This document shows, piece by piece, positions 1-64,000 of a stretch of 64,000 nucleotides of DNA; position 1 is the first letter of the stretch, and the number at the start of each line of letters is the position of its first letter. The notes under the pieces were generated by a model. The model ran no database searches. It had not been told where the DNA came from and worked only from the letters and a program-made list of their open reading frames with translations. The translations under genes were made by a program, and so were the position numbers. Source of the stretch: Aliikangiella marina (GTDB taxonomy: Bacteria > Pseudomonadota > Gammaproteobacteria > Enterobacterales > Kangiellaceae); assembly GCF_007004765.1 (NCBI RefSeq), contig NZ_VIKR01000001.1, positions 62,001 to 126,000 on the forward strand, in the 5' to 3' direction.

Positions 1-288
1 AGTATTCAGAGTTCTTCATTGGTAGGACGCGTTTCTTGATTGATGCATAATAGGTTTGTTTAAGTAGACTGCTTACTCTTGAAAAAGAGACGACATTTTA
101 ACAAAAATACCAATCGTAGGCATTCGTTAGTTTCTAGCCGATATAAAGAATATAGCTCAGTTTACTACCCAGGTTTGATGAGTGCTGCTTGAGTAGAATT
201 GTTCTCTATGATTTTTGGCTTGTTAGCGGGTAAATAAATTTCGTGAATTTACAATGTCATTGTGCCCAGTTTATCAAAGGAGTGGAAT
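1..288. other. Left-edge non-coding stretch
   Basis: No convincing gene is visible in these 288 bases. The only recognisable signal is the ribosome binding site AAAGGAG at 276-282 that serves the first gene. Confidence 0.5.
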
Positions 289-1638
289 GTGTCTACCGCA
301 ATTGATTATACATACGAATATGCCTTTCCATCGGCAATACATACAAAAAATGCCACTCAGCAATTCGCGCTAGCAACGAGTAGTCCCAATCAGGTAAACC
401 CTTACTTTTTCGAAGGGCGTGTGCGCTCTCCAAAAATATTTGGAGATATGTTGCTTACTTTAAGTGAGGTTGTAAGAACTCATTTCTTTCTACCAAGGCC
501 TGCTCTACTTGATCCAGTATTAACCAGTAGTGAGAATTTACTGCGACTTGAAGGATTCAGTGGATGTTGTGGTGTTTATGCGAGAGTCGATTTGCCAAGC
601 AATTTTTTTGATGGTGAATGTCTCGGAAGAGGAACAACTAACGTTGATTTTAATACGCCAATGAGAAATGCTCTGATGCGGCTAAGAGACTCAGAGAATG
701 TTCAATTTGCTGTCGGGAAAGAAGAAGTGGCACTCACAAAAAGTGAAGAATCTATAATAGAAAAAAAAGTTAAACTTCCGTTGAGATGGATAAAAGGATT
801 TAGTGAAGTACAAGCGTATCAACCCAGGTTAATGCCAAAAATGGAAGTGACCGCATTAGAGGGACTAAAGTTTATTAGAAGTCTCCCCAAGACGGCGGTA
901 CCAAAGCAGCCAAGTTATGCTATCAGTAGGGGCCGAAGCGTGCGCTTTAGTCAGAGACCGCAAACAGATGCCGTAAAGATAACCGGTACTCATCGAGTTA
1001 GGATTATTGAGCCTCTGCTATTGCGAGCTAAATCATTAAGAATTTGGACCGATGAAACAAATGAGACTAGTGCTTGGGAAGTTCGCTTCCCTGTAGGCTC
1101 ATTTTTTCTCATGATTAGTCCTGAAGTATACCGAGGATTCTCTGGGGAGGGCCAGGTGCTTTCCGAATTGGCACAACCACCATCTGAGCAAGTTATCGCT
1201 CAAGTTAGAGCGCAGCTAAAATGGCAAGCGCAAATTCAAACTGCGGATATTGCCAACCAGCTTAATTTGTCAGTACCTGAAATTAATAAGGCTTTGTCAG
1301 TTCTTGGAAGCCGCGGTTTAGCTGGATTTGATGTTGTCAATGGGTATTACTTTCACAGAGAGCTCCCTTTTGAATTAGAAAGAGTTGAAGAAATGCAGCC
1401 TCGACTCAAAAATGCTCGTAAGCTCGTCGAAGCTGGGGGGATAACGGTTTTGTCTTCGAGCTGCGCTGAGTTTCGAGAGTATGAAGTACCTGGTAAAGAG
1501 GTTTTACATCGAGTTAAACTCACTGAAAGTAAAGATACATGCACTTGTGTTTGGTTCAGCAAACATCAAGGTAGCAGGGGACCGTGTAAACATATTTTAG
1601 CAGCACAAATAACAGAGGACTCGAGGGATTTAAGTTAA
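289..1638 (+). CDS. SWIM zinc-finger protein
   Basis: A 449-residue protein with a C-terminal SWIM zinc finger: C418-x-C420 followed by C433-K-H435, the CxC...CxH signature of the family. SWIM fingers bind DNA or protein partners. The first 400 residues match no domain I recognise; residues around 310-360 look like a winged-helix segment. I chose the GTG at 289 because AAAGGAG lies six bases before it; an in-frame GTG at 262 has no such site. The stop is eight bases before the next gene, so the two are almost certainly cotranscribed. SWIM proteins paired with DUF6493-type proteins are a known arrangement, often with MoxR ATPase and VWA genes, which are absent here. The role is unknown. Confidence 0.75.
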   Translation: MSTAIDYTYEYAFPSAIHTKNATQQFALATSSPNQVNPYFFEGRVRSPKIFGDMLLTLSEVVRTHFFLPRPALLDPVLTSSENLLRLEGFSGCCGVYARVDLPSNFFDGECLGRGTTNVDFNTPMRNALMRLRDSENVQFAVGKEEVALTKSEESIIEKKVKLPLRWIKGFSEVQAYQPRLMPKMEVTALEGLKFIRSLPKTAVPKQPSYAISRGRSVRFSQRPQTDAVKITGTHRVRIIEPLLLRAKSLRIWTDETNETSAWEVRFPVGSFFLMISPEVYRGFSGEGQVLSELAQPPSEQVIAQVRAQLKWQAQIQTADIANQLNLSVPEINKALSVLGSRGLAGFDVVNGYYFHRELPFELERVEEMQPRLKNARKLVEAGGITVLSSSCAEFREYEVPGKEVLHRVKLTESKDTCTCVWFSKHQGSRGPCKHILAAQITEDSRDLS

Positions 1639-1646
1639 GGAATAAG

Positions 1647-4600
1647 ATGATGACTCCAGAGAAACTCGAAACTTTGATATTTAACAACGACAGGGAAGAT
1701 TTGTTCGTCTCTGCAGTATCACAACTTAGTGAAAAGGAAAGGAAAACACTCTCGACACACACGAATAAATTGAGAAATCAAATTACCTCTGGAAAAGCTA
1801 AAGCCGATGCCTCTAAGTTAGTTAAGCGATCTATTGAAAAACATTCTGCTAACTATTGGGGAACTCAAGCCTACTCAAACGTTCAGCTCGCAGTCTTGGC
1901 TTTTTGTCCATTATCGACAGTGAAGAGAGCAATTGATTTTTTTTCTTGGCGTGATAACTCGGCAGCGTTTCAAATCATATTAGATAGAAAACCAGCTTGG
2001 TTGGACGACTGGTTAGCTTTTAATCTTGATCAAGAGTTTGCTAATGTTCCTTTTGAATTAGTGCGTGGTTGGATGAAAGAGGGAATCTGTAATAAACCGA
2101 CGGTCGAGGGGTATACTCGCCAGTTCGCGTGGAATTTGATGGCGATAAATCATAGAAAAGATCAAGCACCTAACAAGCCTATTAGCGAACGGCTAATAAA
2201 TGAGCCTGATATGATAGACGACATTTGGCGTCTTTTTGAGGTCGAAAATCAAGCATTTAATACTGAAAGCTGGTTGACGAACAATGCGCCGGCGAACTAT
2301 GAAACCTGGCCCGAAGCTCTTACTAAACTCGCCGATAAGGGGATCATTGATCGCGCTAAACTACTAGACGCTTCGCTGCAAGGGTTGAGTAATGATTTAA
2401 AACAGAATCAATTATCTGGTTTCCATAAATTTCATGAGCAGTTAGCACCAACCAAAACTGAAAGATCTCAACGAAGAGCTGAATATATGGCGTTGCTGTT
2501 TCATAAAACAGGCCATGTATTAAAGTTCTCGCTAAAAATGTTAAGTCAGCTGGAACGTGACAAATCCTTGGAGTTAACAAAGTTTTTGATTGATGTCGCG
2601 GCTGTATTTGCGCACGAGGCGAAAGGAAATGCTATCACGGCTCTAAAGCTTATTGCACGCATCCTAAAAAAGGAAAAGGATCGAGTTCCTTGTGCTTTAC
2701 CTACCATGGCGGAAGCGCTGCGCCACCCTAATGCCGATGTACAGGCTTTAGCGATAGAATTGTTAACCACTTATAATGAACAAATGTCAGATGATTTTAA
2801 ATCTGAATTATTGATCACAGCGGACTTTGTCGCTGATGCGAACAAACCGTTGTTAATGTCTCTTTTGGGAAAAACAAATAATACATTAGGTACAATTAGT
2901 GAGTTAAACAAAGTCGATTCGAGTGTGCTTAGTCGACAATTAAGCGAACTCTCCGTCTTGCAGAGAGAAACATTAGGCTTAGGAAATATTGATTTAGAAG
3001 ATGACTTAAAAGGCGATATTCAGCCGTTGAAACCTGAAATAATTAAGGATAAGCATTTTCATATGCCTGATTTATTGGAGCCGATAACTGAGTTTGATGA
3101 ACTGATTCAAGCGCTTTCACATGCTGTTGAAATTATTGATGAGCCCGAAGATGTAGAGCGAATTCTTGATGGAATCAGTCGTCTATGTGGTGAATACCCG
3201 AGAGAATTTGATAAAAAAACTTCGCCTTTGTTAAAAAGAATAAATGATGGTGGGAGTTTTGAGACAATGAAAGGCCTTCTCGGTTTTGGGGGTGGGTTAC
3301 TCTTATCAATAACAGATTTAGTACTTACTTGGCTGACAGGTGAGTTCTATCAATCTAAAGATACAAGCTACTTTTCTCGGACGCCTTCGTTAGATCCGAT
3401 GATAGTTAAGGTGAATAATATAAAGCGAAGAGTCTATGCAAAAAAACCTCAACAACTCCTTTCTTTTCCAACTCATAAAGGTGGATGGATCGATCCGGTT
3501 ACTTGGGTAAATCGTTTGAATATAGCATTCGCGAATGATGCAGAGTTTGATAGAATGGACTTTAATCACTCAATGTTAAGATTGATGCCGTATGGCAGAA
3601 AAACGGCACTTCAGTTAGTAAGAAACTTACCTGAAAATATCGAAACAGTAGTCAAGTTTGTATTGGGCGAGAGTTTGACACCTGAATACAAGGATCGAAG
3701 AGATTATGATTTATGGATTAGTGCTTGTAGGTCATTAGATCCTAATCAAGATTGGTCAAGCTATTTATCGCCATTGAAGCTAAATGATAATTATCCAAAT
3801 AGTATTAAACCAGCATACTATGAGTGGAACGCTTTAACCAAGGTCGAGAGAGGTTATAAATTTCCAGGCTTGAAAGTGACTGCTTTTGCGCAAAGTCTTA
3901 TAGAACCTGATGCCGATATACAAAAAAATAAAACTGGGTTTCTGTCGAGTTTAGGCCGTAAACTCACTGGTGAAGTAACTGTTGATCGCAAATTAATACC
4001 GAGTGCCGGATTCAATGCTACTGAAAAGCTAAAGTATATCTGGTCTTGTGACTTAGGATGTTTATGGATTAATCAATGGTTGTCTACTCTATGGCCAACA
4101 AATCCAGATGCGTTTTACGTGTTGGCCGTTACACAACAAATCAGTAGAATCGATATGGATAGTAGTAGTTTTGAGCCTAATTTTGGGTTCTTAAGCGGCT
4201 TATTCGAACCAAATCGTGTTTGGTCAGAGCTTGCTCATTTAACACTATTCTTAGGGTTAGTTGGTAAGGACTCGGACTCACGAGCGCTGGCAGTAGACGC
4301 GTTTATAGAAGCGGTCGATAACGACTTGGCGTCACAAGAAATAATGGCAGGAATTTTAGTTAAATTAACTCAGGCTGGCTGGTTAAAGTTTAATAGGCTT
4401 GCCGAAGGATTAAAGCAAGTTACTCAAGTGTCGGCGACTCATCGATATTTTGTAAGTCGAATGCTACAGATTTGGTTGCCGCAGATTGATCTTAAATTAC
4501 GAAACATTCATTTAGTTCTAGAGGTATTGCTTGATGTTCAAACTGCGTTGAATCAGAAGGTTTCCACTCATGTGTCAGAGTCGCTCAAAGATTTGAAAGG

Positions 4601-4742
4601 TAAAACTAAAGCCGCTATCACTGCCAGTCGTATTGTTAAAGCCGGCAGTGAAGCGAGCGAAATAGTTCGTCAGATCAAATTAAACTTAATCGCGTCTAGG
4701 TTGGCATTAGTGGAGGTAACTGAAGCTCAAGTACGTTGTTAG
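1647..4742 (+). CDS. Large helical-repeat protein, DUF6493-like
   Basis: A 1031-residue protein without signal peptide or clear membrane segment. It is rich in leucine/alanine helices with HEAT-like character (for example around residues 300-420), suggesting an alpha-solenoid scaffold. Length, layout and position directly after a SWIM protein match my memory of the DUF6493 family; I cannot confirm this by alignment. The C-terminal 200 residues look like the most conserved part. No catalytic motif is visible. The start (ATG ATG) is eight bases after the SWIM stop, so translation may be coupled. Function unknown; a cytoplasmic complex with the SWIM protein is an inference. Confidence 0.65.
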   Translation: MMTPEKLETLIFNNDREDLFVSAVSQLSEKERKTLSTHTNKLRNQITSGKAKADASKLVKRSIEKHSANYWGTQAYSNVQLAVLAFCPLSTVKRAIDFFSWRDNSAAFQIILDRKPAWLDDWLAFNLDQEFANVPFELVRGWMKEGICNKPTVEGYTRQFAWNLMAINHRKDQAPNKPISERLINEPDMIDDIWRLFEVENQAFNTESWLTNNAPANYETWPEALTKLADKGIIDRAKLLDASLQGLSNDLKQNQLSGFHKFHEQLAPTKTERSQRRAEYMALLFHKTGHVLKFSLKMLSQLERDKSLELTKFLIDVAAVFAHEAKGNAITALKLIARILKKEKDRVPCALPTMAEALRHPNADVQALAIELLTTYNEQMSDDFKSELLITADFVADANKPLLMSLLGKTNNTLGTISELNKVDSSVLSRQLSELSVLQRETLGLGNIDLEDDLKGDIQPLKPEIIKDKHFHMPDLLEPITEFDELIQALSHAVEIIDEPEDVERILDGISRLCGEYPREFDKKTSPLLKRINDGGSFETMKGLLGFGGGLLLSITDLVLTWLTGEFYQSKDTSYFSRTPSLDPMIVKVNNIKRRVYAKKPQQLLSFPTHKGGWIDPVTWVNRLNIAFANDAEFDRMDFNHSMLRLMPYGRKTALQLVRNLPENIETVVKFVLGESLTPEYKDRRDYDLWISACRSLDPNQDWSSYLSPLKLNDNYPNSIKPAYYEWNALTKVERGYKFPGLKVTAFAQSLIEPDADIQKNKTGFLSSLGRKLTGEVTVDRKLIPSAGFNATEKLKYIWSCDLGCLWINQWLSTLWPTNPDAFYVLAVTQQISRIDMDSSSFEPNFGFLSGLFEPNRVWSELAHLTLFLGLVGKDSDSRALAVDAFIEAVDNDLASQEIMAGILVKLTQAGWLKFNRLAEGLKQVTQVSATHRYFVSRMLQIWLPQIDLKLRNIHLVLEVLLDVQTALNQKVSTHVSESLKDLKGKTKAAITASRIVKAGSEASEIVRQIKLNLIASRLALVEVTEAQVRC

Positions 4743-5157
4743 GTTTAGCAAACTGCCGAGTTTGCATTCGCTTTTCACCCGCAAAATTCATTGAACGTTT
4801 TTTCATTTCCAATGGTTAATTAAGTATCGCTATTTTTGTGCATGGTCGGCGCAGCTATTGACAAATGAAACGGATAGTTTTGCGCTAATGAATTCAATCA
4901 GTATCCGAGCTATTAAGGCAAGCTAGAGTAAGTTTCATACGCAAGTAATCCTTACTTTAGATTTTTAAATCGATCTCTCGTTCCTCTTCCTACTGGTTCT
5001 GTTGATACGCCTCAAGAATGAGTTGGTATAAAATCTGGCGTTAATTATCTCGTAACGAGGTTTTGTATATTCGCAAGCAAAAAAATGCTAATGTATAAAC
5101 GTTTCTTGAAGTTTATTATGGAAGTACTGACGTCAACAAAAGGATTTGTTTTTAGAC
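4743..5157. other. Intergenic region before the sigma-54 activator
   Basis: About 415 bases without a gene. It must hold the promoter of the activator downstream. A possible pair is TTGATA near 5002 and TATAAA near 5027, but the 19-base spacing is long and I would not rely on it. No strong terminator for the upstream pair is visible. Confidence 0.4.
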
Positions 5158-6789
5158 ATGGAACCGAATCAAACAACACTTGAAACCAAAATGCAGGTTG
5201 CGAAAAGCTCGCTGCATGATCAGCACGGACTCGCGATTAGTATTATTTATCACACCGATCTTTCTCGAATTGGTGAACGACATTGGTTATCACCTCTCTC
5301 TGGAATCGGTCAGACAGAGATTTCTCGCTTATCGCCACATTTTTATCCTCCCCAAGATGAGCATTCCATTAACAAAGGTCGCGCCCTCGAAGATCCCTAT
5401 ATCAGTCGCAAACCGGTAAAAATTTACTTCGAACATGGCGGCATTAAAGTTGAAAGTAATCAAGAAGTATTCATAAATGGCGATAAAAATACAGGTAGTC
5501 TGATCAGTATAGGACAAGGCGTACTAATAAATATCGCTAACCGCGTTTTGTTGTTGATTCACACCCAAAAGCTAACGAAACATTCTAATAATCTTGCTCA
5601 CGATTTTCTTGGATTCAGCGACAACGTGACTGAAGTAAGAGGACAAATACAAAAGGTGGCAAGTCTTGATGTGCCCGTGTTGATTCGTGGTGAGTCTGGA
5701 ACAGGGAAAGAACTCATCGCGAAAGCAATCGCTCGCAATAGTCATCGAAATCAAATGCCTTTTGTGGTAGTTAATATGGCTGCAATCACAAGTTCGCTGG
5801 CGCCCGCCGAACTTTTTGGTACTGCGAAAGGTGCTTTTACGGGCGCGACTTCGAGCCGTAAAGGTTATTTTGAGATAGCAAATAATGGTACGCTATTCCT
5901 CGACGAGATAGGTGAAGCCGCAGAAGAAATACAAACCACACTTTTGAGAGCGCTCGAAACGGGCGAAATTCAAGCTGTCGGAAGTTCGTCGACCCGTAAA
6001 GTGAACGTCAGATTGATCTCAGCAACTGATGCAAACTTAGAAAGTAAGATTGAAAACGAATCATTTAAGAATCCGCTGTTACAACGAATTGCTGGCTATG
6101 AAATTATGCTCGCCCCGCTGCGTGAGAGAAAGGTAGATATCGGCCTACTCATGGCGCGATTCTTAACCCAAGAGCTCGACAATATTAATGAAAAGATTAA
6201 AAGTGAAACACCAGCGGAGGTCGAGAATTTGTGCCGTATTTTTGAAACTTTCGCATTGTATCATTGGCCTGGTAATGTGAGGGAACTCAAAAATTTAACC
6301 CGGCAGTTAGTTATCGATAATCGCGGTGAGGATTCGATTGTTCTCTCATCCAAATTGCGTAGTAAGTTACAAGTTGGTCGAATTCAGCGAGATAGAAAAC
6401 GAGGTTTGGCTGACTCTATTAAAGACCTGATTAACGAAAACTCAGCTTCGATTCAAAAGCATTTAACTAGACGAAAACCAAATGCCGTCAGCAATGATGA
6501 ACTACTCACAGCATTTCAAGAATGCGAATGGGATATTCAGGCGACAGCAAGACGTTTACGTATCTCACGAGCTTCTCTCTATAACCGAATTGATAAACAT
6601 CCTGAACTTAGACGGGCAACAGATATTACTCAGGATGAATTAAAACAATCTTATGTTAATGCACAAGGTGATCTTGATCAGATGACGCAAGCACTTAGAG
6701 TGTCTAAAAGTGCAATAAAGCGTCGTCTTAACGAAATACCTGATTTAAAGTTAATTAAATTAACCCAAAGTGATAATGCTCGTTTTTAA
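5158..6789 (+). CDS. FHA-like sigma-54-dependent transcriptional activator
   Basis: A 543-residue bacterial enhancer-binding protein. Residues 30-135 form an FHA-like sensor (IGE, then ISR-type motifs), a fold that binds phosphothreonine. The central AAA+ domain is intact: Walker A GESGTGKE (178-185), the sigma-54 contact loop GAFTGA (225-230), Walker B LFLDE (246-250) and the WPGNVREL motif. The C-terminus carries a Fis-type helix-turn-helix (RRLRISRASLYNRI) and a second similar unit (ALRVSKSAIKRRL), an unusual doubling. Start: ATG 5158; a TTG twelve bases upstream sits too close to AGGA. A matching -24/-12 promoter with twin palindromes lies before the reb genes 2.3 kb downstream, so this is the likely R-body activator. 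An FHA sensor plus a kinase at the far end of the cluster suggests phosphorylation control (inference). Confidence 0.9.
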   Translation: MEPNQTTLETKMQVAKSSLHDQHGLAISIIYHTDLSRIGERHWLSPLSGIGQTEISRLSPHFYPPQDEHSINKGRALEDPYISRKPVKIYFEHGGIKVESNQEVFINGDKNTGSLISIGQGVLINIANRVLLLIHTQKLTKHSNNLAHDFLGFSDNVTEVRGQIQKVASLDVPVLIRGESGTGKELIAKAIARNSHRNQMPFVVVNMAAITSSLAPAELFGTAKGAFTGATSSRKGYFEIANNGTLFLDEIGEAAEEIQTTLLRALETGEIQAVGSSSTRKVNVRLISATDANLESKIENESFKNPLLQRIAGYEIMLAPLRERKVDIGLLMARFLTQELDNINEKIKSETPAEVENLCRIFETFALYHWPGNVRELKNLTRQLVIDNRGEDSIVLSSKLRSKLQVGRIQRDRKRGLADSIKDLINENSASIQKHLTRRKPNAVSNDELLTAFQECEWDIQATARRLRISRASLYNRIDKHPELRRATDITQDELKQSYVNAQGDLDQMTQALRVSKSAIKRRLNEIPDLKLIKLTQSDNARF

Positions 6790-6922
6790 TCGCGATACGA
6801 AAACCAAGCTAGTGTAAACGAAACGCGTTAAGATTTATAACAATCAACCCTGTTGATATTGTCCGGTATAAACGAATGACGACAATCAATACTCTTACAG
6901 GTACAATGTTTATTTCGCTTAA

Positions 6923-7420
6923 TTAATAATAACGACTTGGTGGAATAACTGGGTATACACCGCCATCAAATCGCATTGCGACTGTACCACTAATGCGACC
7001 ATAAGCGCTGGCTGTAGCGTAAATGTTTTGTATCAACTTGTCGAATGATTCGGCAAAATCAAGTGTTGTTCTTTCGCTCTCTGTACAGGCATTAATGTAT
7101 ATAACTCCCGAATATTCACTTGGTAGCAAAGGGGTTAGTTTATCAAATAGCTGCTTTGGATTGAGTAAAATAGCCGAATCCTTTTGACAATCTCCTATCA
7201 CCTCTCCATTTAAACATTCCTCAAAGTACACATTCTGAGAAGCAATAAAAATGTTCTCACTCATTTGAACTTTAGGGGGAGGGGGGGACTGGGAAAGTAT
7301 ATTATAGGTAAATCCATACTCCATCGGTTTATAATCGAATGAGTATTGAGCGAGTGATGCGAGTGAATAGTTTCCCTGGTTAAAGCGTTCAGAGCCGGGT
7401 TTACAAACAAGTAAGATCAT
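6923..7420 (-). CDS. Unrecognised 165-residue protein
   Basis: I do not recognise this protein. It begins directly with a hydrophobic beta-strand (MILLVCKPGS), has no signal peptide, contains a PPPP linker near residue 46, and has a core reading YSGVIYINAC followed by a SFDKLIQNIY helix. The strand-Cys-helix order faintly recalls caspase-like folds, but no catalytic His-Cys pair can be assigned. It is preceded by AAGGA six bases before the ATG. It is the last of three minus-strand genes lying between the sigma-54 activator and the reb operon, downstream of the EndoU-like gene, so it may belong to a toxin/immunity group. Confidence 0.6.
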   Translation of the reverse strand: MILLVCKPGSERFNQGNYSLASLAQYSFDYKPMEYGFTYNILSQSPPPPKVQMSENIFIASQNVYFEECLNGEVIGDCQKDSAILLNPKQLFDKLTPLLPSEYSGVIYINACTESERTTLDFAESFDKLIQNIYATASAYGRISGTVAMRFDGGVYPVIPPSRYY

Positions 7421-7527
7421 AGATGGTCCTTAATGAATAGTTTGTTAAATGAAACTTCTGGTGTAATAGATTTTGCTTTTCTACGGTACGATTGTTTATC
7501 GACTGTATTGAAGCGTTTTAAAATCAG

Positions 7528-7830
7528 CTAGGTGTTCTTTATCAAGCGAATCCAATTGACAAGCTCATATTCGAATTGTTGTAGAGAGAGTGTAATTTGT
7601 GTCTCATCATATTCATCAAAAAGCGGTGAGATTTTTACATTGTCTTCGCTCATATAGAGCTCATAAGCATTCATCGACATTCTCCAATGACTTTGCTTTT
7701 TTTGCTTGATTAATCGTAATTGCTCATAGATGATATTTGCCCACTCTTCTTGCGTTTGAATATCCATAACAAAAAATGCTCTTAGGATCTTTCCTTCTTC
7801 GAACGAGAGGTTTCTTATATTCTTATCCAT
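7528..7830 (-). CDS. Small cytoplasmic protein, candidate EndoU immunity protein
   Basis: A 100-residue, acidic, mostly helical protein without signal peptide, in the pattern expected of contact-toxin immunity proteins. It follows the EndoU-like lipoprotein gene on the same strand after about 55 bases. I see no family signature, and its ribosome binding site is weak. The immunity role is inferred only from size, charge and position. It could instead be an unrelated small regulator. Confidence 0.5.
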   Translation of the reverse strand: MDKNIRNLSFEEGKILRAFFVMDIQTQEEWANIIYEQLRLIKQKKQSHWRMSMNAYELYMSEDNVKISPLFDEYDETQITLSLQQFEYELVNWIRLIKNT

Positions 7831-7885
7831 GCGTATACCGATACTGGTTTTAATAACCTCTGACTTAACAGAGGTTAGAATTATA

Positions 7886-8470
7886 TTACCGAACAGGAAA
7901 ACCTGTATTGACGTTGCCGTTAGCGGTTAAGCCCATAGCAACGGTAAGTCGACTCTCGTCATCACCTTCGCAATAAGGGCCTTGGGTTGGTAGTACCGGG
8001 TCGGGACGACTGTAGCCGCATACCGCCCAGTTTGGCGCCGCAGCTGGACATGCGATTTGATTGACCGCAGCATAGGAAATCGAGTTATCCACTTCTTCCT
8101 GGGTACAGCTGTCTGGAAACATTGTTGAAAACTTCTGTGCGGTCGCTCCATGGATATTAAGCGTGACGATTCCGCCATAAACGCCTGCTGCGTTGGGAGC
8201 TTGTGTAATGTTGAAATTGGTTACTGTCGCTGGGTTATCTCCGTCAGGTCTCGAGTGAAAGCCTTTAGCATTCCCATTTCGAATTTCACCACAAAAAACA
8301 TGGTCATTGTTGACCTGCGGTGGATTAGGAAAGTTCGTCCATCCTATCCCAGGACAAGGGCCGACAGCTAAAACACTATTGGATTGGTCTCCCGATGGAG
8401 AACGATCGTATGTTGTGCAACCCAAAATCAAGATGGCGGATAGACAGCTGATTAAAATATGTTTAAACAT
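7886..8470 (-). CDS. Lipoprotein with EndoU-type nuclease domain
   Basis: A 194-residue exported lipoprotein: signal peptide with lipobox ending LILGC (Cys18), then an EndoU-like nuclease domain. Signature elements are H57-V-F-C-GE, GFHSRP with H72, the K113-F-STMFP segment, EEVDNSI, and a closing TGFP. Bacterial EndoU domains (Pfam EndoU_bacteria) are RNases common as tips of CDI and other polymorphic toxins; H57, H72 and K113 would be the catalytic triad by analogy. It is unusual to find the domain alone behind a lipobox with six further cysteines, which implies an oxidised periplasmic or surface form. GAAGGAG precedes the ATG. It lies divergent from the reb operon across its control region. 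A toxin role is inferred; it could be a housekeeping exported nuclease. Confidence 0.65.
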   Translation of the reverse strand: MFKHILISCLSAILILGCTTYDRSPSGDQSNSVLAVGPCPGIGWTNFPNPPQVNNDHVFCGEIRNGNAKGFHSRPDGDNPATVTNFNITQAPNAAGVYGGIVTLNIHGATAQKFSTMFPDSCTQEEVDNSISYAAVNQIACPAAAPNWAVCGYSRPDPVLPTQGPYCEGDDESRLTVAMGLTANGNVNTGFPVR

Positions 8471-8982
8471 AGTATGCTCCTTCTTTTAAGTTTAAGAATT
8501 ATGTTGGTGTTTATTTGTGCTTAACAAATTAACAAGAGAGAGTCCTTTCAAAATTTTCCAACTTAAAAATCATTCATCATTGAAAAGTATTGTGTGCTCA
8601 ATCATTAGAGTGAAATTTGTAAAGTCAGATCGCTCTCAGCAAGAAACGAACCAAAACAAAAAAATATCAATGAATAACAACTAAGAGTAATTAAATTTAA
8701 AAACTAAACGATAAAATTAATGAGTTTTTTATCTTGTGGGGCAACGTACATTTAAGCCAGCCGTAAATGAATACTCAATAGCATTCTGAGCTTGGTCGCA
8801 TGCACTTCGATACGTTAGTAGCAAGTTATTCAGATTACGCTAATGGTCTCAGCAAGCTATTGAGAAAATAGAAACCAACCCAATTTTGTATTTCTTCTTT
8901 TGCAGAAACGATAAGTGGATTGATCCTTGCTTATCGCTCGACACAACCAAATATCTATTAATCGATATAAAAATTCATACGG

Positions 8983-9013
8983 TGACATGTCAGAAAAAAG
9001 TGGTGACATGTCA
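8983..9013. promoter_or_regulatory. Twin palindromic enhancer (UAS) for sigma-54 activator
   Basis: Two copies of the perfect 10-base palindrome TGACATGTCA lie at 8983-8992 and 9004-9013, each preceded by GG. The centres are 21 bases apart, two helical turns, so dimers would sit on the same DNA face. They lie about 100-125 bases upstream of the predicted start, the usual distance for enhancer-binding proteins. The Fis-type regulator encoded at 5158-6789 is the obvious candidate to bind. Confidence 0.65.
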
Positions 9014-9084
9014 AAAAATGAATTTTCCTAGAATTCACCCTGGTCTTTGTCGAAAACACCCAAGAAGAAGCAGTTTTTTTAACC

Positions 9085-9099
9085 TGGCACGTAAGATGC
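9085..9099 (+). promoter_or_regulatory. Sigma-54 (-24/-12) promoter of the reb operon
   Basis: TGGCAC at 9085-9090, then G and four bases, then ATGC at 9096-9099. This matches the consensus TGGCACG-N4-TTGC with a single mismatch and exact spacing. Transcription would start near 9111, about 30 bases before the first reb ATG. Confidence 0.75.
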
Positions 9100-9140
9100 A
9101 CTAGCTCGATAAAGGACAATTAAGACACTGGAGAATAAAA

Positions 9141-9503
9141 ATGGCCGATGAGTTACCACAAGATATCGTGCAATCTATTGCGATTTCTAATGCTAAATCT
9201 ATTGGTGAGCAACCTGCGATACTTGCCAATCTCGCTTTAGCTGGCGAAATATTTAATTTGAATATGCAGCAGCAAGCTCAGATTGCACAACAACAGGCAA
9301 TGAACCAGATAGCGGTTGCAACCGCAGCGACCACTATTCCTCATCAAAATGCCGGTAATACCGATGGTAGTACTGACGCTTTAGCGAAAATCTTTGAGCT
9401 TATGCAAGATGTACTCAAGCATAAAGATAGTACTAACGACAATAGCGATGAAAAATCAGATATCGATAACTCAACTAAACCTAGCGAAAACAAAAACAAA
9501 TAG
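9141..9503 (+). CDS. RebB-family R-body protein, divergent first copy
   Basis: A 120-residue member of the RebB ('killing trait', PF11747-like) family, which forms the coiled ribbons of R-bodies. It shares the N-terminal block with its neighbours (ELPQDIVQSIAISN, then SIGEQPAILANLA) and the QQQAMNQ motif, but lacks their conserved C-terminal EARSAVDIL...ELAQTIADL segment. That end is replaced by a hydrophilic tail rich in Asp, Asn and Lys. It is the first gene after the sigma-54 promoter, with CTGGAG before its ATG. It may be a nucleating or terminal subunit (inference). The gap to the next gene (138 bases) is larger than elsewhere in the operon. Confidence 0.7.
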   Translation: MADELPQDIVQSIAISNAKSIGEQPAILANLALAGEIFNLNMQQQAQIAQQQAMNQIAVATAATTIPHQNAGNTDGSTDALAKIFELMQDVLKHKDSTNDNSDEKSDIDNSTKPSENKNK

Positions 9504-9641
9504 TTTGTTTTTTAAAAGGAATTATTAAGCGGATTGGTTTGAACAATTACCTAACTAATCAGCAACAACAAATAGTGAACTATTTTTCTGTTTGCCAGTG
9601 AAATAGCTCGTTATAACCAACCACTAACAGAGGAAAAAACT

Positions 9642-9959
9642 ATGGCTGATAAATTACCAGAAGATATTATACAAAGTGTAGCAATCGGAAATTTGAAAAG
9701 TATTTCAGAGCAACCTGCGATGCTTTCAAATTTGGCTTATTCAAATACTGTGAACAACACTAATTTGAGTCAGCAAAATGCAGTTTCATTCCAGCAAGCG
9801 ATGAATGATCTAACACTTTCTGTTGTCGCTAAAGCTTCAAATACGATATCTAACTTAACACCCTTGGAAGCTCGTTCTGCTGTCGATATTCTTAGCAACA
9901 ATGAGCTAGCACAAACGATAGCTGATCTAAAATCAACAGTTCAAGCTTTCGCCAACTAA
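9642..9959 (+). CDS. RebB-family R-body structural protein
   Basis: A 105-residue RebB-family protein. The core EQPAMLSNLAYSN and NLSQQNAVSFQQAMNDL fits the family pattern of PAM..NLY, then NAV..QQ. The C-terminus carries LTPLEARSAVDIL and ELAQTIADLK, shared with the next two copies. There are no cysteines, no signal peptide and no membrane span, as expected for a cytoplasmic self-assembling subunit. Its ATG follows AGAGGAA. It is nearly identical to the following gene, indicating recent tandem duplication. Confidence 0.8.
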   Translation: MADKLPEDIIQSVAIGNLKSISEQPAMLSNLAYSNTVNNTNLSQQNAVSFQQAMNDLTLSVVAKASNTISNLTPLEARSAVDILSNNELAQTIADLKSTVQAFAN

Positions 9960-9980
9960 ATTAATTAAAGGATTAAACAA

Positions 9981-10292
9981 ATGGCACTTCCAGAAGATAT
10001 TATTCAAAGTGTAGCGATTGGCAACCTAAAAAGTATTTCAGAGCAACCTGCGATGCTTTCTAATTTAGCTTATTCAAACACAGTAACCAATACGAATTTG
10101 TCACAACAAAATGCAGTTTCATTTCAGCAATCAATGAACGATCTAACGCTTGCGGTTACCGCTAAAGCGACTAATACGGTCTCTAACCTAACTCCACAAG
10201 AAGCGCGTTCTGCTGTGGATATTCTAAGCAACAATGAGTTAGCACAAACGATCGCCGATCTAAAAGCAACACTTAAAGCATTTAACAGTTAA
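9981..10292 (+). CDS. RebB-family R-body structural protein
   Basis: A 103-residue tandem paralogue of the preceding gene, differing at only some 15-20 positions, with the same EQPAMLSNLAYSN core and the same C-terminal ELAQTIADLK. AAAGGA precedes the ATG and only 21 bases separate it from the upstream stop. R-bodies in Caedibacter and Azorhizobium are built from several Reb proteins; two near-identical copies here may be the main ribbon subunits. Confidence 0.8.
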   Translation: MALPEDIIQSVAIGNLKSISEQPAMLSNLAYSNTVTNTNLSQQNAVSFQQSMNDLTLAVTAKATNTVSNLTPQEARSAVDILSNNELAQTIADLKATLKAFNS

Positions 10293-10308
10293 TTAAGGAG
10301 AATCACAA

Positions 10309-10806
10309 ATGGCAGATTTACCTGATGAAATTATCGAAGGAGTGGCCATCGGTAATTTAAAAAGTATATCTGAGCAGCCAGCTATGTTGTCTAATTTGGC
10401 TTATTCAAACTCAGTCACAAACACCAACCTATCGCAACAAAATAGTGTAAGTAATCAGCAGTCGATGAATGATTTAGTACTCTCTAGTACGGCAAAAGCG
10501 AGTAATACTATTTCAAATCTGACACCGCTAGAAGCGCGTTCAGCGGTAGATATCTTAACCAATAATGAACTTGCGCAAACTATTGCGGATTTAAAGAGTA
10601 CGCTTCAGGCATTTTCTGATACAACCGATCCATCGACGGGCGGTAGTAGTGGAACCAAACGAAACCCGATAGCAATCGATTTTGATCCGCCGATTGACTC
10701 TAAAAGCGTCAAGGTTGTTAAGGATGCTGGGTATAACTTAGTGCAGGTGCCGGATCCGAAAGATGCATCTAAGACTGTGGAGATACTTTTAGTACCAGCA
10801 AAGTAA
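10309..10806 (+). CDS. RebB-family R-body protein with C-terminal extension
   Basis: A 165-residue protein. Residues 1-105 repeat the RebB-like unit of its neighbours. After a Gly/Ser linker (GGSSG) comes a unique tail of about 55 residues with alternating charged and beta-prone stretches ending LLVPAK. The tail could decorate the ribbon, cap it, or dock a cargo or membrane (inference). AAGGAG precedes the ATG. A terminator-like hairpin begins twelve bases after the stop, so genes upstream of this point may be expressed more strongly than those beyond. Confidence 0.75.
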   Translation: MADLPDEIIEGVAIGNLKSISEQPAMLSNLAYSNSVTNTNLSQQNSVSNQQSMNDLVLSSTAKASNTISNLTPLEARSAVDILTNNELAQTIADLKSTLQAFSDTTDPSTGGSSGTKRNPIAIDFDPPIDSKSVKVVKDAGYNLVQVPDPKDASKTVEILLVPAK

Positions 10807-10817
10807 TAACACAGATT

Positions 10818-10844
10818 AATGGCTCCGGCGAGGAGCCATTCTTT
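10818..10844 (+). terminator. Intra-operon terminator/attenuator hairpin
   Basis: A perfect nine-base stem: AATGGCTCC (10818-10826), loop GGCGA, GGAGCCATT (10832-10840), followed by CTTT. It sits between the fourth and fifth reb genes. The tail is short of T, so partial read-through is likely, which would set subunit stoichiometry. It could also act as an RNA-processing or stability hairpin. Confidence 0.55.
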
Positions 10845-10866
10845 AACACTGAATGGAGAAATTACC

Positions 10867-11223
10867 GTGGAAGTCGAACGTATCAAAATTGGAGAGCCGG
10901 ACAATCCGCCGAACAAGCCCGAGGACGGTAGTGGTAGTATCAATATCTTAAAAACGATCGCTGAACAATCGTCGATGCTATCTAACCTCGCTATGTCTAA
11001 TCTGATCAATAACAATAATCGATCTCAGCAGAACACATTGCAGAACCAGAGCTCAATCAATCAAGTGTTTATTTCAACCACATCAAACTCGGTTAATTTA
11101 GTTAATAACCTCAGTCCGTCTGAAGCAAGGTGTGCGACCGATGTAACGAGCAATAATGAAGTGGCACAATCGATTGCTGACCTCAGTGCAGCACTTAAAG
11201 TTAAACAAAAGGATAATAAATAG
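10867..11223 (+). CDS. RebB-family R-body protein, divergent last copy
   Basis: A 118-residue RebB-family protein. It keeps the EQSSMLSNLAMSN core, the QQNTLQNQSS motif and a C-terminal LSPSEARCATDV...EVAQSIADL, but its N-terminus is a distinct proline-rich leader (DNPPNKPEDGSG). It contains one cysteine, unlike the central copies. I place the start at GTG 10867, preceded by GGAGAA. An in-frame ATG at 10819 lies inside the hairpin and has no ribosome binding site. It is probably a minor subunit. Confidence 0.7.
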   Translation: MEVERIKIGEPDNPPNKPEDGSGSINILKTIAEQSSMLSNLAMSNLINNNNRSQQNTLQNQSSINQVFISTTSNSVNLVNNLSPSEARCATDVTSNNEVAQSIADLSAALKVKQKDNK

Positions 11224-11231
11224 GCAATGTT

Positions 11232-11507
11232 ATGGATAATACAAAGTCAGCAGAAAGCGCATATGATTTAACGTTACAGATTAGCGAAACGATCTCTCAA
11301 TTAGGCGTCAGCGGCGATCCCGTTGTATTACAAGATAGGTTAACCGAATTGAATCGACAACAGATAGAAAACGTTAAAAAAACGGTTTTGCCAAGAATCC
11401 GCAATGGTGCGACAAAAGATAGATCACCGCAACAGTCGCCTGTCGAGGATGAGTCGCAAGTCTTTAAGGATCAAACTAACCTTTTAAAACGAATCTTTAA
11501 CCGGTAA
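11232..11507 (+). CDS. Small protein in reb operon, unknown
   Basis: A 91-residue hydrophilic protein starting eight bases after the last reb stop. It has a helical N-terminal half with GVSGDPVVLQDRL and a basic C-terminus (LLKRIFNR). It is not obviously a Reb unit. Tight spacing places it in the same transcript, so it may be an accessory or assembly factor for R-bodies. Confidence 0.55.
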   Translation: MDNTKSAESAYDLTLQISETISQLGVSGDPVVLQDRLTELNRQQIENVKKTVLPRIRNGATKDRSPQQSPVEDESQVFKDQTNLLKRIFNR

Positions 11508-11519
11508 TGAGGCAAGCAA

Positions 11520-11726
11520 ATGGGTCCAACAGAAGCGCTGGCACAACCCGCTTATGAATTAACCAGTAAAATGTTAAATGATAAGCAACTTCCTTTGTCT
11601 ATACCGTTAATAGCGATATCTCTTTCCGCGTATGGTATTGCACTAGCGCAATATCAACAAACGGTTATTGAGTCAAAACTAGCTTTTGCCACGGTAGACA
11701 AAGGGCAAATAGCACCGCCAACTTAA
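11520..11726 (+). CDS. Small hydrophobic protein in reb operon, unknown
   Basis: A 68-residue protein with a central hydrophobic stretch (IPLIAISLSAYGIALAQY) long enough for one membrane helix or a buried amphipathic helix. It follows the previous gene by twelve bases. It is unrecognised; its position suggests a role in R-body assembly, membrane contact or release. After the stop, an imperfect hairpin at 11750-11781 (AATCAGCT / AGCTGATT) could end or weaken the transcript, though its loop is large. Confidence 0.5.
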   Translation: MGPTEALAQPAYELTSKMLNDKQLPLSIPLIAISLSAYGIALAQYQQTVIESKLAFATVDKGQIAPPT

Positions 11727-11805
11727 TCTTTGCGAATCGCTTTAGGTTTAATCAGCTGCTCACGCAGGTCTAAAGCTGATTCAGTCTTGAGTTAATTCTA
11801 TTCAA

Positions 11806-12507
11806 ATGATGAATAATTTATCTTTCCCGAAAGTATCCCCCTTTACAGAGATTATCGCGTTACCCAATCCTGTCTTTATTCCGGCGTTTCTCGATGCCTT
11901 TACTTTCTCAGGGCAAAAATACACCGGAACCGTAGTTTTGGTGACTGGACCTTTAAAGCAAGTTAAGCAACTTTCGGTAACAACCCAAAGTTCTTGGATT
12001 CAAGTGACCGAGTTAAAGTGCAAGGTGAAGTATCTCAAAGCTTTTATTATTCATGTTATAAAAGGCAATAACTACGGTCCAACTCGCTCGGCTGAATTAG
12101 TACTGTCTGTGGGTAGCCAACAAGTGTCATCGGTTCCAGTTGTTCAAGCGGCAGGTGAATTGGTTAGCGAGACGATGACTAATTTAGTCAAAGCACCGAT
12201 GGTAATGGAAGCAGAAATCTTAACGAAGTTCATCGCGAGTGAGGTCAAGAAGCTTCCTCCACCTATCAAAGCTATCGCAATACCAATTATTAATGGACTC
12301 TATGTCGTTGCGGCGTTGCTGCTAATAAGTATACGCTCAGCTTTCTTTTTAGTCCCGAACCCAACGGACTGGAAACGATTTGTTGATCCGTCTAAACCGG
12401 AAAACCAACTGTTATTAATCAGCCCTCTACCAACCTTTACCGACTATATTATCACCCAACAGAGTATTCGATTAATGGAATATTTTGATCAGCAAGTACT
12501 CAGTTAG
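11806..12507 (+). CDS. BACON-like domain membrane protein
   Basis: A 233-residue protein without signal peptide. Residues about 35-120 resemble a BACON/Ig-like beta-sandwich: a WIQV strand, a GNN turn, R-x-A-x-L strands and a closing VPVVQA. A hydrophobic segment near residues 160-185 (AIAIPIINGLYVVAALLLI) is a probable membrane span, followed by about 45 residues. It lies between the reb genes and the kinase on the same strand, without an obvious ribosome binding site at its ATG ATG. The role is unknown; a membrane partner of the kinase or R-body is an inference. Confidence 0.55.
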   Translation: MMNNLSFPKVSPFTEIIALPNPVFIPAFLDAFTFSGQKYTGTVVLVTGPLKQVKQLSVTTQSSWIQVTELKCKVKYLKAFIIHVIKGNNYGPTRSAELVLSVGSQQVSSVPVVQAAGELVSETMTNLVKAPMVMEAEILTKFIASEVKKLPPPIKAIAIPIINGLYVVAALLLISIRSAFFLVPNPTDWKRFVDPSKPENQLLLISPLPTFTDYIITQQSIRLMEYFDQQVLS

Positions 12508-12574
12508 CGAGCGTTTCCAATTCATAGTTAAACTGTGTACCATGGAATTAAATCATGAACTTTAAATTTCAAAG

Positions 12575-15169
12575 ATGCTCGAGGCGAAAGTTTCTAAATT
12601 AGGTCCCTACCAAATACAAAGACAACTTGGCAGTGGCGGTATGGGTGAAGTCTTTTTAGCACGAGATCCACGATTAAATCGACAAGTCGCGATTAAATGT
12701 CTGAAGAATGACTCTCCTCAAGAACTTAAGCAGCGCCTCTCGACAGAAGCTGAAATCCTCGCTCAACTTGATAGTGAAAATATTGTTAAAATTTTTGATG
12801 TCTTCGAACAAGATGAGCGGCTTTATCTCGTCATGGAATATGTTGATGGCAAAACGTTAACTGAATGGTTAAAACAGAACCAACCAGACCTGCAAAAAAT
12901 TTTAGATATTTCACAACAAATATTAAAAGCACTCCAAGTTGCCCATCACGCCGGTATTATCCATCGTGATCTAAAAGCAGATAATATTTTAGTTGCTCGC
13001 GGCGGGCAGATTAAACTGACTGATTTCGGTATTGCGAAGTCGCTCAACAGTGTGTATACGGACTATACAATGGCTGGCCGAGTTACGGGCAGTTATGCAG
13101 CGATGTCTCCTGAACAGGCCCTGAGAAAAGCGCTTGATCAGCGCACTGACTTTTTTTCCTTTGGGCTATTGCTCTATCGAATGCTTACGGCACAACATGC
13201 ATTTGGTGACGGCGCTAGTCCTGCGTTAGTTGAGGGAACTAGTGCTGTCGGAGTTGAAGGGACTAGTGCTGTCGGAGTTGAAGGGACTAGTGCTGTCATA
13301 GTTGAAGACTCTAACCCTATCAAGATCATTGACCGCATTATCCATGATAAACCGACACCGATAACTCGTTATCGACCGGATTGTCCGATTAAATTGCGAA
13401 AGCTAATCCTTCAGTTACTGGAGAAGTCACCTGCAAGAAGACCACCAAATGCACAAGCAATAATGGATGCTTTAGCGGATTGCACAACAACAGAAACCAA
13501 CGACTATGGGCGCGGCTTAGCTGAACAGACAACCAAAGAGTGGCGCAAACCTCAATCCATGGGGCATGCTGGTCGGCTTATTGTTAGCGGTGCTTTTATC
13601 TTTTTAATCGTTATTACCTATGTTGTCTTTAGGCCGTCAGCGAAGCTGCCTGCGTTATTGATTGAGCCTATTCAAATGCAGAGTTCAACACTCGAAAAGC
13701 AAGAGCTAGCCTTACTCAATATGGCGATACACACCTCGCTGAACGAATTAGCCATAGACAGTAATCGCTATGAGGTTGTTGAAAATCGTGATTGGTTACC
13801 GCTTGATGCGCAGTCAGATCGTGCCTATGCCGTAGATGCTGACCAAGTATTGAAGACCATGGCACATTGTAGTGAATACAATTGCGAATTAACCTTTAAA
13901 CTCATCTCAACTCAAAATAGTCGCCTTATTCAAACATCGACGATTAATCTTCTATCAGATAATTTGTTGGCTTTTAAACAAAATCTGATGCAGTCAACCA
14001 ATGAGATACTTCCCACAGCCAGTAAATCGCGAAACGCCAATTTGATCAGCAGTCAAATCTATCAGCAATTTTTGGAGATAGAACTCAAAGTAAAGCAGAG
14101 CGGCACCTCCGCTGCTTTGTTGGCGGAAGCGAAAATGCTTGTCGAGCAAGCTCCGTTTTTTGTACCTGGATACCTGAGTTATAGTCGGCTATGTCTCAAC
14201 TACTTTTGGGACACCTTGAATAAGACTCACCTTGGGGAGTGTGAGGCCTCATTAAACCAAGCATTAAAGCTCGATGAAAACCACTACCAGTTAGCCATTG
14301 CGTATTTTGAGTTGATGCTCGCCAAGGGCGATTTTGTTGAAGCGAAAACTTGGTTGTCAAAATTACAAAAAAAATATAGTGGCAATAGCCGAGTATTGGT
14401 TGCTGAAGCGGAATGGTACTTTGAGCAAGGAGAGACTAATAAAGCGCTATCGCTAATTGATAAAGCCATCGCGAGCCGAGAAAATTGGATGGTATTGCTG
14501 AAGAAAGCCCGTTTCCTTTGGCAAACTAACGAGCTACCCGCTGCACTTGAAACCCTGAAACGATTGTTAGACCGTGTACCGGGTAATTTTACGGCCTTAA
14601 GAATGAAAGCCACTATTCATAGTTATTTAGGTGAATTCTCACAAGCGGCAGCTGATTTTCAATTATTACTCGATCACAATCAAATGAATTCCGCTTTACT
14701 GAATGATTTAGGCACTAACCTTATTTATAGTGGACAGTATTCGAAAGCAATAGCAGTGCTTGAGCAAGCTTATGAATTAGATAAGAACGACCCTTATGTC
14801 AGTTTAAACTTAGCCGATAGCCTCTCACTGAATAATCAGCCCGAGCGAGCGAAGTTTTGGTATGAGAAAACGCTAGAGCTGAGCAAAAATTCTCGCCAGG
14901 ATTTTCGGCTGCATGCAATCAATGCGCAAGCGCATGCGCAATTAAATAATATCGCCGAAGCAATCCATGCAATCCAACAGTTTCAGAAACTAAATAGCAA
15001 TGAGGCTGAATCTGCTTATTATTCCGCTCTCGTGTACACCTTAATTGGCGATAAGCATTCTGCGAAGGTCAATCGAGAGCGGGCGATTGAGCTTGGTATC
15101 AGCCCCAGCTGGTTTCAACTTTCTTGGTTTGAAACCAGCAGTGTCGATACCGATAATTCTACTGAATAG
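12575..15169 (+). CDS. Membrane-anchored Ser/Thr protein kinase with TPRs
   Basis: An 864-residue PknB-type kinase. Kinase domain (residues 10-300): glycine loop GSGGMGEV, ATP lysine K41, catalytic H130-RDLKADN, DFG at 150-152 and the MSPEQ motif, all intact. A membrane helix at about 334-352 splits it from a C-terminal half with a periplasmic-type domain and about eight TPR units (residues 480-850). Between kinase subdomains IX and X an eight-residue unit (VEGTSAVG) repeats three times, encoded by a 24-base tandem repeat. It closes the reb cluster on the same strand. An FHA-type sensor in the sigma-54 activator could recognise threonines it phosphorylates. Its last bases overlap the convergent gene by eleven. 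Confidence 0.9.
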   Translation: MLEAKVSKLGPYQIQRQLGSGGMGEVFLARDPRLNRQVAIKCLKNDSPQELKQRLSTEAEILAQLDSENIVKIFDVFEQDERLYLVMEYVDGKTLTEWLKQNQPDLQKILDISQQILKALQVAHHAGIIHRDLKADNILVARGGQIKLTDFGIAKSLNSVYTDYTMAGRVTGSYAAMSPEQALRKALDQRTDFFSFGLLLYRMLTAQHAFGDGASPALVEGTSAVGVEGTSAVGVEGTSAVIVEDSNPIKIIDRIIHDKPTPITRYRPDCPIKLRKLILQLLEKSPARRPPNAQAIMDALADCTTTETNDYGRGLAEQTTKEWRKPQSMGHAGRLIVSGAFIFLIVITYVVFRPSAKLPALLIEPIQMQSSTLEKQELALLNMAIHTSLNELAIDSNRYEVVENRDWLPLDAQSDRAYAVDADQVLKTMAHCSEYNCELTFKLISTQNSRLIQTSTINLLSDNLLAFKQNLMQSTNEILPTASKSRNANLISSQIYQQFLEIELKVKQSGTSAALLAEAKMLVEQAPFFVPGYLSYSRLCLNYFWDTLNKTHLGECEASLNQALKLDENHYQLAIAYFELMLAKGDFVEAKTWLSKLQKKYSGNSRVLVAEAEWYFEQGETNKALSLIDKAIASRENWMVLLKKARFLWQTNELPAALETLKRLLDRVPGNFTALRMKATIHSYLGEFSQAAADFQLLLDHNQMNSALLNDLGTNLIYSGQYSKAIAVLEQAYELDKNDPYVSLNLADSLSLNNQPERAKFWYEKTLELSKNSRQDFRLHAINAQAHAQLNNIAEAIHAIQQFQKLNSNEAESAYYSALVYTLIGDKHSAKVNRERAIELGISPSWFQLSWFETSSVDTDNSTE
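13229..13300 (+). repeat. 24-base coding tandem repeat in kinase gene
   Basis: Three consecutive 24-base units starting GTTGAGGGAACTAGTGCTGT, with a degraded partial copy just upstream (near 13210-13228). The unit is a multiple of three, so copy-number change would lengthen a surface loop by eight residues without frameshift. Units 1-3 are nearly identical, which indicates recent expansion. Confidence 0.85.
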
Positions 15170-15647
15170 AGCGGGGTATTTTAAAAATAGGGTCCCAGTA
15201 AAACTCATAACCTTTGTACTGAAACAGTATCCGGTAGTCCCAACCTTTTTCACCCGTATCAACGTTATTGGCATAGGCAGTTAAAGTACGTCCGAGTATG
15301 ATGATCGGTTTTTTGGGATCAAACACAATCTTACTCGGATCGGTGGCACCAACCCCGCGCATAAAAATATCTCCATCTGCATAGGCCTGAGAATCAAAAC
15401 TAATTAAGCGGATTTCAACCATTTCGTCAGGATTTAATGGGGTCTCAAGGTTATATTGTCCTTCCAATTCTGGTTTAGGCAAATACTTGGGGCGCTCACT
15501 ATTTGGAATATCATCGACCATTCTAACCGGTATTTCTGTTGCAACCTCTGTAAGATTAATCGAGACGTCTCGAGGTGGATTGTTCTCTCGTAAATAGCGA
15601 TCGATAGGATTGGTTTGTATTGCGCAGAGTATAGTTACTTTTGACAT
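15159..15647 (-). CDS. Unrecognised 162-residue protein
   Basis: A beta-rich protein with no signal peptide, starting MSKVTILCAIQTN. It contains a proline-rich middle (KYLPKPELEG) and two strand-turn segments (KPIIILGRTLTAYAN, YRILFQYKGYEFYWDP). No family is recognised. It converges on the kinase gene and overlaps its 3' end by eleven bases. It may belong to the R-body neighbourhood, but nothing in the sequence proves this. Confidence 0.55.
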   Translation of the reverse strand: MSKVTILCAIQTNPIDRYLRENNPPRDVSINLTEVATEIPVRMVDDIPNSERPKYLPKPELEGQYNLETPLNPDEMVEIRLISFDSQAYADGDIFMRGVGATDPSKIVFDPKKPIIILGRTLTAYANNVDTGEKGWDYRILFQYKGYEFYWDPIFKIPRSIQ

Positions 15648-16166
15648 TTTAATACCTTAATTATTATAGAAAATGTATTTGAAAAACCTATTTACAGGAA
15701 AATGAGTTTTGCTGACGTATCAAAACTATGCTGGTGCAAAATCTTACCAGAGTCCATCAAGATAGCTATGTTTAGTCACGCCTTTTTTAGCGATTGATTT
15801 GACGCTAATTTGATTCTGGCTACAAGAATGTCGTAAGCGCCACGATTAATCTTCTCTTGTACGTCGCATTAGATGATTTATTCGATGGTATTATCGAAAG
15901 CGTTTTCGATGTTACATTTGATTTAGCATTCGATACAGACACCATGGGTTCGCTCGGATTTAAGAGATATATTAATGCAAAGCGATTAAAAGCTTGAAGC
16001 GGATAGTTGGTGTGATGGTTCTATAATACAGGTAATATTAATTGAGATATTGCATTGTGAGATTTATAAAGAAAGATAAGTCTTGATGTAAAAAATGTAC
16101 GCACTTCTCTATCAGACTTTTGACCATGACCCGACCTTTTAACCAGACAGTCCTTAAAGAAATGTC

Positions 16167-16213
16167 ACTAATAGACAGTCTGGTTTTGTGAGACTAATAG
16201 ACAGTCTGGTTTT
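16167..16213. repeat. Two direct copies of a 21-base repeat
   Basis: The 21-base string beginning ACTAATAGACAGTCTGG occurs at 16167-16187 and 16193-16213, and an inverted related fragment (AACCAGACAGTC) lies at 16141. Origin unknown; possibly a remnant of a mobile element end. Confidence 0.7.
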
Positions 16214-16290
16214 GGGTCGCAAATAGGCTGGGCCGCAAGTAAACAATCGGGTAATTAGCCGGATTCACCTGCCAGAGTTTTTGCGCTTTT

Positions 16291-16309
16291 ACGCTTGCCT
16301 GGCAAGCGT
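16291..16309 (-). terminator. Possible terminator hairpin after lipoprotein gene
   Basis: A perfect nine-base inverted repeat, ACGCTTGCC / GGCAAGCGT, around a single central base, six bases past the stop of the minus-strand gene. The central spacing is too tight for an ideal hairpin and no clean T run follows on the minus strand, so it may instead be a protein-binding palindrome. Confidence 0.3.
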
Positions 16310-16314
16310 CATCG

Positions 16315-17133
16315 TCAACCACTAAAGTTTTTAAGGGAACGTACGTACAAGATATTCCCACGAGTCACAATAGTGGAAGCTGGCACATCTAAACTTATAT
16401 TTTTATGGCCAATTGCAAATCGACGTTGAGTATTTCCGATTTCTAATACCAGTGTCTTGATACCTCTGCGTCCTTGACCGGCTGACACTGAAATTAACCC
16501 CGGACCTATTTTTTGTCTGTATTTGATACTAAACCCACCGTCGAGGGTATAAGATATTTTGATTGGTGAAAATGAATTTTGTACCGAGATACCGCCTTCC
16601 CAGGCAGGTCCTTTGTATAGTGATTTTCTTTTTCGCCAGTTATAGGCTAATTGACGATCGGCTTCAACCACGGCCGCTGCGAGTCTAATTAATTCTTTTT
16701 CTTTTTCGACAGATAGCCCATTACTGTAGCGGCTATATTGGAAACCGTAGAAGTTATAGAGTGCCGTAAACAAAGGGTACATAGAACTGGGATAGAGCAG
16801 TTTGAGATGTTTAGCATGAGTGAAATTTGCACTAGTAACTGCCAATAAAAGCCTATCTCGCGATTGATAGTACTTTTTAAGTTGAATATTCATCGATTGA
16901 GTCTTATTTTGCTGCTGATACCTAAAAAACTTTTCGCGGCTTGAAACAAGCTTGCTGTAATTATTAATGATTTTGTTTAAATCTTTCTCGATGTATTCAA
17001 TCACGCCTTGCTCTTCAGCTGTTATTTTGCGTTCCGTCACCTTTGAGCTGGCAGCTTCCTTGTCACAACCAATAAGAAGAATTGTAATAAGTATTACGAA
17101 AAAATATCGGATATATTCTTTAGGATAGTGCAT
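16315..17133 (-). CDS. Putative lipoprotein, unknown function
   Basis: A 272-residue lipoprotein: hydrophobic signal with lipobox LLIGC (Cys23) followed by an acidic linker. Residues 40-170 are helical and basic, probably coiled; residues 190-270 are beta-rich (KISYTLDGGFSIKY, VLEIGNTQRRFAIG). GAGGAG precedes the ATG. Asp at +2 after the lipobox cysteine would favour inner-membrane retention by the classic sorting rule. No family recognised. It stands alone on its strand. Confidence 0.7.
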   Translation of the reverse strand: MHYPKEYIRYFFVILITILLIGCDKEAASSKVTERKITAEEQGVIEYIEKDLNKIINNYSKLVSSREKFFRYQQQNKTQSMNIQLKKYYQSRDRLLLAVTSANFTHAKHLKLLYPSSMYPLFTALYNFYGFQYSRYSNGLSVEKEKELIRLAAAVVEADRQLAYNWRKRKSLYKGPAWEGGISVQNSFSPIKISYTLDGGFSIKYRQKIGPGLISVSAGQGRRGIKTLVLEIGNTQRRFAIGHKNISLDVPASTIVTRGNILYVRSLKNFSG

Positions 17134-17422
17134 AACATAGCTCCTCTCTGTGAGTATTCAATGATTCTGTATATAGCCTCCTTTGGCTTATTAAGTCTTA
17201 TGCCATAAGTTTTTAATGTCGACGTCGAACATGCGCTAAGCTATTGAAAATAAATAACTATAATGCGTATTCTTTATACTAGAGATATATTTAAAATAAA
17301 GCTAGGCGCTAAATTTTCCGGGAAAAAGTGTTTAAACTCTTCTTTGCTAGACTAAAGGCGAAAAATTATTTATAACAAGACTTGTTAAGGGCTCGTCATA
17401 TTCAATACAGGGAAGGGAATCA

Positions 17423-18358
17423 ATGAAAGGTGACAGAAAGACTAAGTTTGCGGATAAAATAATTCTAATTTCTTCGCTCGAAACACCTATTGCAAAAAAA
17501 CTATTTAAAAAAGGTCGATTTAAAGAGTTTAAAAAGGATTCATTTTGTAGTGACGTACTTGGTGTGACCAAGGTGACAATCAATAACTGGATCCGTGATG
17601 GGGATGCGCCGGGATATAGCTTGAATCGTTTTGTCGAACGATTGAATCAACAGTTTTCTGAAATTGGAAACTGGAAAATTGAAGACTTTGATGATGCTTT
17701 TTCAACGTATCATTTTGCGGAAAGGCTGGGTTTAGAGTTTGAAGAAACTCAGCGACTTTTAGATTTTGAAAAAATTATTCAACGAAAAAACTATCCTTTT
17801 TTTATCCATGAATTAGAGGCGTCTAAATATAATGAGCAGTACAATGGACTCTATTACATGTTTCATATTTATCCAGGTACGGCCGGGGCGGATTTAGTCG
17901 TTCGCTCAACTTTGCGGGTCAGATATATGGTTGGTCAAGGGGAGCGTACTGCGATTCGCTGTAAGTTAAATGTCCCGATCTATGAAAGTGAGACACCCGC
18001 TAACTTGAATTATGATGGTTTTTTATCGCGTAAAGAGCAGTGCTTATTTTGGTTGTTTGAATCTCGAGTTCAGGGAGGCAATAAGATCAACGATTCGATT
18101 CAGTTTGCGACTAAACAGGCTTCTAAACAAAGCTCATTGATGCATGGCTTTTATATATCGGCATCAGAAAAATTTAATCTGTTCCTATCACCGGTTGTAC
18201 TGCTGAAACACTCATCGCCTGATAATAACAACGCATCGGAAATTATTAATTTCATGCATAACCAGCAGAAAATTTATCCTGGTGGTGTTGAAGCGCTAGA
18301 AGATAAGTTTTCAGCGGTGAAGAATATCCTGAAAAGCGAAGTAAAAATAATTGAATAA
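17423..18358 (+). CDS. HTH-containing protein, unknown
   Basis: A 311-residue cytoplasmic protein. Residues about 40-75 form a helix-turn-helix (SDVLGVTKVTINNWIRDG, then RFVERLNQQF) like those of XRE or phage-type regulators. The remainder is alpha/beta with a strand-rich middle (LVVRSTLRVRYMVG) and no recognisable effector domain. AAGGGAA precedes the ATG. It has no partner gene in operon: upstream is the divergent lipoprotein and downstream is a convergent gene. It is probably a transcriptional regulator. Confidence 0.65.
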   Translation: MKGDRKTKFADKIILISSLETPIAKKLFKKGRFKEFKKDSFCSDVLGVTKVTINNWIRDGDAPGYSLNRFVERLNQQFSEIGNWKIEDFDDAFSTYHFAERLGLEFEETQRLLDFEKIIQRKNYPFFIHELEASKYNEQYNGLYYMFHIYPGTAGADLVVRSTLRVRYMVGQGERTAIRCKLNVPIYESETPANLNYDGFLSRKEQCLFWLFESRVQGGNKINDSIQFATKQASKQSSLMHGFYISASEKFNLFLSPVVLLKHSSPDNNNASEIINFMHNQQKIYPGGVEALEDKFSAVKNILKSEVKIIE

Positions 18359-18505
18359 TAAAAACGCTGATAGCCTTGGTCGTTGTCAGAAAAAAAACAA
18401 GTAAGTATTGCTGTGTCACAATGCTTATTTGTTGTTAAGTATATACTTGTTTAAAGTTCTCAAAAGTACTGTCGCTTGGTTGATACAATTGCAACAGGGT
18501 TATTT

Positions 18506-19441
18506 TTAAAGACATTGATGGACGTAGATTTTATAAACTAGGCTTCCGTCCAAAATAAAGATTGTGTCACCTCTCGCACAAGCGAGATCGATCTGCTTTA
18601 TATTCCCTAGAGTAATTCTGGATTGATATTTTGCAACGTTATTATCTGAAAGCTTAAATAGGTGGAGCGTGTCTCTATCATCATAACCACCTTTAAATAA
18701 GGCATAGTTTTGGTGAATTGCAAAAGTATCGCAACCACTCAGTGGGATATCCCAGTAATTGACAAGCTCATGATTCTTAATCTTTGCCAGTGGGAACTCG
18801 GTATAGTAGTAACACCAAGTGGTCGTAGCTGATTCGACATTTAATGCATAGCAGTCACACATAAAATCCAATCCTAGCCGCGGTTCAAAGGCGTATTGTT
18901 TTTCGCCTTTGTCATTCCAGGCGATTAACCCAGAAGAACCAACAGGTTCGTTCCACCCGTAATTACCAAAAATACCCTCGTCAAAATAACTCGTCCAAAT
19001 GTCACCAGTTTTGGTTGTTTGAACATTTTGAATACCATCACCGAGTAAAATTTCATCAAGGAACTCACCTTGATGGGAGTAGATTCGACCATTTAAATCG
19101 TAGTCATTCTCACCTCTGTATAAACATCGACAACACACTAATAAAATTCGATAGTCGGGCAGGAGTTGAACGTCGTGGATATTTAAAAACTCATTATCAA
19201 TATCTGTGAGGTGCACTATTTCATTATTGGTCGAATAGTAGATGCCATAGGTTTGACCTTCCTCGGATTTTATTTTTGGGAAGGTGCCACCAGGCCCAAC
19301 ATCGGTGTAGTCGAGTTTTTTCTTGGCAACCGCGAAAACTAACTCTCGGTTGTGAGTTGTGTTAAAAGCAATTAGCTCTCCGCGCACTAGGAATTCGGCG
19401 ATATCAAAGCTTGCTTCCAGTTTTAGTTCTTTTTCTCTCAT
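18506..19441 (-). CDS. Probable beta-propeller protein, unknown
   Basis: A 311-residue soluble protein without signal peptide, built of repeated strand motifs typical of propellers (IHDVQLLPDYRILLVCCRC, LNGRIYSHQGEFLDEILLGD, GLIAWNDKGEKQYAFEP). Similar uncharacterised WD-like proteins of about 300 residues are scattered across bacteria. It has cysteine clusters (VCCRC) and no catalytic motif. It stands alone and its function cannot be assigned. Confidence 0.65.
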   Translation of the reverse strand: MREKELKLEASFDIAEFLVRGELIAFNTTHNRELVFAVAKKKLDYTDVGPGGTFPKIKSEEGQTYGIYYSTNNEIVHLTDIDNEFLNIHDVQLLPDYRILLVCCRCLYRGENDYDLNGRIYSHQGEFLDEILLGDGIQNVQTTKTGDIWTSYFDEGIFGNYGWNEPVGSSGLIAWNDKGEKQYAFEPRLGLDFMCDCYALNVESATTTWCYYYTEFPLAKIKNHELVNYWDIPLSGCDTFAIHQNYALFKGGYDDRDTLHLFKLSDNNVAKYQSRITLGNIKQIDLACARGDTIFILDGSLVYKIYVHQCL

Positions 19442-19818
19442 GTACGACTAAGTTTCAATGGTTCTAGCGGTTAGTTTACACCATATCTTAAGTCACTTTG
19501 TGAGTTTATTGATAGAAGTTAGATAGCTTTTGTGGGAGAAATGCTGATAGGAGCGGCGTCGAATGGCTAATGGTAAATAGTTACGGTCTGGAATTGTTTC
19601 TACGATTGGCGTCGAAATATTTGTGAAAGTACCTGACTAAAAGTGGCCGACAAATACTTGTCGAATATCCATTGAACAAAACACTTCGATCCATTACGAT
19701 TTCCTCAGTATACCAATGACTGAGTTGGTACTTGAACCAATCTTGCATTGACTCGAACTAAAATAATCAAAAACAATCATTAACGCGACTGAACGTTATG
19801 AGTTAGAAGTTAGATAAT
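19442..19818. other. Intergenic region before the AAA+/TPR cluster
   Basis: About 375 bases. Apart from an expected promoter for the downstream operon, which I could not identify with confidence, I see nothing in it. No sigma-54 motif and no TGACATGTCA palindrome is present. Confidence 0.4.
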
Positions 19819-21162
19819 ATGGATAAAACAACCCTAGAAAACTTAGAGTTAGCCTATAAGGCTGCGCCTTCTGCCGAGCTTGCCAAAGTGATTATTAATA
19901 CCAAGGCTGATTTAGGAGCGCTGTCAGACATCGAGGCTTATATCGAAAGCTGTAAGCATCTACTGTCCACTGAGGAGTTAATGACCTTTTGTAACAAGCT
20001 TTGTGATGATGGCGAGTATGAAATTCCGCTCTCTTTATTGGATGAGACCAATTCTGAACAAGCGACATTAAAAGCTCAGTGCTTCTATCAAATTGGTGAA
20101 CAAGACAAAGCGAGAGATCTTTATCAAAAGTTGATAATCAATAACCAAGTTTCATCTAACGATGAATTTGTAAAGCAACTCGGTTTAGATGAGTCGACAC
20201 CGCCGGAGTCGAATGAGCAACAAGGCGCTGAAAAGCCCAAGCTAAAACTCGTTGAAAAGACGGACGTGGCGGAAATAACGGATCTGATTCGATACAGAGA
20301 GGATACGACAGATTTTAACGATGTGGTCGGTCTCACCGATATAAAGAAACAGATAAACAAAAAGATCATCATGCCGTTTCAAAGACCGAGCTTATTTCAG
20401 CGTTTTAAAAAGAAAGTCGGTGGCGGTGTGCTACTTTATGGTCCGCCTGGGTGTGGTAAGACGCTACTGGCTCGAGCGACGGCTGGTGAATGTAATGCTT
20501 CTTTCTACAATGTTGAAATCTCTGACGTGCTCGATATGTACATTGGCGAGTCGGAGCAGAAACTGAGGGCTATTTTTGAAAAAGCTCGAGCAGAAACGCC
20601 TAGTGTGCTTTTTTTTGATGAAATTGAAGCTCTCGCGGGTAAGAGAGAGCATAGTAGAAATGCGACCTCTGCAAATTTAGTGAGCCAATTCTTAACGGAA
20701 CTCGATGGTTTTTCACAAAACAATGAAGGTGTTTTAGTGCTCGCTTCAACCAATGTTCCATGGGCTGTTGACGCGGCGTTCTTGCGTCCCGGACGATTTG
20801 ATCGAATGTTCTTTGTACCCCCACCTGATAGAACCGCAAGAGAAGCGATTTTAGTCCATCACATGAAAGATCGGCCGGGTGAGGGTACCATTGATTTCAA
20901 GTCGATTGCGGCTAAGGCAAGTGGTTATTCGGGCGCTGATTTATACAATCTAGTAGAAATGGCTGCAGACGAAGCAATTGATGATTCGATCGAGTCGGGG
21001 GAAGAGGCTTCAATTACTTATTCACATTTTGAATTAGCATTAAAAGGCGCGCGTTCAACGACCGTAGAGTGGCTTACCACTGCGAGAAACTATGCCAGAT
21101 ATGCCAATGATGGTGGTCGATACGATGATGTTTTGGATTTCTTAAAGAAACACGGAAAATAG
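19819..21162 (+). CDS. AAA+ ATPase of CDC48/spastin type with N-terminal TPR-like region
   Basis: A 447-residue ATPase. Residues 1-130 are TPR-like helices, followed by one AAA+ domain: Walker A GPPGCGKT (208-215), Walker B LFFDE (264-268), sensor TN (311-312) and the RPGRFDR arginine-finger motif (323-329). A short C-terminal tag (TARNYARYAN, then YDDVLDFLKKHGK) is shared with the second ATPase at 22712-24031. Single-ring ATPases of this type remodel or unfold protein assemblies. It is followed after two bases by a membrane protein and then a TPR-membrane protein, suggesting a membrane-associated remodelling complex. Target unknown. Confidence 0.85.
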   Translation: MDKTTLENLELAYKAAPSAELAKVIINTKADLGALSDIEAYIESCKHLLSTEELMTFCNKLCDDGEYEIPLSLLDETNSEQATLKAQCFYQIGEQDKARDLYQKLIINNQVSSNDEFVKQLGLDESTPPESNEQQGAEKPKLKLVEKTDVAEITDLIRYREDTTDFNDVVGLTDIKKQINKKIIMPFQRPSLFQRFKKKVGGGVLLYGPPGCGKTLLARATAGECNASFYNVEISDVLDMYIGESEQKLRAIFEKARAETPSVLFFDEIEALAGKREHSRNATSANLVSQFLTELDGFSQNNEGVLVLASTNVPWAVDAAFLRPGRFDRMFFVPPPDRTAREAILVHHMKDRPGEGTIDFKSIAAKASGYSGADLYNLVEMAADEAIDDSIESGEEASITYSHFELALKGARSTTVEWLTTARNYARYANDGGRYDDVLDFLKKHGK

Positions 21163-21164
21163 TC

Positions 21165-21578
21165 ATGAGTCGTTATCAAATTATTGATGAGCCCAAAGTG
21201 AGGGGCCGAGAACAACTTATCGTTAATCCAATAATCATCCTTTTTGTCGCGATATTTTTGCCTTTATTCTGGATGCCGCCTTACTTTGGACGTTGGTGGA
21301 TGCCATTGGTTTGGCTGGGGATTAATGGCTATCTATTGGGAAGCTCAACCTTGAAGAAAGAGATTTTAACCTCGGTGATTGGTGTCCTGTTAATGCTTGG
21401 TTTGTTCTTTACCTTTATCTTCTTTAAAAGTGCTGAGCCTTTTAAGCAGTTTGATTCTTACTATCGATATATGCATATCATTCTTAACGGTCTATTTTTC
21501 TTAATACTTTATCTGGTTGTCTTTAGACAATCTGTAGCTTTTGAAATTTATTCTTACATCAAGGAAGGCCGATCGTAA
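21165..21578 (+). CDS. Four-helix membrane protein, unknown
   Basis: A 137-residue inner-membrane protein with about four hydrophobic spans (IIILFVAIFLPLFWM, WMPLVWLGINGYLL, VIGVLLMLGLFFTFIFF, IILNGLFFLILYLVVF). It starts two bases after the AAA+ gene, and its TAA overlaps the ATG of the next gene (TAATG), so the three are translationally coupled. Probably the membrane anchor or target of the ATPase module. Confidence 0.7.
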   Translation: MSRYQIIDEPKVRGREQLIVNPIIILFVAIFLPLFWMPPYFGRWWMPLVWLGINGYLLGSSTLKKEILTSVIGVLLMLGLFFTFIFFKSAEPFKQFDSYYRYMHIILNGLFFLILYLVVFRQSVAFEIYSYIKEGRS

Positions 21579-22498
21579 TGGATGATTATTTGTATTCACT
21601 TGCACAAGATTGCTTTGATCGTGGCCAGTATGATCGCGCCATTGACTATCTTAAAGAACTATTATCTGAAGATCCTAATGATGCTGAATGTCATGGGCTG
21701 TTAGCGGCATGTCTGTTAAATAGTAATCGATTATTTGCCGCTGAATATGAGCTAGGTATAGCCCTTCAGCAATCGCCTCAAAATCCATTTTTTCATTTAT
21801 TGCTTGCGCAGATTAGTTTGTTAAAAAATGACGTTAAAAAAGCCCACGAGTCTTGTGATGAGGCATTAAGGCTTGAGCCGGAATATGTGAGTGCTTTTCT
21901 TTATAAAAGCGATATTTATCTTGTTCATAGAGAATACGAGCAAGCCAAGTCTTTTATCGACAAGGCTGCATCATTTGAGCCAGATTCGGCGAGAATTTTA
22001 CAAGCTTATGGTAGTTTTTATTTTGCCAGAAATGATTTGGAACGCGCGGAAAGTTGTGCGCTAGAAGCGTTAAGTGTTGATCCCCAAGATGAGGAGTCAA
22101 ATATCCTTATGGGTAAGATCCGGCTGAGACAAGGCAATATTAAGGAAGCCGAATATCATGCAAAATTTGTGATAAGAAACAATCCAGACAATTCGAGTGC
22201 TTTGTCGCTTTTTTGTGATATTAAGCTACGAAAGAATTTATTTATTGGTTTGTGGTGGAAGTTTAATTCGTGGATAGCGGGGATGTCACACTTAAGATCA
22301 GCGGTGGTTTTAATTTCAGGCTATCTAATCTTTACGCTCGCGGCGCAAGTATTGTCAGATTTGGACTTTAACTTTGCTTCTCAATTCACTTCCTATGCGT
22401 GGTTTGCGCTGGTGATTTATTCTTGGGTCGGTATTCCATACTATTATCGACAACTAAAGAAAGAGCTCTCCAAATTTGAGTTTAATCCAGATTTTTGA
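21578..22498 (+). CDS. TPR protein with C-terminal membrane spans
   Basis: A 306-residue protein with about six TPR units in the first 220 residues (for example GQYDRAIDYLKELLSEDPND), then two hydrophobic spans near 240-260 and 265-285. The TPRs would face the cytoplasm and recruit partners to the membrane. It ends the first ATPase module; a second ATPase and a related TPR-membrane gene follow after a 213-base gap. Confidence 0.75.
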   Translation: MDDYLYSLAQDCFDRGQYDRAIDYLKELLSEDPNDAECHGLLAACLLNSNRLFAAEYELGIALQQSPQNPFFHLLLAQISLLKNDVKKAHESCDEALRLEPEYVSAFLYKSDIYLVHREYEQAKSFIDKAASFEPDSARILQAYGSFYFARNDLERAESCALEALSVDPQDEESNILMGKIRLRQGNIKEAEYHAKFVIRNNPDNSSALSLFCDIKLRKNLFIGLWWKFNSWIAGMSHLRSAVVLISGYLIFTLAAQVLSDLDFNFASQFTSYAWFALVIYSWVGIPYYYRQLKKELSKFEFNPDF

Positions 22499-22711
22499 TA
22501 GTCCGGTATTTGCTGAGTTGACCAATCGGGAAGTTCAAACTGACGCCAATAGTTACTCCTCTCTTATTGACTTTAAGTATAAAATAATTCCCATTTTGTG
22601 TATGATTCATCGCGCAGAGCAACAAAAAATGGATAATAAACGCAAAGTTTAGGCCGGATAAATAATGTTAGCTGCCGTTAATAAAAAGTAGGAAATTAAG
22701 GGAATCAGACA

Positions 22712-24031
22712 ATGAGCGAAATACTAATCCAGACCTTGCTCCAGGGATTACAGAACAATCCTGATGATTTGGGATTGCTGACCAGTCTGGGAGATGCTTA
22801 TCGATCACTACAAAACCACGAAGAAGCTTTAACTACCTATCAAAAAGCGGTTGCGATCGATAGTAGCAACACGGGCATAATTTTGAAGGTTATCGATTTG
22901 GCAAAACAACTGGATAAGCCTGAACTGATTACCGCGTATCAAGCGCTACTCAATGCAAATGGCGTAAAATCCAACTCGCCAAATGAAGTCGATGACGTCA
23001 AACCGCCTGAGGAGAATGCTTTTTCTCGTTCAAATGCGTCCGATGATTCAATTAAAATCGATTCGCCGCAAGTAGACCAAGACGATAGTGTAAAGCGAGT
23101 GAGAGGACAAAAGCTAAAGCTTGTCTCTGATCATGGCACGCTCAATACCGACGATATCATTGAGGCAGAAGACAGCAGTATCTATCTCGATGATGTCGGC
23201 GGAATGCACCAGGTTAAAAAACGCCTCAATCTGACATTTTTGGCGCCATTAAAAAATCCAGAGCTGGTTAAAAAATACGGAAAGAAAACTAGCAGCGGAC
23301 TTATCCTTTATGGCCCGCCGGGATGTGGTAAAACTTTCATCGCTCGCGCGCTTGCCGGTGAAATTGGCGCTAAGTTCTTTACCGTCAGTCTTGCTGATAT
23401 TCTTGATATGTATATCGGAGAAAGCGAAAAGAAGCTCCATGAAATATTTGAAACGGCGCGCCGAAATACCCCGGCGATTTTGTTTTTTGATGAACTTGAT
23501 GCCATAGGTCAGAAAAGAAGCAACCTTAAAAATTCTGGCATGCGGACATTGGTTAATCAATTACTCAACGAGATGGATAGCGTAGAAGGCAACAATGAGG
23601 GCTTGTTTATTTTGGCGGCGACCAATTTACCTTGGGACATTGATAGTGCATTAAAACGCCCTGGTCGATTCGATCGCGTAGTGCCTGTTTTTCCACCTGA
23701 TCAAGAAGCGCGAGAACATATATTACGCTACCATTTGCGCGATACGCCCTTTGAAGATGTCGATGTTGAAGCAATCGCTAAACAGACCGAACAATTCTCC
23801 GGTGCCGATCTGGCTCATTTAGTGCAATCCGCGATAGAAGTCGTGTTTGAAGAGTCATTAGAAACCGGTGAGGCTCGCGCGGTAAGCAATACTGATTTTG
23901 AGCAGCCACTAAAAGAAGTTAAGCCGAGCACGCGTCAGTGGTTTGAAAGCGCCCGCAATTATGCCATGTTCGCCAATCAATCAGGCGCGTATGACGACTT
24001 ACTCGAATACATTCGTAACAATAAGCTCTAG
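22712..24031 (+). CDS. AAA+ ATPase, second copy of the module
   Basis: A 439-residue paralogue of the ATPase at 19819-21162. TPR-like residues 15-85 precede an acidic linker, then AAA+ with Walker A GPPGCGKT (201-208), Walker B ILFFDE, and RPGRFDR. It ends with the same family tag (SARNYAMFAN, YDDLLEYIRNNKL). AATTAAGGGAA precedes the ATG. With the next gene it forms an ATPase/TPR-membrane pair parallel to the first module, lacking only the four-helix protein. The two ATPases could form mixed rings. Confidence 0.85.
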   Translation: MSEILIQTLLQGLQNNPDDLGLLTSLGDAYRSLQNHEEALTTYQKAVAIDSSNTGIILKVIDLAKQLDKPELITAYQALLNANGVKSNSPNEVDDVKPPEENAFSRSNASDDSIKIDSPQVDQDDSVKRVRGQKLKLVSDHGTLNTDDIIEAEDSSIYLDDVGGMHQVKKRLNLTFLAPLKNPELVKKYGKKTSSGLILYGPPGCGKTFIARALAGEIGAKFFTVSLADILDMYIGESEKKLHEIFETARRNTPAILFFDELDAIGQKRSNLKNSGMRTLVNQLLNEMDSVEGNNEGLFILAATNLPWDIDSALKRPGRFDRVVPVFPPDQEAREHILRYHLRDTPFEDVDVEAIAKQTEQFSGADLAHLVQSAIEVVFEESLETGEARAVSNTDFEQPLKEVKPSTRQWFESARNYAMFANQSGAYDDLLEYIRNNKL

Positions 24032-24055
24032 CAGTTAGTCAGGGGTAGGTGATGT

Positions 24056-24946
24056 ATGAGTGAACATGAAGCTGATCTCGGATTGGGGCAAACGCTAGAG
24101 CGGAACATTGAGTCTCGCATTGAGGCGTTGATCGATATTTCGCGTTATGAAGATGCTGAAAAGCTATCGCGAGAGGCATTAGCCAGTGAACCTGAAGACG
24201 CCTATTTGTTGTTCCTGCTTGCGCGCGCTCAATTTGGTCAATCCGCTTACGACCAGTGCGAAGCGACGCTTCACGCCTGTCTTGCAGCGGATCCAGAATT
24301 TTCCTGGGCATATTACCTGTTAAGTTTACTTCATCATATTGAGAAACGTTTCAATTCTGAAATCCAATGTGCTGAAAAAGCGGCCTCAATGGCGCCTCAA
24401 GAACCCACATTTATTCAGCGATTAGCCGAAGCCTATCTGACATCGGGCGAGGTCAAGCAAGCGAAAGCGGTGCTTCAACAACTTTTAGAAATTGAACCAG
24501 ACTCAAAAGCTGCGCATCAATTAATGGGGGATATCGATTTTCGATTAACCAATTATGCGGCGGCAGAAACTCATTATCGTCAAGCGCTCACATTTGATCC
24601 TGAAAATATAGAACTGCTCAACGATCTCGCTCGCAGTTTGTATGGACAAAAAGGCAAGCATCAAGAAGCATTAGACATGTGGTTTAATATGGTTCAACTC
24701 GACCCAACTAATCCCGTACTCACCGACAATTTAATCTCGTCGATAAAAGATTGGCAAGGTGAGAAATCTGCTTCAGGAAAAGGAAAGAATCAGTTGTCTG
24801 ATTTACCACAGGCGTTGCAGTATTTTTACGAAGATCATCAAAAGCGTCAGTCTTTTATGCAGAAGTGGGGATACATCGTTTGGCCGGTTATTTGGATAGT
24901 GGTATTGGCTGGCGTTAGTTTTTTATTTTCGCTTGCAGAGAAGTAG
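24056..24946 (+). CDS. TPR protein with C-terminal membrane helix
   Basis: A 296-residue protein of roughly six TPR units (for example SRYEDAEKLSREALASEPED-like repeats) ending in one membrane helix at about 273-292 (YIVWPVIWIVVLAGVSFLF). This is a tail-anchored layout with the TPRs in the cytoplasm. It starts 25 bases after the second ATPase. GGTAGGTG precedes the ATG. It probably serves as that ATPase's membrane receptor. Confidence 0.75.
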   Translation: MSEHEADLGLGQTLERNIESRIEALIDISRYEDAEKLSREALASEPEDAYLLFLLARAQFGQSAYDQCEATLHACLAADPEFSWAYYLLSLLHHIEKRFNSEIQCAEKAASMAPQEPTFIQRLAEAYLTSGEVKQAKAVLQQLLEIEPDSKAAHQLMGDIDFRLTNYAAAETHYRQALTFDPENIELLNDLARSLYGQKGKHQEALDMWFNMVQLDPTNPVLTDNLISSIKDWQGEKSASGKGKNQLSDLPQALQYFYEDHQKRQSFMQKWGYIVWPVIWIVVLAGVSFLFSLAEK

Positions 24947-24985
24947 GCGGTTTGTTGCTATAAAACCGATAACTACGCTCGGGTA

Positions 24986-25714
24986 CTAGCCTTTTTGACG
25001 ATTGAGTTCCGCAACTTCAGCATCCAATTCTTCAATCTTTTGCAACATCTTATCGCGAGCAATTTTCGCTAATTCTTTCACCTGTGATTCGTTGAAATCG
25101 CTTGTTTCAATTGGCTCTAGGTAGTCAATGATGGCATAGCCATTATCCCAACGATTGATAGAAAATGAATTCAAGCTGCTCAATACAATGGGAAGCAATG
25201 GTACTTTCGCTTGTAAGGCAATGTGAAAGGCGCCCATTTTGAAAGGTAACAAACCACGGCCTTTACTGCGCGTCCCTTCAGGAAAAAACCAGATAGATAA
25301 GTTTCTTTTTTTCATATGCGCTAACAAATCAGTCATCGTTTGTTTCGCTCGAGACTTGTTGCTCCGATCGATGAAAATATTTCCGCTCAGCCAATATAAC
25401 TGTCCGAACAACGGGACCCATTTAAGACTTTTCTTACCCACACTAACCACCCCAGGGGTGACTCCGCCTGACATGGTAATCACATCATAGTTACTTTGAT
25501 GGTTAGCAATAATGACCTTTGGGGAGTCTGTTAAATGCTGAGGGACTCTAATGATTAACTTGATACCCACAAAGCGGGCGAGCTTTGAAAGCAGCCTAGC
25601 GACGAAATAAGTGTTGTTTCGATGGAATGGTCGGACCAGAGAGGTAAGCGTGCCAATAATACAAATGATAATAAATAAAGGAAAAACAAGTATCAGTCTT
25701 AACAATCCAAGCAT
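24986..25714 (-). CDS. plsC: 1-acyl-sn-glycerol-3-phosphate acyltransferase (PlsC family)
   Basis: A 242-residue membrane-bound acyltransferase that adds the second acyl chain to lysophosphatidic acid. The catalytic motif NHQSNYD (NHxxxxD) and the substrate motif FPEGTRS are both intact, with GNIFIDRS as block 2. An N-terminal hydrophobic helix anchors it. The coiled C-terminus (KIEELDAEVAELNRQK) is typical of the enzyme's close relatives. It converges on the TPR gene. This may be one of several PlsC paralogues in the genome. Confidence 0.88.
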   Translation of the reverse strand: MLGLLRLILVFPLFIIICIIGTLTSLVRPFHRNNTYFVARLLSKLARFVGIKLIIRVPQHLTDSPKVIIANHQSNYDVITMSGGVTPGVVSVGKKSLKWVPLFGQLYWLSGNIFIDRSNKSRAKQTMTDLLAHMKKRNLSIWFFPEGTRSKGRGLLPFKMGAFHIALQAKVPLLPIVLSSLNSFSINRWDNGYAIIDYLEPIETSDFNESQVKELAKIARDKMLQKIEELDAEVAELNRQKG

Positions 25715-25830
25715 GGAACCATTGCCAACAACAGCATGAGAAGGTGAGCATTATCGGCAAAGTCCACTCAAATGTATATAGGTAGCGGAGGTAAATGGTG
25801 ACTGTCTAGTTTTGTTTGTAGGGCATTTGC

Positions 25831-26229
25831 TTAATTGTTTGTAAGAGTTAGGATGAATAGTGCCTCTCTGGAATTAATTGTTTTTTCAGACTTAAGTACT
25901 ATTCCCGTACGTTGGAGTAGTCGCCACAACAGCGTCGGATGAATTAATCGATCTGGTGACGGTAATATTCGAAAACTGTTAACCAAAACATATCGAGGTT
26001 TTTGTCTCACCTCAACCACTTTTATTTTATCTGTGTTTTTAACGTGATCAATTAACAACCAACTGTAAACTTTGGTCTGCCTGAAAAAGCGACGCATAAT
26101 TTTTTGTCTAACTTGGCCGGCGGAAAAATGTGCATAATTTCCTATTTTTTGTAACACGTTTCGGGCATTATCCACACCGCTAAAACTCGATGCGAGATTG
26201 TAAATGTTCGCGCGGGTGAATGATGCCAA
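25831..26229 (-). CDS. Doubtful 132-residue ORF
   Basis: An open frame starting with TTG, with a distant AAGGAAAG as its only possible ribosome binding site. The product is basic, with no family signature. It fills most of the gap between plsC and the small exported proteins. It could be a real unknown gene, a decayed gene, or chance. Confidence 0.25.
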   Translation of the reverse strand: MASFTRANIYNLASSFSGVDNARNVLQKIGNYAHFSAGQVRQKIMRRFFRQTKVYSWLLIDHVKNTDKIKVVEVRQKPRYVLVNSFRILPSPDRLIHPTLLWRLLQRTGIVLKSEKTINSREALFILTLTNN

Positions 26230-26518
26230 TGTTTATGGAGCTTTCCTTTAAAAGGATTTTTATATCGGTGAAACATTAAGTTTGCCGTGACCTTTTTCTT
26301 TGTAAGTCGCTCTTGTTAAACACTCTTGTTAATTTGTCATGTTGATTAATAAAGATCCAGTTTATGGGTTTTTAGGATGTTTTTTATACAAATATAACAA
26401 AATGTCCGATTTGTAATAGCTTTTGGCGGAAATGTGATAGTTGTTTTGGCTAAGAAACTGCCAAAATCGCGTCGTTGAAATAAACGGTTTATAGAACACT
26501 GAAAAAATAAACCGATTT

Positions 26519-26548
26519 GTAGGTTGGGGTGAGGTACGAACCCCAACA
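26519..26548 (+). repeat. GTAGGTTGGGGT palindromic repeat
   Basis: GTAGGTTGGGGTGAGG..., with TTGGGGT pairing to ACCCCAA (9-base loop), 30 bases before the first small exported gene. It belongs to the same repeat family as the copies at 26932 and 34-36 kb. Such REP-like units are common in gammaproteobacterial intergenic DNA. Confidence 0.75.
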
Positions 26549-26577
26549 ATTTAGGAAGCTGTATTAGGGGATAAAAG

Positions 26578-26922
26578 ATGAAGAAGTTCGCAATAGCCAT
26601 CTTTCTCAAACTGGCTATGTTCACATCGGGCAATATTCGAGCACAGTCTACAGGTAATGTCGCAATTACCAACATTGGTTGCCACAACCATGATGATACT
26701 TGTTTTGTTGAAATAGCCGGCCCTGCAGTTGGCCCAGAAAGCTGTAAGTCGAATTCGATAAGATGGCGCCGCACCGCTGACGCAAATGGGGAAGCGACTT
26801 TTTCGATGATTACTGCCGCTTACTTCGCTGGAAATAAGGTGAGAATCACTACTAGCGGTTCGTGTTTTTCCAGACAACCGAATTATCCAACTATTGCTTA
26901 TATGTCAGTAGTCAAAAATTAA
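26578..26922 (+). CDS. Small exported Cys-containing protein (Rhs-flanking family)
   Basis: A 114-residue secreted protein: signal peptide to about residue 22 (IRAQ), then a mature domain with four cysteines, the family helix TFSMITAAYFAGNKVRI and a final strand IAYMSVVKN. Shared layout with seven neighbours: signal, first strand pair, a cysteine near the middle, a helix of the form S-x-x-L/I-x-A-A/Y, and a late cysteine. The fold order (strands around one helix with a disulfide) recalls SubB-like OB folds, but this is only a shape resemblance. First of four upstream of the Rhs gene. Confidence 0.65.
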   Translation: MKKFAIAIFLKLAMFTSGNIRAQSTGNVAITNIGCHNHDDTCFVEIAGPAVGPESCKSNSIRWRRTADANGEATFSMITAAYFAGNKVRITTSGSCFSRQPNYPTIAYMSVVKN

Positions 26923-26931
26923 GAATTAATT

Positions 26932-26961
26932 GTAGGTTGGGGTGAGGCATGAACCCCAATA
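26932..26961 (+). repeat. GTAGGTTGGGGT palindromic repeat
   Basis: Second copy in the same orientation as 26519 (28 of 30 bases or so the same), directly after the first small exported gene. It falls between two paralogues, as do the copies at 34-36 kb. Confidence 0.75.
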
Positions 26962-26985
26962 ATTGAGATCCAGAGTATTAAGCTT

Positions 26986-27342
26986 ATGAAAAACTATACG
27001 ATTAAAGCCCTAATTCTACTTACAACTCTACTGGTAGCAATGCCAGCCTTAGGTGTAAACCGATACTGTAGCGGAAAAATTCAGCAAGTATGGGTCGACA
27101 GCTCTGGTGGAGTACTGATCCGTTCAACTTGGCGAAATGATCATACCCAGATTTGCGACATTGATAGCGAATGGAAAGGAGTGACTGCAGAAGTTTGTAA
27201 AACTTGGTTTTCTCTTATTCAAACGATTAGCGTTTCAGGAGAGGATGCAAAAGTCTATTACGCAGATGCTCCTACGTGTGACGCCTTGCCTACTTATAGA
27301 AACGCCCCGGCTCCAGGTTATGTAATGTTAAACCTTTACTGA
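26986..27342 (+). CDS. Small exported Cys-containing protein (Rhs-flanking family)
   Basis: A 118-residue secreted paralogue: signal peptide to about 23 (PALG), then CSGKIQQVWVD, a central TQICDID, the family helix WFSLIQTISVSGEDAKVYY and a late cysteine (APTCDAL). It has five cysteines in the mature part. More divergent than its neighbours. Function unknown. Confidence 0.6.
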   Translation: MKNYTIKALILLTTLLVAMPALGVNRYCSGKIQQVWVDSSGGVLIRSTWRNDHTQICDIDSEWKGVTAEVCKTWFSLIQTISVSGEDAKVYYADAPTCDALPTYRNAPAPGYVMLNLY

Positions 27343-27415
27343 GTATCGAATTAATTTTTTAGAGCGATACAAGCTCAGAAATGAATGAACTAAATATCAA
27401 AATTAAGAGAATCAA

Positions 27416-27766
27416 ATGAACAAATTAAAAGCACTATTCCTACCAACCTTTGCGATTTTGGCCATTATTTTTTCTAGTGATGCTTTCGCAGGTTACAACG
27501 CAAATTTTGACGGTAAAGTGAAACGGGTGATTACTTACACCTACAGTACTCAAATTTTAATAGAAGTAGAGAATCAGCCAACTTCTCATCCTGAGTGTAC
27601 TGTTTTTGGTCTTATGGTTATTGACCCAGACACACCAGATAATATTCGACAGTTGGTTTTAACCCGTTTAATGACAGCATATGCAACCGGTGAAGTAGTC
27701 ACTATTGGTTATGACAATAAAGGCAGTTGCGTCAATGGAAGAATGAAAGTTTTTAGAGTCGGTTAG
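27416..27766 (+). CDS. Small exported Cys-containing protein (Rhs-flanking family)
   Basis: A 116-residue secreted paralogue: signal peptide ending DAFA, strands GKVKRVITYTYSTQILIEV, one mid cysteine (HPECTVF), helix LTRLMTAYATGEVVTIGYD, late cysteine (GSCVNGR). The two-cysteine pattern is the family minimum, implying one disulfide. AGAGAA precedes the ATG. Confidence 0.65.
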   Translation: MNKLKALFLPTFAILAIIFSSDAFAGYNANFDGKVKRVITYTYSTQILIEVENQPTSHPECTVFGLMVIDPDTPDNIRQLVLTRLMTAYATGEVVTIGYDNKGSCVNGRMKVFRVG

Positions 27767-27834
27767 AACTCTAAGCTTCGAAAGTACGCAAATCTAAACA
27801 AGAAAAGAATTTAAATATTAAAAAGTAGAAAATG

Positions 27835-28179
27835 ATGATTTATTTAAAAAGAGTTTTAATTTTATTGACTGTCGCTGTTGCGGTTACGTTTTCGGGCGAA
27901 GTTTTAGCGAATTGTAAAAATGGTCAGTGCACTAATGTGAAAATTACGCGAATGTATGTCACTCCCAGTGGTAAAACTGTTATCGGGACATCGGGCGACG
28001 AATCAAAACTTTTATGTGATGCTGGAAGCAGCGGTCACATCTCGATGGAACCTGAACAGAAAAATTATGAAGCGACTTATTCTTTAATCTTAATGGCGCA
28101 CACAACTGACCATAACATAACTATTAGAACCTCAGAAAGTGGTTCGTGTTACGTGAAATATGTCGTTTCAGATAAATAG
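27835..28179 (+). CDS. Small exported Cys-containing protein (Rhs-flanking family)
   Basis: A 114-residue secreted paralogue: signal peptide ending EVLA, strands VKITRMYVTPSGKTVIG, mid cysteine (LLCDAG), helix ATYSLILMAHTTDHNITIR, late cysteine (GSCYVKY). An ATG one codon upstream (27832) is the alternative start. It is the last before the Rhs gene, 78 bases on, with an AAGAATTTAAATATTAAA leader repeated before both genes (27806 and 28219). Confidence 0.65.
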   Translation: MIYLKRVLILLTVAVAVTFSGEVLANCKNGQCTNVKITRMYVTPSGKTVIGTSGDESKLLCDAGSSGHISMEPEQKNYEATYSLILMAHTTDHNITIRTSESGSCYVKYVVSDK

Positions 28180-28257
28180 TGATGTAAGTTTGGGTAGGCA
28201 CTATGCCCAAAAAAAGAAAAGAATTTAAATATTAAACAAAGAAACTGGAAGAAAATA

Positions 28258-31200
28258 ATGAGAACTTTTAAAAGTTATTTATTAGGGATTTTAGGGATTT
28301 CTGGCTTGGTGTTATCGAAAAGTGCAGTATCAGGTATTGATCAAGAATTAACTTTACCTAGCACAGCTTGGCAAGTTGAAGTCAAAGGAGAGTTTACCGT
28401 CCTTGATGATTCACTTGGTGGCGAATCTATAGATTTTTCAAATGGCGGGTTATCTTTTCGTCATGTTGATGTAAGTATTCCCGGAAACAGTGGTCCAGCG
28501 ATTGAGTTCGCTCGCAATTACCGCATTGATGGCATTGACTATTCTGGAAATGTTCTTGGAGGTTGGACTCCGGATATTCCATTCATTACTTACCGACTTG
28601 ATAGAGATGTGAGTTCTAGTATTGATAATGGAACAAGCACTCCGGATACTTGTTTTATGGAAGTTTTGCCTAGGCTAGCAGGTGCCGCAGACGGTGTTGG
28701 ACACAAAAAAATTTGGGGCAATATTCGAATGTCAATTCCCGGAGCAGGGATGAAAGTATTAGTCAAACCTGCAACCAACTCTGTAAACCATCCATATGAT
28801 GATGATGTGACAACTTGGCTCAGCAAAACGGGAACTACCAGTGATAATTGGAAAATTTATTGTGGTGGCGCAATTAAAAATGTAACTGGTACTGGAATTA
28901 TCGCTGTATCTCCTGAGGGAAGACAATTTCACTTCGACCAATTTACAAAACGTTATGCGGGATGGGAAAGCCATTTTGAATCGAATACACGTGGCGGCGG
29001 AGATGACTCTGATGCATTGCACTTTAACCACACCTTTCATCACTTGCTCTACGCGACTAAAGTAGTTGAACCTAATGGTAGTTATGTAGAGTATAACTTT
29101 GATAATTTTGGTTATTTAGCTTCAATAACTGCTAGCGATGGGCGACGAATTGATATTAATTATAATGCTCCTCTATTTGAATCTATTCCAGCTTCCACAT
29201 ATGATCTTGTCGCTGTTCCGTATGAAGCCGCGACAAAAACTATTAAAGAAGTTAAAGCAAATGGTCGTACTTGGAAATACGAATACGCAGCTTCAACTGA
29301 CGCTAATTATCACACCGGCTACCAGCGTAACTTGAGATCTGTAGTACTACCGGATAACAGAAAGTGGACTTTTAACTTACCACTTCAAAACAATCGTGCT
29401 ACAGAATACTACAATAGCTCCAGATGTTGGGAACCTGATAAGTACCAAGGACAAACTCACTATGGATCCTGGGTGAAACGTTTTCCTAGCACTATTTATG
29501 TAGAGCATCCTCATGGTGTTAGAGTGGACTATGAGCTTGAAATGATTAAAGATGCTGGCGGGAGAAAAAACACTTCTAACGCTCCGGAAACCGAAGTTGA
29601 TGAAAATCTGAATGACCCTACTAAAAGTTGTGAGTCCAAATTCTCTAACTTCACATCCTCATTGGCAGTAATCAGTAAAAAAGTTAGAAATACTGATGGT
29701 TCTCAATATGAATGGAGCGCTAGTTATGACGAAAGCAATCAATGTCGCGCACCGTCTATTTCGACAATACCTACCAAGTTGCGCACGGTTATTGATCCCG
29801 AAGGTATAGAACGTCGCCAATATTATTATTGTGGTTCAGATCAATATGGACACGATGAACATGGGAAATTGGCAAGAGAAGATATTTACGAAGGTACTAC
29901 GCTACTTGAACGGACTGATTATTCGTATGTTTCAGAGAGCTTTACTAAACCGTTTGGTTATGGTTTTCCAAATTCAGGTTTTGAACAAACCAACACTGTT
30001 CTTAGCCAAAAAATTATCAAAAGGGGGAGTGATGTTTATACAACGAGTTTAGCCTATGATCTTGACCCATCTAAAACTGAATATGATTTTGGATTACCAA
30101 AACAAGTTACCACTTCGAGCACATTACAATCAGGAAATCGAACAGCTATATACGATTATCGCTTTGATAAAACCAATTGGATATTGGGCGATATTTTAAG
30201 TATTAACAAAAATGGAAAGTTGTTTGACCAAGTTGTTTACGATGACATTGGTCGTCCAACTGAGCACCGTCGCTTTGGAGTGCGAGTCGCAAGCTATAAA
30301 TATAGCACAGTTAATGGTACGCAACTCGGTACGCTAACCGAATACACAGATGCCTTGGGTAATAAAACAAAGTTTTCTAACTATCATCGGGGAGCAGCGA
30401 GAACTGTTATACGCCCTGATAATAAAACAGTTATTAGAACCGTGGATGATAATGGTTGGGTTACCTCAGTGACTAATGCACGAGGAGATCTCTTTAGCTA
30501 TCAATATAATAATGTAGGTTGGTTAACTAACATCGACAGACCAACTCCATGGAACGACACACTAATCACATATTCAGGCTTGGGTAATGGGTTGATGCAA
30601 TCGACAACACGGGGTGATCTACGCACAACTAAAATTTTTGACGGCTTTTTGAGGCCCGTTCTTGTTAAAAATGAAGCCGTATCTGGTGTTGGTATAAGTT
30701 CATACATTGCAACCCAGTTTGACAATAATGGTAGAGTTTCTTTCTCGTCGTTTCCATCGACAAACTCAAATCCGAGCGATGGCGTTAACAATACCTATGA
30801 TGGTTTAGGTCGGCTCACTCAGGTTAAAGAAAATGTAGCGCCAAACGCAACTTCGACTTTCACTTTTTTGTCAAATAATCGAATTCGCGAAACTAACGCT
30901 AATGGTCACATAACAACAATGACTAAATCGGGGTATGGTCATCCTGATGATGGCCATGTGACATTAATCCAATCGCCTGAAAACACCAATACGGCGATGA
31001 CGTACGATATCTATGGCAATATGCTTTCAGTACGCCAATATGGTACACACAATGGTGTAACTACAGATCAAACGCAGCTTTACTCTTATGACGCTCGAAA
31101 CCGCTTATGTCGTCACTACGTGCCAGAAGTGAATAGCACTCTATATGCTTATAACAATGCAGACCAAATGATAGGTTATGCTGCTGGACAATCTGGGACT

Positions 31201-32208
31201 TCCGGTTGTGCCTCTTTGCCTGCCGCTGCCAAAATCGAGATGACCTATGACTCAATGGGTAACAATACTGCTGTTAATTTTCCAGATAGTACTACGAATA
31301 TTACTAAGACATACGATGTTAGCGGCAACCTTGCTACTATAAATCGTGGAGGAGCAAACTGGTCTTATCAATACAATGCTCTCGATTTAATCACTCAAGA
31401 AAGCTTATCAATTGATGGTCGCAGTTTTTCCGTTGATTATGAATATGATTCATTAGGCCATTTGAAGTCGATCCTTTACCCATCTGGCAAAACTACCTCT
31501 GTAACGGTAAATGCGTTAGGTCAAATGACTAAAGTTGGTAACTATGTCACTGATGCTAATTACTTTGCTAATGGCAGCCTAAAAGATTTCACTTTTGGTA
31601 ATGGAGCTACTTATAGTGCAACACAAAATAGCCGGTTGCTACCTACGGCAATGAAATTACATAACGGTGCAGGGACTCAGTTGGCCGCACAGCGATTTGA
31701 GTGGGACAGTAACCGAAATATTGATCGCATCCTTGATGATGTTGACTCTCAATACAATATCAATATGACCTACGATGGTCTTGATCGACTTGTAAACGCA
31801 AATGGATTCTGGGGAACCGGTACTATTTCTTACGATTCGCTTGGTAACATTCGTTCAAAAATCATGGGTTCTCAATCTTTAACATACAACTATGACAGTC
31901 TTAACCGCTTAAGTAATGTTAGTGGCGGCGTGACTAGAAGCTTCTCTTACGATTCTAGAGGCAATGTTATTAATAATGGCGTTAGAAGCTTTACTTATAA
32001 CTTAGGCAATATTATGACTGATTCTGGAACACTCAATTATGTTTATGATGGTCATGATCGCAGAGTTTCGAAGACTAAAGATGGGAAAACAGAGTATTCG
32101 TTTTACAGCCAAAGTGGCACCTTAATGTATCGGCAAAAATCAAATGGTGATCATTCTGATTATATTCGTCTTGGCGATCGGTTAATCACTATTTTAGAAA
32201 GTCGATAA
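28258..32208 (+). CDS. Secreted Rhs/YD-repeat shell protein lacking its core tip
   Basis: A 1316-residue exported protein with a signal peptide (residues 1-25). The N-terminal 400 residues hold an RHS-type beta domain (FSNGGLSFRHVDVSIPG, AIEFARNYRI); the rest is YD repeats, clearest near the end (YDSMGNN, YDVSGNL, YDSLGHL, YDGLDRL, YDSLGNI, YDSLNRL, YDSRGNV, YDGHDRR). These repeats wrap into a hollow beta-cocoon that encloses a toxin in related proteins. It stops at YIRLGDRLITILESR, exactly where a usual Rhs continues into the core domain; that part is encoded by the next ORF, 14 bases on. No frameshift repairs this, so the split looks fixed. Likely secreted by Sec; it is not a T6SS-type Rhs. 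Confidence 0.88.
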   Translation: MRTFKSYLLGILGISGLVLSKSAVSGIDQELTLPSTAWQVEVKGEFTVLDDSLGGESIDFSNGGLSFRHVDVSIPGNSGPAIEFARNYRIDGIDYSGNVLGGWTPDIPFITYRLDRDVSSSIDNGTSTPDTCFMEVLPRLAGAADGVGHKKIWGNIRMSIPGAGMKVLVKPATNSVNHPYDDDVTTWLSKTGTTSDNWKIYCGGAIKNVTGTGIIAVSPEGRQFHFDQFTKRYAGWESHFESNTRGGGDDSDALHFNHTFHHLLYATKVVEPNGSYVEYNFDNFGYLASITASDGRRIDINYNAPLFESIPASTYDLVAVPYEAATKTIKEVKANGRTWKYEYAASTDANYHTGYQRNLRSVVLPDNRKWTFNLPLQNNRATEYYNSSRCWEPDKYQGQTHYGSWVKRFPSTIYVEHPHGVRVDYELEMIKDAGGRKNTSNAPETEVDENLNDPTKSCESKFSNFTSSLAVISKKVRNTDGSQYEWSASYDESNQCRAPSISTIPTKLRTVIDPEGIERRQYYYCGSDQYGHDEHGKLAREDIYEGTTLLERTDYSYVSESFTKPFGYGFPNSGFEQTNTVLSQKIIKRGSDVYTTSLAYDLDPSKTEYDFGLPKQVTTSSTLQSGNRTAIYDYRFDKTNWILGDILSINKNGKLFDQVVYDDIGRPTEHRRFGVRVASYKYSTVNGTQLGTLTEYTDALGNKTKFSNYHRGAARTVIRPDNKTVIRTVDDNGWVTSVTNARGDLFSYQYNNVGWLTNIDRPTPWNDTLITYSGLGNGLMQSTTRGDLRTTKIFDGFLRPVLVKNEAVSGVGISSYIATQFDNNGRVSFSSFPSTNSNPSDGVNNTYDGLGRLTQVKENVAPNATSTFTFLSNNRIRETNANGHITTMTKSGYGHPDDGHVTLIQSPENTNTAMTYDIYGNMLSVRQYGTHNGVTTDQTQLYSYDARNRLCRHYVPEVNSTLYAYNNADQMIGYAAGQSGTSGCASLPAAAKIEMTYDSMGNNTAVNFPDSTTNITKTYDVSGNLATINRGGANWSYQYNALDLITQESLSIDGRSFSVDYEYDSLGHLKSILYPSGKTTSVTVNALGQMTKVGNYVTDANYFANGSLKDFTFGNGATYSATQNSRLLPTAMKLHNGAGTQLAAQRFEWDSNRNIDRILDDVDSQYNINMTYDGLDRLVNANGFWGTGTISYDSLGNIRSKIMGSQSLTYNYDSLNRLSNVSGGVTRSFSYDSRGNVINNGVRSFTYNLGNIMTDSGTLNYVYDGHDRRVSKTKDGKTEYSFYSQSGTLMYRQKSNGDHSDYIRLGDRLITILESR

Positions 32209-32222
32209 GGGAGGGCTTTAAA

Positions 32223-33440
32223 ATGACTAATAATTTCGTGAAAACATTGATAACTAAATTTGCTCTATTTATCTTATTGAGCATTTGCTTTTCTAACGCG
32301 CTAGCTAACGAAGAACAAACGGGTAAGCAAGTCTTTGTTCCTATCTCAGTCGGTGATATAACGATATTTATTCCTATATTAAGTGCTCCTACGAATGTAG
32401 GTTACTCGCCTCAGCAAACTCCAGTTGGTGATGTTTATGACGTTAGCTGGAGCGCCAATAACGATGCTGCTTATTATCAAATTGAAATCATTGATGAGGA
32501 AGGTAATAAACGAATCATCACAACAACAAACCTAAGCTATTCATTGTCAGCACTACCCTTAGGTAATAGTACGGTTAATGTTTTAGCGTGTAATAGTCAA
32601 AACCAGTGCGGTGGTTCTTCACTAGTTGGAAACTTCACCACTAGTGAAAAAATACGGTATGTGCATACAGATATATTAGGTTCACCTATTGCTGAAATGG
32701 ATTCTGCGGGTAATTTACTTAAAGAGTTTCACTACAAGCCTTTTGGGGATACTGAAGAGCAGAAAAATGAGGATTTAGGTTTTACCGGACATTTAGAAGA
32801 TACCGATATCGGCTTAACTTATATGCAGGCTCGGTATTATGATCCTGCGATTGGACGCTTTTATTCTAATGACCCAGTACATATTGATGAACATTTAAGT
32901 AGTATTCAGGGGATTCAAGGGTTTAATAGGTATGCATACGCAAATAATAATCCGTACAAGTATGTTGATCCAGATGGGCGAGCTGTTTGGTTTTTGCTTT
33001 TCGCTCCTGAAATAGTTGCCTTAGGAAAAGCAGCGCTTTTTGTTGGGTCTGCTGGTGTCGCAGCATACGGGGTTCATGAAGCGACAAAGCCTGACGAAGA
33101 TAGTGGTGATGAAGATAAGGGAAGTGAAGAGTCTAACGACCCGGTAGAAGATATATTAGACGGAGCTACAGAAGGTAATAAAACTAAAGGACGGACAAAA
33201 AATTATGATAAACCAGGTGGAATCGATCAAGCTAATGAGGATTTTGAAGAAGCTGTAGATCCAGATAGTGTCGCGCCAATTACTGACGGAAAAGGCGGCG
33301 AAGGTCGACGAGGTCTTGTAAATGATGGTAGTGGTCGTAAAATAAATGTCCGTCCTAATAGTAGTGATGGAAGGCCTACGGTTGAAATACAAGATGGAAA
33401 GAACAAAACGAAAATTAGGTACGATGAGGAGAGTAAGTAG
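32223..33440 (+). CDS. Separate Rhs core protein with FN3-like domain and C-terminal toxin region
   Basis: A 405-residue protein with its own signal peptide (ending NALA), an FN3-like domain (about 50-130, DVSWSANNDAAYYQIEI), then the Rhs core (145-252): YVHTDILGSPIAEMD, FTGHLED, LTYMQARYYDPAIGRFYSND, ending YVDPDG. The variable region follows: a hydrophobic stretch (255-280), an acidic linker, and a basic 80-residue tip with GGIDQANEDF, GRKINVRPNSSDGRPTVEIQ and TKIRY. That tip resembles small RNase-type polymorphic toxin tips I have seen, but I cannot name the family. It is preceded by AAGGGAGG. The immunity candidate starts four bases later. Confidence 0.85.
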   Translation: MTNNFVKTLITKFALFILLSICFSNALANEEQTGKQVFVPISVGDITIFIPILSAPTNVGYSPQQTPVGDVYDVSWSANNDAAYYQIEIIDEEGNKRIITTTNLSYSLSALPLGNSTVNVLACNSQNQCGGSSLVGNFTTSEKIRYVHTDILGSPIAEMDSAGNLLKEFHYKPFGDTEEQKNEDLGFTGHLEDTDIGLTYMQARYYDPAIGRFYSNDPVHIDEHLSSIQGIQGFNRYAYANNNPYKYVDPDGRAVWFLLFAPEIVALGKAALFVGSAGVAAYGVHEATKPDEDSGDEDKGSEESNDPVEDILDGATEGNKTKGRTKNYDKPGGIDQANEDFEEAVDPDSVAPITDGKGGEGRRGLVNDGSGRKINVRPNSSDGRPTVEIQDGKNKTKIRYDEESK

Positions 33441-33443
33441 ACA

Positions 33444-33839
33444 ATGAAAGAAAATATTTATTCGATATGGTCACCGTTAGATGGAGTAGAAGGAAGGGTT
33501 TATGTAGATCACATTATTGATGATGAAGAAGGATTGACTATTTATCTTTATCTATCAAGTAATGGAGGGGAAAAGAAGTTTAAAATGACTTTTGATCCAT
33601 ACATTGCTTACCGAAATATGGATGAGAGCTTTAGGAGTAAAGCTTTTTCTGAACATGGTGGATTTGACAATAGCTTAAATATTGTAAGCAATTCATCGTG
33701 GATTAGGTGGCTACAATCTGAGAGTCAAGGGTATTATCAGGAGGCTAAAATAGTTCATTACTGCATAATAACCGACGCAGACTTTATCGACGTTCTAGCT
33801 GAATTTCCGCCAGAAGTAGAGTGGGTTTATGGTTCTTAA
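33444..33839 (+). CDS. Candidate immunity protein for the Rhs toxin
   Basis: A 131-residue acidic cytoplasmic protein without signal peptide, beginning four bases after the toxin ORF. Mixed alpha/beta, with an acidic end (FPPEVEWVYGS). Size, charge and tight coupling to the toxin tip are the standard layout for immunity genes of polymorphic toxins. No family signature is recognised, so the call rests on position. Confidence 0.65.
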   Translation: MKENIYSIWSPLDGVEGRVYVDHIIDDEEGLTIYLYLSSNGGEKKFKMTFDPYIAYRNMDESFRSKAFSEHGGFDNSLNIVSNSSWIRWLQSESQGYYQEAKIVHYCIITDADFIDVLAEFPPEVEWVYGS

Positions 33840-34170
33840 AACTAACTAAATTAATTCAAGAAGCAGTTTGGTTGAGTTGGTATGTCGTGCTCGTGCAAGA
33901 AAAAAACAATGCATTAAGGTCGAAGCAATTTTTTATAGTTAGAAAATAGCCAAGTTATTGAAAATCTATTAATTACTGATTAATAGTTGGAAAAACTAAA
34001 TAGAGGTAAGGACACTAGACCCTAAAAATTGTTTGTAAAGCTCGGTAGGTTGAGGTGAAAGCTCCAACAACACTGGTTGAATTATACGACAAATCATCGG
34101 GCGTAAACGAAAACTTTAAATACAACACGTTGGGGTTCGTACCTCACCCCAACCTACGAGATTTTATGAT
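33840..34170. other. Intergenic region with palindromic repeat
   Basis: About 330 bases after the immunity gene. Its right half is the composite repeat listed separately (34044-34158). In the left half I see only AT-rich sequence with no gene. Confidence 0.5.
34044..34158. repeat. Composite inverted repeat element, copy a
   Basis: A left arm GGTAGGTTGAGGTGAAAG (34044) and an inverted right arm CCTCACCCCAACCTACG (34142-34158) enclose about 80 bases, including ACGACAAATCATCGGGCG and AAACTTTAAAT. The termini GGTAGGTTG / CAACCTACG give it the look of a small non-autonomous element or REP doublet. The first exported gene after the Rhs set starts 13 bases beyond. Confidence 0.65.
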
Positions 34171-34506
34171 ATGAAAAAATTAATACTGATTATTCTATTA
34201 TTCGCACCACAACTCGCGATGGCGGCTAATCCAGGATGGCAGGGTTATATGAAACCTGTTGAACTATTGTTTGAAGGTAATGACGATGGTTCAAGAGTTT
34301 ATGTAACGTTTTCAGAATCTCTCGCGTTAGCCGAGTGTTCTGGTGGTGGAGCTTATATCAGAGTGCATGGGAAAACAAAGCGGGGCGAATACATGATAAG
34401 TGTTATTCTCGCGGCGATTGCTGCTGGAAAAAATGTTAGCCCAAATATTAGCGGTTGTGACGATTGGAACCGACCAATACTTAAGGGTATTAGAATTGGT
34501 CGATAA
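34171..34506 (+). CDS. Small exported Cys-containing protein (Rhs-flanking family)
   Basis: A 111-residue secreted paralogue: signal peptide ending AMAA, strands MKPVELLFEGND and SRVYVTFSE, mid cysteine (LAECSGG), helix YMISVILAAIAAGKNV, late cysteine (ISGCDDW), final strand LKGIRIG. First of four downstream of the Rhs/immunity genes. Confidence 0.65.
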   Translation: MKKLILIILLFAPQLAMAANPGWQGYMKPVELLFEGNDDGSRVYVTFSESLALAECSGGGAYIRVHGKTKRGEYMISVILAAIAAGKNVSPNISGCDDWNRPILKGIRIGR

Positions 34507-34570
34507 AGCGATAAGCTTCAGACAGACCAATAGCTTGGTGTAAAAAAAACATTAACATTAGTTGGGTAAA

Positions 34571-34668
34571 ACGACTGATTATCGGGCGCAAACGAAAACT
34601 TTAAATGCAACACGTTGGGGTTCGTGCCTCACCCCAACCTACGAGATAATATTTTGGGAACTAAAATG
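34571..34668. repeat. Composite repeat element, copy b (right half)
   Basis: ACGACTGATTATCGGGCG through CCTCACCCCAACCTACGAG, continuing identically with copy c through ATAATATTTTGGGAAC and into the start codon of the next gene. The left arm is missing or degraded. The shared leader shows that the repeat and the 5' end of the gene were copied together. Confidence 0.7.
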
Positions 34669-35007
34669 AAAAAATTTTTAATGATTTTATTAGCGACTTT
34701 AACGCTACCAACATTAGCTACAGACTGGGGTGGTAAGAGTGCGCCGATTGAAATTATGTATGTTTATCCAACGCGCGTTATTGTCGTCCAAGGTGATAAC
34801 TATGCGGGAACAGCAAACTGCGAAAATAATAACAAGTGGAGTTTTGAATGGAACTCATTCGATGAGAAAACAGCCGAAAGAGTTTATAGCGCATTGTTAA
34901 CCGCATATACCTCAAAAGCGCCAATTCGTCCAATATTCCATGCAACAGAATGCGGTCCGGAGAATGCGAAAAAATTTATCGGTAGTATTGTTTTTGAACG
35001 CCATTGA
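34666..35007 (+). CDS. Small exported Cys-containing protein (Rhs-flanking family)
   Basis: A 113-residue secreted paralogue starting MKKFLMILLATL: signal peptide ending TLAT, strands PIEIMYVYPTRVIVVQG, mid cysteine (TANCENN), helix ERVYSALLTAYTSKAPI, late cysteine (TECGPEN), final strand FIGSIVFE. The open frame extends upstream into the repeat, but only this ATG follows a plausible leader (TTGGGAAC). Confidence 0.65.
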   Translation: MKKFLMILLATLTLPTLATDWGGKSAPIEIMYVYPTRVIVVQGDNYAGTANCENNNKWSFEWNSFDEKTAERVYSALLTAYTSKAPIRPIFHATECGPENAKKFIGSIVFERH

Positions 35008-35035
35008 GGCTTGTCGAATTTAATCTGATAGCCCG

Positions 35036-35200
35036 GTAGGATGGGGTGAAATACCCAAAACGTTTCGCGGGGCAAGCTTACCCCAACGACATTGGTTGAA
35101 TAAAACGACTAATTGTCTGGTGGAATCAAAACTTTAAATGCAACACGTTGGGGTTCTTACCTCACCCAACCTACGAGATAATATTTTGGGAACTAAAATG
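35036..35200. repeat. Composite inverted repeat element, copy c
   Basis: Left arm GGTAGGATGGGGTGAA (35036), a second palindromic part GGGGCAAGCTTACCCC (35070-35085), then ACGACTAATTGTCTGG and the inverted right arm CCTCACCCAACCTACGAG, followed by the same leader and ATG as copy b. The most complete copy in the window. Confidence 0.7.
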
Positions 35201-35545
35201 AAAAAAGTATCGATATTTATTTTACTTATGTTGTTTTCTAACACGGTTTTTTCAGCTGGGTTAGCTAACTGTGGAACTGTTTCAATTCAAAACCTTTATG
35301 TTCAAGGTGATCGTGGTGGCGATAACTCATTTCACGCTAACAAAATGCTTGTAATTATGGGACCAGAAAAGTTGGCTGCTTGTGACGATTTTACGTTCGC
35401 CTATTTGGAGAATACTGATGACGCGTATGAAAGTACGTTATCAATGGTTTTGGCTGCGTATATGGCTGGTAAGAAAATTAGAATTCAAATTGAAAACAAC
35501 CCTGCACAAAATGCTTCTAAGCGAATCGCTTGGGTGAATTTTTAG
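35198..35545 (+). CDS. Small exported Cys-containing protein (Rhs-flanking family)
   Basis: A 115-residue secreted paralogue starting MKKVSIFILLML: signal peptide ending VFSA, Cys in LANCGTVS, strands VSIQNLYVQGD, second cysteine (LAACDDF), helix STLSMVLAAYMAGKKIRI, final strand RIAWVNF. It lacks the late cysteine of most relatives; the early cysteine may replace it. Its leader is nearly identical to that of the previous paralogue. Confidence 0.65.
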   Translation: MKKVSIFILLMLFSNTVFSAGLANCGTVSIQNLYVQGDRGGDNSFHANKMLVIMGPEKLAACDDFTFAYLENTDDAYESTLSMVLAAYMAGKKIRIQIENNPAQNASKRIAWVNF

Positions 35546-35569
35546 TTTACTTACTGGTTTAATTAAACT

Positions 35570-35599
35570 CATTGGGATTTATACAGCGTCCCAACCTAC
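35570..35599. repeat. Degenerate GTAGGTTGGGG-type repeat
   Basis: ATTGGGATTTATACAGCGTC then CCAACCTACA: a decayed inverted-orientation copy between the third and fourth downstream paralogues, recognisable by TTGGGA / TCCCAACCTAC. Confidence 0.5.
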
Positions 35600-35616
35600 A
35601 AAGAAGATGAATTAAA

Positions 35617-35958
35617 ATGAAGAAACTATTTTTAATCGTATTACCTATTTTGTGCATATTTGCAAAAACTACCTTCGCGTCAGAGTCTGGGAGCATAACC
35701 AAAGTCGACAAGATCTACATCGCGACTAGTGGTACAAAACCTTTCATCTATTTTGGTGCTGATAGTCTGCCTGGCTGCCATGCTAATAGTGGTGCTTACT
35801 TACCGGTTGTTAATGAAGCTGTCTTTAGCCGAATATACTCTACAGTTCTTTCAGCACAAGCATCACAGAAACCGGTAAAGGTGTATTACAAAGTCAAGGA
35901 AGGACAAACTGGTTGGGGAATGTGTGATATAGAAGCTATTTTTCTTTATAGCAACTAG
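35617..35958 (+). CDS. Small exported Cys-containing protein (Rhs-flanking family)
   Basis: A 113-residue secreted paralogue: signal peptide ending TFAS, strands ITKVDKIYIATSG and PFIYFGAD, mid cysteine (LPGCHAN), helix SRIYSTVLSAQASQKPVKVYY, late cysteine (GMCDIEA), final strand IFLYSN. The helix followed by PVKVYY is the part most reminiscent of the SubB cytotoxin subunit (which has QALYFYTTGQPVRIYY); a single short match is weak evidence. Confidence 0.65.
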   Translation: MKKLFLIVLPILCIFAKTTFASESGSITKVDKIYIATSGTKPFIYFGADSLPGCHANSGAYLPVVNEAVFSRIYSTVLSAQASQKPVKVYYKVKEGQTGWGMCDIEAIFLYSN

Positions 35959-35964
35959 TTAAAT

Positions 35965-36117
35965 ATGGGAGCCGAGCGTACTAGATTAGCGATGAGTATG
36001 GCTTTAACTGCATTTACTGCAAACAAAGAGTGGGGCGTTGTTGTTGAACTGCCGTCTAAAGCTGATTCGAAATGCTTTGCTTTATCGACAGCTAGTCAGG
36101 GGGCAGGAATTCGGTAA
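35965..36117 (+). pseudogene. Broken ninth member of the exported family
   Basis: A 50-codon open stretch immediately after the previous gene. It has no signal peptide but matches the family's C-terminal half: helix LAMSMALTAFTANKEWGVVVEL and then the late cysteine (DSKCFAL). It looks like the 3' remnant of another paralogue that lost its front half. Confidence 0.6.
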
Positions 36118-36178
36118 CAAGGCCGCCGAGAAATCTCGTAAGCTCGGAGGGATTTCCTGATAACTTTGGTTGAATTAA

Positions 36179-36252
36179 ATGACTAATTATCGGCAATAAA
36201 TGCAAACTTTCAACGCTATCAGATGGATTTCGTGCCTCACCCCAACCTACAG
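36179..36252. repeat. Composite repeat element, copy d (degenerate)
   Basis: ATGACTAATTATCGGC through GTGCCTCACCCCAACCTAC: the right half of the composite element, following the broken paralogue. It marks the end of the repeat-associated island, about 100 bases before the tRNA. Confidence 0.6.
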
Positions 36253-36318
36253 GGACTGAGAATTCAACGAAATTTACGAATTTGGTGACTATATGCTGAC
36301 TAATTGGAATTGCAAAAA

Positions 36319-36348
36319 CACAAAAGCCGCCATAAAGCGGCTTTTGTG
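36319..36348 (-). terminator. Terminator of tRNA-Met
   Basis: A perfect 12-base stem CACAAAAGCCGC / GCGGCTTTTGTG with a six-base loop, twelve bases past the tRNA 3' end. Read on the minus strand it has GCCGC pairing followed by a run of T, a classic intrinsic terminator; it is symmetric and may work both ways. Confidence 0.8.
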
Positions 36349-36359
36349 ATTGATTTATA

Positions 36360-36436
36360 TGGTAGCAAGGAGTGGATTTGAACCACCGACCCCATCATTA
36401 TGAGTGATGTGCTCTAACCAGCTGAGCTACCTTGCC
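36360..36436 (-). tRNA. tRNA-Met (elongator, anticodon CAU)
   Basis: A 77-nt cloverleaf with encoded CCA. Acceptor stem GGCAAGG / CCTTGCT (first pair G-U), D arm GCTCAGCTGGTTAGAGC, anticodon loop CTCATAA with CAT, T arm with GGTTCAAATCC. The anticodon arm CATCACTCATAATGATG matches the E. coli elongator type rather than initiator. It borders the toxin island, as tRNA genes often do at sites of integration, although no integrase is in the window. Confidence 0.95.
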
Positions 36437-36777
36437 ACAGGTATCTTGAGAGCCTCAGAGAGTGAGGTGGTCAAGTCTCAAGAGGCGCGTATTTTGCTGA
36501 TTTGAGCGGCTTTTGTCAATAACCTTATTCAAATTACTTAGTTTTCTTTGGCTACATTTCCATAGCGACTGGTTATAAAAGCATTGATGGCTAAGTAACT
36601 CGTTGATATTAAGGCGAATGTTAGTCAATCACAGGTTCCATTTGGTGGTTGATAAGAATACCGTTAATATAGGTTTTATCCTGTTTTAGGTTATGGAATA
36701 ACTTAAACCAACACCGCCAGCCGCTCATCAGGTTTGGCGAACTAAAAAAACGAATAAATCCGTCCAAAGGGAACAAA
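36437..36777. other. Intergenic region between tRNA-Met and secreted TPR gene
   Basis: About 340 bases. It should contain the tRNA promoter on the minus strand and the promoter of the downstream gene. CAAAGGGAAC just before 36778 is the ribosome binding site. Nothing else is evident. Confidence 0.4.
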
Positions 36778-37953
36778 ATGATCAATCAATCCACACTGCG
36801 CCTTTTCATCCTTAGTCTCGCTTTAATCGCAATCAATGTATCGGCGCAACCCACCCGCTCAGGCGATCTCGATAAGCAAATTCAAAGCGTCGGAGAGCAA
36901 TTTGCGCGAGCACTCAACCAGCAAGATATCCGGGCAATGAAAGTCATACTCGATGTCGACCCACTAGCGATCGAAACCTACCAACTCGTCTTTGGCGACA
37001 GCGACCAGTCGGGCAAAAATAGCTTTATCAAAGGCTTCAAAGATACCTTTTTTAGTAAATCCGTAAGCGCCTGGTTTCTATCATTGCAAAGAAGCGGCGG
37101 AGTTGCTGAGTACCAAAGGAACATTCGTGTCGACGGAACCACGCGCGCTCTTATCAGACTCAATTTAAATGCCGAAGGCGTCAATTACATGGAGTTGATC
37201 TTCGATAAGAACAACAAACGAGTGGTTGATATGTTTGTCCACACCACAGGAGAAAAGCTATCAGATACCATGATCTCGATAGTTGCACTTGCAGTGCCCA
37301 ACAACGAAAACTTGCTAAGCCGGCTACTCGGCACCAAAAAGCTCGACAATCAAGTCATCAAAGCAATTGGCCAAGTCGTCGAATTCAACCGCACCGGCCA
37401 GTTTGCCAAAGCACATGAAACCTTAAACAACTTACCCAAAGAGGTTCAAAACAGCCGTTATGTCACAGTCATGAAAGTGACTTTATCATCCTCAGTTTCT
37501 GAAGACGCCTACTACAAAGAGCTCGAAAACTTGGCGAATCTCTATGGAAACGAATCAACATTGGGCTTTTTGTTAGTGGATTATTATTTCATTAAAGGAC
37601 AATTTGATCGTTTAGTTCAAACAATTGAAACCGTAGAGAAAAGGATAGGCGTTGATTCCATTTTAGAATCCTTAAAAGCGAACGCCTACTTTATGGCTCA
37701 GCGGCATAATCTCGCCATGAAACACATAGAAAAAGCGATAGCCATGGAAGCCAGCAATCAAGAATTTTATTGGATCAAGGCTGAAGTCCTGAATAAACAA
37801 AAAAAGTTTCAAGGTTTGACCGACTTGTTTGATGATATGGCAACGAGGTTTTCGTTAACTTTTGATCCTTCAGTGTTTGAGGGCGAGCCAGAATACCTCG
37901 AGTTTGCAAAGTCAGCCGCCTTTAAAACTTGGGCAAAGCAGTATCGTCCTTAA
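36778..37953 (+). CDS. Secreted TPR-containing protein, unknown
   Basis: A 391-residue exported protein: signal peptide ending VSAQ, an N-terminal domain of about 160 residues (EQFARALNQQDIRAMKVIL, VNYMELIFDKNNKRVVDMF) that resembles NTF2-like/DUF-type folds, then weak TPRs from about 200 to 360 (QFAKAHETLNNLPKE, HNLAMKHIEKAIAMEA). Probably periplasmic, serving in protein contacts. GGGAAC lies just before the ATG. It is a single-gene unit ended by a strong bidirectional terminator. Confidence 0.7.
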   Translation: MINQSTLRLFILSLALIAINVSAQPTRSGDLDKQIQSVGEQFARALNQQDIRAMKVILDVDPLAIETYQLVFGDSDQSGKNSFIKGFKDTFFSKSVSAWFLSLQRSGGVAEYQRNIRVDGTTRALIRLNLNAEGVNYMELIFDKNNKRVVDMFVHTTGEKLSDTMISIVALAVPNNENLLSRLLGTKKLDNQVIKAIGQVVEFNRTGQFAKAHETLNNLPKEVQNSRYVTVMKVTLSSSVSEDAYYKELENLANLYGNESTLGFLLVDYYFIKGQFDRLVQTIETVEKRIGVDSILESLKANAYFMAQRHNLAMKHIEKAIAMEASNQEFYWIKAEVLNKQKKFQGLTDLFDDMATRFSLTFDPSVFEGEPEYLEFAKSAAFKTWAKQYRP

Positions 37954-38028
37954 GAACAATTTTAAAACCTGAGTTTAACCCTGATTTTAACCCTGGCGAT
38001 AACGCTAAACGAATCACGCAATAGCCAC

Positions 38029-38051
38029 AAAGGCGAGCATTGCTCGCCTTT
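38029..38051. terminator. Bidirectional terminator
   Basis: A perfect ten-base stem AAAGGCGAGC / GCTCGCCTTT with loop ATT, between two converging genes. A and T tracts on either side let it stop transcription in both directions. Confidence 0.85.
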
Positions 38052-38101
38052 ATAATCCATCACCAATTGCCACTAATGACCAGCAATTACTAAAGAGACT
38101 T

Positions 38102-39115
38102 CTATTCCAGAGACGGGGAATATTCGCCTTGCCGGGCCAAACTATTCAGTCTAGCGCGTTTTAATAGCGCATCTTGCCCTGCAGCTTTATTCGCATTATC
38201 ACCCGCCCAAGCCTGCAATACCGGCTGCTGCAAAGCTCTGCCATAGGAAATACTCAACTGCCACGGCGCATGATTCGCTAATTGATTGATGGCATTGAGA
38301 TTTTCCGTCGCTTCCTCGGGTGATTGACCGCCCGAGAGAAAGTTAATACTCGGCACTGCCGCAGGTACCGTTCGATTAAACACCCTCAAGGTATACTCAG
38401 CCACTTGTTCGGGCGAAGCCTTGCTACTTTCAGAACCCGGGGTCACCATACTCGGTTTCAAAATCATCTGCTCTAAAATCACATGATGACGATGTAAGGC
38501 ATAAAACACCTCCTGCAACACCGACTCAATCACCCTAGAAGCACGCTCAATATCATGATGGCCATCCATTAACACTTCTGGCTCAACAATCGGTACTATT
38601 CCTGATTGCTGACAAACCGCTGCATAGCGGGCCAACATCTCAGCGTTAGCGGTTAACCCGAGTTGGGTCGGGTTTTGCGCACTGATGGGATAGACTTCAC
38701 GCCACTTGGCAAATCGAGCGCCTTGCACTTTATAGCCAGCTAACCGTTCGGCAAGGCCATCTAACCCATAGGTAATCATATCGCCAGGCGCGCCAGCCAG
38801 GGGACCTTTACCCTTATCAACTTTGATACCTGGGACGATTTTTTGCGACCAAGCCGCTTCGGGGATCGTTGCACCTTCATCCGTCGACTGAGTGAGCGTC
38901 TCCTCAAATAAAATCACGCCGCTAATGTATTTACCGAGACCAGGCGTTGTCATCAGCATTGAGCGATAAAAACGCCGGTTTTCTTCGCTGGATTCGACAT
39001 TAATGCTTTTGAATCGCTTGGCAATCGTGGGCGCGCTCTCATCGGCGGCGAGGATACCTCGGGTGTCATCAACCATATCGTTAATGGTGTCTTGCAGTTC
39101 TGTGTTAACCGTCAT
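38102..39115 (-). CDS. Fructose-bisphosphate aldolase, class I
   Basis: A 337-residue class I (Schiff-base) aldolase that cleaves fructose 1,6-bisphosphate to two triose phosphates in glycolysis and gluconeogenesis. Family marks: GILAADES near residue 20, KWR at 137-139, the active-site lysine K220 in LKPSMVTPG, and SGGQSPEEAT near 261-270. It resembles the animal/plant type rather than the archaeal-like FbaB of E. coli. I start at the ATG of MTVNTEL because AAGGAGG lies five bases before it; the frame could extend 15 codons upstream without a ribosome site. Single gene. Confidence 0.93.
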   Translation of the reverse strand: MTVNTELQDTINDMVDDTRGILAADESAPTIAKRFKSINVESSEENRRFYRSMLMTTPGLGKYISGVILFEETLTQSTDEGATIPEAAWSQKIVPGIKVDKGKGPLAGAPGDMITYGLDGLAERLAGYKVQGARFAKWREVYPISAQNPTQLGLTANAEMLARYAAVCQQSGIVPIVEPEVLMDGHHDIERASRVIESVLQEVFYALHRHHVILEQMILKPSMVTPGSESSKASPEQVAEYTLRVFNRTVPAAVPSINFLSGGQSPEEATENLNAINQLANHAPWQLSISYGRALQQPVLQAWAGDNANKAAGQDALLKRARLNSLARQGEYSPSLE

Positions 39116-39379
39116 AACAACCTCCTTATTGGGATATTGTTGCCCAACTGAGCAAGCCATTTATTGATCTGATCCCCGATTCATTTACATTTCGTTACTT
39201 CCTCAAAGCCAACTATTTTTTTACAGCCGTCGTCATAGGTCGTGTTAGCCCAGCAAATCGTCGGCAAAATCTAACCCATTTGCGACAGGCTGTGCTGGGG
39301 CGGGTTACCAAGTTAGGACCCTCTAATACCGCAAAAACGGTGAAGGAGGGAAGCAGAAAACGGGGATTGGGGAAATAAA

Positions 39380-40654
39380 GTGAAAATATCAGACACCTCT
39401 GGTCAGGATATCATTCTTGAAAAACCAGCCGGGCGCCGTCGGCTGTTTTATATTATTGGTTCGGTGGTACTTTTAGCAATTGTGATTACTTTTGCCGCTC
39501 CAGCGTTTTCACGTTGGACTTCGGCCGATCACAGTGTTGCCTACGAACGGATTCGCTTGGCCAAAGTGAGTCGCGGTGATTTTATTCGTGATGTTTCCGT
39601 GCAAGGTAAAATAGTTGCCGCGGTTAGTCCAACTTTATACGCGAGTGCACCAGGCACTATTTCATTTACCGTGACTGCGGGCGAGCAGGTTAAAGCGAAG
39701 CAACTACTCGGTTCAATTGACAGTCCGGAACTGACCAATCAATTGCAGCAAGAAGAAGCGACTTTGCAAAGCATGGTTATTGATAAAGATCGCCAACTCA
39801 TCCAATCAAAAAAGCAAGCTCTTGAAAATCAAAAAGTAGTTGATTTGGCTAAAGTCACTTTAAATGCAGCAGACCGCGAAATGCGCCGAGCAGAAGCCGC
39901 GTATCAGCGAAACGCGATCAGCACTTTGGATTATGAAAAAGCCCAAGATGATTTGCAAAACGCCAAGCTTGCCCACCAACATGCCGTACAAGATGCCAAC
40001 CTTAATAAAGAAAGCTTAGATTTCGAATTAAAAACAAAACGACTAGAAGTTCAACGCCAACAGTTACTCGTTGACGAGCTCAATCGTCAAGTCAAAGAGT
40101 TACAACTACTCTCTCCGGTTGATGGCATTGTGGGTCAGTTAGTGGTTGAAGAAAAAACCGCAATCGCTAAAAACCAAGCGGTTATTTCGGTGGTTGATTT
40201 AAGCCAGTTTGAAGTGGAAGTTGCGGTGCCAGAATCATATGCCGATGACTTAGGCTTAGGTATGGCGGCAGAGATCCGCGCGGGTAATCAACTCCATCAA
40301 GCGACCTTAGTTTCCATTTCACCCGAAATTCAAAACAATCAAGTATTAGGGCGTGTGCGCTTTACTCAAACGCCACCGGAAGGTTTGCGTCAAAACCAAA
40401 GACTGACCACCCGTATTCTTTTAGAGAAAAAAGAAAATGTCTTAATGGTCAAGCGCGGACAATTTCTTGACTCAGGTGCCGGCCGAGTCGCCTATCGAGT
40501 CAATGGTGATGTGGCTGAAAAAATAACCATTAAAACCGGCGCGCGAAGTTTGGCTGCAGTGGAAATACTCGAAGGGTTACAAGCAAACGATCAAATTATC
40601 ATATCAAGTACCGATTCATTTCAGGGCGCGGAGAACGTGCTGATTAACCGGTAA
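39380..40654 (+). CDS. HlyD/MacA-type periplasmic adaptor of an ABC exporter
   Basis: A 424-residue membrane-fusion protein: N-terminal membrane helix (25-44), a lipoyl-like half motif (SAPGTISFTVTAGEQVKAKQ), a long coiled-coil hairpin (about 120-240), the second lipoyl half (LLSPVDGIVGQLVVEE) and a beta-barrel domain. It starts with GTG after GGGGA. It heads a four-gene operon with an ATPase and two MacB-like permeases, a layout known for export of peptides, lipids or macrolides. No outer-membrane TolC-type gene is adjacent. Substrate unknown. Confidence 0.85.
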   Translation: MKISDTSGQDIILEKPAGRRRLFYIIGSVVLLAIVITFAAPAFSRWTSADHSVAYERIRLAKVSRGDFIRDVSVQGKIVAAVSPTLYASAPGTISFTVTAGEQVKAKQLLGSIDSPELTNQLQQEEATLQSMVIDKDRQLIQSKKQALENQKVVDLAKVTLNAADREMRRAEAAYQRNAISTLDYEKAQDDLQNAKLAHQHAVQDANLNKESLDFELKTKRLEVQRQQLLVDELNRQVKELQLLSPVDGIVGQLVVEEKTAIAKNQAVISVVDLSQFEVEVAVPESYADDLGLGMAAEIRAGNQLHQATLVSISPEIQNNQVLGRVRFTQTPPEGLRQNQRLTTRILLEKKENVLMVKRGQFLDSGAGRVAYRVNGDVAEKITIKTGARSLAAVEILEGLQANDQIIISSTDSFQGAENVLINR

Positions 40655-40684
40655 ACATTACCGATAAAACGCGAGGATAAATAC

Positions 40685-41401
40685 ATGTTAAAAATGAATA
40701 ATATTAAAAAAGTTTTCCGTACTGAAGTTGTTGAAACGCATGCGCTCAGAGATTTCTCACTGAATGTTGACGAAGGAGAGTTTGTGGCGGTCACGGGTCC
40801 CTCTGGCTCGGGCAAAACAACATTCTTGAATATTGCTGGCTTATTAGAAACCTTTACTGGCGGAGAATATTTCTTAGATGGCGTTGATGTTAAGGGACTG
40901 AATGACAATCAACGCTCTAAACTGCGTAATGAAAAAATCGGTTTTATTTTCCAAAGCTTTAACTTAATCCCTGATCTTAATTTATTTGATAACGTCGATG
41001 TGCCATTGCGCTACCGGGCAATGAATGCCAAAGAGCGCAAAGAACGAATCGAAAATGCCTTGGAGACAGTTGGTCTTGCCAATCGAATGAAACATATCCC
41101 TTCGCAGTTATCGGGCGGTCAGCAACAGCGTGTAGCAATTGCGAGAGCTTTGGCAGGATCTCCCAGGTTTTTATTGGCGGATGAGCCTACCGGTAACTTA
41201 GATTCGGAAATGGCGGAGAGCGTAATGAGCCTGTTGGAAGATATTAATCAAAAAGGGACCACCATTATTATGGTCACCCATGATCCAAAACTAGCGTTAC
41301 GCACACCGCGTTCGATCGCTGTTAAAGATGGTCTGGTTAGCGAAGTGGTGCGAAAGGAAGCTGTGAGTGAGGCCAATGAAAATGTCGCGGCATTTGCTTA
41401 A
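40685..41401 (+). CDS. ABC exporter ATP-binding protein (MacB/LolD type)
   Basis: A 238-residue ATPase: Walker A GPSGSGKTT, Q-loop FQSFNLIPDL, signature LSGGQQQR, Walker B LLADEPTGNLDS, and switch histidine in MVTHD. The sequence is closest in style to the MacB/LolD/FtsE group, which drive mechanotransmission rather than classic transport. GAGGA precedes the ATG. It pairs with the two separate permeases downstream. Confidence 0.93.
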   Translation: MLKMNNIKKVFRTEVVETHALRDFSLNVDEGEFVAVTGPSGSGKTTFLNIAGLLETFTGGEYFLDGVDVKGLNDNQRSKLRNEKIGFIFQSFNLIPDLNLFDNVDVPLRYRAMNAKERKERIENALETVGLANRMKHIPSQLSGGQQQRVAIARALAGSPRFLLADEPTGNLDSEMAESVMSLLEDINQKGTTIIMVTHDPKLALRTPRSIAVKDGLVSEVVRKEAVSEANENVAAFA

Positions 41402-41414
41402 TTAGGAGACCATT

Positions 41415-42728
41415 ATGTTTGGATATTATTTACGTCTAGCGATGCTCTCCATTAAGCGCAACCCGATTTTAAGTGCGCTAATGGTTGCCGCAATCGCGGT
41501 TGGCATTGGTGCTTCAATGACGACCATTACGGTGAATTATGCGATGGGCAGTAACCCGATTCCGCATAAAAGTGAGCAACTGTTTGCGGTCCAACTAGAT
41601 ACTTGGGATCCAAATCAACCCTTTCGTGAACCGGATACTCCACCGGATCAAGTGACTTACTTGGATGCAACTGCCTTGATGAAAATGGCCCCTGCGGCCA
41701 AGCAAACGGCAATGACTAAGACCTTTCAAGTGATTGAGCCGCAAGGGGAAGATGTGATTCCTTTTGATGCTTTAGGTCGTGCTGCGTTTGGTGATTTCTT
41801 TTCAATGTTTGACACACCATTTTTATATGGTAACGGCTGGGATAGAGACAGCGATGATTCACTGGCGATGGTCACCGTGCTGAGCAAAGAAACCAATGAA
41901 AAAGTGTTTGGTGGCGAAAACTCGGTTGGCAAATTTATCCGTATCGGTGGTAAAGATTATCGCGTTGTTGGTGTTCTTGATGACTGGAATCCGATCCCAA
42001 AGTTTTATGATGTGACCAATGGACCCTTCAATGATTCGGAAGATTTTTATATCCCGTTTAATTTAGTGGCGAGTCTCGAGCTACCCCGATCAGGTAATAC
42101 CAACTGTTGGAAACCGAGTAATGAAGACGGTTATCAAGGCTTCTTAAATTCGGAGTGCGTGTGGATTCAATTCTGGGCTGAGTTGCCAACAGAAAGTGAA
42201 CAGGAAGAGTACTTAAACTTTTTAAATAGCTATGCGACGCAACAAAAAGAGCTGGGACGTTTTCCGCGCCCGCTGAATAATCGAATTAACAATGTTATGC
42301 AATGGATGGATCAACAAGGTGTTGTCCAAGATGGTGCGAAGGTCGTGATGTGGCTATCGATCATGTTCCTGTTGGTTTGCTTGCTTAACACGATTGGATT
42401 GTTGCTGACTAAATTTACCACTAAATCGGGTGAGATTGGTTTGCGACGGGCGTTGGGTGCTTCTAAATCAACCTTGTTTGTCCAGCATTTAATTGAAGCG
42501 GGCATTATCGGATTAATGGGCGGATTGCTTGGACTATTTTTAGCCATGGGCGGCTTACAGGGGATAGCCATGTTGTTTGGTAATGATGTCAAGGATTTAG
42601 TCTCATTAGATACCACTATGGTTGCGACTGCGATTGGCTTGGCAATTGTCTCTGCGTTATTGGCCGGGTTATATCCGACTTGGCGCGCTTGTAGTATTCA
42701 ACCGGCTGTTCAATTAAAAACGCAATAA
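41415..42728 (+). CDS. MacB-like ABC permease
   Basis: A 437-residue FtsX/MacB-fold permease: one N-terminal span (about 18-40), a large periplasmic domain (40-310), then three spans in the C-terminal FtsX domain with the conserved GEIGLRRALGAS motif. It begins 14 bases after the ATPase gene. It would form a heterodimer with the next gene product. Confidence 0.88.
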   Translation: MFGYYLRLAMLSIKRNPILSALMVAAIAVGIGASMTTITVNYAMGSNPIPHKSEQLFAVQLDTWDPNQPFREPDTPPDQVTYLDATALMKMAPAAKQTAMTKTFQVIEPQGEDVIPFDALGRAAFGDFFSMFDTPFLYGNGWDRDSDDSLAMVTVLSKETNEKVFGGENSVGKFIRIGGKDYRVVGVLDDWNPIPKFYDVTNGPFNDSEDFYIPFNLVASLELPRSGNTNCWKPSNEDGYQGFLNSECVWIQFWAELPTESEQEEYLNFLNSYATQQKELGRFPRPLNNRINNVMQWMDQQGVVQDGAKVVMWLSIMFLLVCLLNTIGLLLTKFTTKSGEIGLRRALGASKSTLFVQHLIEAGIIGLMGGLLGLFLAMGGLQGIAMLFGNDVKDLVSLDTTMVATAIGLAIVSALLAGLYPTWRACSIQPAVQLKTQ

Positions 42729-42738
42729 GGAGCCTCAG

Positions 42739-43950
42739 ATGGAAATTAAACCAATACTAAGCGCCTTATCGCGCAACAAAACTGGCGCTCTGTTGATTGC
42801 CTTACAAATCGCTTTAACGATGACCATCATTGTTAACTCAGTCTTTATGATCCAGCATCGTCAAGGACAAATGGATCGTGAGTCAGGAATCAATGAAGCT
42901 GATACTTTTATTTTGTCTTACATGGGATTTGCAGAAGATTACAACGAGAAAACCCAACTAATTGAAGATCTCAATTTTATCCGCGAACTGCCTGGCGTAG
43001 TCGACGCAGTGCAAACGAATTCTGCGCCTTTGACGGGGGGCGGTTGGTCAATGAGTCTTGCGACTGAAACTGGCCCCGATGCGGATGACGTTGGCACAGC
43101 CATCTATTTTGTTGATGACCATGGGGTTAACGCTTTTGGTGTTAATCTTATCGCGGGCCGTAACTTTACCGCTGATGAAATTATTTGGCGGGAAAGAACT
43201 TCAACGAAATGGCCAGGTCAAGGTGTAATTACTAAGGCGTTAGCGGCAGATTTGTTTGAAGATGACTGGCAATCAGCACTGGGTAAAACCGTTTATATCA
43301 GTGAAACTCAACCTATCAACATTGTTGGTATCATCGACAAAATGCAAGCGCCTTGGAATGGCTGGAGTGGTGTCGAGCGAACTTTGCTTGTACCGAGTTA
43401 CACTGAGTTTGGTGGCGCGCGAATTTTTATTCGTACCGAACCGGGCGAGCGCGATCGATTGATGACTGAGATTGAAGAGCAATTGGTTGCCAATTATAAA
43501 GGACGTTTAATTCGTCGCGTGCGAAGTATGGAAGAGGTGCGCACGGACAGTTATCGTTCGCATAATGGTATGAATACGATCTTGAAAACCTTGATCATCT
43601 GTTTAACCGTAGTAACTGCTTTGGGCATTGTTGGTTTAGCAAGCTTCAGCGTTAATCGTCGTAAAAAACAAATTGGAACTCGTCGCGCTTTGGGGGCTCG
43701 CAAACTCGACATTTTACGCTACTTTATGGTGGAAAATTTCTTGATTACCACTTTTGGCGTTGTGCTTGGTGCAGTGATGACCATTGGACTCAATATGGTT
43801 TTAGTCGACATGTTAGATTTACCGAAGATTGATTGGTACTACATTCCGGCGGGGATGGCGGTATTGTGGTTTATCGGTTTGATGGCAGTATTTGGGCCAG
43901 CGAAAAAAGCCTGTCAGATTTCACCGGCTCTGGCAACGCGAAGTGTTTAG
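42739..43950 (+). CDS. MacB-like ABC permease, second subunit
   Basis: A 403-residue partner of the preceding permease with the same topology: first span near 15-35, a shorter periplasmic domain, and C-terminal spans with KKQIGTRRALGAR. AAGGAG precedes the ATG, ten bases after the previous stop. It ends the operon; the downstream DNA is the heptamer-repeat element rather than a clear terminator. Confidence 0.88.
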   Translation: MEIKPILSALSRNKTGALLIALQIALTMTIIVNSVFMIQHRQGQMDRESGINEADTFILSYMGFAEDYNEKTQLIEDLNFIRELPGVVDAVQTNSAPLTGGGWSMSLATETGPDADDVGTAIYFVDDHGVNAFGVNLIAGRNFTADEIIWRERTSTKWPGQGVITKALAADLFEDDWQSALGKTVYISETQPINIVGIIDKMQAPWNGWSGVERTLLVPSYTEFGGARIFIRTEPGERDRLMTEIEEQLVANYKGRLIRRVRSMEEVRTDSYRSHNGMNTILKTLIICLTVVTALGIVGLASFSVNRRKKQIGTRRALGARKLDILRYFMVENFLITTFGVVLGAVMTIGLNMVLVDMLDLPKIDWYYIPAGMAVLWFIGLMAVFGPAKKACQISPALATRSV

Positions 43951-43952
43951 TG

Positions 43953-44098
43953 AGAAGTTCTAGATGAAGTGCTAAGTGCTAGGTTCTAAGTGCTAGGTTC
44001 TAAGTGATAAGTATTCAACTTAGTCCTTAGTTCTTAGCTGGAGCGCCAGCCCGGTCTAGCTCTTAGTTCTTAGGATTTTATATTTAGCTCTTAGCACT
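43953..44098. repeat. Heptamer-repeat element, left copy
   Basis: Degenerate 7-base units of the type GTGCTAA, GTGCTAG, GTTCTAA and GTGATAA, then a conserved unique core AGCTGGAGCGCCAGC (44036-44050) with CCGGTCTAG, then more units. An inverted copy lies at 47764-47872, so the pair brackets the diguanylate cyclase gene. The last codons of that gene (AGTGCTAAGAGCTAA on the minus strand) are themselves repeat units. Confidence 0.85.
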
Positions 44099-47000
44099 TT
44101 CTTTCTCTGCGATTTTAATTTGATTTCGACCAGCGTGTTTTCCTTCGTATAAAGCACTGTCAGCCAAATCGATCAACTCTTCAATCGTCAGTCCTGGTGA
44201 GTACTCAACGACGCCAAATGTCGCGGTGACGTTAATGGATTCACCTTTCAAATCAAAAGTTTCTTTTGACAGTCTTTGTCTTATTTTATCTAACGCTACA
44301 GTTGCACCTTGTGCGTTGGTATTTGGGAGCATAAACACAAACTCTTCGCCGCCCCAGCGAGCCGTCATATCTTGACTACGTAAGGTTTCATCAAAAACCT
44401 TTGCGGTACGCTGGAGGACGAGATCGCCACTGTCGTGCCCATAAGTATCATTGAAGTCTTTAAAATGATCGATATCAGCAATGGCAAACGCGAGAGGTTG
44501 ACCTGAACGATCGTCGATACGAATTTGATAGCGTGCCTTTTCTAGGAAGGCACGTCGATTCGGTAAATCAGTGAGGTAGTCGGTGTAAGAGGCCTTTTTA
44601 AGCTCGTTATGGGCAATCACATTATCCAACGCAATACTGGTGTAGTTGGCTATGGTTCGTATGAACTCAATATCTTCCGCCGAGAAAGCATTCACTTTAG
44701 ACGATTGAATCGTAATACATCCCAATTTAGTTTCGTTACGAGAAATCACCGGAATGTAAACAATACTCTGCATTTTTTTACCAACACGATCTTTTTCTTT
44801 GATCGTCAAGTAACGTGATCGATCGGTATATCGACTAAGAATCACTTCTTTACCGTGCTGGATACACCAAGCAGCCAGCTCAGAGGTTGTATCCATCGTT
44901 TTGTAAAAACTGGGTAAGGGCTCTCCATCTTCATAGGTACGCTCAAATTTAATGCGTTGCTCGATTGGCTCGTAAGTTCCAATACCGACGACACTAACTT
45001 TTAATGAGCGATTTAAGTGGTTATATAAGTTTTCGGAAAGGTCTTCGATTTCTAAAATCGACGTGATATCTCTGCCAATATCAGCCAAGGTATTAATATC
45101 CCGAGTCCGTTGTTCAACCTGTTTTTCGAGTAACAGGTTATATTCTTTTATTTTGTAGACTCGGTAACGATACCAGCCGATTATCAGGCTGATAAATAGC
45201 AATACCACCAGTGTTTTAAACAACAGAGTTTCATAGAAGTAGGGTTTGAGTACGATGTTTAAGTGAGTTGGTTCGCTCGCTATCCCATAGGCACTTGTCG
45301 AATAAACCTCAAACGTATAATTGCCAGGCTCCAAATTAGTATAAGTTGCCCGGCGGTTAGTCGCGCCTGTTTCACTCCAACTTTCATTAAAACCGACGAG
45401 TCGATAAAAGAACACCGCATCTTCCGGCTGACTCATATAAGGTGTGGTAAATTCAACGGTAAAGTCGCGGTACTCAGCGGGCAGTGCAATGGACTGACGG
45501 TGTGCAACGATTGCTGCATCTGTGTCTTGTGCGGGAGGTAAAAGTTTGTCGACACTTTCTTGACGTAAACCCGTCGATCGAATGAGTACATCATTGATAA
45601 TTAATCGGTTGGGAATACGGTTGGCGTTAATTGTCGACTGGTCAATGATAGAAATACCGGCAGGTCCCAAGAAATACATGCGTTGTTTGAGATCTTTGGT
45701 AAATTGGCCGATAGAATAGTTTGATAATGCACCGGCATCGGTATCATACTGAGTAAAGGATTCGTTAGTTGGATCAAAGCGAATTAATCCGTCGGTGCTC
45801 GAAAACCACAATTTGCTGTAGTTATCGTTGATAGGGCCGGTCAGCACATCCGTTGGTAAACCGTTGTCTGTCGTCCAAGCACGATACTCTGGCGATTTGA
45901 AGTCGGTTAACAACTCATGGATGCCGCCTGATGTGCCGACCCAGGTTCTATCTTTGGCATCTCGATAAAAGCCAGTGATATTGGCGTTGCGCATCCCGTT
46001 GGCGTTACTCGGATTATGTTGGGTTGTTTCGAATGTATTGATATCGACAAAGTAAGACGACTGCTGGGTGCCAAATACCATGGTTGATTCGTCAATTTGT
46101 TCGGCAAAGCCTGCGATTGAGGTTTGCATTCGGTGGATAACTTTTGAGAGCGATGGATCCATGCAAAAAATACCCGCCGTTCTCGAGCGCAACCAAAGTT
46201 GCCCTTTGGTATCAAAAGTTGCATCGTACCAGCTCAGATTTCTGATTTCTTCGGGAATGCCTATTTTGTCAACATCCGCGGAAGAGCGAATTCGATAGAT
46301 ATCTTTTGTGAGTAAATACAAAGTAGTGTCATTAGCATTCCAAATTGGAATGGAGCGATTTTTGGTGAGGTTGATAGGCAAAATATCGTATTTGGTCAGT
46401 TGATTCTTTTGGGTTTTCAATTGAAACAGGGTTCGATAATTTGAAAACCAGATGTCATCATCCTTACCTTTAATAATTCGTCTCAGGTTCTCGCCTGAGC
46501 CACTGAGTAATTTTCGGCTCAAAGTACCGATTTGAGTTTGGTTGGGATCATATTGGTGAAGCCCTTTTGACCAAGTGCCTACCCAAATAGACTCATTGCG
46601 GTCTTCATAAAAAGCGACAATACCTTCGCTGATCGATTCATTATTGAAGATGGGCAAGAATGTTCGCTGATCGATTTGGTAGATACTTAAACCGCCATCG
46701 GTACCTATCCAGATTTCCTTACCATTTTTAGGTAGCAATAAGGCTCGAATATAATTTGAAGGCAATCTGCCTGCGGTATTTTCTTGAGTAAAAGTGACCA
46801 GCTGTTTATTAACGGTGTTATACAGAAGCAGACCATTTTGCTCGGTACCTATCCAGACTTTATCTGGCGATTGAAAGAGTAAGCTAGTAATCACATGACG
46901 CGAATTCGCATCTTTATTAATCGGTTGAAAAAAACTCGCCACTGCATCATCAAGTAAAATAAAGATACCTTCTTGCGACGCAATCCATAATTCGCCGCTG

Positions 47001-47587
47001 TCGCTTTGCTTAATATCCATAATACTGACTGGTTTATCAGCGACTTCTGTTGACGCATTCAACGAAATTTTAGTAAAAGACTCACTGTTACTATCGAAGC
47101 GATAAAGTCCGTTCTGGGTACCAATCCACACGTTATCTTGTTGATCAATGAATATTGATTGGATGTAGTCGTTATCCAGACTCCCGTCTTTTTCATCGCT
47201 AACGAAGTTTCTGAAAGTCTCACTGGGCAAGTGATACCGGCTCAGTCCGGTTGCCGTGCCAATCCAGAGTGACTGTTGACTTGCTTGGTAAGCGACCTTA
47301 GTCACAAAATTGCCTGCAATTGAATTGCTGTTTTTGGTTGATTTCACAAAGCGTTTGGATTCGTAGGCGTCTAATCTGATGAGCCCATCCTGGGTCCCAA
47401 TCCATAGAAAACCTTTGTCGTCAGAGACAATATCTGAATTAGTAAGATCAAGTCCACGGTGACCGCTGATGGGCGCAAATCGATACTTTAACGCGTCGAG
47501 GTGAAAGTCGGTGGTTTCGGTTGTTAAAGTTTGCGATGCGACAGCGCAGACGTTAAAAAGTAAGAGGAATGCCCAGCAAATTCTCAA
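44084..47587 (-). CDS. Sensor diguanylate cyclase: periplasmic propeller, GAF, GGDEF
   Basis: A 1167-residue inner-membrane sensor. Signal peptide (1-18); two seven-bladed propellers of two-component-regulator repeats (for example FLWIGTQDGLIRLD) to about 700; Y_Y_Y domain; one membrane span near 780-800; coiled linker; GAF domain (about 840-990); GGDEF at the C-terminus. The active site GGEEF (1079-1083) is intact, with an inhibitory I-site RSQD (1070-1073) five residues upstream. It should make cyclic di-GMP in response to a periplasmic ligand, perhaps a carbohydrate by analogy with propeller sensors. It stands alone between inverted repeats. The last few residues (SAKS) are encoded by repeat DNA. 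Confidence 0.92.
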   Translation of the reverse strand: MRICWAFLLLFNVCAVASQTLTTETTDFHLDALKYRFAPISGHRGLDLTNSDIVSDDKGFLWIGTQDGLIRLDAYESKRFVKSTKNSNSIAGNFVTKVAYQASQQSLWIGTATGLSRYHLPSETFRNFVSDEKDGSLDNDYIQSIFIDQQDNVWIGTQNGLYRFDSNSESFTKISLNASTEVADKPVSIMDIKQSDSGELWIASQEGIFILLDDAVASFFQPINKDANSRHVITSLLFQSPDKVWIGTEQNGLLLYNTVNKQLVTFTQENTAGRLPSNYIRALLLPKNGKEIWIGTDGGLSIYQIDQRTFLPIFNNESISEGIVAFYEDRNESIWVGTWSKGLHQYDPNQTQIGTLSRKLLSGSGENLRRIIKGKDDDIWFSNYRTLFQLKTQKNQLTKYDILPINLTKNRSIPIWNANDTTLYLLTKDIYRIRSSADVDKIGIPEEIRNLSWYDATFDTKGQLWLRSRTAGIFCMDPSLSKVIHRMQTSIAGFAEQIDESTMVFGTQQSSYFVDINTFETTQHNPSNANGMRNANITGFYRDAKDRTWVGTSGGIHELLTDFKSPEYRAWTTDNGLPTDVLTGPINDNYSKLWFSSTDGLIRFDPTNESFTQYDTDAGALSNYSIGQFTKDLKQRMYFLGPAGISIIDQSTINANRIPNRLIINDVLIRSTGLRQESVDKLLPPAQDTDAAIVAHRQSIALPAEYRDFTVEFTTPYMSQPEDAVFFYRLVGFNESWSETGATNRRATYTNLEPGNYTFEVYSTSAYGIASEPTHLNIVLKPYFYETLLFKTLVVLLFISLIIGWYRYRVYKIKEYNLLLEKQVEQRTRDINTLADIGRDITSILEIEDLSENLYNHLNRSLKVSVVGIGTYEPIEQRIKFERTYEDGEPLPSFYKTMDTTSELAAWCIQHGKEVILSRYTDRSRYLTIKEKDRVGKKMQSIVYIPVISRNETKLGCITIQSSKVNAFSAEDIEFIRTIANYTSIALDNVIAHNELKKASYTDYLTDLPNRRAFLEKARYQIRIDDRSGQPLAFAIADIDHFKDFNDTYGHDSGDLVLQRTAKVFDETLRSQDMTARWGGEEFVFMLPNTNAQGATVALDKIRQRLSKETFDLKGESINVTATFGVVEYSPGLTIEELIDLADSALYEGKHAGRNQIKIAEKESAKS

Positions 47588-47763
47588 GTTATTGTATTTG
47601 TTGTCGAATGGTTTGTTAAGTATCGAACAAATATGAGAATTTTCAAGTTGCTTAGGGGAAATGAGTCCTTGAAACGCAAAGCAAAATTCAGATTTGAGAA
47701 CTTGGTAGTTTTTATGCCCATGAGTATGAGCTCAAGGCTAAGGGTTAAACGCTCGGAGCAAAG

Positions 47764-47872
47764 CGCTAAGAACTAGACCGGGCTGGCGTTCCAGCTAAGA
47801 ACTAAGAACTAAGTTTAGAACCTAGAACCTAGAACCTAGAACTTAGCACTTAGTATTTAGTATTTAGTATGC
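47764..47872. repeat. Heptamer-repeat element, right copy (inverted)
   Basis: The core CTAGACCGGGCTGGCGTTCC (47773) is the reverse complement of the left copy's core with one change. It is followed by units AGAACTA, AGAACCT (three in a row) and ATTTAGT. It lies between the cyclase promoter region and the ychF stop. Confidence 0.85.
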
Positions 47873-47883
47873 TTATGTAGACA

Positions 47884-48975
47884 CTAAACGTTAAAGCGGA
47901 AGTGAATGACGTCACCATCTTTAACGATATAGTCTTTACCCTCAAGTCGCCACTTACCGGCTTCCTTAGCGCCACTTTCACCGTTGAACTCGATGTAATC
48001 GTCATAGCTTACGGTTTCTGCACGGATAAAGCCGCGCTCAAAGTCAGTATGAATAACGCCTGCGGCTTGCGGCGCAGTGGCGCCCACTTTTACCGTCCAA
48101 GCTCTGACTTCTTTCACGCCAGCAGTAAAATAGGTTTGCAAATTAAGTAAATCATAGCCAGCTCGAATCACGCGGTTTAAGCCTGGTTCTTCCAATCCCA
48201 TTTCGGCCAAAAACTCGGTTTGCTCTTCAGCATCAAGTCCGGCAAGTTCTGACTCTACAGACGCACAGACTGCTACCACACTGGCATTTTCAGCTTGGGC
48301 GAGTTCGGTCACTTTGTCGAGGTGAGGGTTGTTTTCAAAGCCGTCTTCGTCAACATTGGCAATATACATTGTTGGTTTGCTGGTAATAAATTGCATGCCT
48401 TTAATGGCTTTGGCTTCATCTTCATCCCAGTCGCCTGAACGAATCGGTAGGGCTTCTTCTAGCAGTGCCTTGCACTTTTCAAGAATTTCCAGCAAAGCCT
48501 TAGCTTCTTTGTCACCGCTTTTGGCGACTCGAACGTTCTTTTGAATACGTTTTTCAACTGATTCTAAGTCAGCAAGCGCTAACTCAGTATTAATCACTTC
48601 GATATCATCGAGTGGGTCGATCTTGTTTTCTACGTGAATGACATCTTCGTTTTCAAAGCAGCGAACCACATGCGCAATCGCATCAGTTTCGCGAATGTTC
48701 GCGAGGAATTGATTGCCCAGTCCTTCTCCTTTTGACGCGCCTTTGACCAGGCCTGCAATATCGACAAATTCCATTGTTGTCGGCAAGATCTTTTCCGGCG
48801 AAACAATTGCCGCCAGCTTATCTAGGCGTGTGTCTGGCACAGGAACGACACCGGTATTGGGTTCAATAGTACAGAACGGGTAGTTTTGCGCGTCGATGCC
48901 CGCATCGGTTAAAGCATTAAACAGGGTAGATTTGCCCACATTTGGTAAACCAACAATGCCACATTTAATTCCCAT
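47884..48975 (-). CDS. ychF: Ribosome-binding ATPase/GTPase YchF
   Basis: A 363-residue Obg-family P-loop protein that prefers ATP and binds ribosomes; linked to stress control of translation. Walker A GLPNVGKS (9-16), switch region [12 protein letters not shown], and the altered base-specificity motif NVDE in place of NKxD, followed by the C-terminal TGS-like domain ending VIHFRFNV. I start at MGIKCGIVG; the frame extends twelve codons upstream without support. It follows pth on the same strand by about 80 bases, the usual order in gammaproteobacteria. Confidence 0.96.
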
Positions 48976-49057
48976 GGAAATATACTCCGTCAATCTAGCA
49001 TTAAGCCGCAAGTTACAGGCTTGTTGCTGAAGAACTATTAGGTTATAAAATTCTCAA

Positions 49058-49642
49058 TTACGCTTTAAATGCGTGCATTGACTGCATCACTTTATCGTGT
49101 TCACCACGAATAATATCGCCTGTGTGGCGGAGAGCTTCATCAATGCTTTCATCAATAGCGCGCTGTTGATCAGCCGGTGCTTTACCTAAAACAAAATTAT
49201 GAACTTTGTTTTTATCACCGGGATGACCAATTCCAATTCTCAATCGGTAAAAGTCTCTGCAATTGGCGAGACTTTTAATAATATCTCTCAGTCCATTATG
49301 ACCACCATGGCCACCAGACTTCTTTAATTTTACACATCCTGGATCAATATCGAGCTCATCGTGTGCAACTAAGATCTCATCCGGTAAGATTTTGTAGAAG
49401 GTTGCTATTGCGCCAACCGCCTTACCACTTAAATTCATAAAAGTATTGGGGATGAGGAGACGGCAGTCGTTGCCATCAATTAGACCGCGACCAACATGGC
49501 CAAAAAATTTGGTTTCTAAAGTAAGCGGGATCGAGTACGCCCTTGCCAGCTCTTCGACATACCATACGCCAGCATTGTGTCGGGTCTGAGAATATTGAGG
49601 GCCCGGATTACCGAGCCCTACAATGAGTCTGATTTTAGACAT
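49058..49642 (-). CDS. pth: Peptidyl-tRNA hydrolase
   Basis: A 194-residue enzyme that frees tRNA from stalled peptidyl-tRNA. The motif [10 protein letters not shown] leads to catalytic H22 in TRHNAG; HDELD and the [10 protein letters not shown] loop are intact. It starts about 36 bases after the rplY stop with a hairpin between the two, and precedes ychF. Confidence 0.96.
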
Positions 49643-49647
49643 AAGTT

Positions 49648-49672
49648 AAAAGCTCAAGGAAAAAGAGCTTTT
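49648..49672 (-). terminator. Hairpin between rplY and pth
   Basis: Eight-base stem AAAAGCTC / GAGCTTTT with a nine-base loop, seven bases past the rplY stop and just ahead of pth. Read on the minus strand it ends in T-rich sequence. It may terminate part of the transcripts and lower pth/ychF relative to the ribosomal protein. Confidence 0.5.
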
Positions 49673-49678
49673 CAAAGA

Positions 49679-50317
49679 TTACTCTGCAGAGTCTTCTGCA
49701 GCATCACCTTCTTCGTCGCTACCAGTAGAAGCAGCACTGCGGCTCTTGTGGATGGTAACGATTGCATGATCGTGATCTTCACCGTGAGTCAACTCAACGA
49801 TTTCAACCCCTTTAGGGAGCTTGATATCTGATAAGTGAACAACTTGGTCCATTTCTAAATCAGCTAGATCAACTTCGATGAACTCTGGTAAATCTTTTGG
49901 TAAACAAGAGATTTCCAAAGTGGTGTATGCATGGCTTACTACGCCGCCAGCTTTAACGCCTGGGCATTTTTCTTCATTTAAGTAGTGAAGTGGCACAGAA
50001 GTTGTCAGTTTTTCGCCGGCTTTTACGCGCATGAAGTCAGCGTGAGTGACTTTTGGCTTGTAAGGGTGGCGTTGAAGATCTTTTAAGATAACTTTTTCAG
50101 TTTTCTTACCTGCTTTCAAAGTCAAGATATGTGAGTAGAAAGCTTCGTCTTCAAGATGCTTGATGATTTCTGGGTGGCTGATAGTGATTGGCTGAGGCTC
50201 TCTGCCACCACCATACACGATGCCTGGGATTTTGTCTTCTAGACGACGTAGGCGGCGGCTCGCACCTTTCCCCATGTCTTCACGAAGCTCAACATTCAAT
50301 TCAAATGAATCGCTCAT
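49679..50317 (-). CDS. rplY: Ribosomal protein L25 (long, CTC-type)
   Basis: A 212-residue L25/TL5/CTC protein that binds 5S rRNA in the large subunit. The N-terminal 95 residues are the L25 domain (RRLRRLEDKIPGIVYGGG); the C-terminal beta domain and an acidic tail make it the long form, unlike the 94-residue E. coli protein. GGAGAA precedes the ATG. It stands between prs and pth, as in Pseudomonas. Confidence 0.95.
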   Translation of the reverse strand: MSDSFELNVELREDMGKGASRRLRRLEDKIPGIVYGGGREPQPITISHPEIIKHLEDEAFYSHILTLKAGKKTEKVILKDLQRHPYKPKVTHADFMRVKAGEKLTTSVPLHYLNEEKCPGVKAGGVVSHAYTTLEISCLPKDLPEFIEVDLADLEMDQVVHLSDIKLPKGVEIVELTHGEDHDHAIVTIHKSRSAASTGSDEEGDAAEDSAE

Positions 50318-50636
50318 TGTTTAATTCTCCAAAATATTAGTGTTACCTTGACCGCGACCAGTTCAAGGTCTGGCTCATTACCCTTGAATTAACCCATAAA
50401 GCGTTAAATTCCGGGGCTTTGAGTCGTATACCCTCACAAAAAGGGCGGCGAATTATAGGCTAGAGGAGGGCGTCAAAGCAAGTGATTTATTAAAGCCGAC
50501 TGGATTATTCACCTACCTGCAGAACATCAGCCTGCTACTGCCAGGTTTTAATCGAGTAGTTATTGGGATAAGTCACATTAAATCAATGGCTTAGTGCTAA
50601 TTTAAAAACGCGATTTAGGCAATATAACTCATCAAC
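50318..50636. other. Intergenic region between prs and rplY
   Basis: About 320 bases. It must contain the rplY promoter on the minus strand; I cannot place it surely. The prs terminator follows at 50640-50664. A run of GGGCGGCG near 50446 is unremarkable. Confidence 0.4.
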
Positions 50637-50639
50637 AAA

Positions 50640-50664
50640 AAAAGGCGCATCGAATGCGCCTTTT
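50640..50664 (-). terminator. Terminator of prs
   Basis: A perfect eleven-base stem AAAAGGCGCAT / ATGCGCCTTTT with loop CGA, 36 bases past the prs stop. Strong intrinsic terminator, symmetric in sequence. Confidence 0.88.
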
Positions 50665-50699
50665 GGATGAAGGTATTGATTTAGCGTTTGACTAAATAC

Positions 50700-51647
50700 C
50701 TACCCCATAAACATGGAGCTCAATGATTCTTCCTCGTTGACACGGCGAATAGACTCAGCCAACATTTCAGACAGGGTCAAAACTTCAATTCTATCGCAGT
50801 TGAGCGCATCTTCTCGTAATGGAATGGTATCCGTCACAACCAATTTGTCGAGGGTAGAATTGTTAATGTTTTCAATCGCTTTACCCGAAAGGACTGGGTG
50901 AGAAGCGTAAGCTTTAACACTCTTCGCGCCGTTGGCCTTCAAGGCGCCTGCCGCGGTACATAATGTGCCCGCAGTGTCGACCATATCGTCAAGAATAATA
51001 CAATCGCGGCCTGCAACATCACCGATAATATGCATGACTTCTGATTTGTTGGCTTCAGGGCGACGTTTATCGATAATCGCAAGTTCTGCGTCATTTAATA
51101 GTTTTGCAACAGCGCGAGCACGAACCACACCACCCACATCAGGCGAGACGACAATCTCGTCGCCAGAGGCATTTTGTTGAATATGGTCGATTAAAACTGG
51201 TGTCGCGTAAACATTGTCAACAGGGATATCGAAAAACCCTTGAATTTGATCAGCATGTAAATCGACAGTGAGTACTCGATTAATGCCCACAACAGCCATC
51301 ATATCCGCAACGACTTTAGCCGTAATCGGTACCCGAGCACTGCGCACGCGACGATCTTGACGCGCATAGCCAAAGTAAGGCACAACCGCGGTGATTCGAC
51401 CTGCAGAGGCTCTGCGGAGCGCATCAGCCATGACCACTAATTCCATCAGGCTCTCATTGGTTGGCGCGCAAGTTGATTGAATAATAAAGACGTCCATCCC
51501 ACGAACGTTTTCAAGTATTTCCACGGCGACTTCACCGTCACTGAAGCGGGCAACTTTCGCTTTACCCAGTTCAACATCGAGTTGTGCTGCGATTTTGTCG
51601 GCGAGATCAGGTGTGGCATTACCACTGAAAAGCATCATATCAGACAT
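50700..51647 (-). CDS. prs: Ribose-phosphate pyrophosphokinase
   Basis: A 315-residue enzyme making PRPP from ribose 5-phosphate and ATP for nucleotide, His and Trp synthesis. Visible marks are the flexible-loop region [11 protein letters not shown], the metal-binding [12 protein letters not shown], and the PRPP loop DDMVDTAGT. Length is the class I standard. The tRNA-Gln gene lies just upstream, then ispE, a conserved order. Confidence 0.97.
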
Positions 51648-51821
51648 AATTAGACCCCAATTGTCTTTGTGTGCGATGGTTTATTAGAATTTGGATGAAA
51701 GAATAATACATCAGGATGGCTGATTTCGCTTTGTTATTTTTAGAAAATTGCGCCATCGATTGATAGGAATCAGTAGTTAGCTATCAGTATTTTTATGGTT
51801 ATCTTACGATTAACAAGAAAA

Positions 51822-51896
51822 TGGCAGGGGTAGCTGGATTCGAACCAACGAATGACGGGATCAAAACCCGTTGCCTTACCGCTTGGCGATACCCCT
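51822..51896 (-). tRNA. tRNA-Gln (anticodon UUG)
   Basis: A 75-nt cloverleaf with encoded CCA. Acceptor stem AGGGGTA / TACCCCT, D arm GCCAAGCGGTAAGGC, anticodon loop TTTTGAT with TTG, T arm GGTTCGAATCC. It lies between ispE and prs, its usual gammaproteobacterial position, and ends seven bases before the ispE stop, so it may be processed from the ispE transcript. Confidence 0.96.
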
Positions 51897-51903
51897 GTAG
51901 CAG

Positions 51904-52806
51904 TTAATCAGGCTTAATAAAGCCTTCTAGCTTTCGATGAAGTGGTGATTGGTTCACCCCTTTGGCAACAAAGTGTGGCCATGAACATCGGGTCGCTATT
52001 TTACGCACTTCTTGCTCATTGTCAAAGGGAATAAACAAACAACTTCCACTCCCAGTCATTCTTGCATTAGAACTAAATTGGACAAGCCATTTTAGCACCT
52101 CTGCAACCGCTGGATAATCCCTACAGACAATGTCTTGCATGGTGTTGCGACCTTTAAAAGGAAGCCCCAGTGCGTTGAGGTCGCGTATTGTGATGGCTTT
52201 GCTATTTCTTGTCAACAGTGGATTTGAAAAAATTTTTGCGGTTGATACATGGCACTCCGGCTGAACCACCAAGTACCAGATTTCTGGCATCTCGGTTGGG
52301 GTGATTATTTCCCCAATACCTTCTACAAATGCCGTTTGACCCCGAACAAAAATCGGTACGTCGGCACCTAATTTGAGACCGATTTGGGCCAGCTGGTCGA
52401 GGCTGAGGCCTAGCTGCCACTGGTGATTTAGGGCGACCAAAGTCGTGGCGCAATTTGAGCTGCCACCGCCGACACCACCGCCAAATGGAAGCCGTTTTGT
52501 TAACCTTATTGAAGCGCCCATTGGAGCTTTATTAGGTGTGGCTTGGTTTGTGGCTTGTGCCACATACGCTTTGAGGGCTTCAGCAGCTTTGACGATTAAG
52601 TTATCAGTATTGCTCAGTTCAGCGACATCACAATGAAACTCAATCTCCTGGCTATCGTTGGTTTCAATCAGAATATCATCGCCAAAATCAATCAGCTGAA
52701 ACAAACTTTGTAATCGGTGATAGCCATCGTCTCGTTGACCGATAAAATGCAAAAATAGGTTTAATTTGCAGGGGCTTGGCCATAATATTTTAGAATGTTT
52801 AAGCAT
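51904..52806 (-). CDS. ispE: 4-diphosphocytidyl-2-C-methyl-D-erythritol kinase
   Basis: A 300-residue GHMP kinase of the non-mevalonate isoprenoid pathway. Marks: WPSPCKLNLFLH at the N-terminus, the ATP loop LPFGGGVGGGSSN, and ARMTGSGSCLF at the C-terminus. I start at MLKHSKILWP because homologues begin five to eight residues before WPSP; a GTG at 52872 would overlap lolB by 25 bases. No good ribosome site precedes either, which suggests coupling to lolB translation. Confidence 0.93.
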   Translation of the reverse strand: MLKHSKILWPSPCKLNLFLHFIGQRDDGYHRLQSLFQLIDFGDDILIETNDSQEIEFHCDVAELSNTDNLIVKAAEALKAYVAQATNQATPNKAPMGASIRLTKRLPFGGGVGGGSSNCATTLVALNHQWQLGLSLDQLAQIGLKLGADVPIFVRGQTAFVEGIGEIITPTEMPEIWYLVVQPECHVSTAKIFSNPLLTRNSKAITIRDLNALGLPFKGRNTMQDIVCRDYPAVAEVLKWLVQFSSNARMTGSGSCLFIPFDNEQEVRKIATRCSWPHFVAKGVNQSPLHRKLEGFIKPD

Positions 52807-52847
52807 GATGATTGGTAAATGCAGTTGCCAGTGTCGAAGAATCTCGT

Positions 52848-53453
52848 TTACTGGTTTGGCAAAAACTCCCACTCTTTAACCACGACTTTAAGTGACATTT
52901 GCGGATGAGTCGCTTTAACGATTCGAGGCATGGTGTATCCAGCGTATTGCTTGTAACGTTGAAACTCAATCTGCCAATCATTAAGTAAAACCTCTGCTAA
53001 TTGACCCGCTTCGTTACGGGAAACGATTTCTCCGGGTTTATAAGAGGGTAATCCTTTGATCCAAAAGGATAGGGCTTCGATGGGGAAATCCCAGCCCAGT
53101 GATTGGTAAAGCAATTGTTGGGCATCTTGATGATAGAAAATTTTATCGTCAGGGAGCTTGAGCACTGCTTGATTAGGTTCCTGAATTAACTGCGCGTAAG
53201 TAACACCGAAAGTACCGTATAAATGAAAATCAAACGCTTGTGATTGAGTTTGCCAATCCAAGGTCGCATTAACACTGTCTTCAGGGGTTTTTATCGCGAC
53301 TCGCGCTTTTAATTGCCAGTTTTGTTGGTCGGCTAGGTTGCCACTGGGCGTATATAACTTGGGTTGTGATAGACAACCAGTTAGCGAGATAACCAGTAAA
53401 AAAGTGATCAGCAAACTAACAAGCTTAGTGGCAGTAATCATAGCGTTGGGCAT
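52848..53453 (-). CDS. lolB: Outer-membrane lipoprotein receptor LolB
   Basis: A 201-residue lipoprotein that takes lipoproteins from LolA and inserts them into the outer membrane. Lipobox LTGC (Cys27), then the LolB fold: WQLKARVAIKT, a loop near FGVTYAQL, and the conserved region FWIKGLPSY. Upstream lies the TPR lipoprotein, downstream ispE: the conserved cluster. A start four codons later (MITATKL) is possible. Confidence 0.9.
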   Translation of the reverse strand: MPNAMITATKLVSLLITFLLVISLTGCLSQPKLYTPSGNLADQQNWQLKARVAIKTPEDSVNATLDWQTQSQAFDFHLYGTFGVTYAQLIQEPNQAVLKLPDDKIFYHQDAQQLLYQSLGWDFPIEALSFWIKGLPSYKPGEIVSRNEAGQLAEVLLNDWQIEFQRYKQYAGYTMPRIVKATHPQMSLKVVVKEWEFLPNQ

Positions 53454-53507
53454 GGCAATATTGACACCGTTTTAAAAAGGTAGAGGTTCAATTGGGCGAC
53501 TTTCTCA

Positions 53508-55469
53508 TCAAAGACTGATTTTGAGCCGCTCGAGTGTTTTAAGCAACACACTGCTGTCTCTCTCAAGTTCCAGACCCTCTTGCCAGACTTTAATAGCGAG
53601 CTCTTTTTGGTCATTAACCCACAGTACTTCGCCCAAGTGAGCAGCAATATCCGCACTTGGTGCCATTTTAAAAGCGCGAGTAAGATACTGGATGGCTTCA
53701 GTCATTTTACCTAAACGAAAAGCTATCCAGCCTTTACTATCAATAACCGCTGGATTATTGGGTAAGCCTTGAAAAGCCGCATTAATTAGGCTGTTCGCAT
53801 AGTCCAGTTCGCGATTGAGGTCAGCGAGCGTGTAGCCCAAGGCATTCTGTATATTTAAGTCCTCGGGATACAATTTGTGAAGATGTTTAAATTCATCCAC
53901 CATCTCATCGTAAAGTCCTAAAGGCTCTTTATAGAGAGCACGAGTGTAGAGTAAATCTTTATCATCAGGGGTTTTCTCCAGCGCTTGATTGAGCCATTCA
54001 ACCGCCAGTTGTGAGTGGTTGTGATTGTTGAGAAGTGCTGCAGCCGCAAGATTGAAATCAATTAAACGGTCATTTTCGTCAAAAACATCCCTAGCTTCAG
54101 TGAGTACCGTCATTAATTCATTGGGTTTGTCTTGTAACTCGAAGAGTTCAATTTTTTTCAGTAATAGCACTAAATTTTGCGGATATTCCGTTAGCGCTTC
54201 GCTCAGCTTAGCTTGCGCTTGTTCTCGAGAAAAATATTGCAACAACAAGTCGATTTCAGCATTGATGAGTTTTATTTGATCATTTTCATTGAAGTAGGGG
54301 TTGTTGGCTAAACTGGCAAGGGCTTTTTCAAGTTCACCTTTTTCAGCATATAACTTGGATAAAAAGACCTTTGCATGGGCCTGAAATCTGCCTTCGTTAA
54401 CCATCTCAAAACATTGAATGGCTTGCTCGGTCTCTTCGACTTTCATGGCTGAGTCGCCACAATAAAAAGCGACTTTGTCTAGTCGGTATCCCGATTCTGC
54501 CAGCAGGACAAAATGCGGATAGCCTGACTCCACCTCACCAAGGGCGTAATAGCTGGCGGCCAGGTAAAAACGAGATTCTTGATCATTGGGTTTGTTCATA
54601 AGCCAATCAGTAAAGTGGGCAATACTGGCTTGGTAGTCTTGGAGATCATAAAGCAGTTGACCGAGCATCAAACTGATCTCCGTTGAAGTCGGATTGCGGT
54701 TAAATAAGTCGTTAAGATAATTACGCGCAGCATCATCGCGCCCTAGTTGAACCAGAACGTGGGATTTATTGCGAATTGCTGGGTAAAAAAGTGGATTGAT
54801 TTCAAGTGCGTCCTCGGCGTGACTGAGGGCTTGAGTAAGAATGTTTTCCGGTTGTTTACTTTTTGCCGCCAGGCGCATGAACAGCTTACTGATACCGGTC
54901 GGAATCGCGACTTCTTTTGGCATTTGATTTTGCAATTCTCGCAACAAATTAAAGGCAATTCTCGGCTCCTGAGGAACGATGCTCATTTCAATCAACGAAA
55001 GCTTTTGCTCACTGGTTTCGAGCATCGCCATAAATTTTTTCGCGTTATCCAACGCAGAGACAGCATTTTGCTGGGCAAGCTGAGATTGCAATATCATGGA
55101 TTGTGCGGAAAGATTGTCAGGCTCTTTTTGCAACCACATCAAGGTGGCTTGTTCTAATGCTAATGGGTCCTGGGCTGCTTGCGCGCTTGCGACGCTTTTT
55201 TTTATGAGTTCGATACTTTGTGAAGCATCTGCCGCGTATAGGTAGTAACTGGTGGCGGTTTGGAAATCTTGCTGATGTTCGGCAATATCGGCCGCAATAA
55301 TGGCCTCATAAAGATCTGCTTTTTGACGATTGTCTAAATGACTGATATCGGCGAACTGATACTCATTATGGGGAGTATTGAGGCTATCTTGTTTGGTGGA
55401 TACACAAGCGGCCAACAATCCGCTGACGCTGGCAGCGATGATTAAATTTTTAACTAAATACTTCTTCAT
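53508..55469 (-). CDS. TPR-repeat lipoprotein upstream of lolB
   Basis: A 653-residue lipoprotein: signal and lipobox LLAAC (Cys near 21), then about a dozen TPR units across the length, clearest at the end (DKDLLYTRALYKEPLGLYDEM, GKMTEAIQYLTRAFKMAPS). I start at MKKYLVKNL, which gives a normal signal peptide; the frame extends 26 codons upstream without one. The equivalent gene lies between hemA and lolB in Pseudomonas (PA4667). Probably an envelope scaffold; exact job unknown. Confidence 0.85.
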   Translation of the reverse strand: MKKYLVKNLIIAASVSGLLAACVSTKQDSLNTPHNEYQFADISHLDNRQKADLYEAIIAADIAEHQQDFQTATSYYLYAADASQSIELIKKSVASAQAAQDPLALEQATLMWLQKEPDNLSAQSMILQSQLAQQNAVSALDNAKKFMAMLETSEQKLSLIEMSIVPQEPRIAFNLLRELQNQMPKEVAIPTGISKLFMRLAAKSKQPENILTQALSHAEDALEINPLFYPAIRNKSHVLVQLGRDDAARNYLNDLFNRNPTSTEISLMLGQLLYDLQDYQASIAHFTDWLMNKPNDQESRFYLAASYYALGEVESGYPHFVLLAESGYRLDKVAFYCGDSAMKVEETEQAIQCFEMVNEGRFQAHAKVFLSKLYAEKGELEKALASLANNPYFNENDQIKLINAEIDLLLQYFSREQAQAKLSEALTEYPQNLVLLLKKIELFELQDKPNELMTVLTEARDVFDENDRLIDFNLAAAALLNNHNHSQLAVEWLNQALEKTPDDKDLLYTRALYKEPLGLYDEMVDEFKHLHKLYPEDLNIQNALGYTLADLNRELDYANSLINAAFQGLPNNPAVIDSKGWIAFRLGKMTEAIQYLTRAFKMAPSADIAAHLGEVLWVNDQKELAIKVWQEGLELERDSSVLLKTLERLKISL

Positions 55470-55941
55470 TCTGGCTATTTTGCCTCTTAATACTGCAAGC
55501 TTAGGCTTGTTATTATCATAGTCGATGTCAAAATAAATCATTCTCAATAGAGTCTGATAGTTAATGACTCAGTGAGCAGGTAGACTATTTTAATCCCTTT
55601 GGTTAACGCATTGGTTGTCCGCTTTGAATGCGAGCTTTTGCGGGTTTTCCAAATCATTTCTGGTTTTTGCTGCTTTTCAAATATTTTTGTATTGGCACGT
55701 ACTTTAGTCATTTGTGCGACTGAATGACCTTACTAACGCAATTGTGCTTGATTTTCGCCTATCTCAAAAGACTAATTTGCGAATTAATTGTTAACGTTTA
55801 AGAACCGGTTGTACAAAATATGCACAAGTGCATTCTGCCAGCTGATGTCTCTCGCACGTCTTTGGACAACATAAATCAAAAATAATGCGATTTGTTTATC
55901 GCCTCTGTTATAATCACTCCAATTAAGGGGAACCGAGGTTT
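55470..55941. other. Divergent promoter region before hemA
   Basis: About 470 bases between the TPR lipoprotein and the hemA side. Apart from the -10 box TATAAT at 55909 and AT-rich DNA, no feature is clear. Confidence 0.45.
55909..55914 (+). promoter_or_regulatory. Probable -10 box of the hemA operon
   Basis: A consensus TATAAT. No good -35 at 17 bases is visible (TTGTTT lies at 15). Start would be near 55921, just before AAGGGGA, which could serve a short leader ORF ahead of hemA. Confidence 0.5.
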
Positions 55942-56169
55942 TTGGCTGCGTCAAGCGATAGTCTTACATTAGTCGATAGCGTGAATTGCTTTAGCGATGC
56001 CCAGTATGCAAAATACGCAGCTGGCACAATCAGCACTTCTCTCGACGGCTGGTCGTCTACGTCAATTATGTTACCTATGCGCAACTTCGATAACAATCAA
56101 TATGCCCATTCTGCTGTGACTTCGGCAGAGTTGCAACCTGTTGAATTAGTCTTGGCTTCTCGCCACTAG
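55942..56169 (+). CDS. Possible 75-residue leader ORF before hemA
   Basis: An open frame beginning TTG, with AAGGGGA and GAGG just upstream and a -10 box about 30 bases before it, ending 12 bases before the hemA ATG. The product is Ser/Ala-rich without recognisable domain. It could be a translated leader that couples to hemA, or simply untranslated leader RNA. Confidence 0.3.
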   Translation: MAASSDSLTLVDSVNCFSDAQYAKYAAGTISTSLDGWSSTSIMLPMRNFDNNQYAHSAVTSAELQPVELVLASRH

Positions 56170-56181
56170 CTGTATTTTCCT

Positions 56182-57489
56182 ATGCCTGTCTCGATTTTTG
56201 GAATTAACCATAAAACTGCGCCTGTCGAAATCCGAGAGAAAGTTGCGTTTTCGCCTGAAAGTATTTCAGACAGTCTTAATCGTATGCTCGATGGCGTCGG
56301 CTTAGAAGAGGTTGCGATTATTTCTACCTGTAATCGAATGGAAGTGGTTTATCGAGATAAATCGAGCCAGGGTCAAGCTCCCGACAAAGCGCAAGAAGCT
56401 AGCGAAAATCTAGCGGATAAAATTACCCAGTGGCTGGCCGATGAACATAAAATGTCTGGCGAAACGATAAGCGAATATGCCTATAGCTATTCTGGCGAAG
56501 AAGCCGTTAATCATATTATGCGGGTGGCTTGTGGCTTAGATTCGATGGTACTGGGCGAGCCCCAGATCCTTGGCCAAGTAAAAGATGCTTTTGGGTATGC
56601 TAAAAATGCGGGAACCATTGGCTTAGTGTTAAACAAGCTATTTCAGCAAACCTTCTCGCTTGCTAAGCAAGTGCGTACAGATACTCAGATTGGTGAGAGC
56701 GCTGTATCGGTTGCTTATGCTGCCGTAACTCTTGCGAAACGGATATTCGCCAATTTTGGTCCGGTTAAAGCGCTGTTTATTGGGGCCGGTGAGACGATCG
56801 AGTTAGCAGCTCGTCATTTGTCGCGTCAAGGGGTTGTTCAAATGAGTGTTGCAAATCGCACGGTTGAGCGGGCGCAAAAGCTTGCTGATGAATTTGGGGC
56901 AACAGCGTACGGTCTTTCTTCGTTGCCAGAGCTGGTCGCGAGCGCCGACATTATTATCAGCTCGACCGCAAGTCCTGTGCCAGTAATCGGTAAAGGGTTG
57001 ATGGAAAAGGCGATCAAACAACGTCGCCATCGTCCGGTATTTATGGTGGATTTAGCGGTTCCGCGTGACATTGAACCGGAAGTTAGTGATTTAAATGATG
57101 TCTACCTGTATACCGTGGATGATATGCAGGATGTGATCAAAGAAAATATCAAAGTCCGCGAAGAAGCCGCGCTTGAGGCGCAGGATATTATTGCTGTTCA
57201 CGGACAAAAGTATTTTAACTGGCTGCAATCCTTGTCATCAGTGTCACTAATGAAAGATTTTCGGACTCAATTTGATGACATTAAAAATAGTGAACTAGAG
57301 CGTTCATTGAGTAAACTGAGTGGTAACCAGGAAGCGCAAAAAGTCCTAGAGGAATTTGCCAATCGGCTGACTCAAAAGTTTATGCATTCTCCAAGCAAAA
57401 TGATCCGTCAAGCGGGAGAATCCAATGAACAAAAAGTATTAGAAATTTTGGCTGAGGCTTTTGACCTCAAGAAACAAGATCGTGAATAG
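56182..57489 (+). CDS. hemA: Glutamyl-tRNA reductase
   Basis: A 435-residue enzyme for the first step of C5 haem synthesis, reducing Glu-tRNA to glutamate-1-semialdehyde. Catalytic C50 lies in STCNRMEV; LGEPQILGQVK and the NADPH-binding segment ALFIGAGETIELAARHL follow; a C-terminal helical dimerisation domain completes it. It heads the hemA-prfA-prmC group, as in E. coli and Pseudomonas. Confidence 0.97.
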   Translation: MPVSIFGINHKTAPVEIREKVAFSPESISDSLNRMLDGVGLEEVAIISTCNRMEVVYRDKSSQGQAPDKAQEASENLADKITQWLADEHKMSGETISEYAYSYSGEEAVNHIMRVACGLDSMVLGEPQILGQVKDAFGYAKNAGTIGLVLNKLFQQTFSLAKQVRTDTQIGESAVSVAYAAVTLAKRIFANFGPVKALFIGAGETIELAARHLSRQGVVQMSVANRTVERAQKLADEFGATAYGLSSLPELVASADIIISSTASPVPVIGKGLMEKAIKQRRHRPVFMVDLAVPRDIEPEVSDLNDVYLYTVDDMQDVIKENIKVREEAALEAQDIIAVHGQKYFNWLQSLSSVSLMKDFRTQFDDIKNSELERSLSKLSGNQEAQKVLEEFANRLTQKFMHSPSKMIRQAGESNEQKVLEILAEAFDLKKQDRE

Positions 57490-57525
57490 CGTCTTTAATA
57501 AATTAACAAATGGTTAAAGTTTGAT

Positions 57526-58614
57526 ATGAAAGATTCAATGATTAAAAAGCTGGAAGGTCTGGCTGAACGTCATGAAGAGGTTGGGCATTTACTGGGTGAT
57601 CCAGAGACTATTTCTGACCAGAAAAAATTTAAAGAGCTTTCAAAAGAGTACGCTCAGCTTGAGGAGGTCGTCACCACTTTTGCGCAATATCAACAAGTGC
57701 TGGAAGATATTGAAACTGCCGAAGAAATGTTGAAGGATAGTGATCCTGATATGCGGGAAATGGCAGAAGAGGACTATAAGGAAAGTAAAAAACAAGTCGA
57801 GCCACTAGAAGTTGAACTGCAAAAGTTATTGTTGCCGCGTGACCCGAACGATGACAAGAATATTTTCTTGGAGATTAGAGCGGGCACTGGCGGTGATGAA
57901 GCGGCGATTTTTGTTGGTGATTTGTTTCGTATGTATAGCCGCTTTGCAGAAAAAAATCGCTGGCAGATCGAAGTAATGAATGAAAATGTAAGCGATCAAG
58001 GAGGCTACAAGGAAATTATCTGTAAAATTTCCGGTGACAGTGTTTACTCAAAGTTAAAGTTTGAGTCGGGTGCGCACCGAGTGCAACGAGTACCTGAGAC
58101 AGAGTCACAAGGGCGTATTCATACTTCGGCGTGTACCGTTGCTATTATGCCTGAAGCCGATGAGCTTGATGAAATCGAATTGAATCCTGCTGATTTAAGA
58201 ATTGATACCTTTAGGGCATCAGGTGCCGGTGGTCAGCACGTTAATAAAACCGATTCGGCAATTCGCATTACTCATTTACCGACGGGGACCGTCGTTGAGT
58301 GTCAGGATGCTCGCTCGCAACACAAAAATAAAGCGCAAGCGATGAGTGTGTTGAAGTCTCGATTGTTAGCTGCGCAAGAAGCAGCTGCGCACAGTGAGCA
58401 AGCTGAAGCAAGACGTAATTTAGTGGGGAGTGGTGATCGCTCGGAACGGATTAGGACTTACAATTTCCCACAAGGCCGTATGACTGACCATCGAATAAAC
58501 CTGACGCTGTATAAGCTTGATGAAATTATGCAGGGTGATTTGGCTCAAGTCGTCGAACCGCTAGTCAGTGAATATCAAGCGGATCAGTTAGCGAGTTTAG
58601 CGGATAGCGAGTAG
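57526..58614 (+). CDS. prfA: Peptide chain release factor 1
   Basis: A 362-residue class I release factor reading UAA and UAG. The stop-codon motif PET lies in [10 protein letters not shown]; the GGQ motif is at 235-237, with Q237 the target of PrmC encoded in the same operon. The start is 36 bases after hemA. Confidence 0.97.
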
Positions 58615-58623
58615 TTTAAATTA

Positions 58624-59523
58624 ATGGCTATGATCGAAACGATTGTTATCGCTGGAGGCACTCACGGTAATGAACTTACCGGCGTAAACTTGGTGCGTCA
58701 TTGGCGAGATAACCACTATGCCGTGAATCATCAGCCGTTAACCATCGAATTGCTACAAGCTAACCCTGCCGCAATTAATGCGAACAAAAGATACCTTGAA
58801 AAAGACTTAAATCGCTGTTTCAAGTTAAGCGAACTTGCCGATCCGAAAGCCAACAATCAAGAACAACAACTGGCCAAGCAAATTAATCAGCAGCTTGGTC
58901 CAAAGGGTGATGCCCGAGTTGATTTTATTATTGACTTGCATACTAGCACGGCAAACATGCAAACCAATATTGTGTTAATCAAAATGGACGATTTTCACCT
59001 CAAGCTTGCAGCTTATCTAAAACAACAATTGGCTAATGTCGTGATTACCTCAGAATCTCGATTAATGGATGACCACCACTTTCTGTGTTCTATTGCTGAT
59101 AAAGGTATCGTGGTTGAAGTGGGACCTATCCCGCAGGGCGCGATCGAATATGACGCCTATCAAAAAACTGAATCGGCGGTCAAAAAAGCCATCGAATTTG
59201 CCGATCGCTATAATCGCCAACAGTTACCTGATTTAGGTGAGTCGCTCGAGGTAATGAGCTACTTTTCAAAAGTCTATTTTCCGACAACTCAAAATGACGA
59301 AATTAATGCTGCTGTGCATCCCGATTTAATTCACCAAGACTACTCCCAAATTACAACTGGAACGCCAATTTTTAAATCATTTGATGGTGAGGATATTTAC
59401 TATCAAGGTGAAAATGCGCATATTGCCTTTGTGAATGAAGCGGCGTATTACGATCAAAAAATTGCCTTGTGTTTGTGCAATCCAATTCGTTATTGTCTGA
59501 CAAGCTTAAAACCGTTGGGCTAG
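58624..59523 (+). CDS. Aspartoacylase-like zinc hydrolase
   Basis: A 299-residue M14-like enzyme of the AstE/AspA family, which removes acyl groups from N-acyl amino acids. Zinc ligands in GGTHGNE, the signature KRYLEKDLNRCF (with the ARYxxxDLNR-type substrate arginines) and DLHTS are visible; EVGPI carries the catalytic Glu. This resembles aspartoacylase (N-acetylaspartate to aspartate and acetate). It starts nine bases after prfA and overlaps the usual upstream frame of prmC, so it is a lineage insertion into the conserved prfA-prmC pair. Confidence 0.85.
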   Translation: MAMIETIVIAGGTHGNELTGVNLVRHWRDNHYAVNHQPLTIELLQANPAAINANKRYLEKDLNRCFKLSELADPKANNQEQQLAKQINQQLGPKGDARVDFIIDLHTSTANMQTNIVLIKMDDFHLKLAAYLKQQLANVVITSESRLMDDHHFLCSIADKGIVVEVGPIPQGAIEYDAYQKTESAVKKAIEFADRYNRQQLPDLGESLEVMSYFSKVYFPTTQNDEINAAVHPDLIHQDYSQITTGTPIFKSFDGEDIYYQGENAHIAFVNEAAYYDQKIALCLCNPIRYCLTSLKPLG

Positions 59524-59528
59524 GTCAG

Positions 59529-60362
59529 ATGAGAGTTGATCAAGCGATTCAGCAAGCTGTAACCAAAATTAACAGTGAGTCTGCTCGTCTGGACAGTGAA
59601 GTACTACTTGCTTTTATTTTAGAGAGAAATAAGACTTGGTTAAAAACTTGGCCAGACTATCAATTATCAACGGTTGAACAAGACGGTTTTGCGCAACTGG
59701 TTGAACGTCGAGCAAATGGCGAACCTGTCGCTTATTTAACCGGACAGAGAGATTTTTGGACACTTGATTTAGCAACCAATAACTCGACCTTGATCCCCAG
59801 ACCAGAAACCGAATTGTTGGTCGAACAGGCGCTTCAATTTCTTGAAGATCAACCAGTCGCGAAAGTTTTAGATTTAGGAACAGGAACTGGCGCGATTGCT
59901 TTAGCAATCGCTTCTGAACGACCGCATGACCGTGTGATTGGTGCGGACTTTAACGCGTCGGCGGTTGAATTAGCGGTGAACAATTCACAGCGGAACAAGC
60001 TTTCAAATGCGGAATTTGTGTGTAGCGATTGGTTCACTGAAATTCCCCAAATGAAGTTTGACTTAATTGTTTCCAATCCACCTTATGTTGCAGCGGGCGA
60101 TCCGCATCTTCAACAGGGTGATTTAGTTTTTGAGCCTGATTCAGCGCTGATTGCTGGTGATAATGGTTTTGCCGATATTGAGCATATTATTGACTTAGCA
60201 CGACAGTTTTTAACTAATGGTGGCGCATTGATGTTTGAGCATGGCTATCAGCAGGCGAACAGAGTAACAGAACTGTTTGTCAAAAACGGCTATAGTCAAA
60301 TAGAAACTATCAAAGACCTCAGCGGTCTTGACCGGGTTACTCAAGGAATATGGCGAGATTAA
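59529..60362 (+). CDS. prmC: Release factor glutamine methyltransferase
   Basis: A 277-residue SAM-dependent methyltransferase that methylates the GGQ glutamine of release factors. SAM motif LDLGTGTGAIALA, catalytic NPPY in VSNPPYVA. Start at MRVDQAIQQ, five bases after the upstream stop; the frame extends 20 codons back into the aspartoacylase gene. Confidence 0.95.
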   Translation: MRVDQAIQQAVTKINSESARLDSEVLLAFILERNKTWLKTWPDYQLSTVEQDGFAQLVERRANGEPVAYLTGQRDFWTLDLATNNSTLIPRPETELLVEQALQFLEDQPVAKVLDLGTGTGAIALAIASERPHDRVIGADFNASAVELAVNNSQRNKLSNAEFVCSDWFTEIPQMKFDLIVSNPPYVAAGDPHLQQGDLVFEPDSALIAGDNGFADIEHIIDLARQFLTNGGALMFEHGYQQANRVTELFVKNGYSQIETIKDLSGLDRVTQGIWRD

Positions 60363-60364
60363 CC

Positions 60365-61117
60365 ATGTTATCTGATGAGCAATTATTGCAATACAGTCGA
60401 CAAATCATGCTACCCCAAATCGATATTGAGGGGCAAAACAAGTTACTCAATGCACGAGTATTAGTGCTTGGTTTAGGTGGCTTGGGATCGCCGGTTGCGA
60501 TGTATCTGGCGACAGCCGGGGTTGGCTCGTTAACTTTGGTTGATGATGACCAAGTTGATTTAACTAATTTGCAGCGCCAAGTTATCCATCGAATCGACTC
60601 TATCGAAAAACCAAAAGTCGACTCAGCAGCAGAAACCCTAAAAGCGCTCGCGCCTACTTGTCGATTGCAATGCTTTAACGAAAGGATGGCTGAGTCTGAT
60701 TTAAGCAAGCTGGTCAGTCAGGTGGATTTAGTCGTTGATTGCTGTGACAACTTTGAAACTCGCTTTATGATTAACCGAGTGTGTTTTTCAAATAAGACGC
60801 CACTAGTGTCGGGAGCAGCAATCCGATGGGAAGGCCAGGTTTCGACTTTTACCATGCAAGCCAATACACCTTGCTATCGATGTGTCTACGAAGAAGATGT
60901 ACATAGCGATCAATCCTGTGCCCACAATGGAGTAGTCGCGCCGTTGGTTGGTGTGATTGGCTCAATGCAAGCATTGGAAGCAGTTAAAGTGATAACAGGG
61001 GCTGGTGAGCCCGCTTCAGGAAAGCTCCTGTTATTCGATGGCTTAAGTATGGAATGGCGGACGATTAAGTTTAAGCCGCGCAAAGGTTGTCCGGTTTGCG
61101 GTGATCATTTACGGTGA
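60365..61117 (+). CDS. moeB: Molybdopterin-synthase adenylyltransferase MoeB (ThiF/HesA family)
   Basis: A 250-residue E1-like enzyme that adenylates the C-terminus of a sulfur carrier such as MoaD or ThiS. ATP loop LGLGGLGSP, YSRQIMLPQ near the N-terminus, and zinc cysteines CYRC and CPVC. No rhodanese domain. The ATG is two bases after prmC; an ATG five codons earlier would overlap it and sits closer to AAGGA. The position after prmC matches Pseudomonas. No other molybdopterin gene is near, so a thiamine or general role is possible. Confidence 0.9.
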   Translation: MLSDEQLLQYSRQIMLPQIDIEGQNKLLNARVLVLGLGGLGSPVAMYLATAGVGSLTLVDDDQVDLTNLQRQVIHRIDSIEKPKVDSAAETLKALAPTCRLQCFNERMAESDLSKLVSQVDLVVDCCDNFETRFMINRVCFSNKTPLVSGAAIRWEGQVSTFTMQANTPCYRCVYEEDVHSDQSCAHNGVVAPLVGVIGSMQALEAVKVITGAGEPASGKLLLFDGLSMEWRTIKFKPRKGCPVCGDHLR

Positions 61118-61155
61118 TCTATCGTGCTTGTTCAATACTCTTTAAGCGAAAGTGA

Positions 61156-62199
61156 TTAATCGACCTCCGCAGTGAAAACACTCGCACATTGATTCGCTGG
61201 TTCAAAAACAAATTCAGGTTGTTGCACTTTTTGCGGGTTGCGTAGTTCGACCCAATCACCGACACGAATATTTTCTTCTGACAGATTAATCGGGTAGGCA
61301 ATCGCCTTGTTATGCATTGTCTTAATAATTTTTAGTTGTCCTGCAGGTATATCCGCAACACCATTTTTTTTATGATTGTACAAGAGGTTGACTACTCGCC
61401 CTTGGACAAATGGCGCATGCTCACTTTGCAAATAAATACTTTGACCGTACTTTCTTGTTACGCTTCCCAACGTTGATTCCTGACTTAATCGATCAATCGC
61501 TTTTAGGAGTAAAAAGTTGGTTGCCGCGAGAAAGGTTTGCCCTGGTGTTGTGCTTAAATAACGTTTGCTTTGTTGGTTATTATTGAAAGCTGCCGTTGTC
61601 GGTTGTGGTATGGCATTTAGGTCGCAATTCGATAAAACAATTTCAACAGAATCCATCCAGGGCTTGAGCGGACGTTTCCCCCCTGTTAATTTTAAACTGG
61701 CTTTGATGTAGGTTTTCCCCGGGGTTTGTAGCCATCTATCTGTATCATCGTGTAGCGCTTGCCACCAGGTATCATCGGGAGCGTATTTAAAGGGTAATTT
61801 ATAGCTATCGATAGTGAGTTGAATATTAAAGTCTTCTTCGCTTGCCACTGCTTCGAATAGCCGACTCGCTTCAAAAGTATCCACTAAGATATTTTGTACT
61901 TCTGCAGGCATATTCCCATGCAGGTAATATTGCGAGTCTTCTTCACGATGTTCGATAGGCATGCCGGTGAAGTTTTTAATTGGTGCAAACTTAACTTTAT
62001 ATTTGGGCGATAAGGTGCTCGGCCAAACCAGGTGGGTAAACTGAGTGGCATTTTGATATTCAAAGTATCTTTGATTATCCGTGGCTTTTGATGGTGCTGA
62101 GCTAGCCACAGCAATGATGAAAGCTAACAGTGGATAAAGCCAGCAATGTTTGCGGAAAGCAAAAAACGTATCTTGAGAGATCATGTTTTGATTGTTCAT
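61156..62199 (-). CDS. Exported protein of unknown function
   Basis: A 347-residue protein with an N-terminal hydrophobic segment after a basic start and a likely cleavage near KATD. The segment YKVKFAPIKNFTGMPIEHR is followed by NILVDTFEASRLFEAV, which resembles the alpha/beta start of CsgG- or FlgT-like envelope proteins that respond to 'FEN' motifs; this is only a resemblance. The end contains GDWVELRNP, like SH3-type beta strands. It converges on moeB. Confidence 0.65.
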   Translation of the reverse strand: MNNQNMISQDTFFAFRKHCWLYPLLAFIIAVASSAPSKATDNQRYFEYQNATQFTHLVWPSTLSPKYKVKFAPIKNFTGMPIEHREEDSQYYLHGNMPAEVQNILVDTFEASRLFEAVASEEDFNIQLTIDSYKLPFKYAPDDTWWQALHDDTDRWLQTPGKTYIKASLKLTGGKRPLKPWMDSVEIVLSNCDLNAIPQPTTAAFNNNQQSKRYLSTTPGQTFLAATNFLLLKAIDRLSQESTLGSVTRKYGQSIYLQSEHAPFVQGRVVNLLYNHKKNGVADIPAGQLKIIKTMHNKAIAYPINLSEENIRVGDWVELRNPQKVQQPEFVFEPANQCASVFTAEVD

Positions 62200-62422
62200 A
62201 ATTTCTACCAGTAAAGCGCCTTTTGACCGCTTATTTTAAGGCTGAGAATACACTATAGTTCCTTATCGGCTCTGAAATAGTCGAACTTTAATCTAAAACG
62301 AAAAAATACGTTTTAATGGAGGAAATACGAATCCTTGATAGTTTTAATTTCGACAAGATGAAGCGAGTAATAGGGGGGGCGACAGGCTTAGCAACCGCAA
62401 CCGCGCGAGCAAGCGATTACCG

Positions 62423-64000
62423 TTATTGGGACAATTTTTGACGGCGCTCTTTCACTAGCGACGAGAGAGAATCTCGATTGCTCCCCGCTTCGCGAACGAC
62501 TTTAATGCGTAACTCGCCGATTAAATCGAGCAGTTCTTGTTTGGTGGGATCGATGACTTTATTACCACTAGCGTCGGTAAAAATATGCTTGTTAGTCGTT
62601 TTGGATACCAAAGATAAACTCGCCTCGGTCCATCGACCTTGATCATTTTTGTAGGCAATAACGACGCCTGGAGTGAGTTTCCTGTAGATACCTTTGATAT
62701 GAAATCTTTGGCGCGCATCCATCTCTTCAAGACGTCTTTGCTCAGCGGCTTTTTCCTCTTGAATTCGCAACTCTTCTTGGCGTCTTAATATTTCCTGGCG
62801 TTTTTCTTCTTCGATTCTTTTTTGAATTGCTTCACGTGCGGCAATCTCGCGTTTGTGTTGTTCTTCTTTATCTCGAGCGCGCTTTTTGAGCAACAACTGA
62901 TATTCTCTTTTCAAGATATCGAGGCGAGCCGTTAATTCTCTTAATAATGAATCGACAGCATGAGTGTAGGTGATAGTTTCTTCAAGCTGAATTTCAGACA
63001 TATTGTTCGCTAGAAAGTGGGTATCTTCGAAACCAACGGTGACTACCAACTCACCTGATAGATTGACGAAATATATCTTCCGCGTCAGGTGATTGACCAT
63101 TAACAATCGGCAGCGGTAAATTTCATTTTCATCTTTATTAGCTAATAAATACCAGCTTTCTTGTTTGAGCGAATCTACATCGAAAAACGAACCATCTTTT
63201 TCATCGTACCAATGAAGCAGATCATCTTTTTCATATTCTTCATCGGCAAAGATATCGGCTGAAATCATGACATCATATTGGATTCTTTGGCCTTGAAGTT
63301 TTTTGCTATGATAATCTTCTATTTCGATGAAAAACTCTTTCACATAGCTTGTTAGCACATCATTGTCGATAAACAGCTGATACATGCGTTTCATTGCCGG
63401 CGGAACGTCTGCTTCATAACGGTCGTTGTAATCTGGATCGCCATGGGAGCAGACGATACTCCACACTAGGGTATCCATATCGGTGAGCAGCTGTTGACAC
63501 TGTTTGCTATTTACACCGTGTAGAGCGATTGTCTTGTGGAGCAATGGTTTGATGAGGTTTTCAAAGAAATCCAATAGAAATATCGGCATTTCTTCATTTT
63601 TGGTTTTACTGCTGATCAACTCTTGAGTGTATTGATTGGCCTGCTGTTCTCGGGATTGTTTTTCGATTTCAGAGAGTATTTTGTTAACGCTGGTTTCTGA
63701 TTTTTGTTCGAATCCGTCAAGATACTCGTTCAGTTTAGATTCTGCGCGACGAAACACGTCGCTCGTGACCGATTCTCGATTTGCCAATCGATCAACCAGC
63801 AAAACGATGGCTTGACTGAAAAATTGAGCCCTTTTTCCCGCTTTCGGGTCGAAATGGTGGCCTAAACTGATCACTTTCTCTAAGAATCGTACTGCTACAT
63901 GCTTGTAGTTATCGAGAAAACTCAAGTCATTGAGCGAGAGACGGGTGAAAGATAGCTGCAAGCTATTCATCACTTTGGTAAACGCTAAATCATAATGATT
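62423..64000 (-). CDS. DUF1631-like protein, C-terminal part (runs off the window)
   Basis: At least 525 residues; the reading frame stays open to the window edge at 64000, so the true start lies beyond it. The middle (RFLEKVISLGHHFDPKAGKR, ESKLNEYLDGFEQ) matches what I know of DUF1631 proteins, usually 700-800 residues. A long charged coiled coil rich in KRE repeats (about 350-420 in the visible part) leads to a C-terminal beta domain (WTEASLSLVSKTTNKHIF). Function unknown; some relatives sit with c-di-GMP or PilZ-type proteins. An apparent GTG at 63973 is not the start. Confidence 0.75.
   Translation of the reverse strand, partial: NHYDLAFTKVMNSLQLSFTRLSLNDLSFLDNYKHVAVRFLEKVISLGHHFDPKAGKRAQFFSQAIVLLVDRLANRESVTSDVFRRAESKLNEYLDGFEQKSETSVNKILSEIEKQSREQQANQYTQELISSKTKNEEMPIFLLDFFENLIKPLLHKTIALHGVNSKQCQQLLTDMDTLVWSIVCSHGDPDYNDRYEADVPPAMKRMYQLFIDNDVLTSYVKEFFIEIEDYHSKKLQGQRIQYDVMISADIFADEEYEKDDLLHWYDEKDGSFFDVDSLKQESWYLLANKDENEIYRCRLLMVNHLTRKIYFVNLSGELVVTVGFEDTHFLANNMSEIQLEETITYTHAVDSLLRELTARLDILKREYQLLLKKRARDKEEQHKREIAAREAIQKRIEEEKRQEILRRQEELRIQEEKAAEQRRLEEMDARQRFHIKGIYRKLTPGVVIAYKNDQGRWTEASLSLVSKTTNKHIFTDASGNKVIDPTKQELLDLIGELRIKVVREAGSNRDSLSSLVKERRQKLSQ

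Follow-up and report, generated by a model that had tools for sequence, protein, structure and literature searches.

A probable R-body locus of a divergent Reb clade beside a sigma-54 activator gene in Aliikangiella marina

Background

Loci encoding R-bodies (reb loci) fall into two synteny groups (PMC3583457; like the other papers cited here, used from the accessible parts of its text). In the canonical loci of groups 1 and 2 (Caedibacter, Pseudomonas aeruginosa, Vibrio and Marinomonas), short Rebs with the motifs KxxxD/E and QQ are encoded in tandem and regulator genes lie nearby, described as a sigma factor plus a cyclic-nucleotide-binding regulator (PMC3583457) or as a FecI-type sigma factor plus RcgA (PMC8322103). 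A survey of Rebs, which are predicted to be alpha-helical, gives as signature motifs QITD (primary Rebs), KxxxD/E near a proline, NAV and QQ(Q), and calls cysteine rare (PMC13430693). The four Rebs of Acidovorax avenae were found too divergent for inclusion in the Reb family, and R-bodies had been seen in that species in 1983 (PMC3583457).

Two questions about R-bodies are at stake: which toxin goes along with them, and what switches their production on. In P. aeruginosa, host ribosomes are cleaved by a signal-peptide ribonuclease, Ribocin, an effect that the R-body cluster promotes; delivery of Ribocin by R-bodies was put forward as a proposal, with evidence that another route is possible (PMC13189344). 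Among the literature matches listed, no title dealt with sigma-54 or kinase control of reb or with EndoU and R-bodies, which is weak evidence, subscription journals being mostly uncovered; PMC3377617, in its accessible parts, has RebB, sigma-54 and R-body together, sigma-54 there concerning a flagellar regulator.

Here we describe a locus of Aliikangiella marina that shares with the canonical groups the tandem short Rebs, the KxxxD/E and QQ motifs and the neighbouring regulators, but whose Rebs lack QITD and whose partner genes found no convincing match in three canonical loci.

Results

The window, i.e., the whole analysed stretch of 64,000 nt (contig NZ_VIKR01000001.1, positions 62,001 to 126,000), belongs to a 5.3-Mb genome. 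At 5146-15169 it carries a sigma-54 activator gene, three minus-strand genes, five Reb-like genes, two small genes, a gene for a BACON-like protein and a kinase gene (Table 1). The initial annotation had proposed an array of activator, reb genes and kinase, with two small genes and a BACON-like membrane protein before the kinase: the array and these three genes (11232-11726 and 11806-12507) are present, but the three minus-strand genes between activator and reb had been overlooked. The BACON-like protein has one hydrophobic stretch (residues 153-186) and scored 17.6 bits against PF13004 (cut-off 25). A Stv-domain identity for the 165-aa protein was considered and rejected, as was a recent gain of the locus read from a GC shift (37-46% per kb across the first 30 kb, without a clear step). 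Directly upstream of the activator (262-4742) lie a gene that by eye is SWIM-type, although Pfam gave no match at 1e-5, and a gene for a DUF6493/DUF7824/DUF7825 protein, and type VI secretion-like genes were noted some 3-10 kb ahead of the window start (L055, 53-7139; TssM-, TagF-, phosphatase- and kinase-like, by eye).

Table 1. Genes and putative regulatory elements of the locus (window positions)
Feature	Position	Strand	Evidence or remark
Sigma-54-dependent activator	5146 (TTG) or 5158 (ATG)..6789	+	PF00158 194.5 bits; AAA+ domain; HTH-type C-terminal part
165-aa protein, no family	6923..7420	-	Family searches without match
100-aa UPF0231-like protein, candidate immunity partner of the EndoU gene (putative role)	7528..7830	-	PF06062 24.4 bits, cut-off 25
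EndoU-family ribonuclease	7886..8470	-	PF14436 68.8 bits, cut-off 25.3; N-terminal lipoprotein-type signal by eye, hydrophobic 1-20
Two copies of palindrome TGACATGTCA, candidate activator binding sites	8983..9013		21 bp start to start
Sigma-54 -24/-12 promoter-like element TGGCACGTAAGATGCA	9085..9100	+	1 mismatch to TGGCACN5TTGCW
reb0, 120 aa, counterpart of the cassette's first reb	9141..9503	+	Best match is the first reb in 20/20 loci
reb1, 105 aa	9642..9959	+	RebB 18.4 bits; second reb best match in 19/20 loci, third in L026
reb2, 103 aa	9981..10292	+	RebB 20.5 bits; all-helical model, mean pLDDT 71
reb3, 165 aa, Reb domain and C-terminal extension	10309..10806	+	RebB 16.7 bits
reb4, 134 aa, divergent Reb	10819..11223	+	52% identity to reb2
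91-aa protein, partner family C1	11232..11507	+	E 2e-5 to profile of 19 C1 proteins built without it
68-aa protein, one hydrophobic stretch, partner family C3	11520..11726	+	E 7e-9 to profile of 17 C3 proteins built without it
233-aa BACON-like membrane protein, partner family C2	11806..12507	+	E 1e-29 to profile of 18 C2 proteins built without it
Membrane Ser/Thr kinase with C-terminal TPRs	12575..15169	+	PF00069 172.8 bits

The Reb-like genes stand in tandem at 9141-11223, five where three or more were sought. They had been annotated as five RebB-family genes; all five are Reb-like, but Pfam RebB (PF11747) matched only three of the proteins, all under the curated cut-off of 24 bits; for reb0 and reb4 the Pfam search listed no RebB row even at an E limit of 1, but both aligned with the other window Rebs (39% and 52% identity to reb2, respectively). 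A PF11747 search of the own genome at E 0.001 returned no match, the actual RebB match being weaker than that setting, and two relatives in the genome of L026 passed the cut-off (28.9 and 28.6 bits). From the alignment of the whole clade, 16 of 18 members (three of them window proteins) matched PF11747 at E up to 0.05 (best 2e-6). In the reverse direction, the clade profile ranked seven Reb proteins top (5e-7 to 4e-4, with the next row at 0.18) among the 49 called proteins of three canonical loci, E-values that hold for a set of that size only. Profile homology between Rebs of the window type and canonical Rebs was thus detected in both directions. Profile-profile comparison by hhalign with five canonical Rebs, both profiles being shallow, aligned 23 columns at 4.5% probability, and the best PDB relative of the Reb alignment stood at E 0.34.

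Among the signature motifs, QQ was found in five, KxxxE-x-P in four and NAV in two of the five window proteins, and QITD in none. QITD was missing also from all 53 relatives bearing K...[DE]Q (a set that takes in at least two proteins of the partner family C4, see below), and 21 of the 53 contained cysteine, most of them, by coordinates, first rebs. The structure model of reb2 was all helical (helices 5-68, 72-83 and 85-102; pTM 0.28). By profile, the relationship of the five window proteins to canonical Rebs is reciprocal, though distant, and the five tandem genes belong to a divergent Reb clade. The two-way homology supports the initial annotation of an R-body locus, whose product would be R-bodies.

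A scan of the genomes of 84,980 species yielded 126 pattern hits and, from these, 21 loci of this reb type, found in Xanthomonadales (including Luteibacter, Lysobacter, Rhodanobacter and Dyella), Comamonadaceae (Paracidovorax and Acidovorax), an unclassified proteobacterial MAG and Verrucomicrobiota; reb2 was up to 79% identical to proteins of Luteibacter, Lysobacter and Rhodanobacter. Genes in all loci were called by a custom six-frame caller, which was rerun with pooled codon tables for ten loci. The usual order, seen in most of the 21, was four Rebs (about 105, 104, 166 and 115 aa) followed by the partner genes C4, C1, C3 and C2, with an extra small gene (D12) among the Rebs in the Verrucomicrobiota loci. 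By final gene calls C1 was present in 19, C3 in 17 and C2 in 18 of the 21 loci, and C3 and C2 are also present in L015, though absent from its final calls. Judged by the profiles of Table 1, the three post-reb genes of the window are relatives of the genes that adjoin this reb type in Xanthomonadales, Paracidovorax and Verrucomicrobiota; C4 had no counterpart in the window cassette by profile search. Two Dyella loci (L018 and L023) have two called Rebs and no partner genes and are perhaps remnants.

Best matches were compared over 20 loci (L015 left out). Besides reb0, which matched the first reb throughout, all window Rebs had the second reb as best match (the third in L026): reb4 in 19 of 20 loci at 42-55% identity, and reb3 likewise in 19 of 20, yet its length fits the third reb (about 166 aa). 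As reb1-reb4 share one best-matching reb, they may be local duplicates, and one-to-one gene order between the window and the other cassettes was demonstrated for the first reb only.

When profiles of C1, C2, C3, C4 and two further neighbour families (D4 and D5, see below) were run against the 49 proteins of the three canonical loci, the best values were 0.005 for D5 (a 340-aa protein), 0.019 for C4 and 0.051 for C1; this does not amount to a convincing partner match by profile. The cassette gene sizes recall the group 1 partners HP1.1-HP1.4 (PMC3583457), whose presence in the three canonical loci was judged from gene sizes alone, and this likeness together with the D5 match leaves a very distant link to group 1 possible. 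The accessible parts of the surveys PMC3583457 and PMC13430693 hold no account of C1, C3 or C2, the latter stating that non-Reb neighbours were left out; group 4 of PMC13430693 may be this Reb clade.

This reb type was absent from all 60 close relatives of the source genome, and samples of the class (369 genomes), order (394) and phylum (398) yielded no strong match beyond the own genome, with two weak ones (9.4e-4 and 7.3e-4). Its occurrence in distant taxa and absence from close relatives suggest that the patchy spread arose by horizontal transfer. Reb searches gave no match in plasmids and 130 pattern hits in viral contigs, none of them confirmed, and seven proteins compared with PHROGs found no match at 0.01; a phage origin of the cassette was rejected on the results for viral contigs and PHROGs. 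A tree of joined Reb pairs, from which L015 (incomplete gene calls) and L026 (extra reb copy) were left out, placed the window with Pseudomonadota, apart from Verrucomicrobiota (100/100), on a long branch whose exact place among Pseudomonadota is not settled, long rows being flagged as unsure.

The genomes of Paracidovorax oryzae, which we take to be close kin of A. avenae, and of P. cattleyae, once A. avenae subsp. cattleyae, each encode four Rebs of the window type and gave no RebB match at E 0.05. In P. oryzae, P. cattleyae, P. konjaci, P. anthurii and P. valerianellae, both Rebs and partners are of the window type, but these five loci differ in having D4 divergently upstream (5/5) and D5 downstream (4/5) and no match to the activator or the kinase. 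As kin of A. avenae carry this cassette and no other RebB match, we infer that the window locus goes with the Acidovorax type. It is probably a third kind of R-body locus, that of the close kin of A. avenae, whose own cluster (PMC3583457) would belong to the same Reb clade, judging by these Paracidovorax loci.

The activator claimed for the locus is a sigma-54 activator: its AAA+ sigma-54 interaction domain carries GESGTGKE at 182 and GAFTGA at 229. The first reb codon follows 41 bp after the end of the -24/-12 element TGGCACGTAAGATGCA. At one mismatch the pattern occurs twice in the window against 2.0 expected by chance, so that the element is telling through its position alone. On an ad hoc sigma-54 score, with weights chosen by us, the 300 bp upstream of the first reb reached 14 of 15, a value attained by 2 of 5000 mononucleotide shuffles. 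All 21 other first rebs scored below the window, the nearest being L017 (13.0, P 0.01) and L010 (12.5, P 0.05), at other positions, and a comparable promoter signal was not evident at most of these loci. Farther upstream, two 23-nt inverted arms each end inwards in a 10-bp copy of TGACATGTCA, the two copies lying 72-102 bp before the -24/-12 element. Activator sites are commonly placed at such a distance upstream of a -24/-12 promoter. No second pair of TGACATGTCA spaced 6-14 bases was found genome-wide, in a count of pairs only and with a pattern derived from the site itself. Moreover, the first 150 residues of the activator were found in one of 99 genomes, its own, and were absent from 98 relatives. 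The earlier claim of dedicated sigma-54 control of reb is thus supported by the cis elements and by this restricted N-terminal part, the support for control itself being cis evidence only.

Other cassettes of this type adjoin other putative regulator genes. D4, a 250-aa gene (a regulator by eye; no family match, a single PDB row at 0.75), occurs in 11 of the 21 loci, divergent and upstream in ten and downstream in L007. A LuxR-type gene lies upstream of reb in L020 (by eye) and in L022 and L024, whose genes cluster with it; for the remaining seven loci no regulator was named. With different regulator genes beside different cassettes, the switch seems to differ from lineage to lineage.

The membrane Ser/Thr kinase with TPRs is present as annotated. 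It starts 67 bp after C2 on the same strand, is intact by motifs (HRD and DFG), and has a hydrophobic stretch at 329-356 and C-terminal TPRs. For the 21 related loci, the search for neighbours of reb covered at most 10 kb to either side (with shorter flanks in L013, L019, L020, L024 and L026; about 407 kb in total). The kinase had no match at E 1e-3 in any of them; at E up to 1 its TPR region found a match in L017 (0.33). The activator matched in one locus, L007, about 8 kb from reb, with an additional match at E up to 1 in L023 (0.41); clustering had grouped it with response-regulator-like genes from seven loci (D6, a family of mixed content), and blastp at E 0.01 returned L007 alone. In the canonical loci we found one weak activator match (L084, 27%, 5e-12) 6-7 kb away and, at 17033-17644 of L086, a kinase match (36%, 4e-29) about 7 kb from a canonical reb gene, both too far to count as conserved. 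Over the 21 related and three canonical loci, the pair of flanking activator and kinase is therefore not conserved with reb. In the own genome, the activator query met 14 matches and the kinase query 13 (own gene included in each case), and with so many genes of both types a chance neighbourhood is possible. The region C2:8000-26000 of this genome was considered as a second activator-kinase pair and rejected, being by eye a kinase-phosphatase-FHA set and an NtrC-like pair.

The activator had also been called FHA-like, a label that is unproven. The whole protein gave no FHA-family row at E up to 1 in Pfam. Its residues 1-150 matched Yop-YscD_cpl only, weakly (E 0.095), a family that we take to have the FHA fold; against PDB their best match (E 0.91) was not FHA, and their structure model (mean pLDDT 43) was too low in confidence for use. 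A stretch GR...DPYISR stands in the N-terminal part.

The EndoU gene is divergent from reb and followed by the UPF0231-like gene; the EndoU protein found no PDB relative to E 0.1. A similar arrangement occurs beside one other cassette of the 21: in L015, an EndoU gene (58.2 bits; product 40% identical to that of the window) and a small gene follow C2, the small protein being 22% identical to the UPF0231-like protein (E 3e-5). EndoU was found in 9 of 229 genomes of the class (own included, one match each), so that chance is an unlikely explanation for its recurrence at another of the 21 loci, although the association was noticed after the fact and the background rate comes from the window's class, not from the group of L015. 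Like Ribocin, whose effect an R-body gene cluster promotes, the EndoU protein is a predicted ribonuclease with a putative signal peptide, with gene linkage to the reb genes as the only tie seen in the window; Ribocin is not described as an EndoU in the accessible parts of PMC13189344.

Discussion

We consider it likely that the window holds an R-body locus which looks complete, belongs to a divergent Reb clade of the Acidovorax type and has its own sigma-54 switch, known here from genes alone. Five Reb subunits would form the ribbon, and C1, C3 and C2, as conserved partners of this type, would probably serve assembly or membrane contact. The adjacent sigma-54 activator is predicted to bind the two palindromes and to open the -24/-12 promoter before the first reb gene; the downstream kinase may feed a signal into this switch. 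The secreted EndoU-type RNase with its partner is the likeliest co-acting effector. Reb homology, cassette homology, the promoter-like elements and the EndoU domain were computed, and R-body formation, activator binding, kinase input and EndoU use are proposed on that basis. If so, the readable sigma-54 promoter and the nearby secreted RNase would make both the toxin and the switch question testable at one locus. Moreover, the partner set, which spans Gamma- and Betaproteobacteria and Verrucomicrobiota and is not convincingly matched in canonical loci, names genes for knock-out.

It is also conceivable, though rather unlikely, that only the reb cassette is meaningful, the activator, EndoU genes and kinase being chance neighbours in a genome rich in such genes and reb having another driver. 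The scarcity of activator and kinase at the 21 related loci (one distant match and none, respectively), their abundance in the own genome and, by eye, a further kinase gene among the type VI secretion-like genes 3-10 kb before the window all fit such an assembly by chance. However, a sigma-54-like promoter and a palindrome pair lie directly upstream of reb, in a region scored above 21 other first rebs; neither the activator's first 150 residues nor reb occur in the relatives searched (98 and 60, respectively); and the kinase follows the cassette closely on the same strand. A still smaller probability attaches to the idea that the five proteins form a non-ribbon polymer and are kin to Rebs by distant ancestry only. 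Their sub-threshold RebB scores, the missing QITD and the lack of a convincing partner match in canonical loci would suit a non-ribbon polymer, but the examined kin of A. avenae carry this cassette and no other RebB match, and R-bodies were reported in A. avenae itself with very divergent Rebs (PMC3583457), for which reason we hold a non-ribbon product to be very unlikely.

The initial annotation had gone further on the kinase, proposing phosphorylation-gated production: the kinase would phosphorylate a target that the activator recognises through an FHA domain, and would so gate transcription of reb. Myxobacterial FHA-bearing sigma-54 activators with Ser/Thr kinases offer a candidate kinase-to-activator logic of this kind; they differ in that an FHA fold is not established for the window activator, and no link between them and R-bodies is known to us. 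The adjacency of the genes, the GR...DPYISR stretch and the weak match to a family taken to have the FHA fold speak for such gating, but no FHA match was accepted, the model was of low confidence and the pair is not conserved (kinase at none of the 21 loci, activator at one, about 8 kb off). The claim was thus not borne out, and a kinase-FHA circuit, for which the genes offer a weak case, is doubtful. Our preferred reading accordingly keeps the sigma-54 switch and leaves the kinase as a possible input.

For the effector, the related loci permit a wider reading, the most interesting and the least proven of all: this reb type may be a modular delivery cassette, in which a fixed core (Rebs plus three or four partners) is joined to an exchangeable switch and an exchangeable effector gene. 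We put it forward tentatively, as a view that could well be wrong. Candidate effectors within this reading would be: i) the EndoU RNase with its immunity-like partner, here and in L015; ii) a glycoside-hydrolase-like protein, seen near C2 in L016 (Rv2525c-like, 57 bits), with a similar one by eye in L025; iii) a nuclease/phosphatase-like protein, encoded between C3 and C2 in L022 and matching Exo_endo_phos (43.3 bits); and iv) the 360-aa enzyme-like family D5, found in 10 of the 21 loci, in nine of them downstream of C2. The invariant E66, K162 and C211 of D5 recall carbon-nitrogen hydrolases (by eye), and its searches gave no family match, no PDB relative to E 1 and no PHROGs match at 0.01. 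Near C2, L020 has a near-threshold Stv match and L026 an 851-aa protein without family, both counted among these possible effectors, and L006 and L021 are among the loci with no such enzyme-like gene directly after C2 on the same strand. If true, the modular reading would name candidate toxins for R-body killing.

The 851-aa protein of L026 (Puniceicoccaceae, 12679-15234), with no Pfam, NCBIfam or PHROGs match at the limits used, is encoded 42 bp after C2. In the window itself, at 28258-33440, a gene for an RHS-repeat protein of 1316 aa (PF05593, 86 bits) precedes a 405-aa ORF for which no family matched at 1e-5, the two representing a possible polymorphic toxin and its partner.
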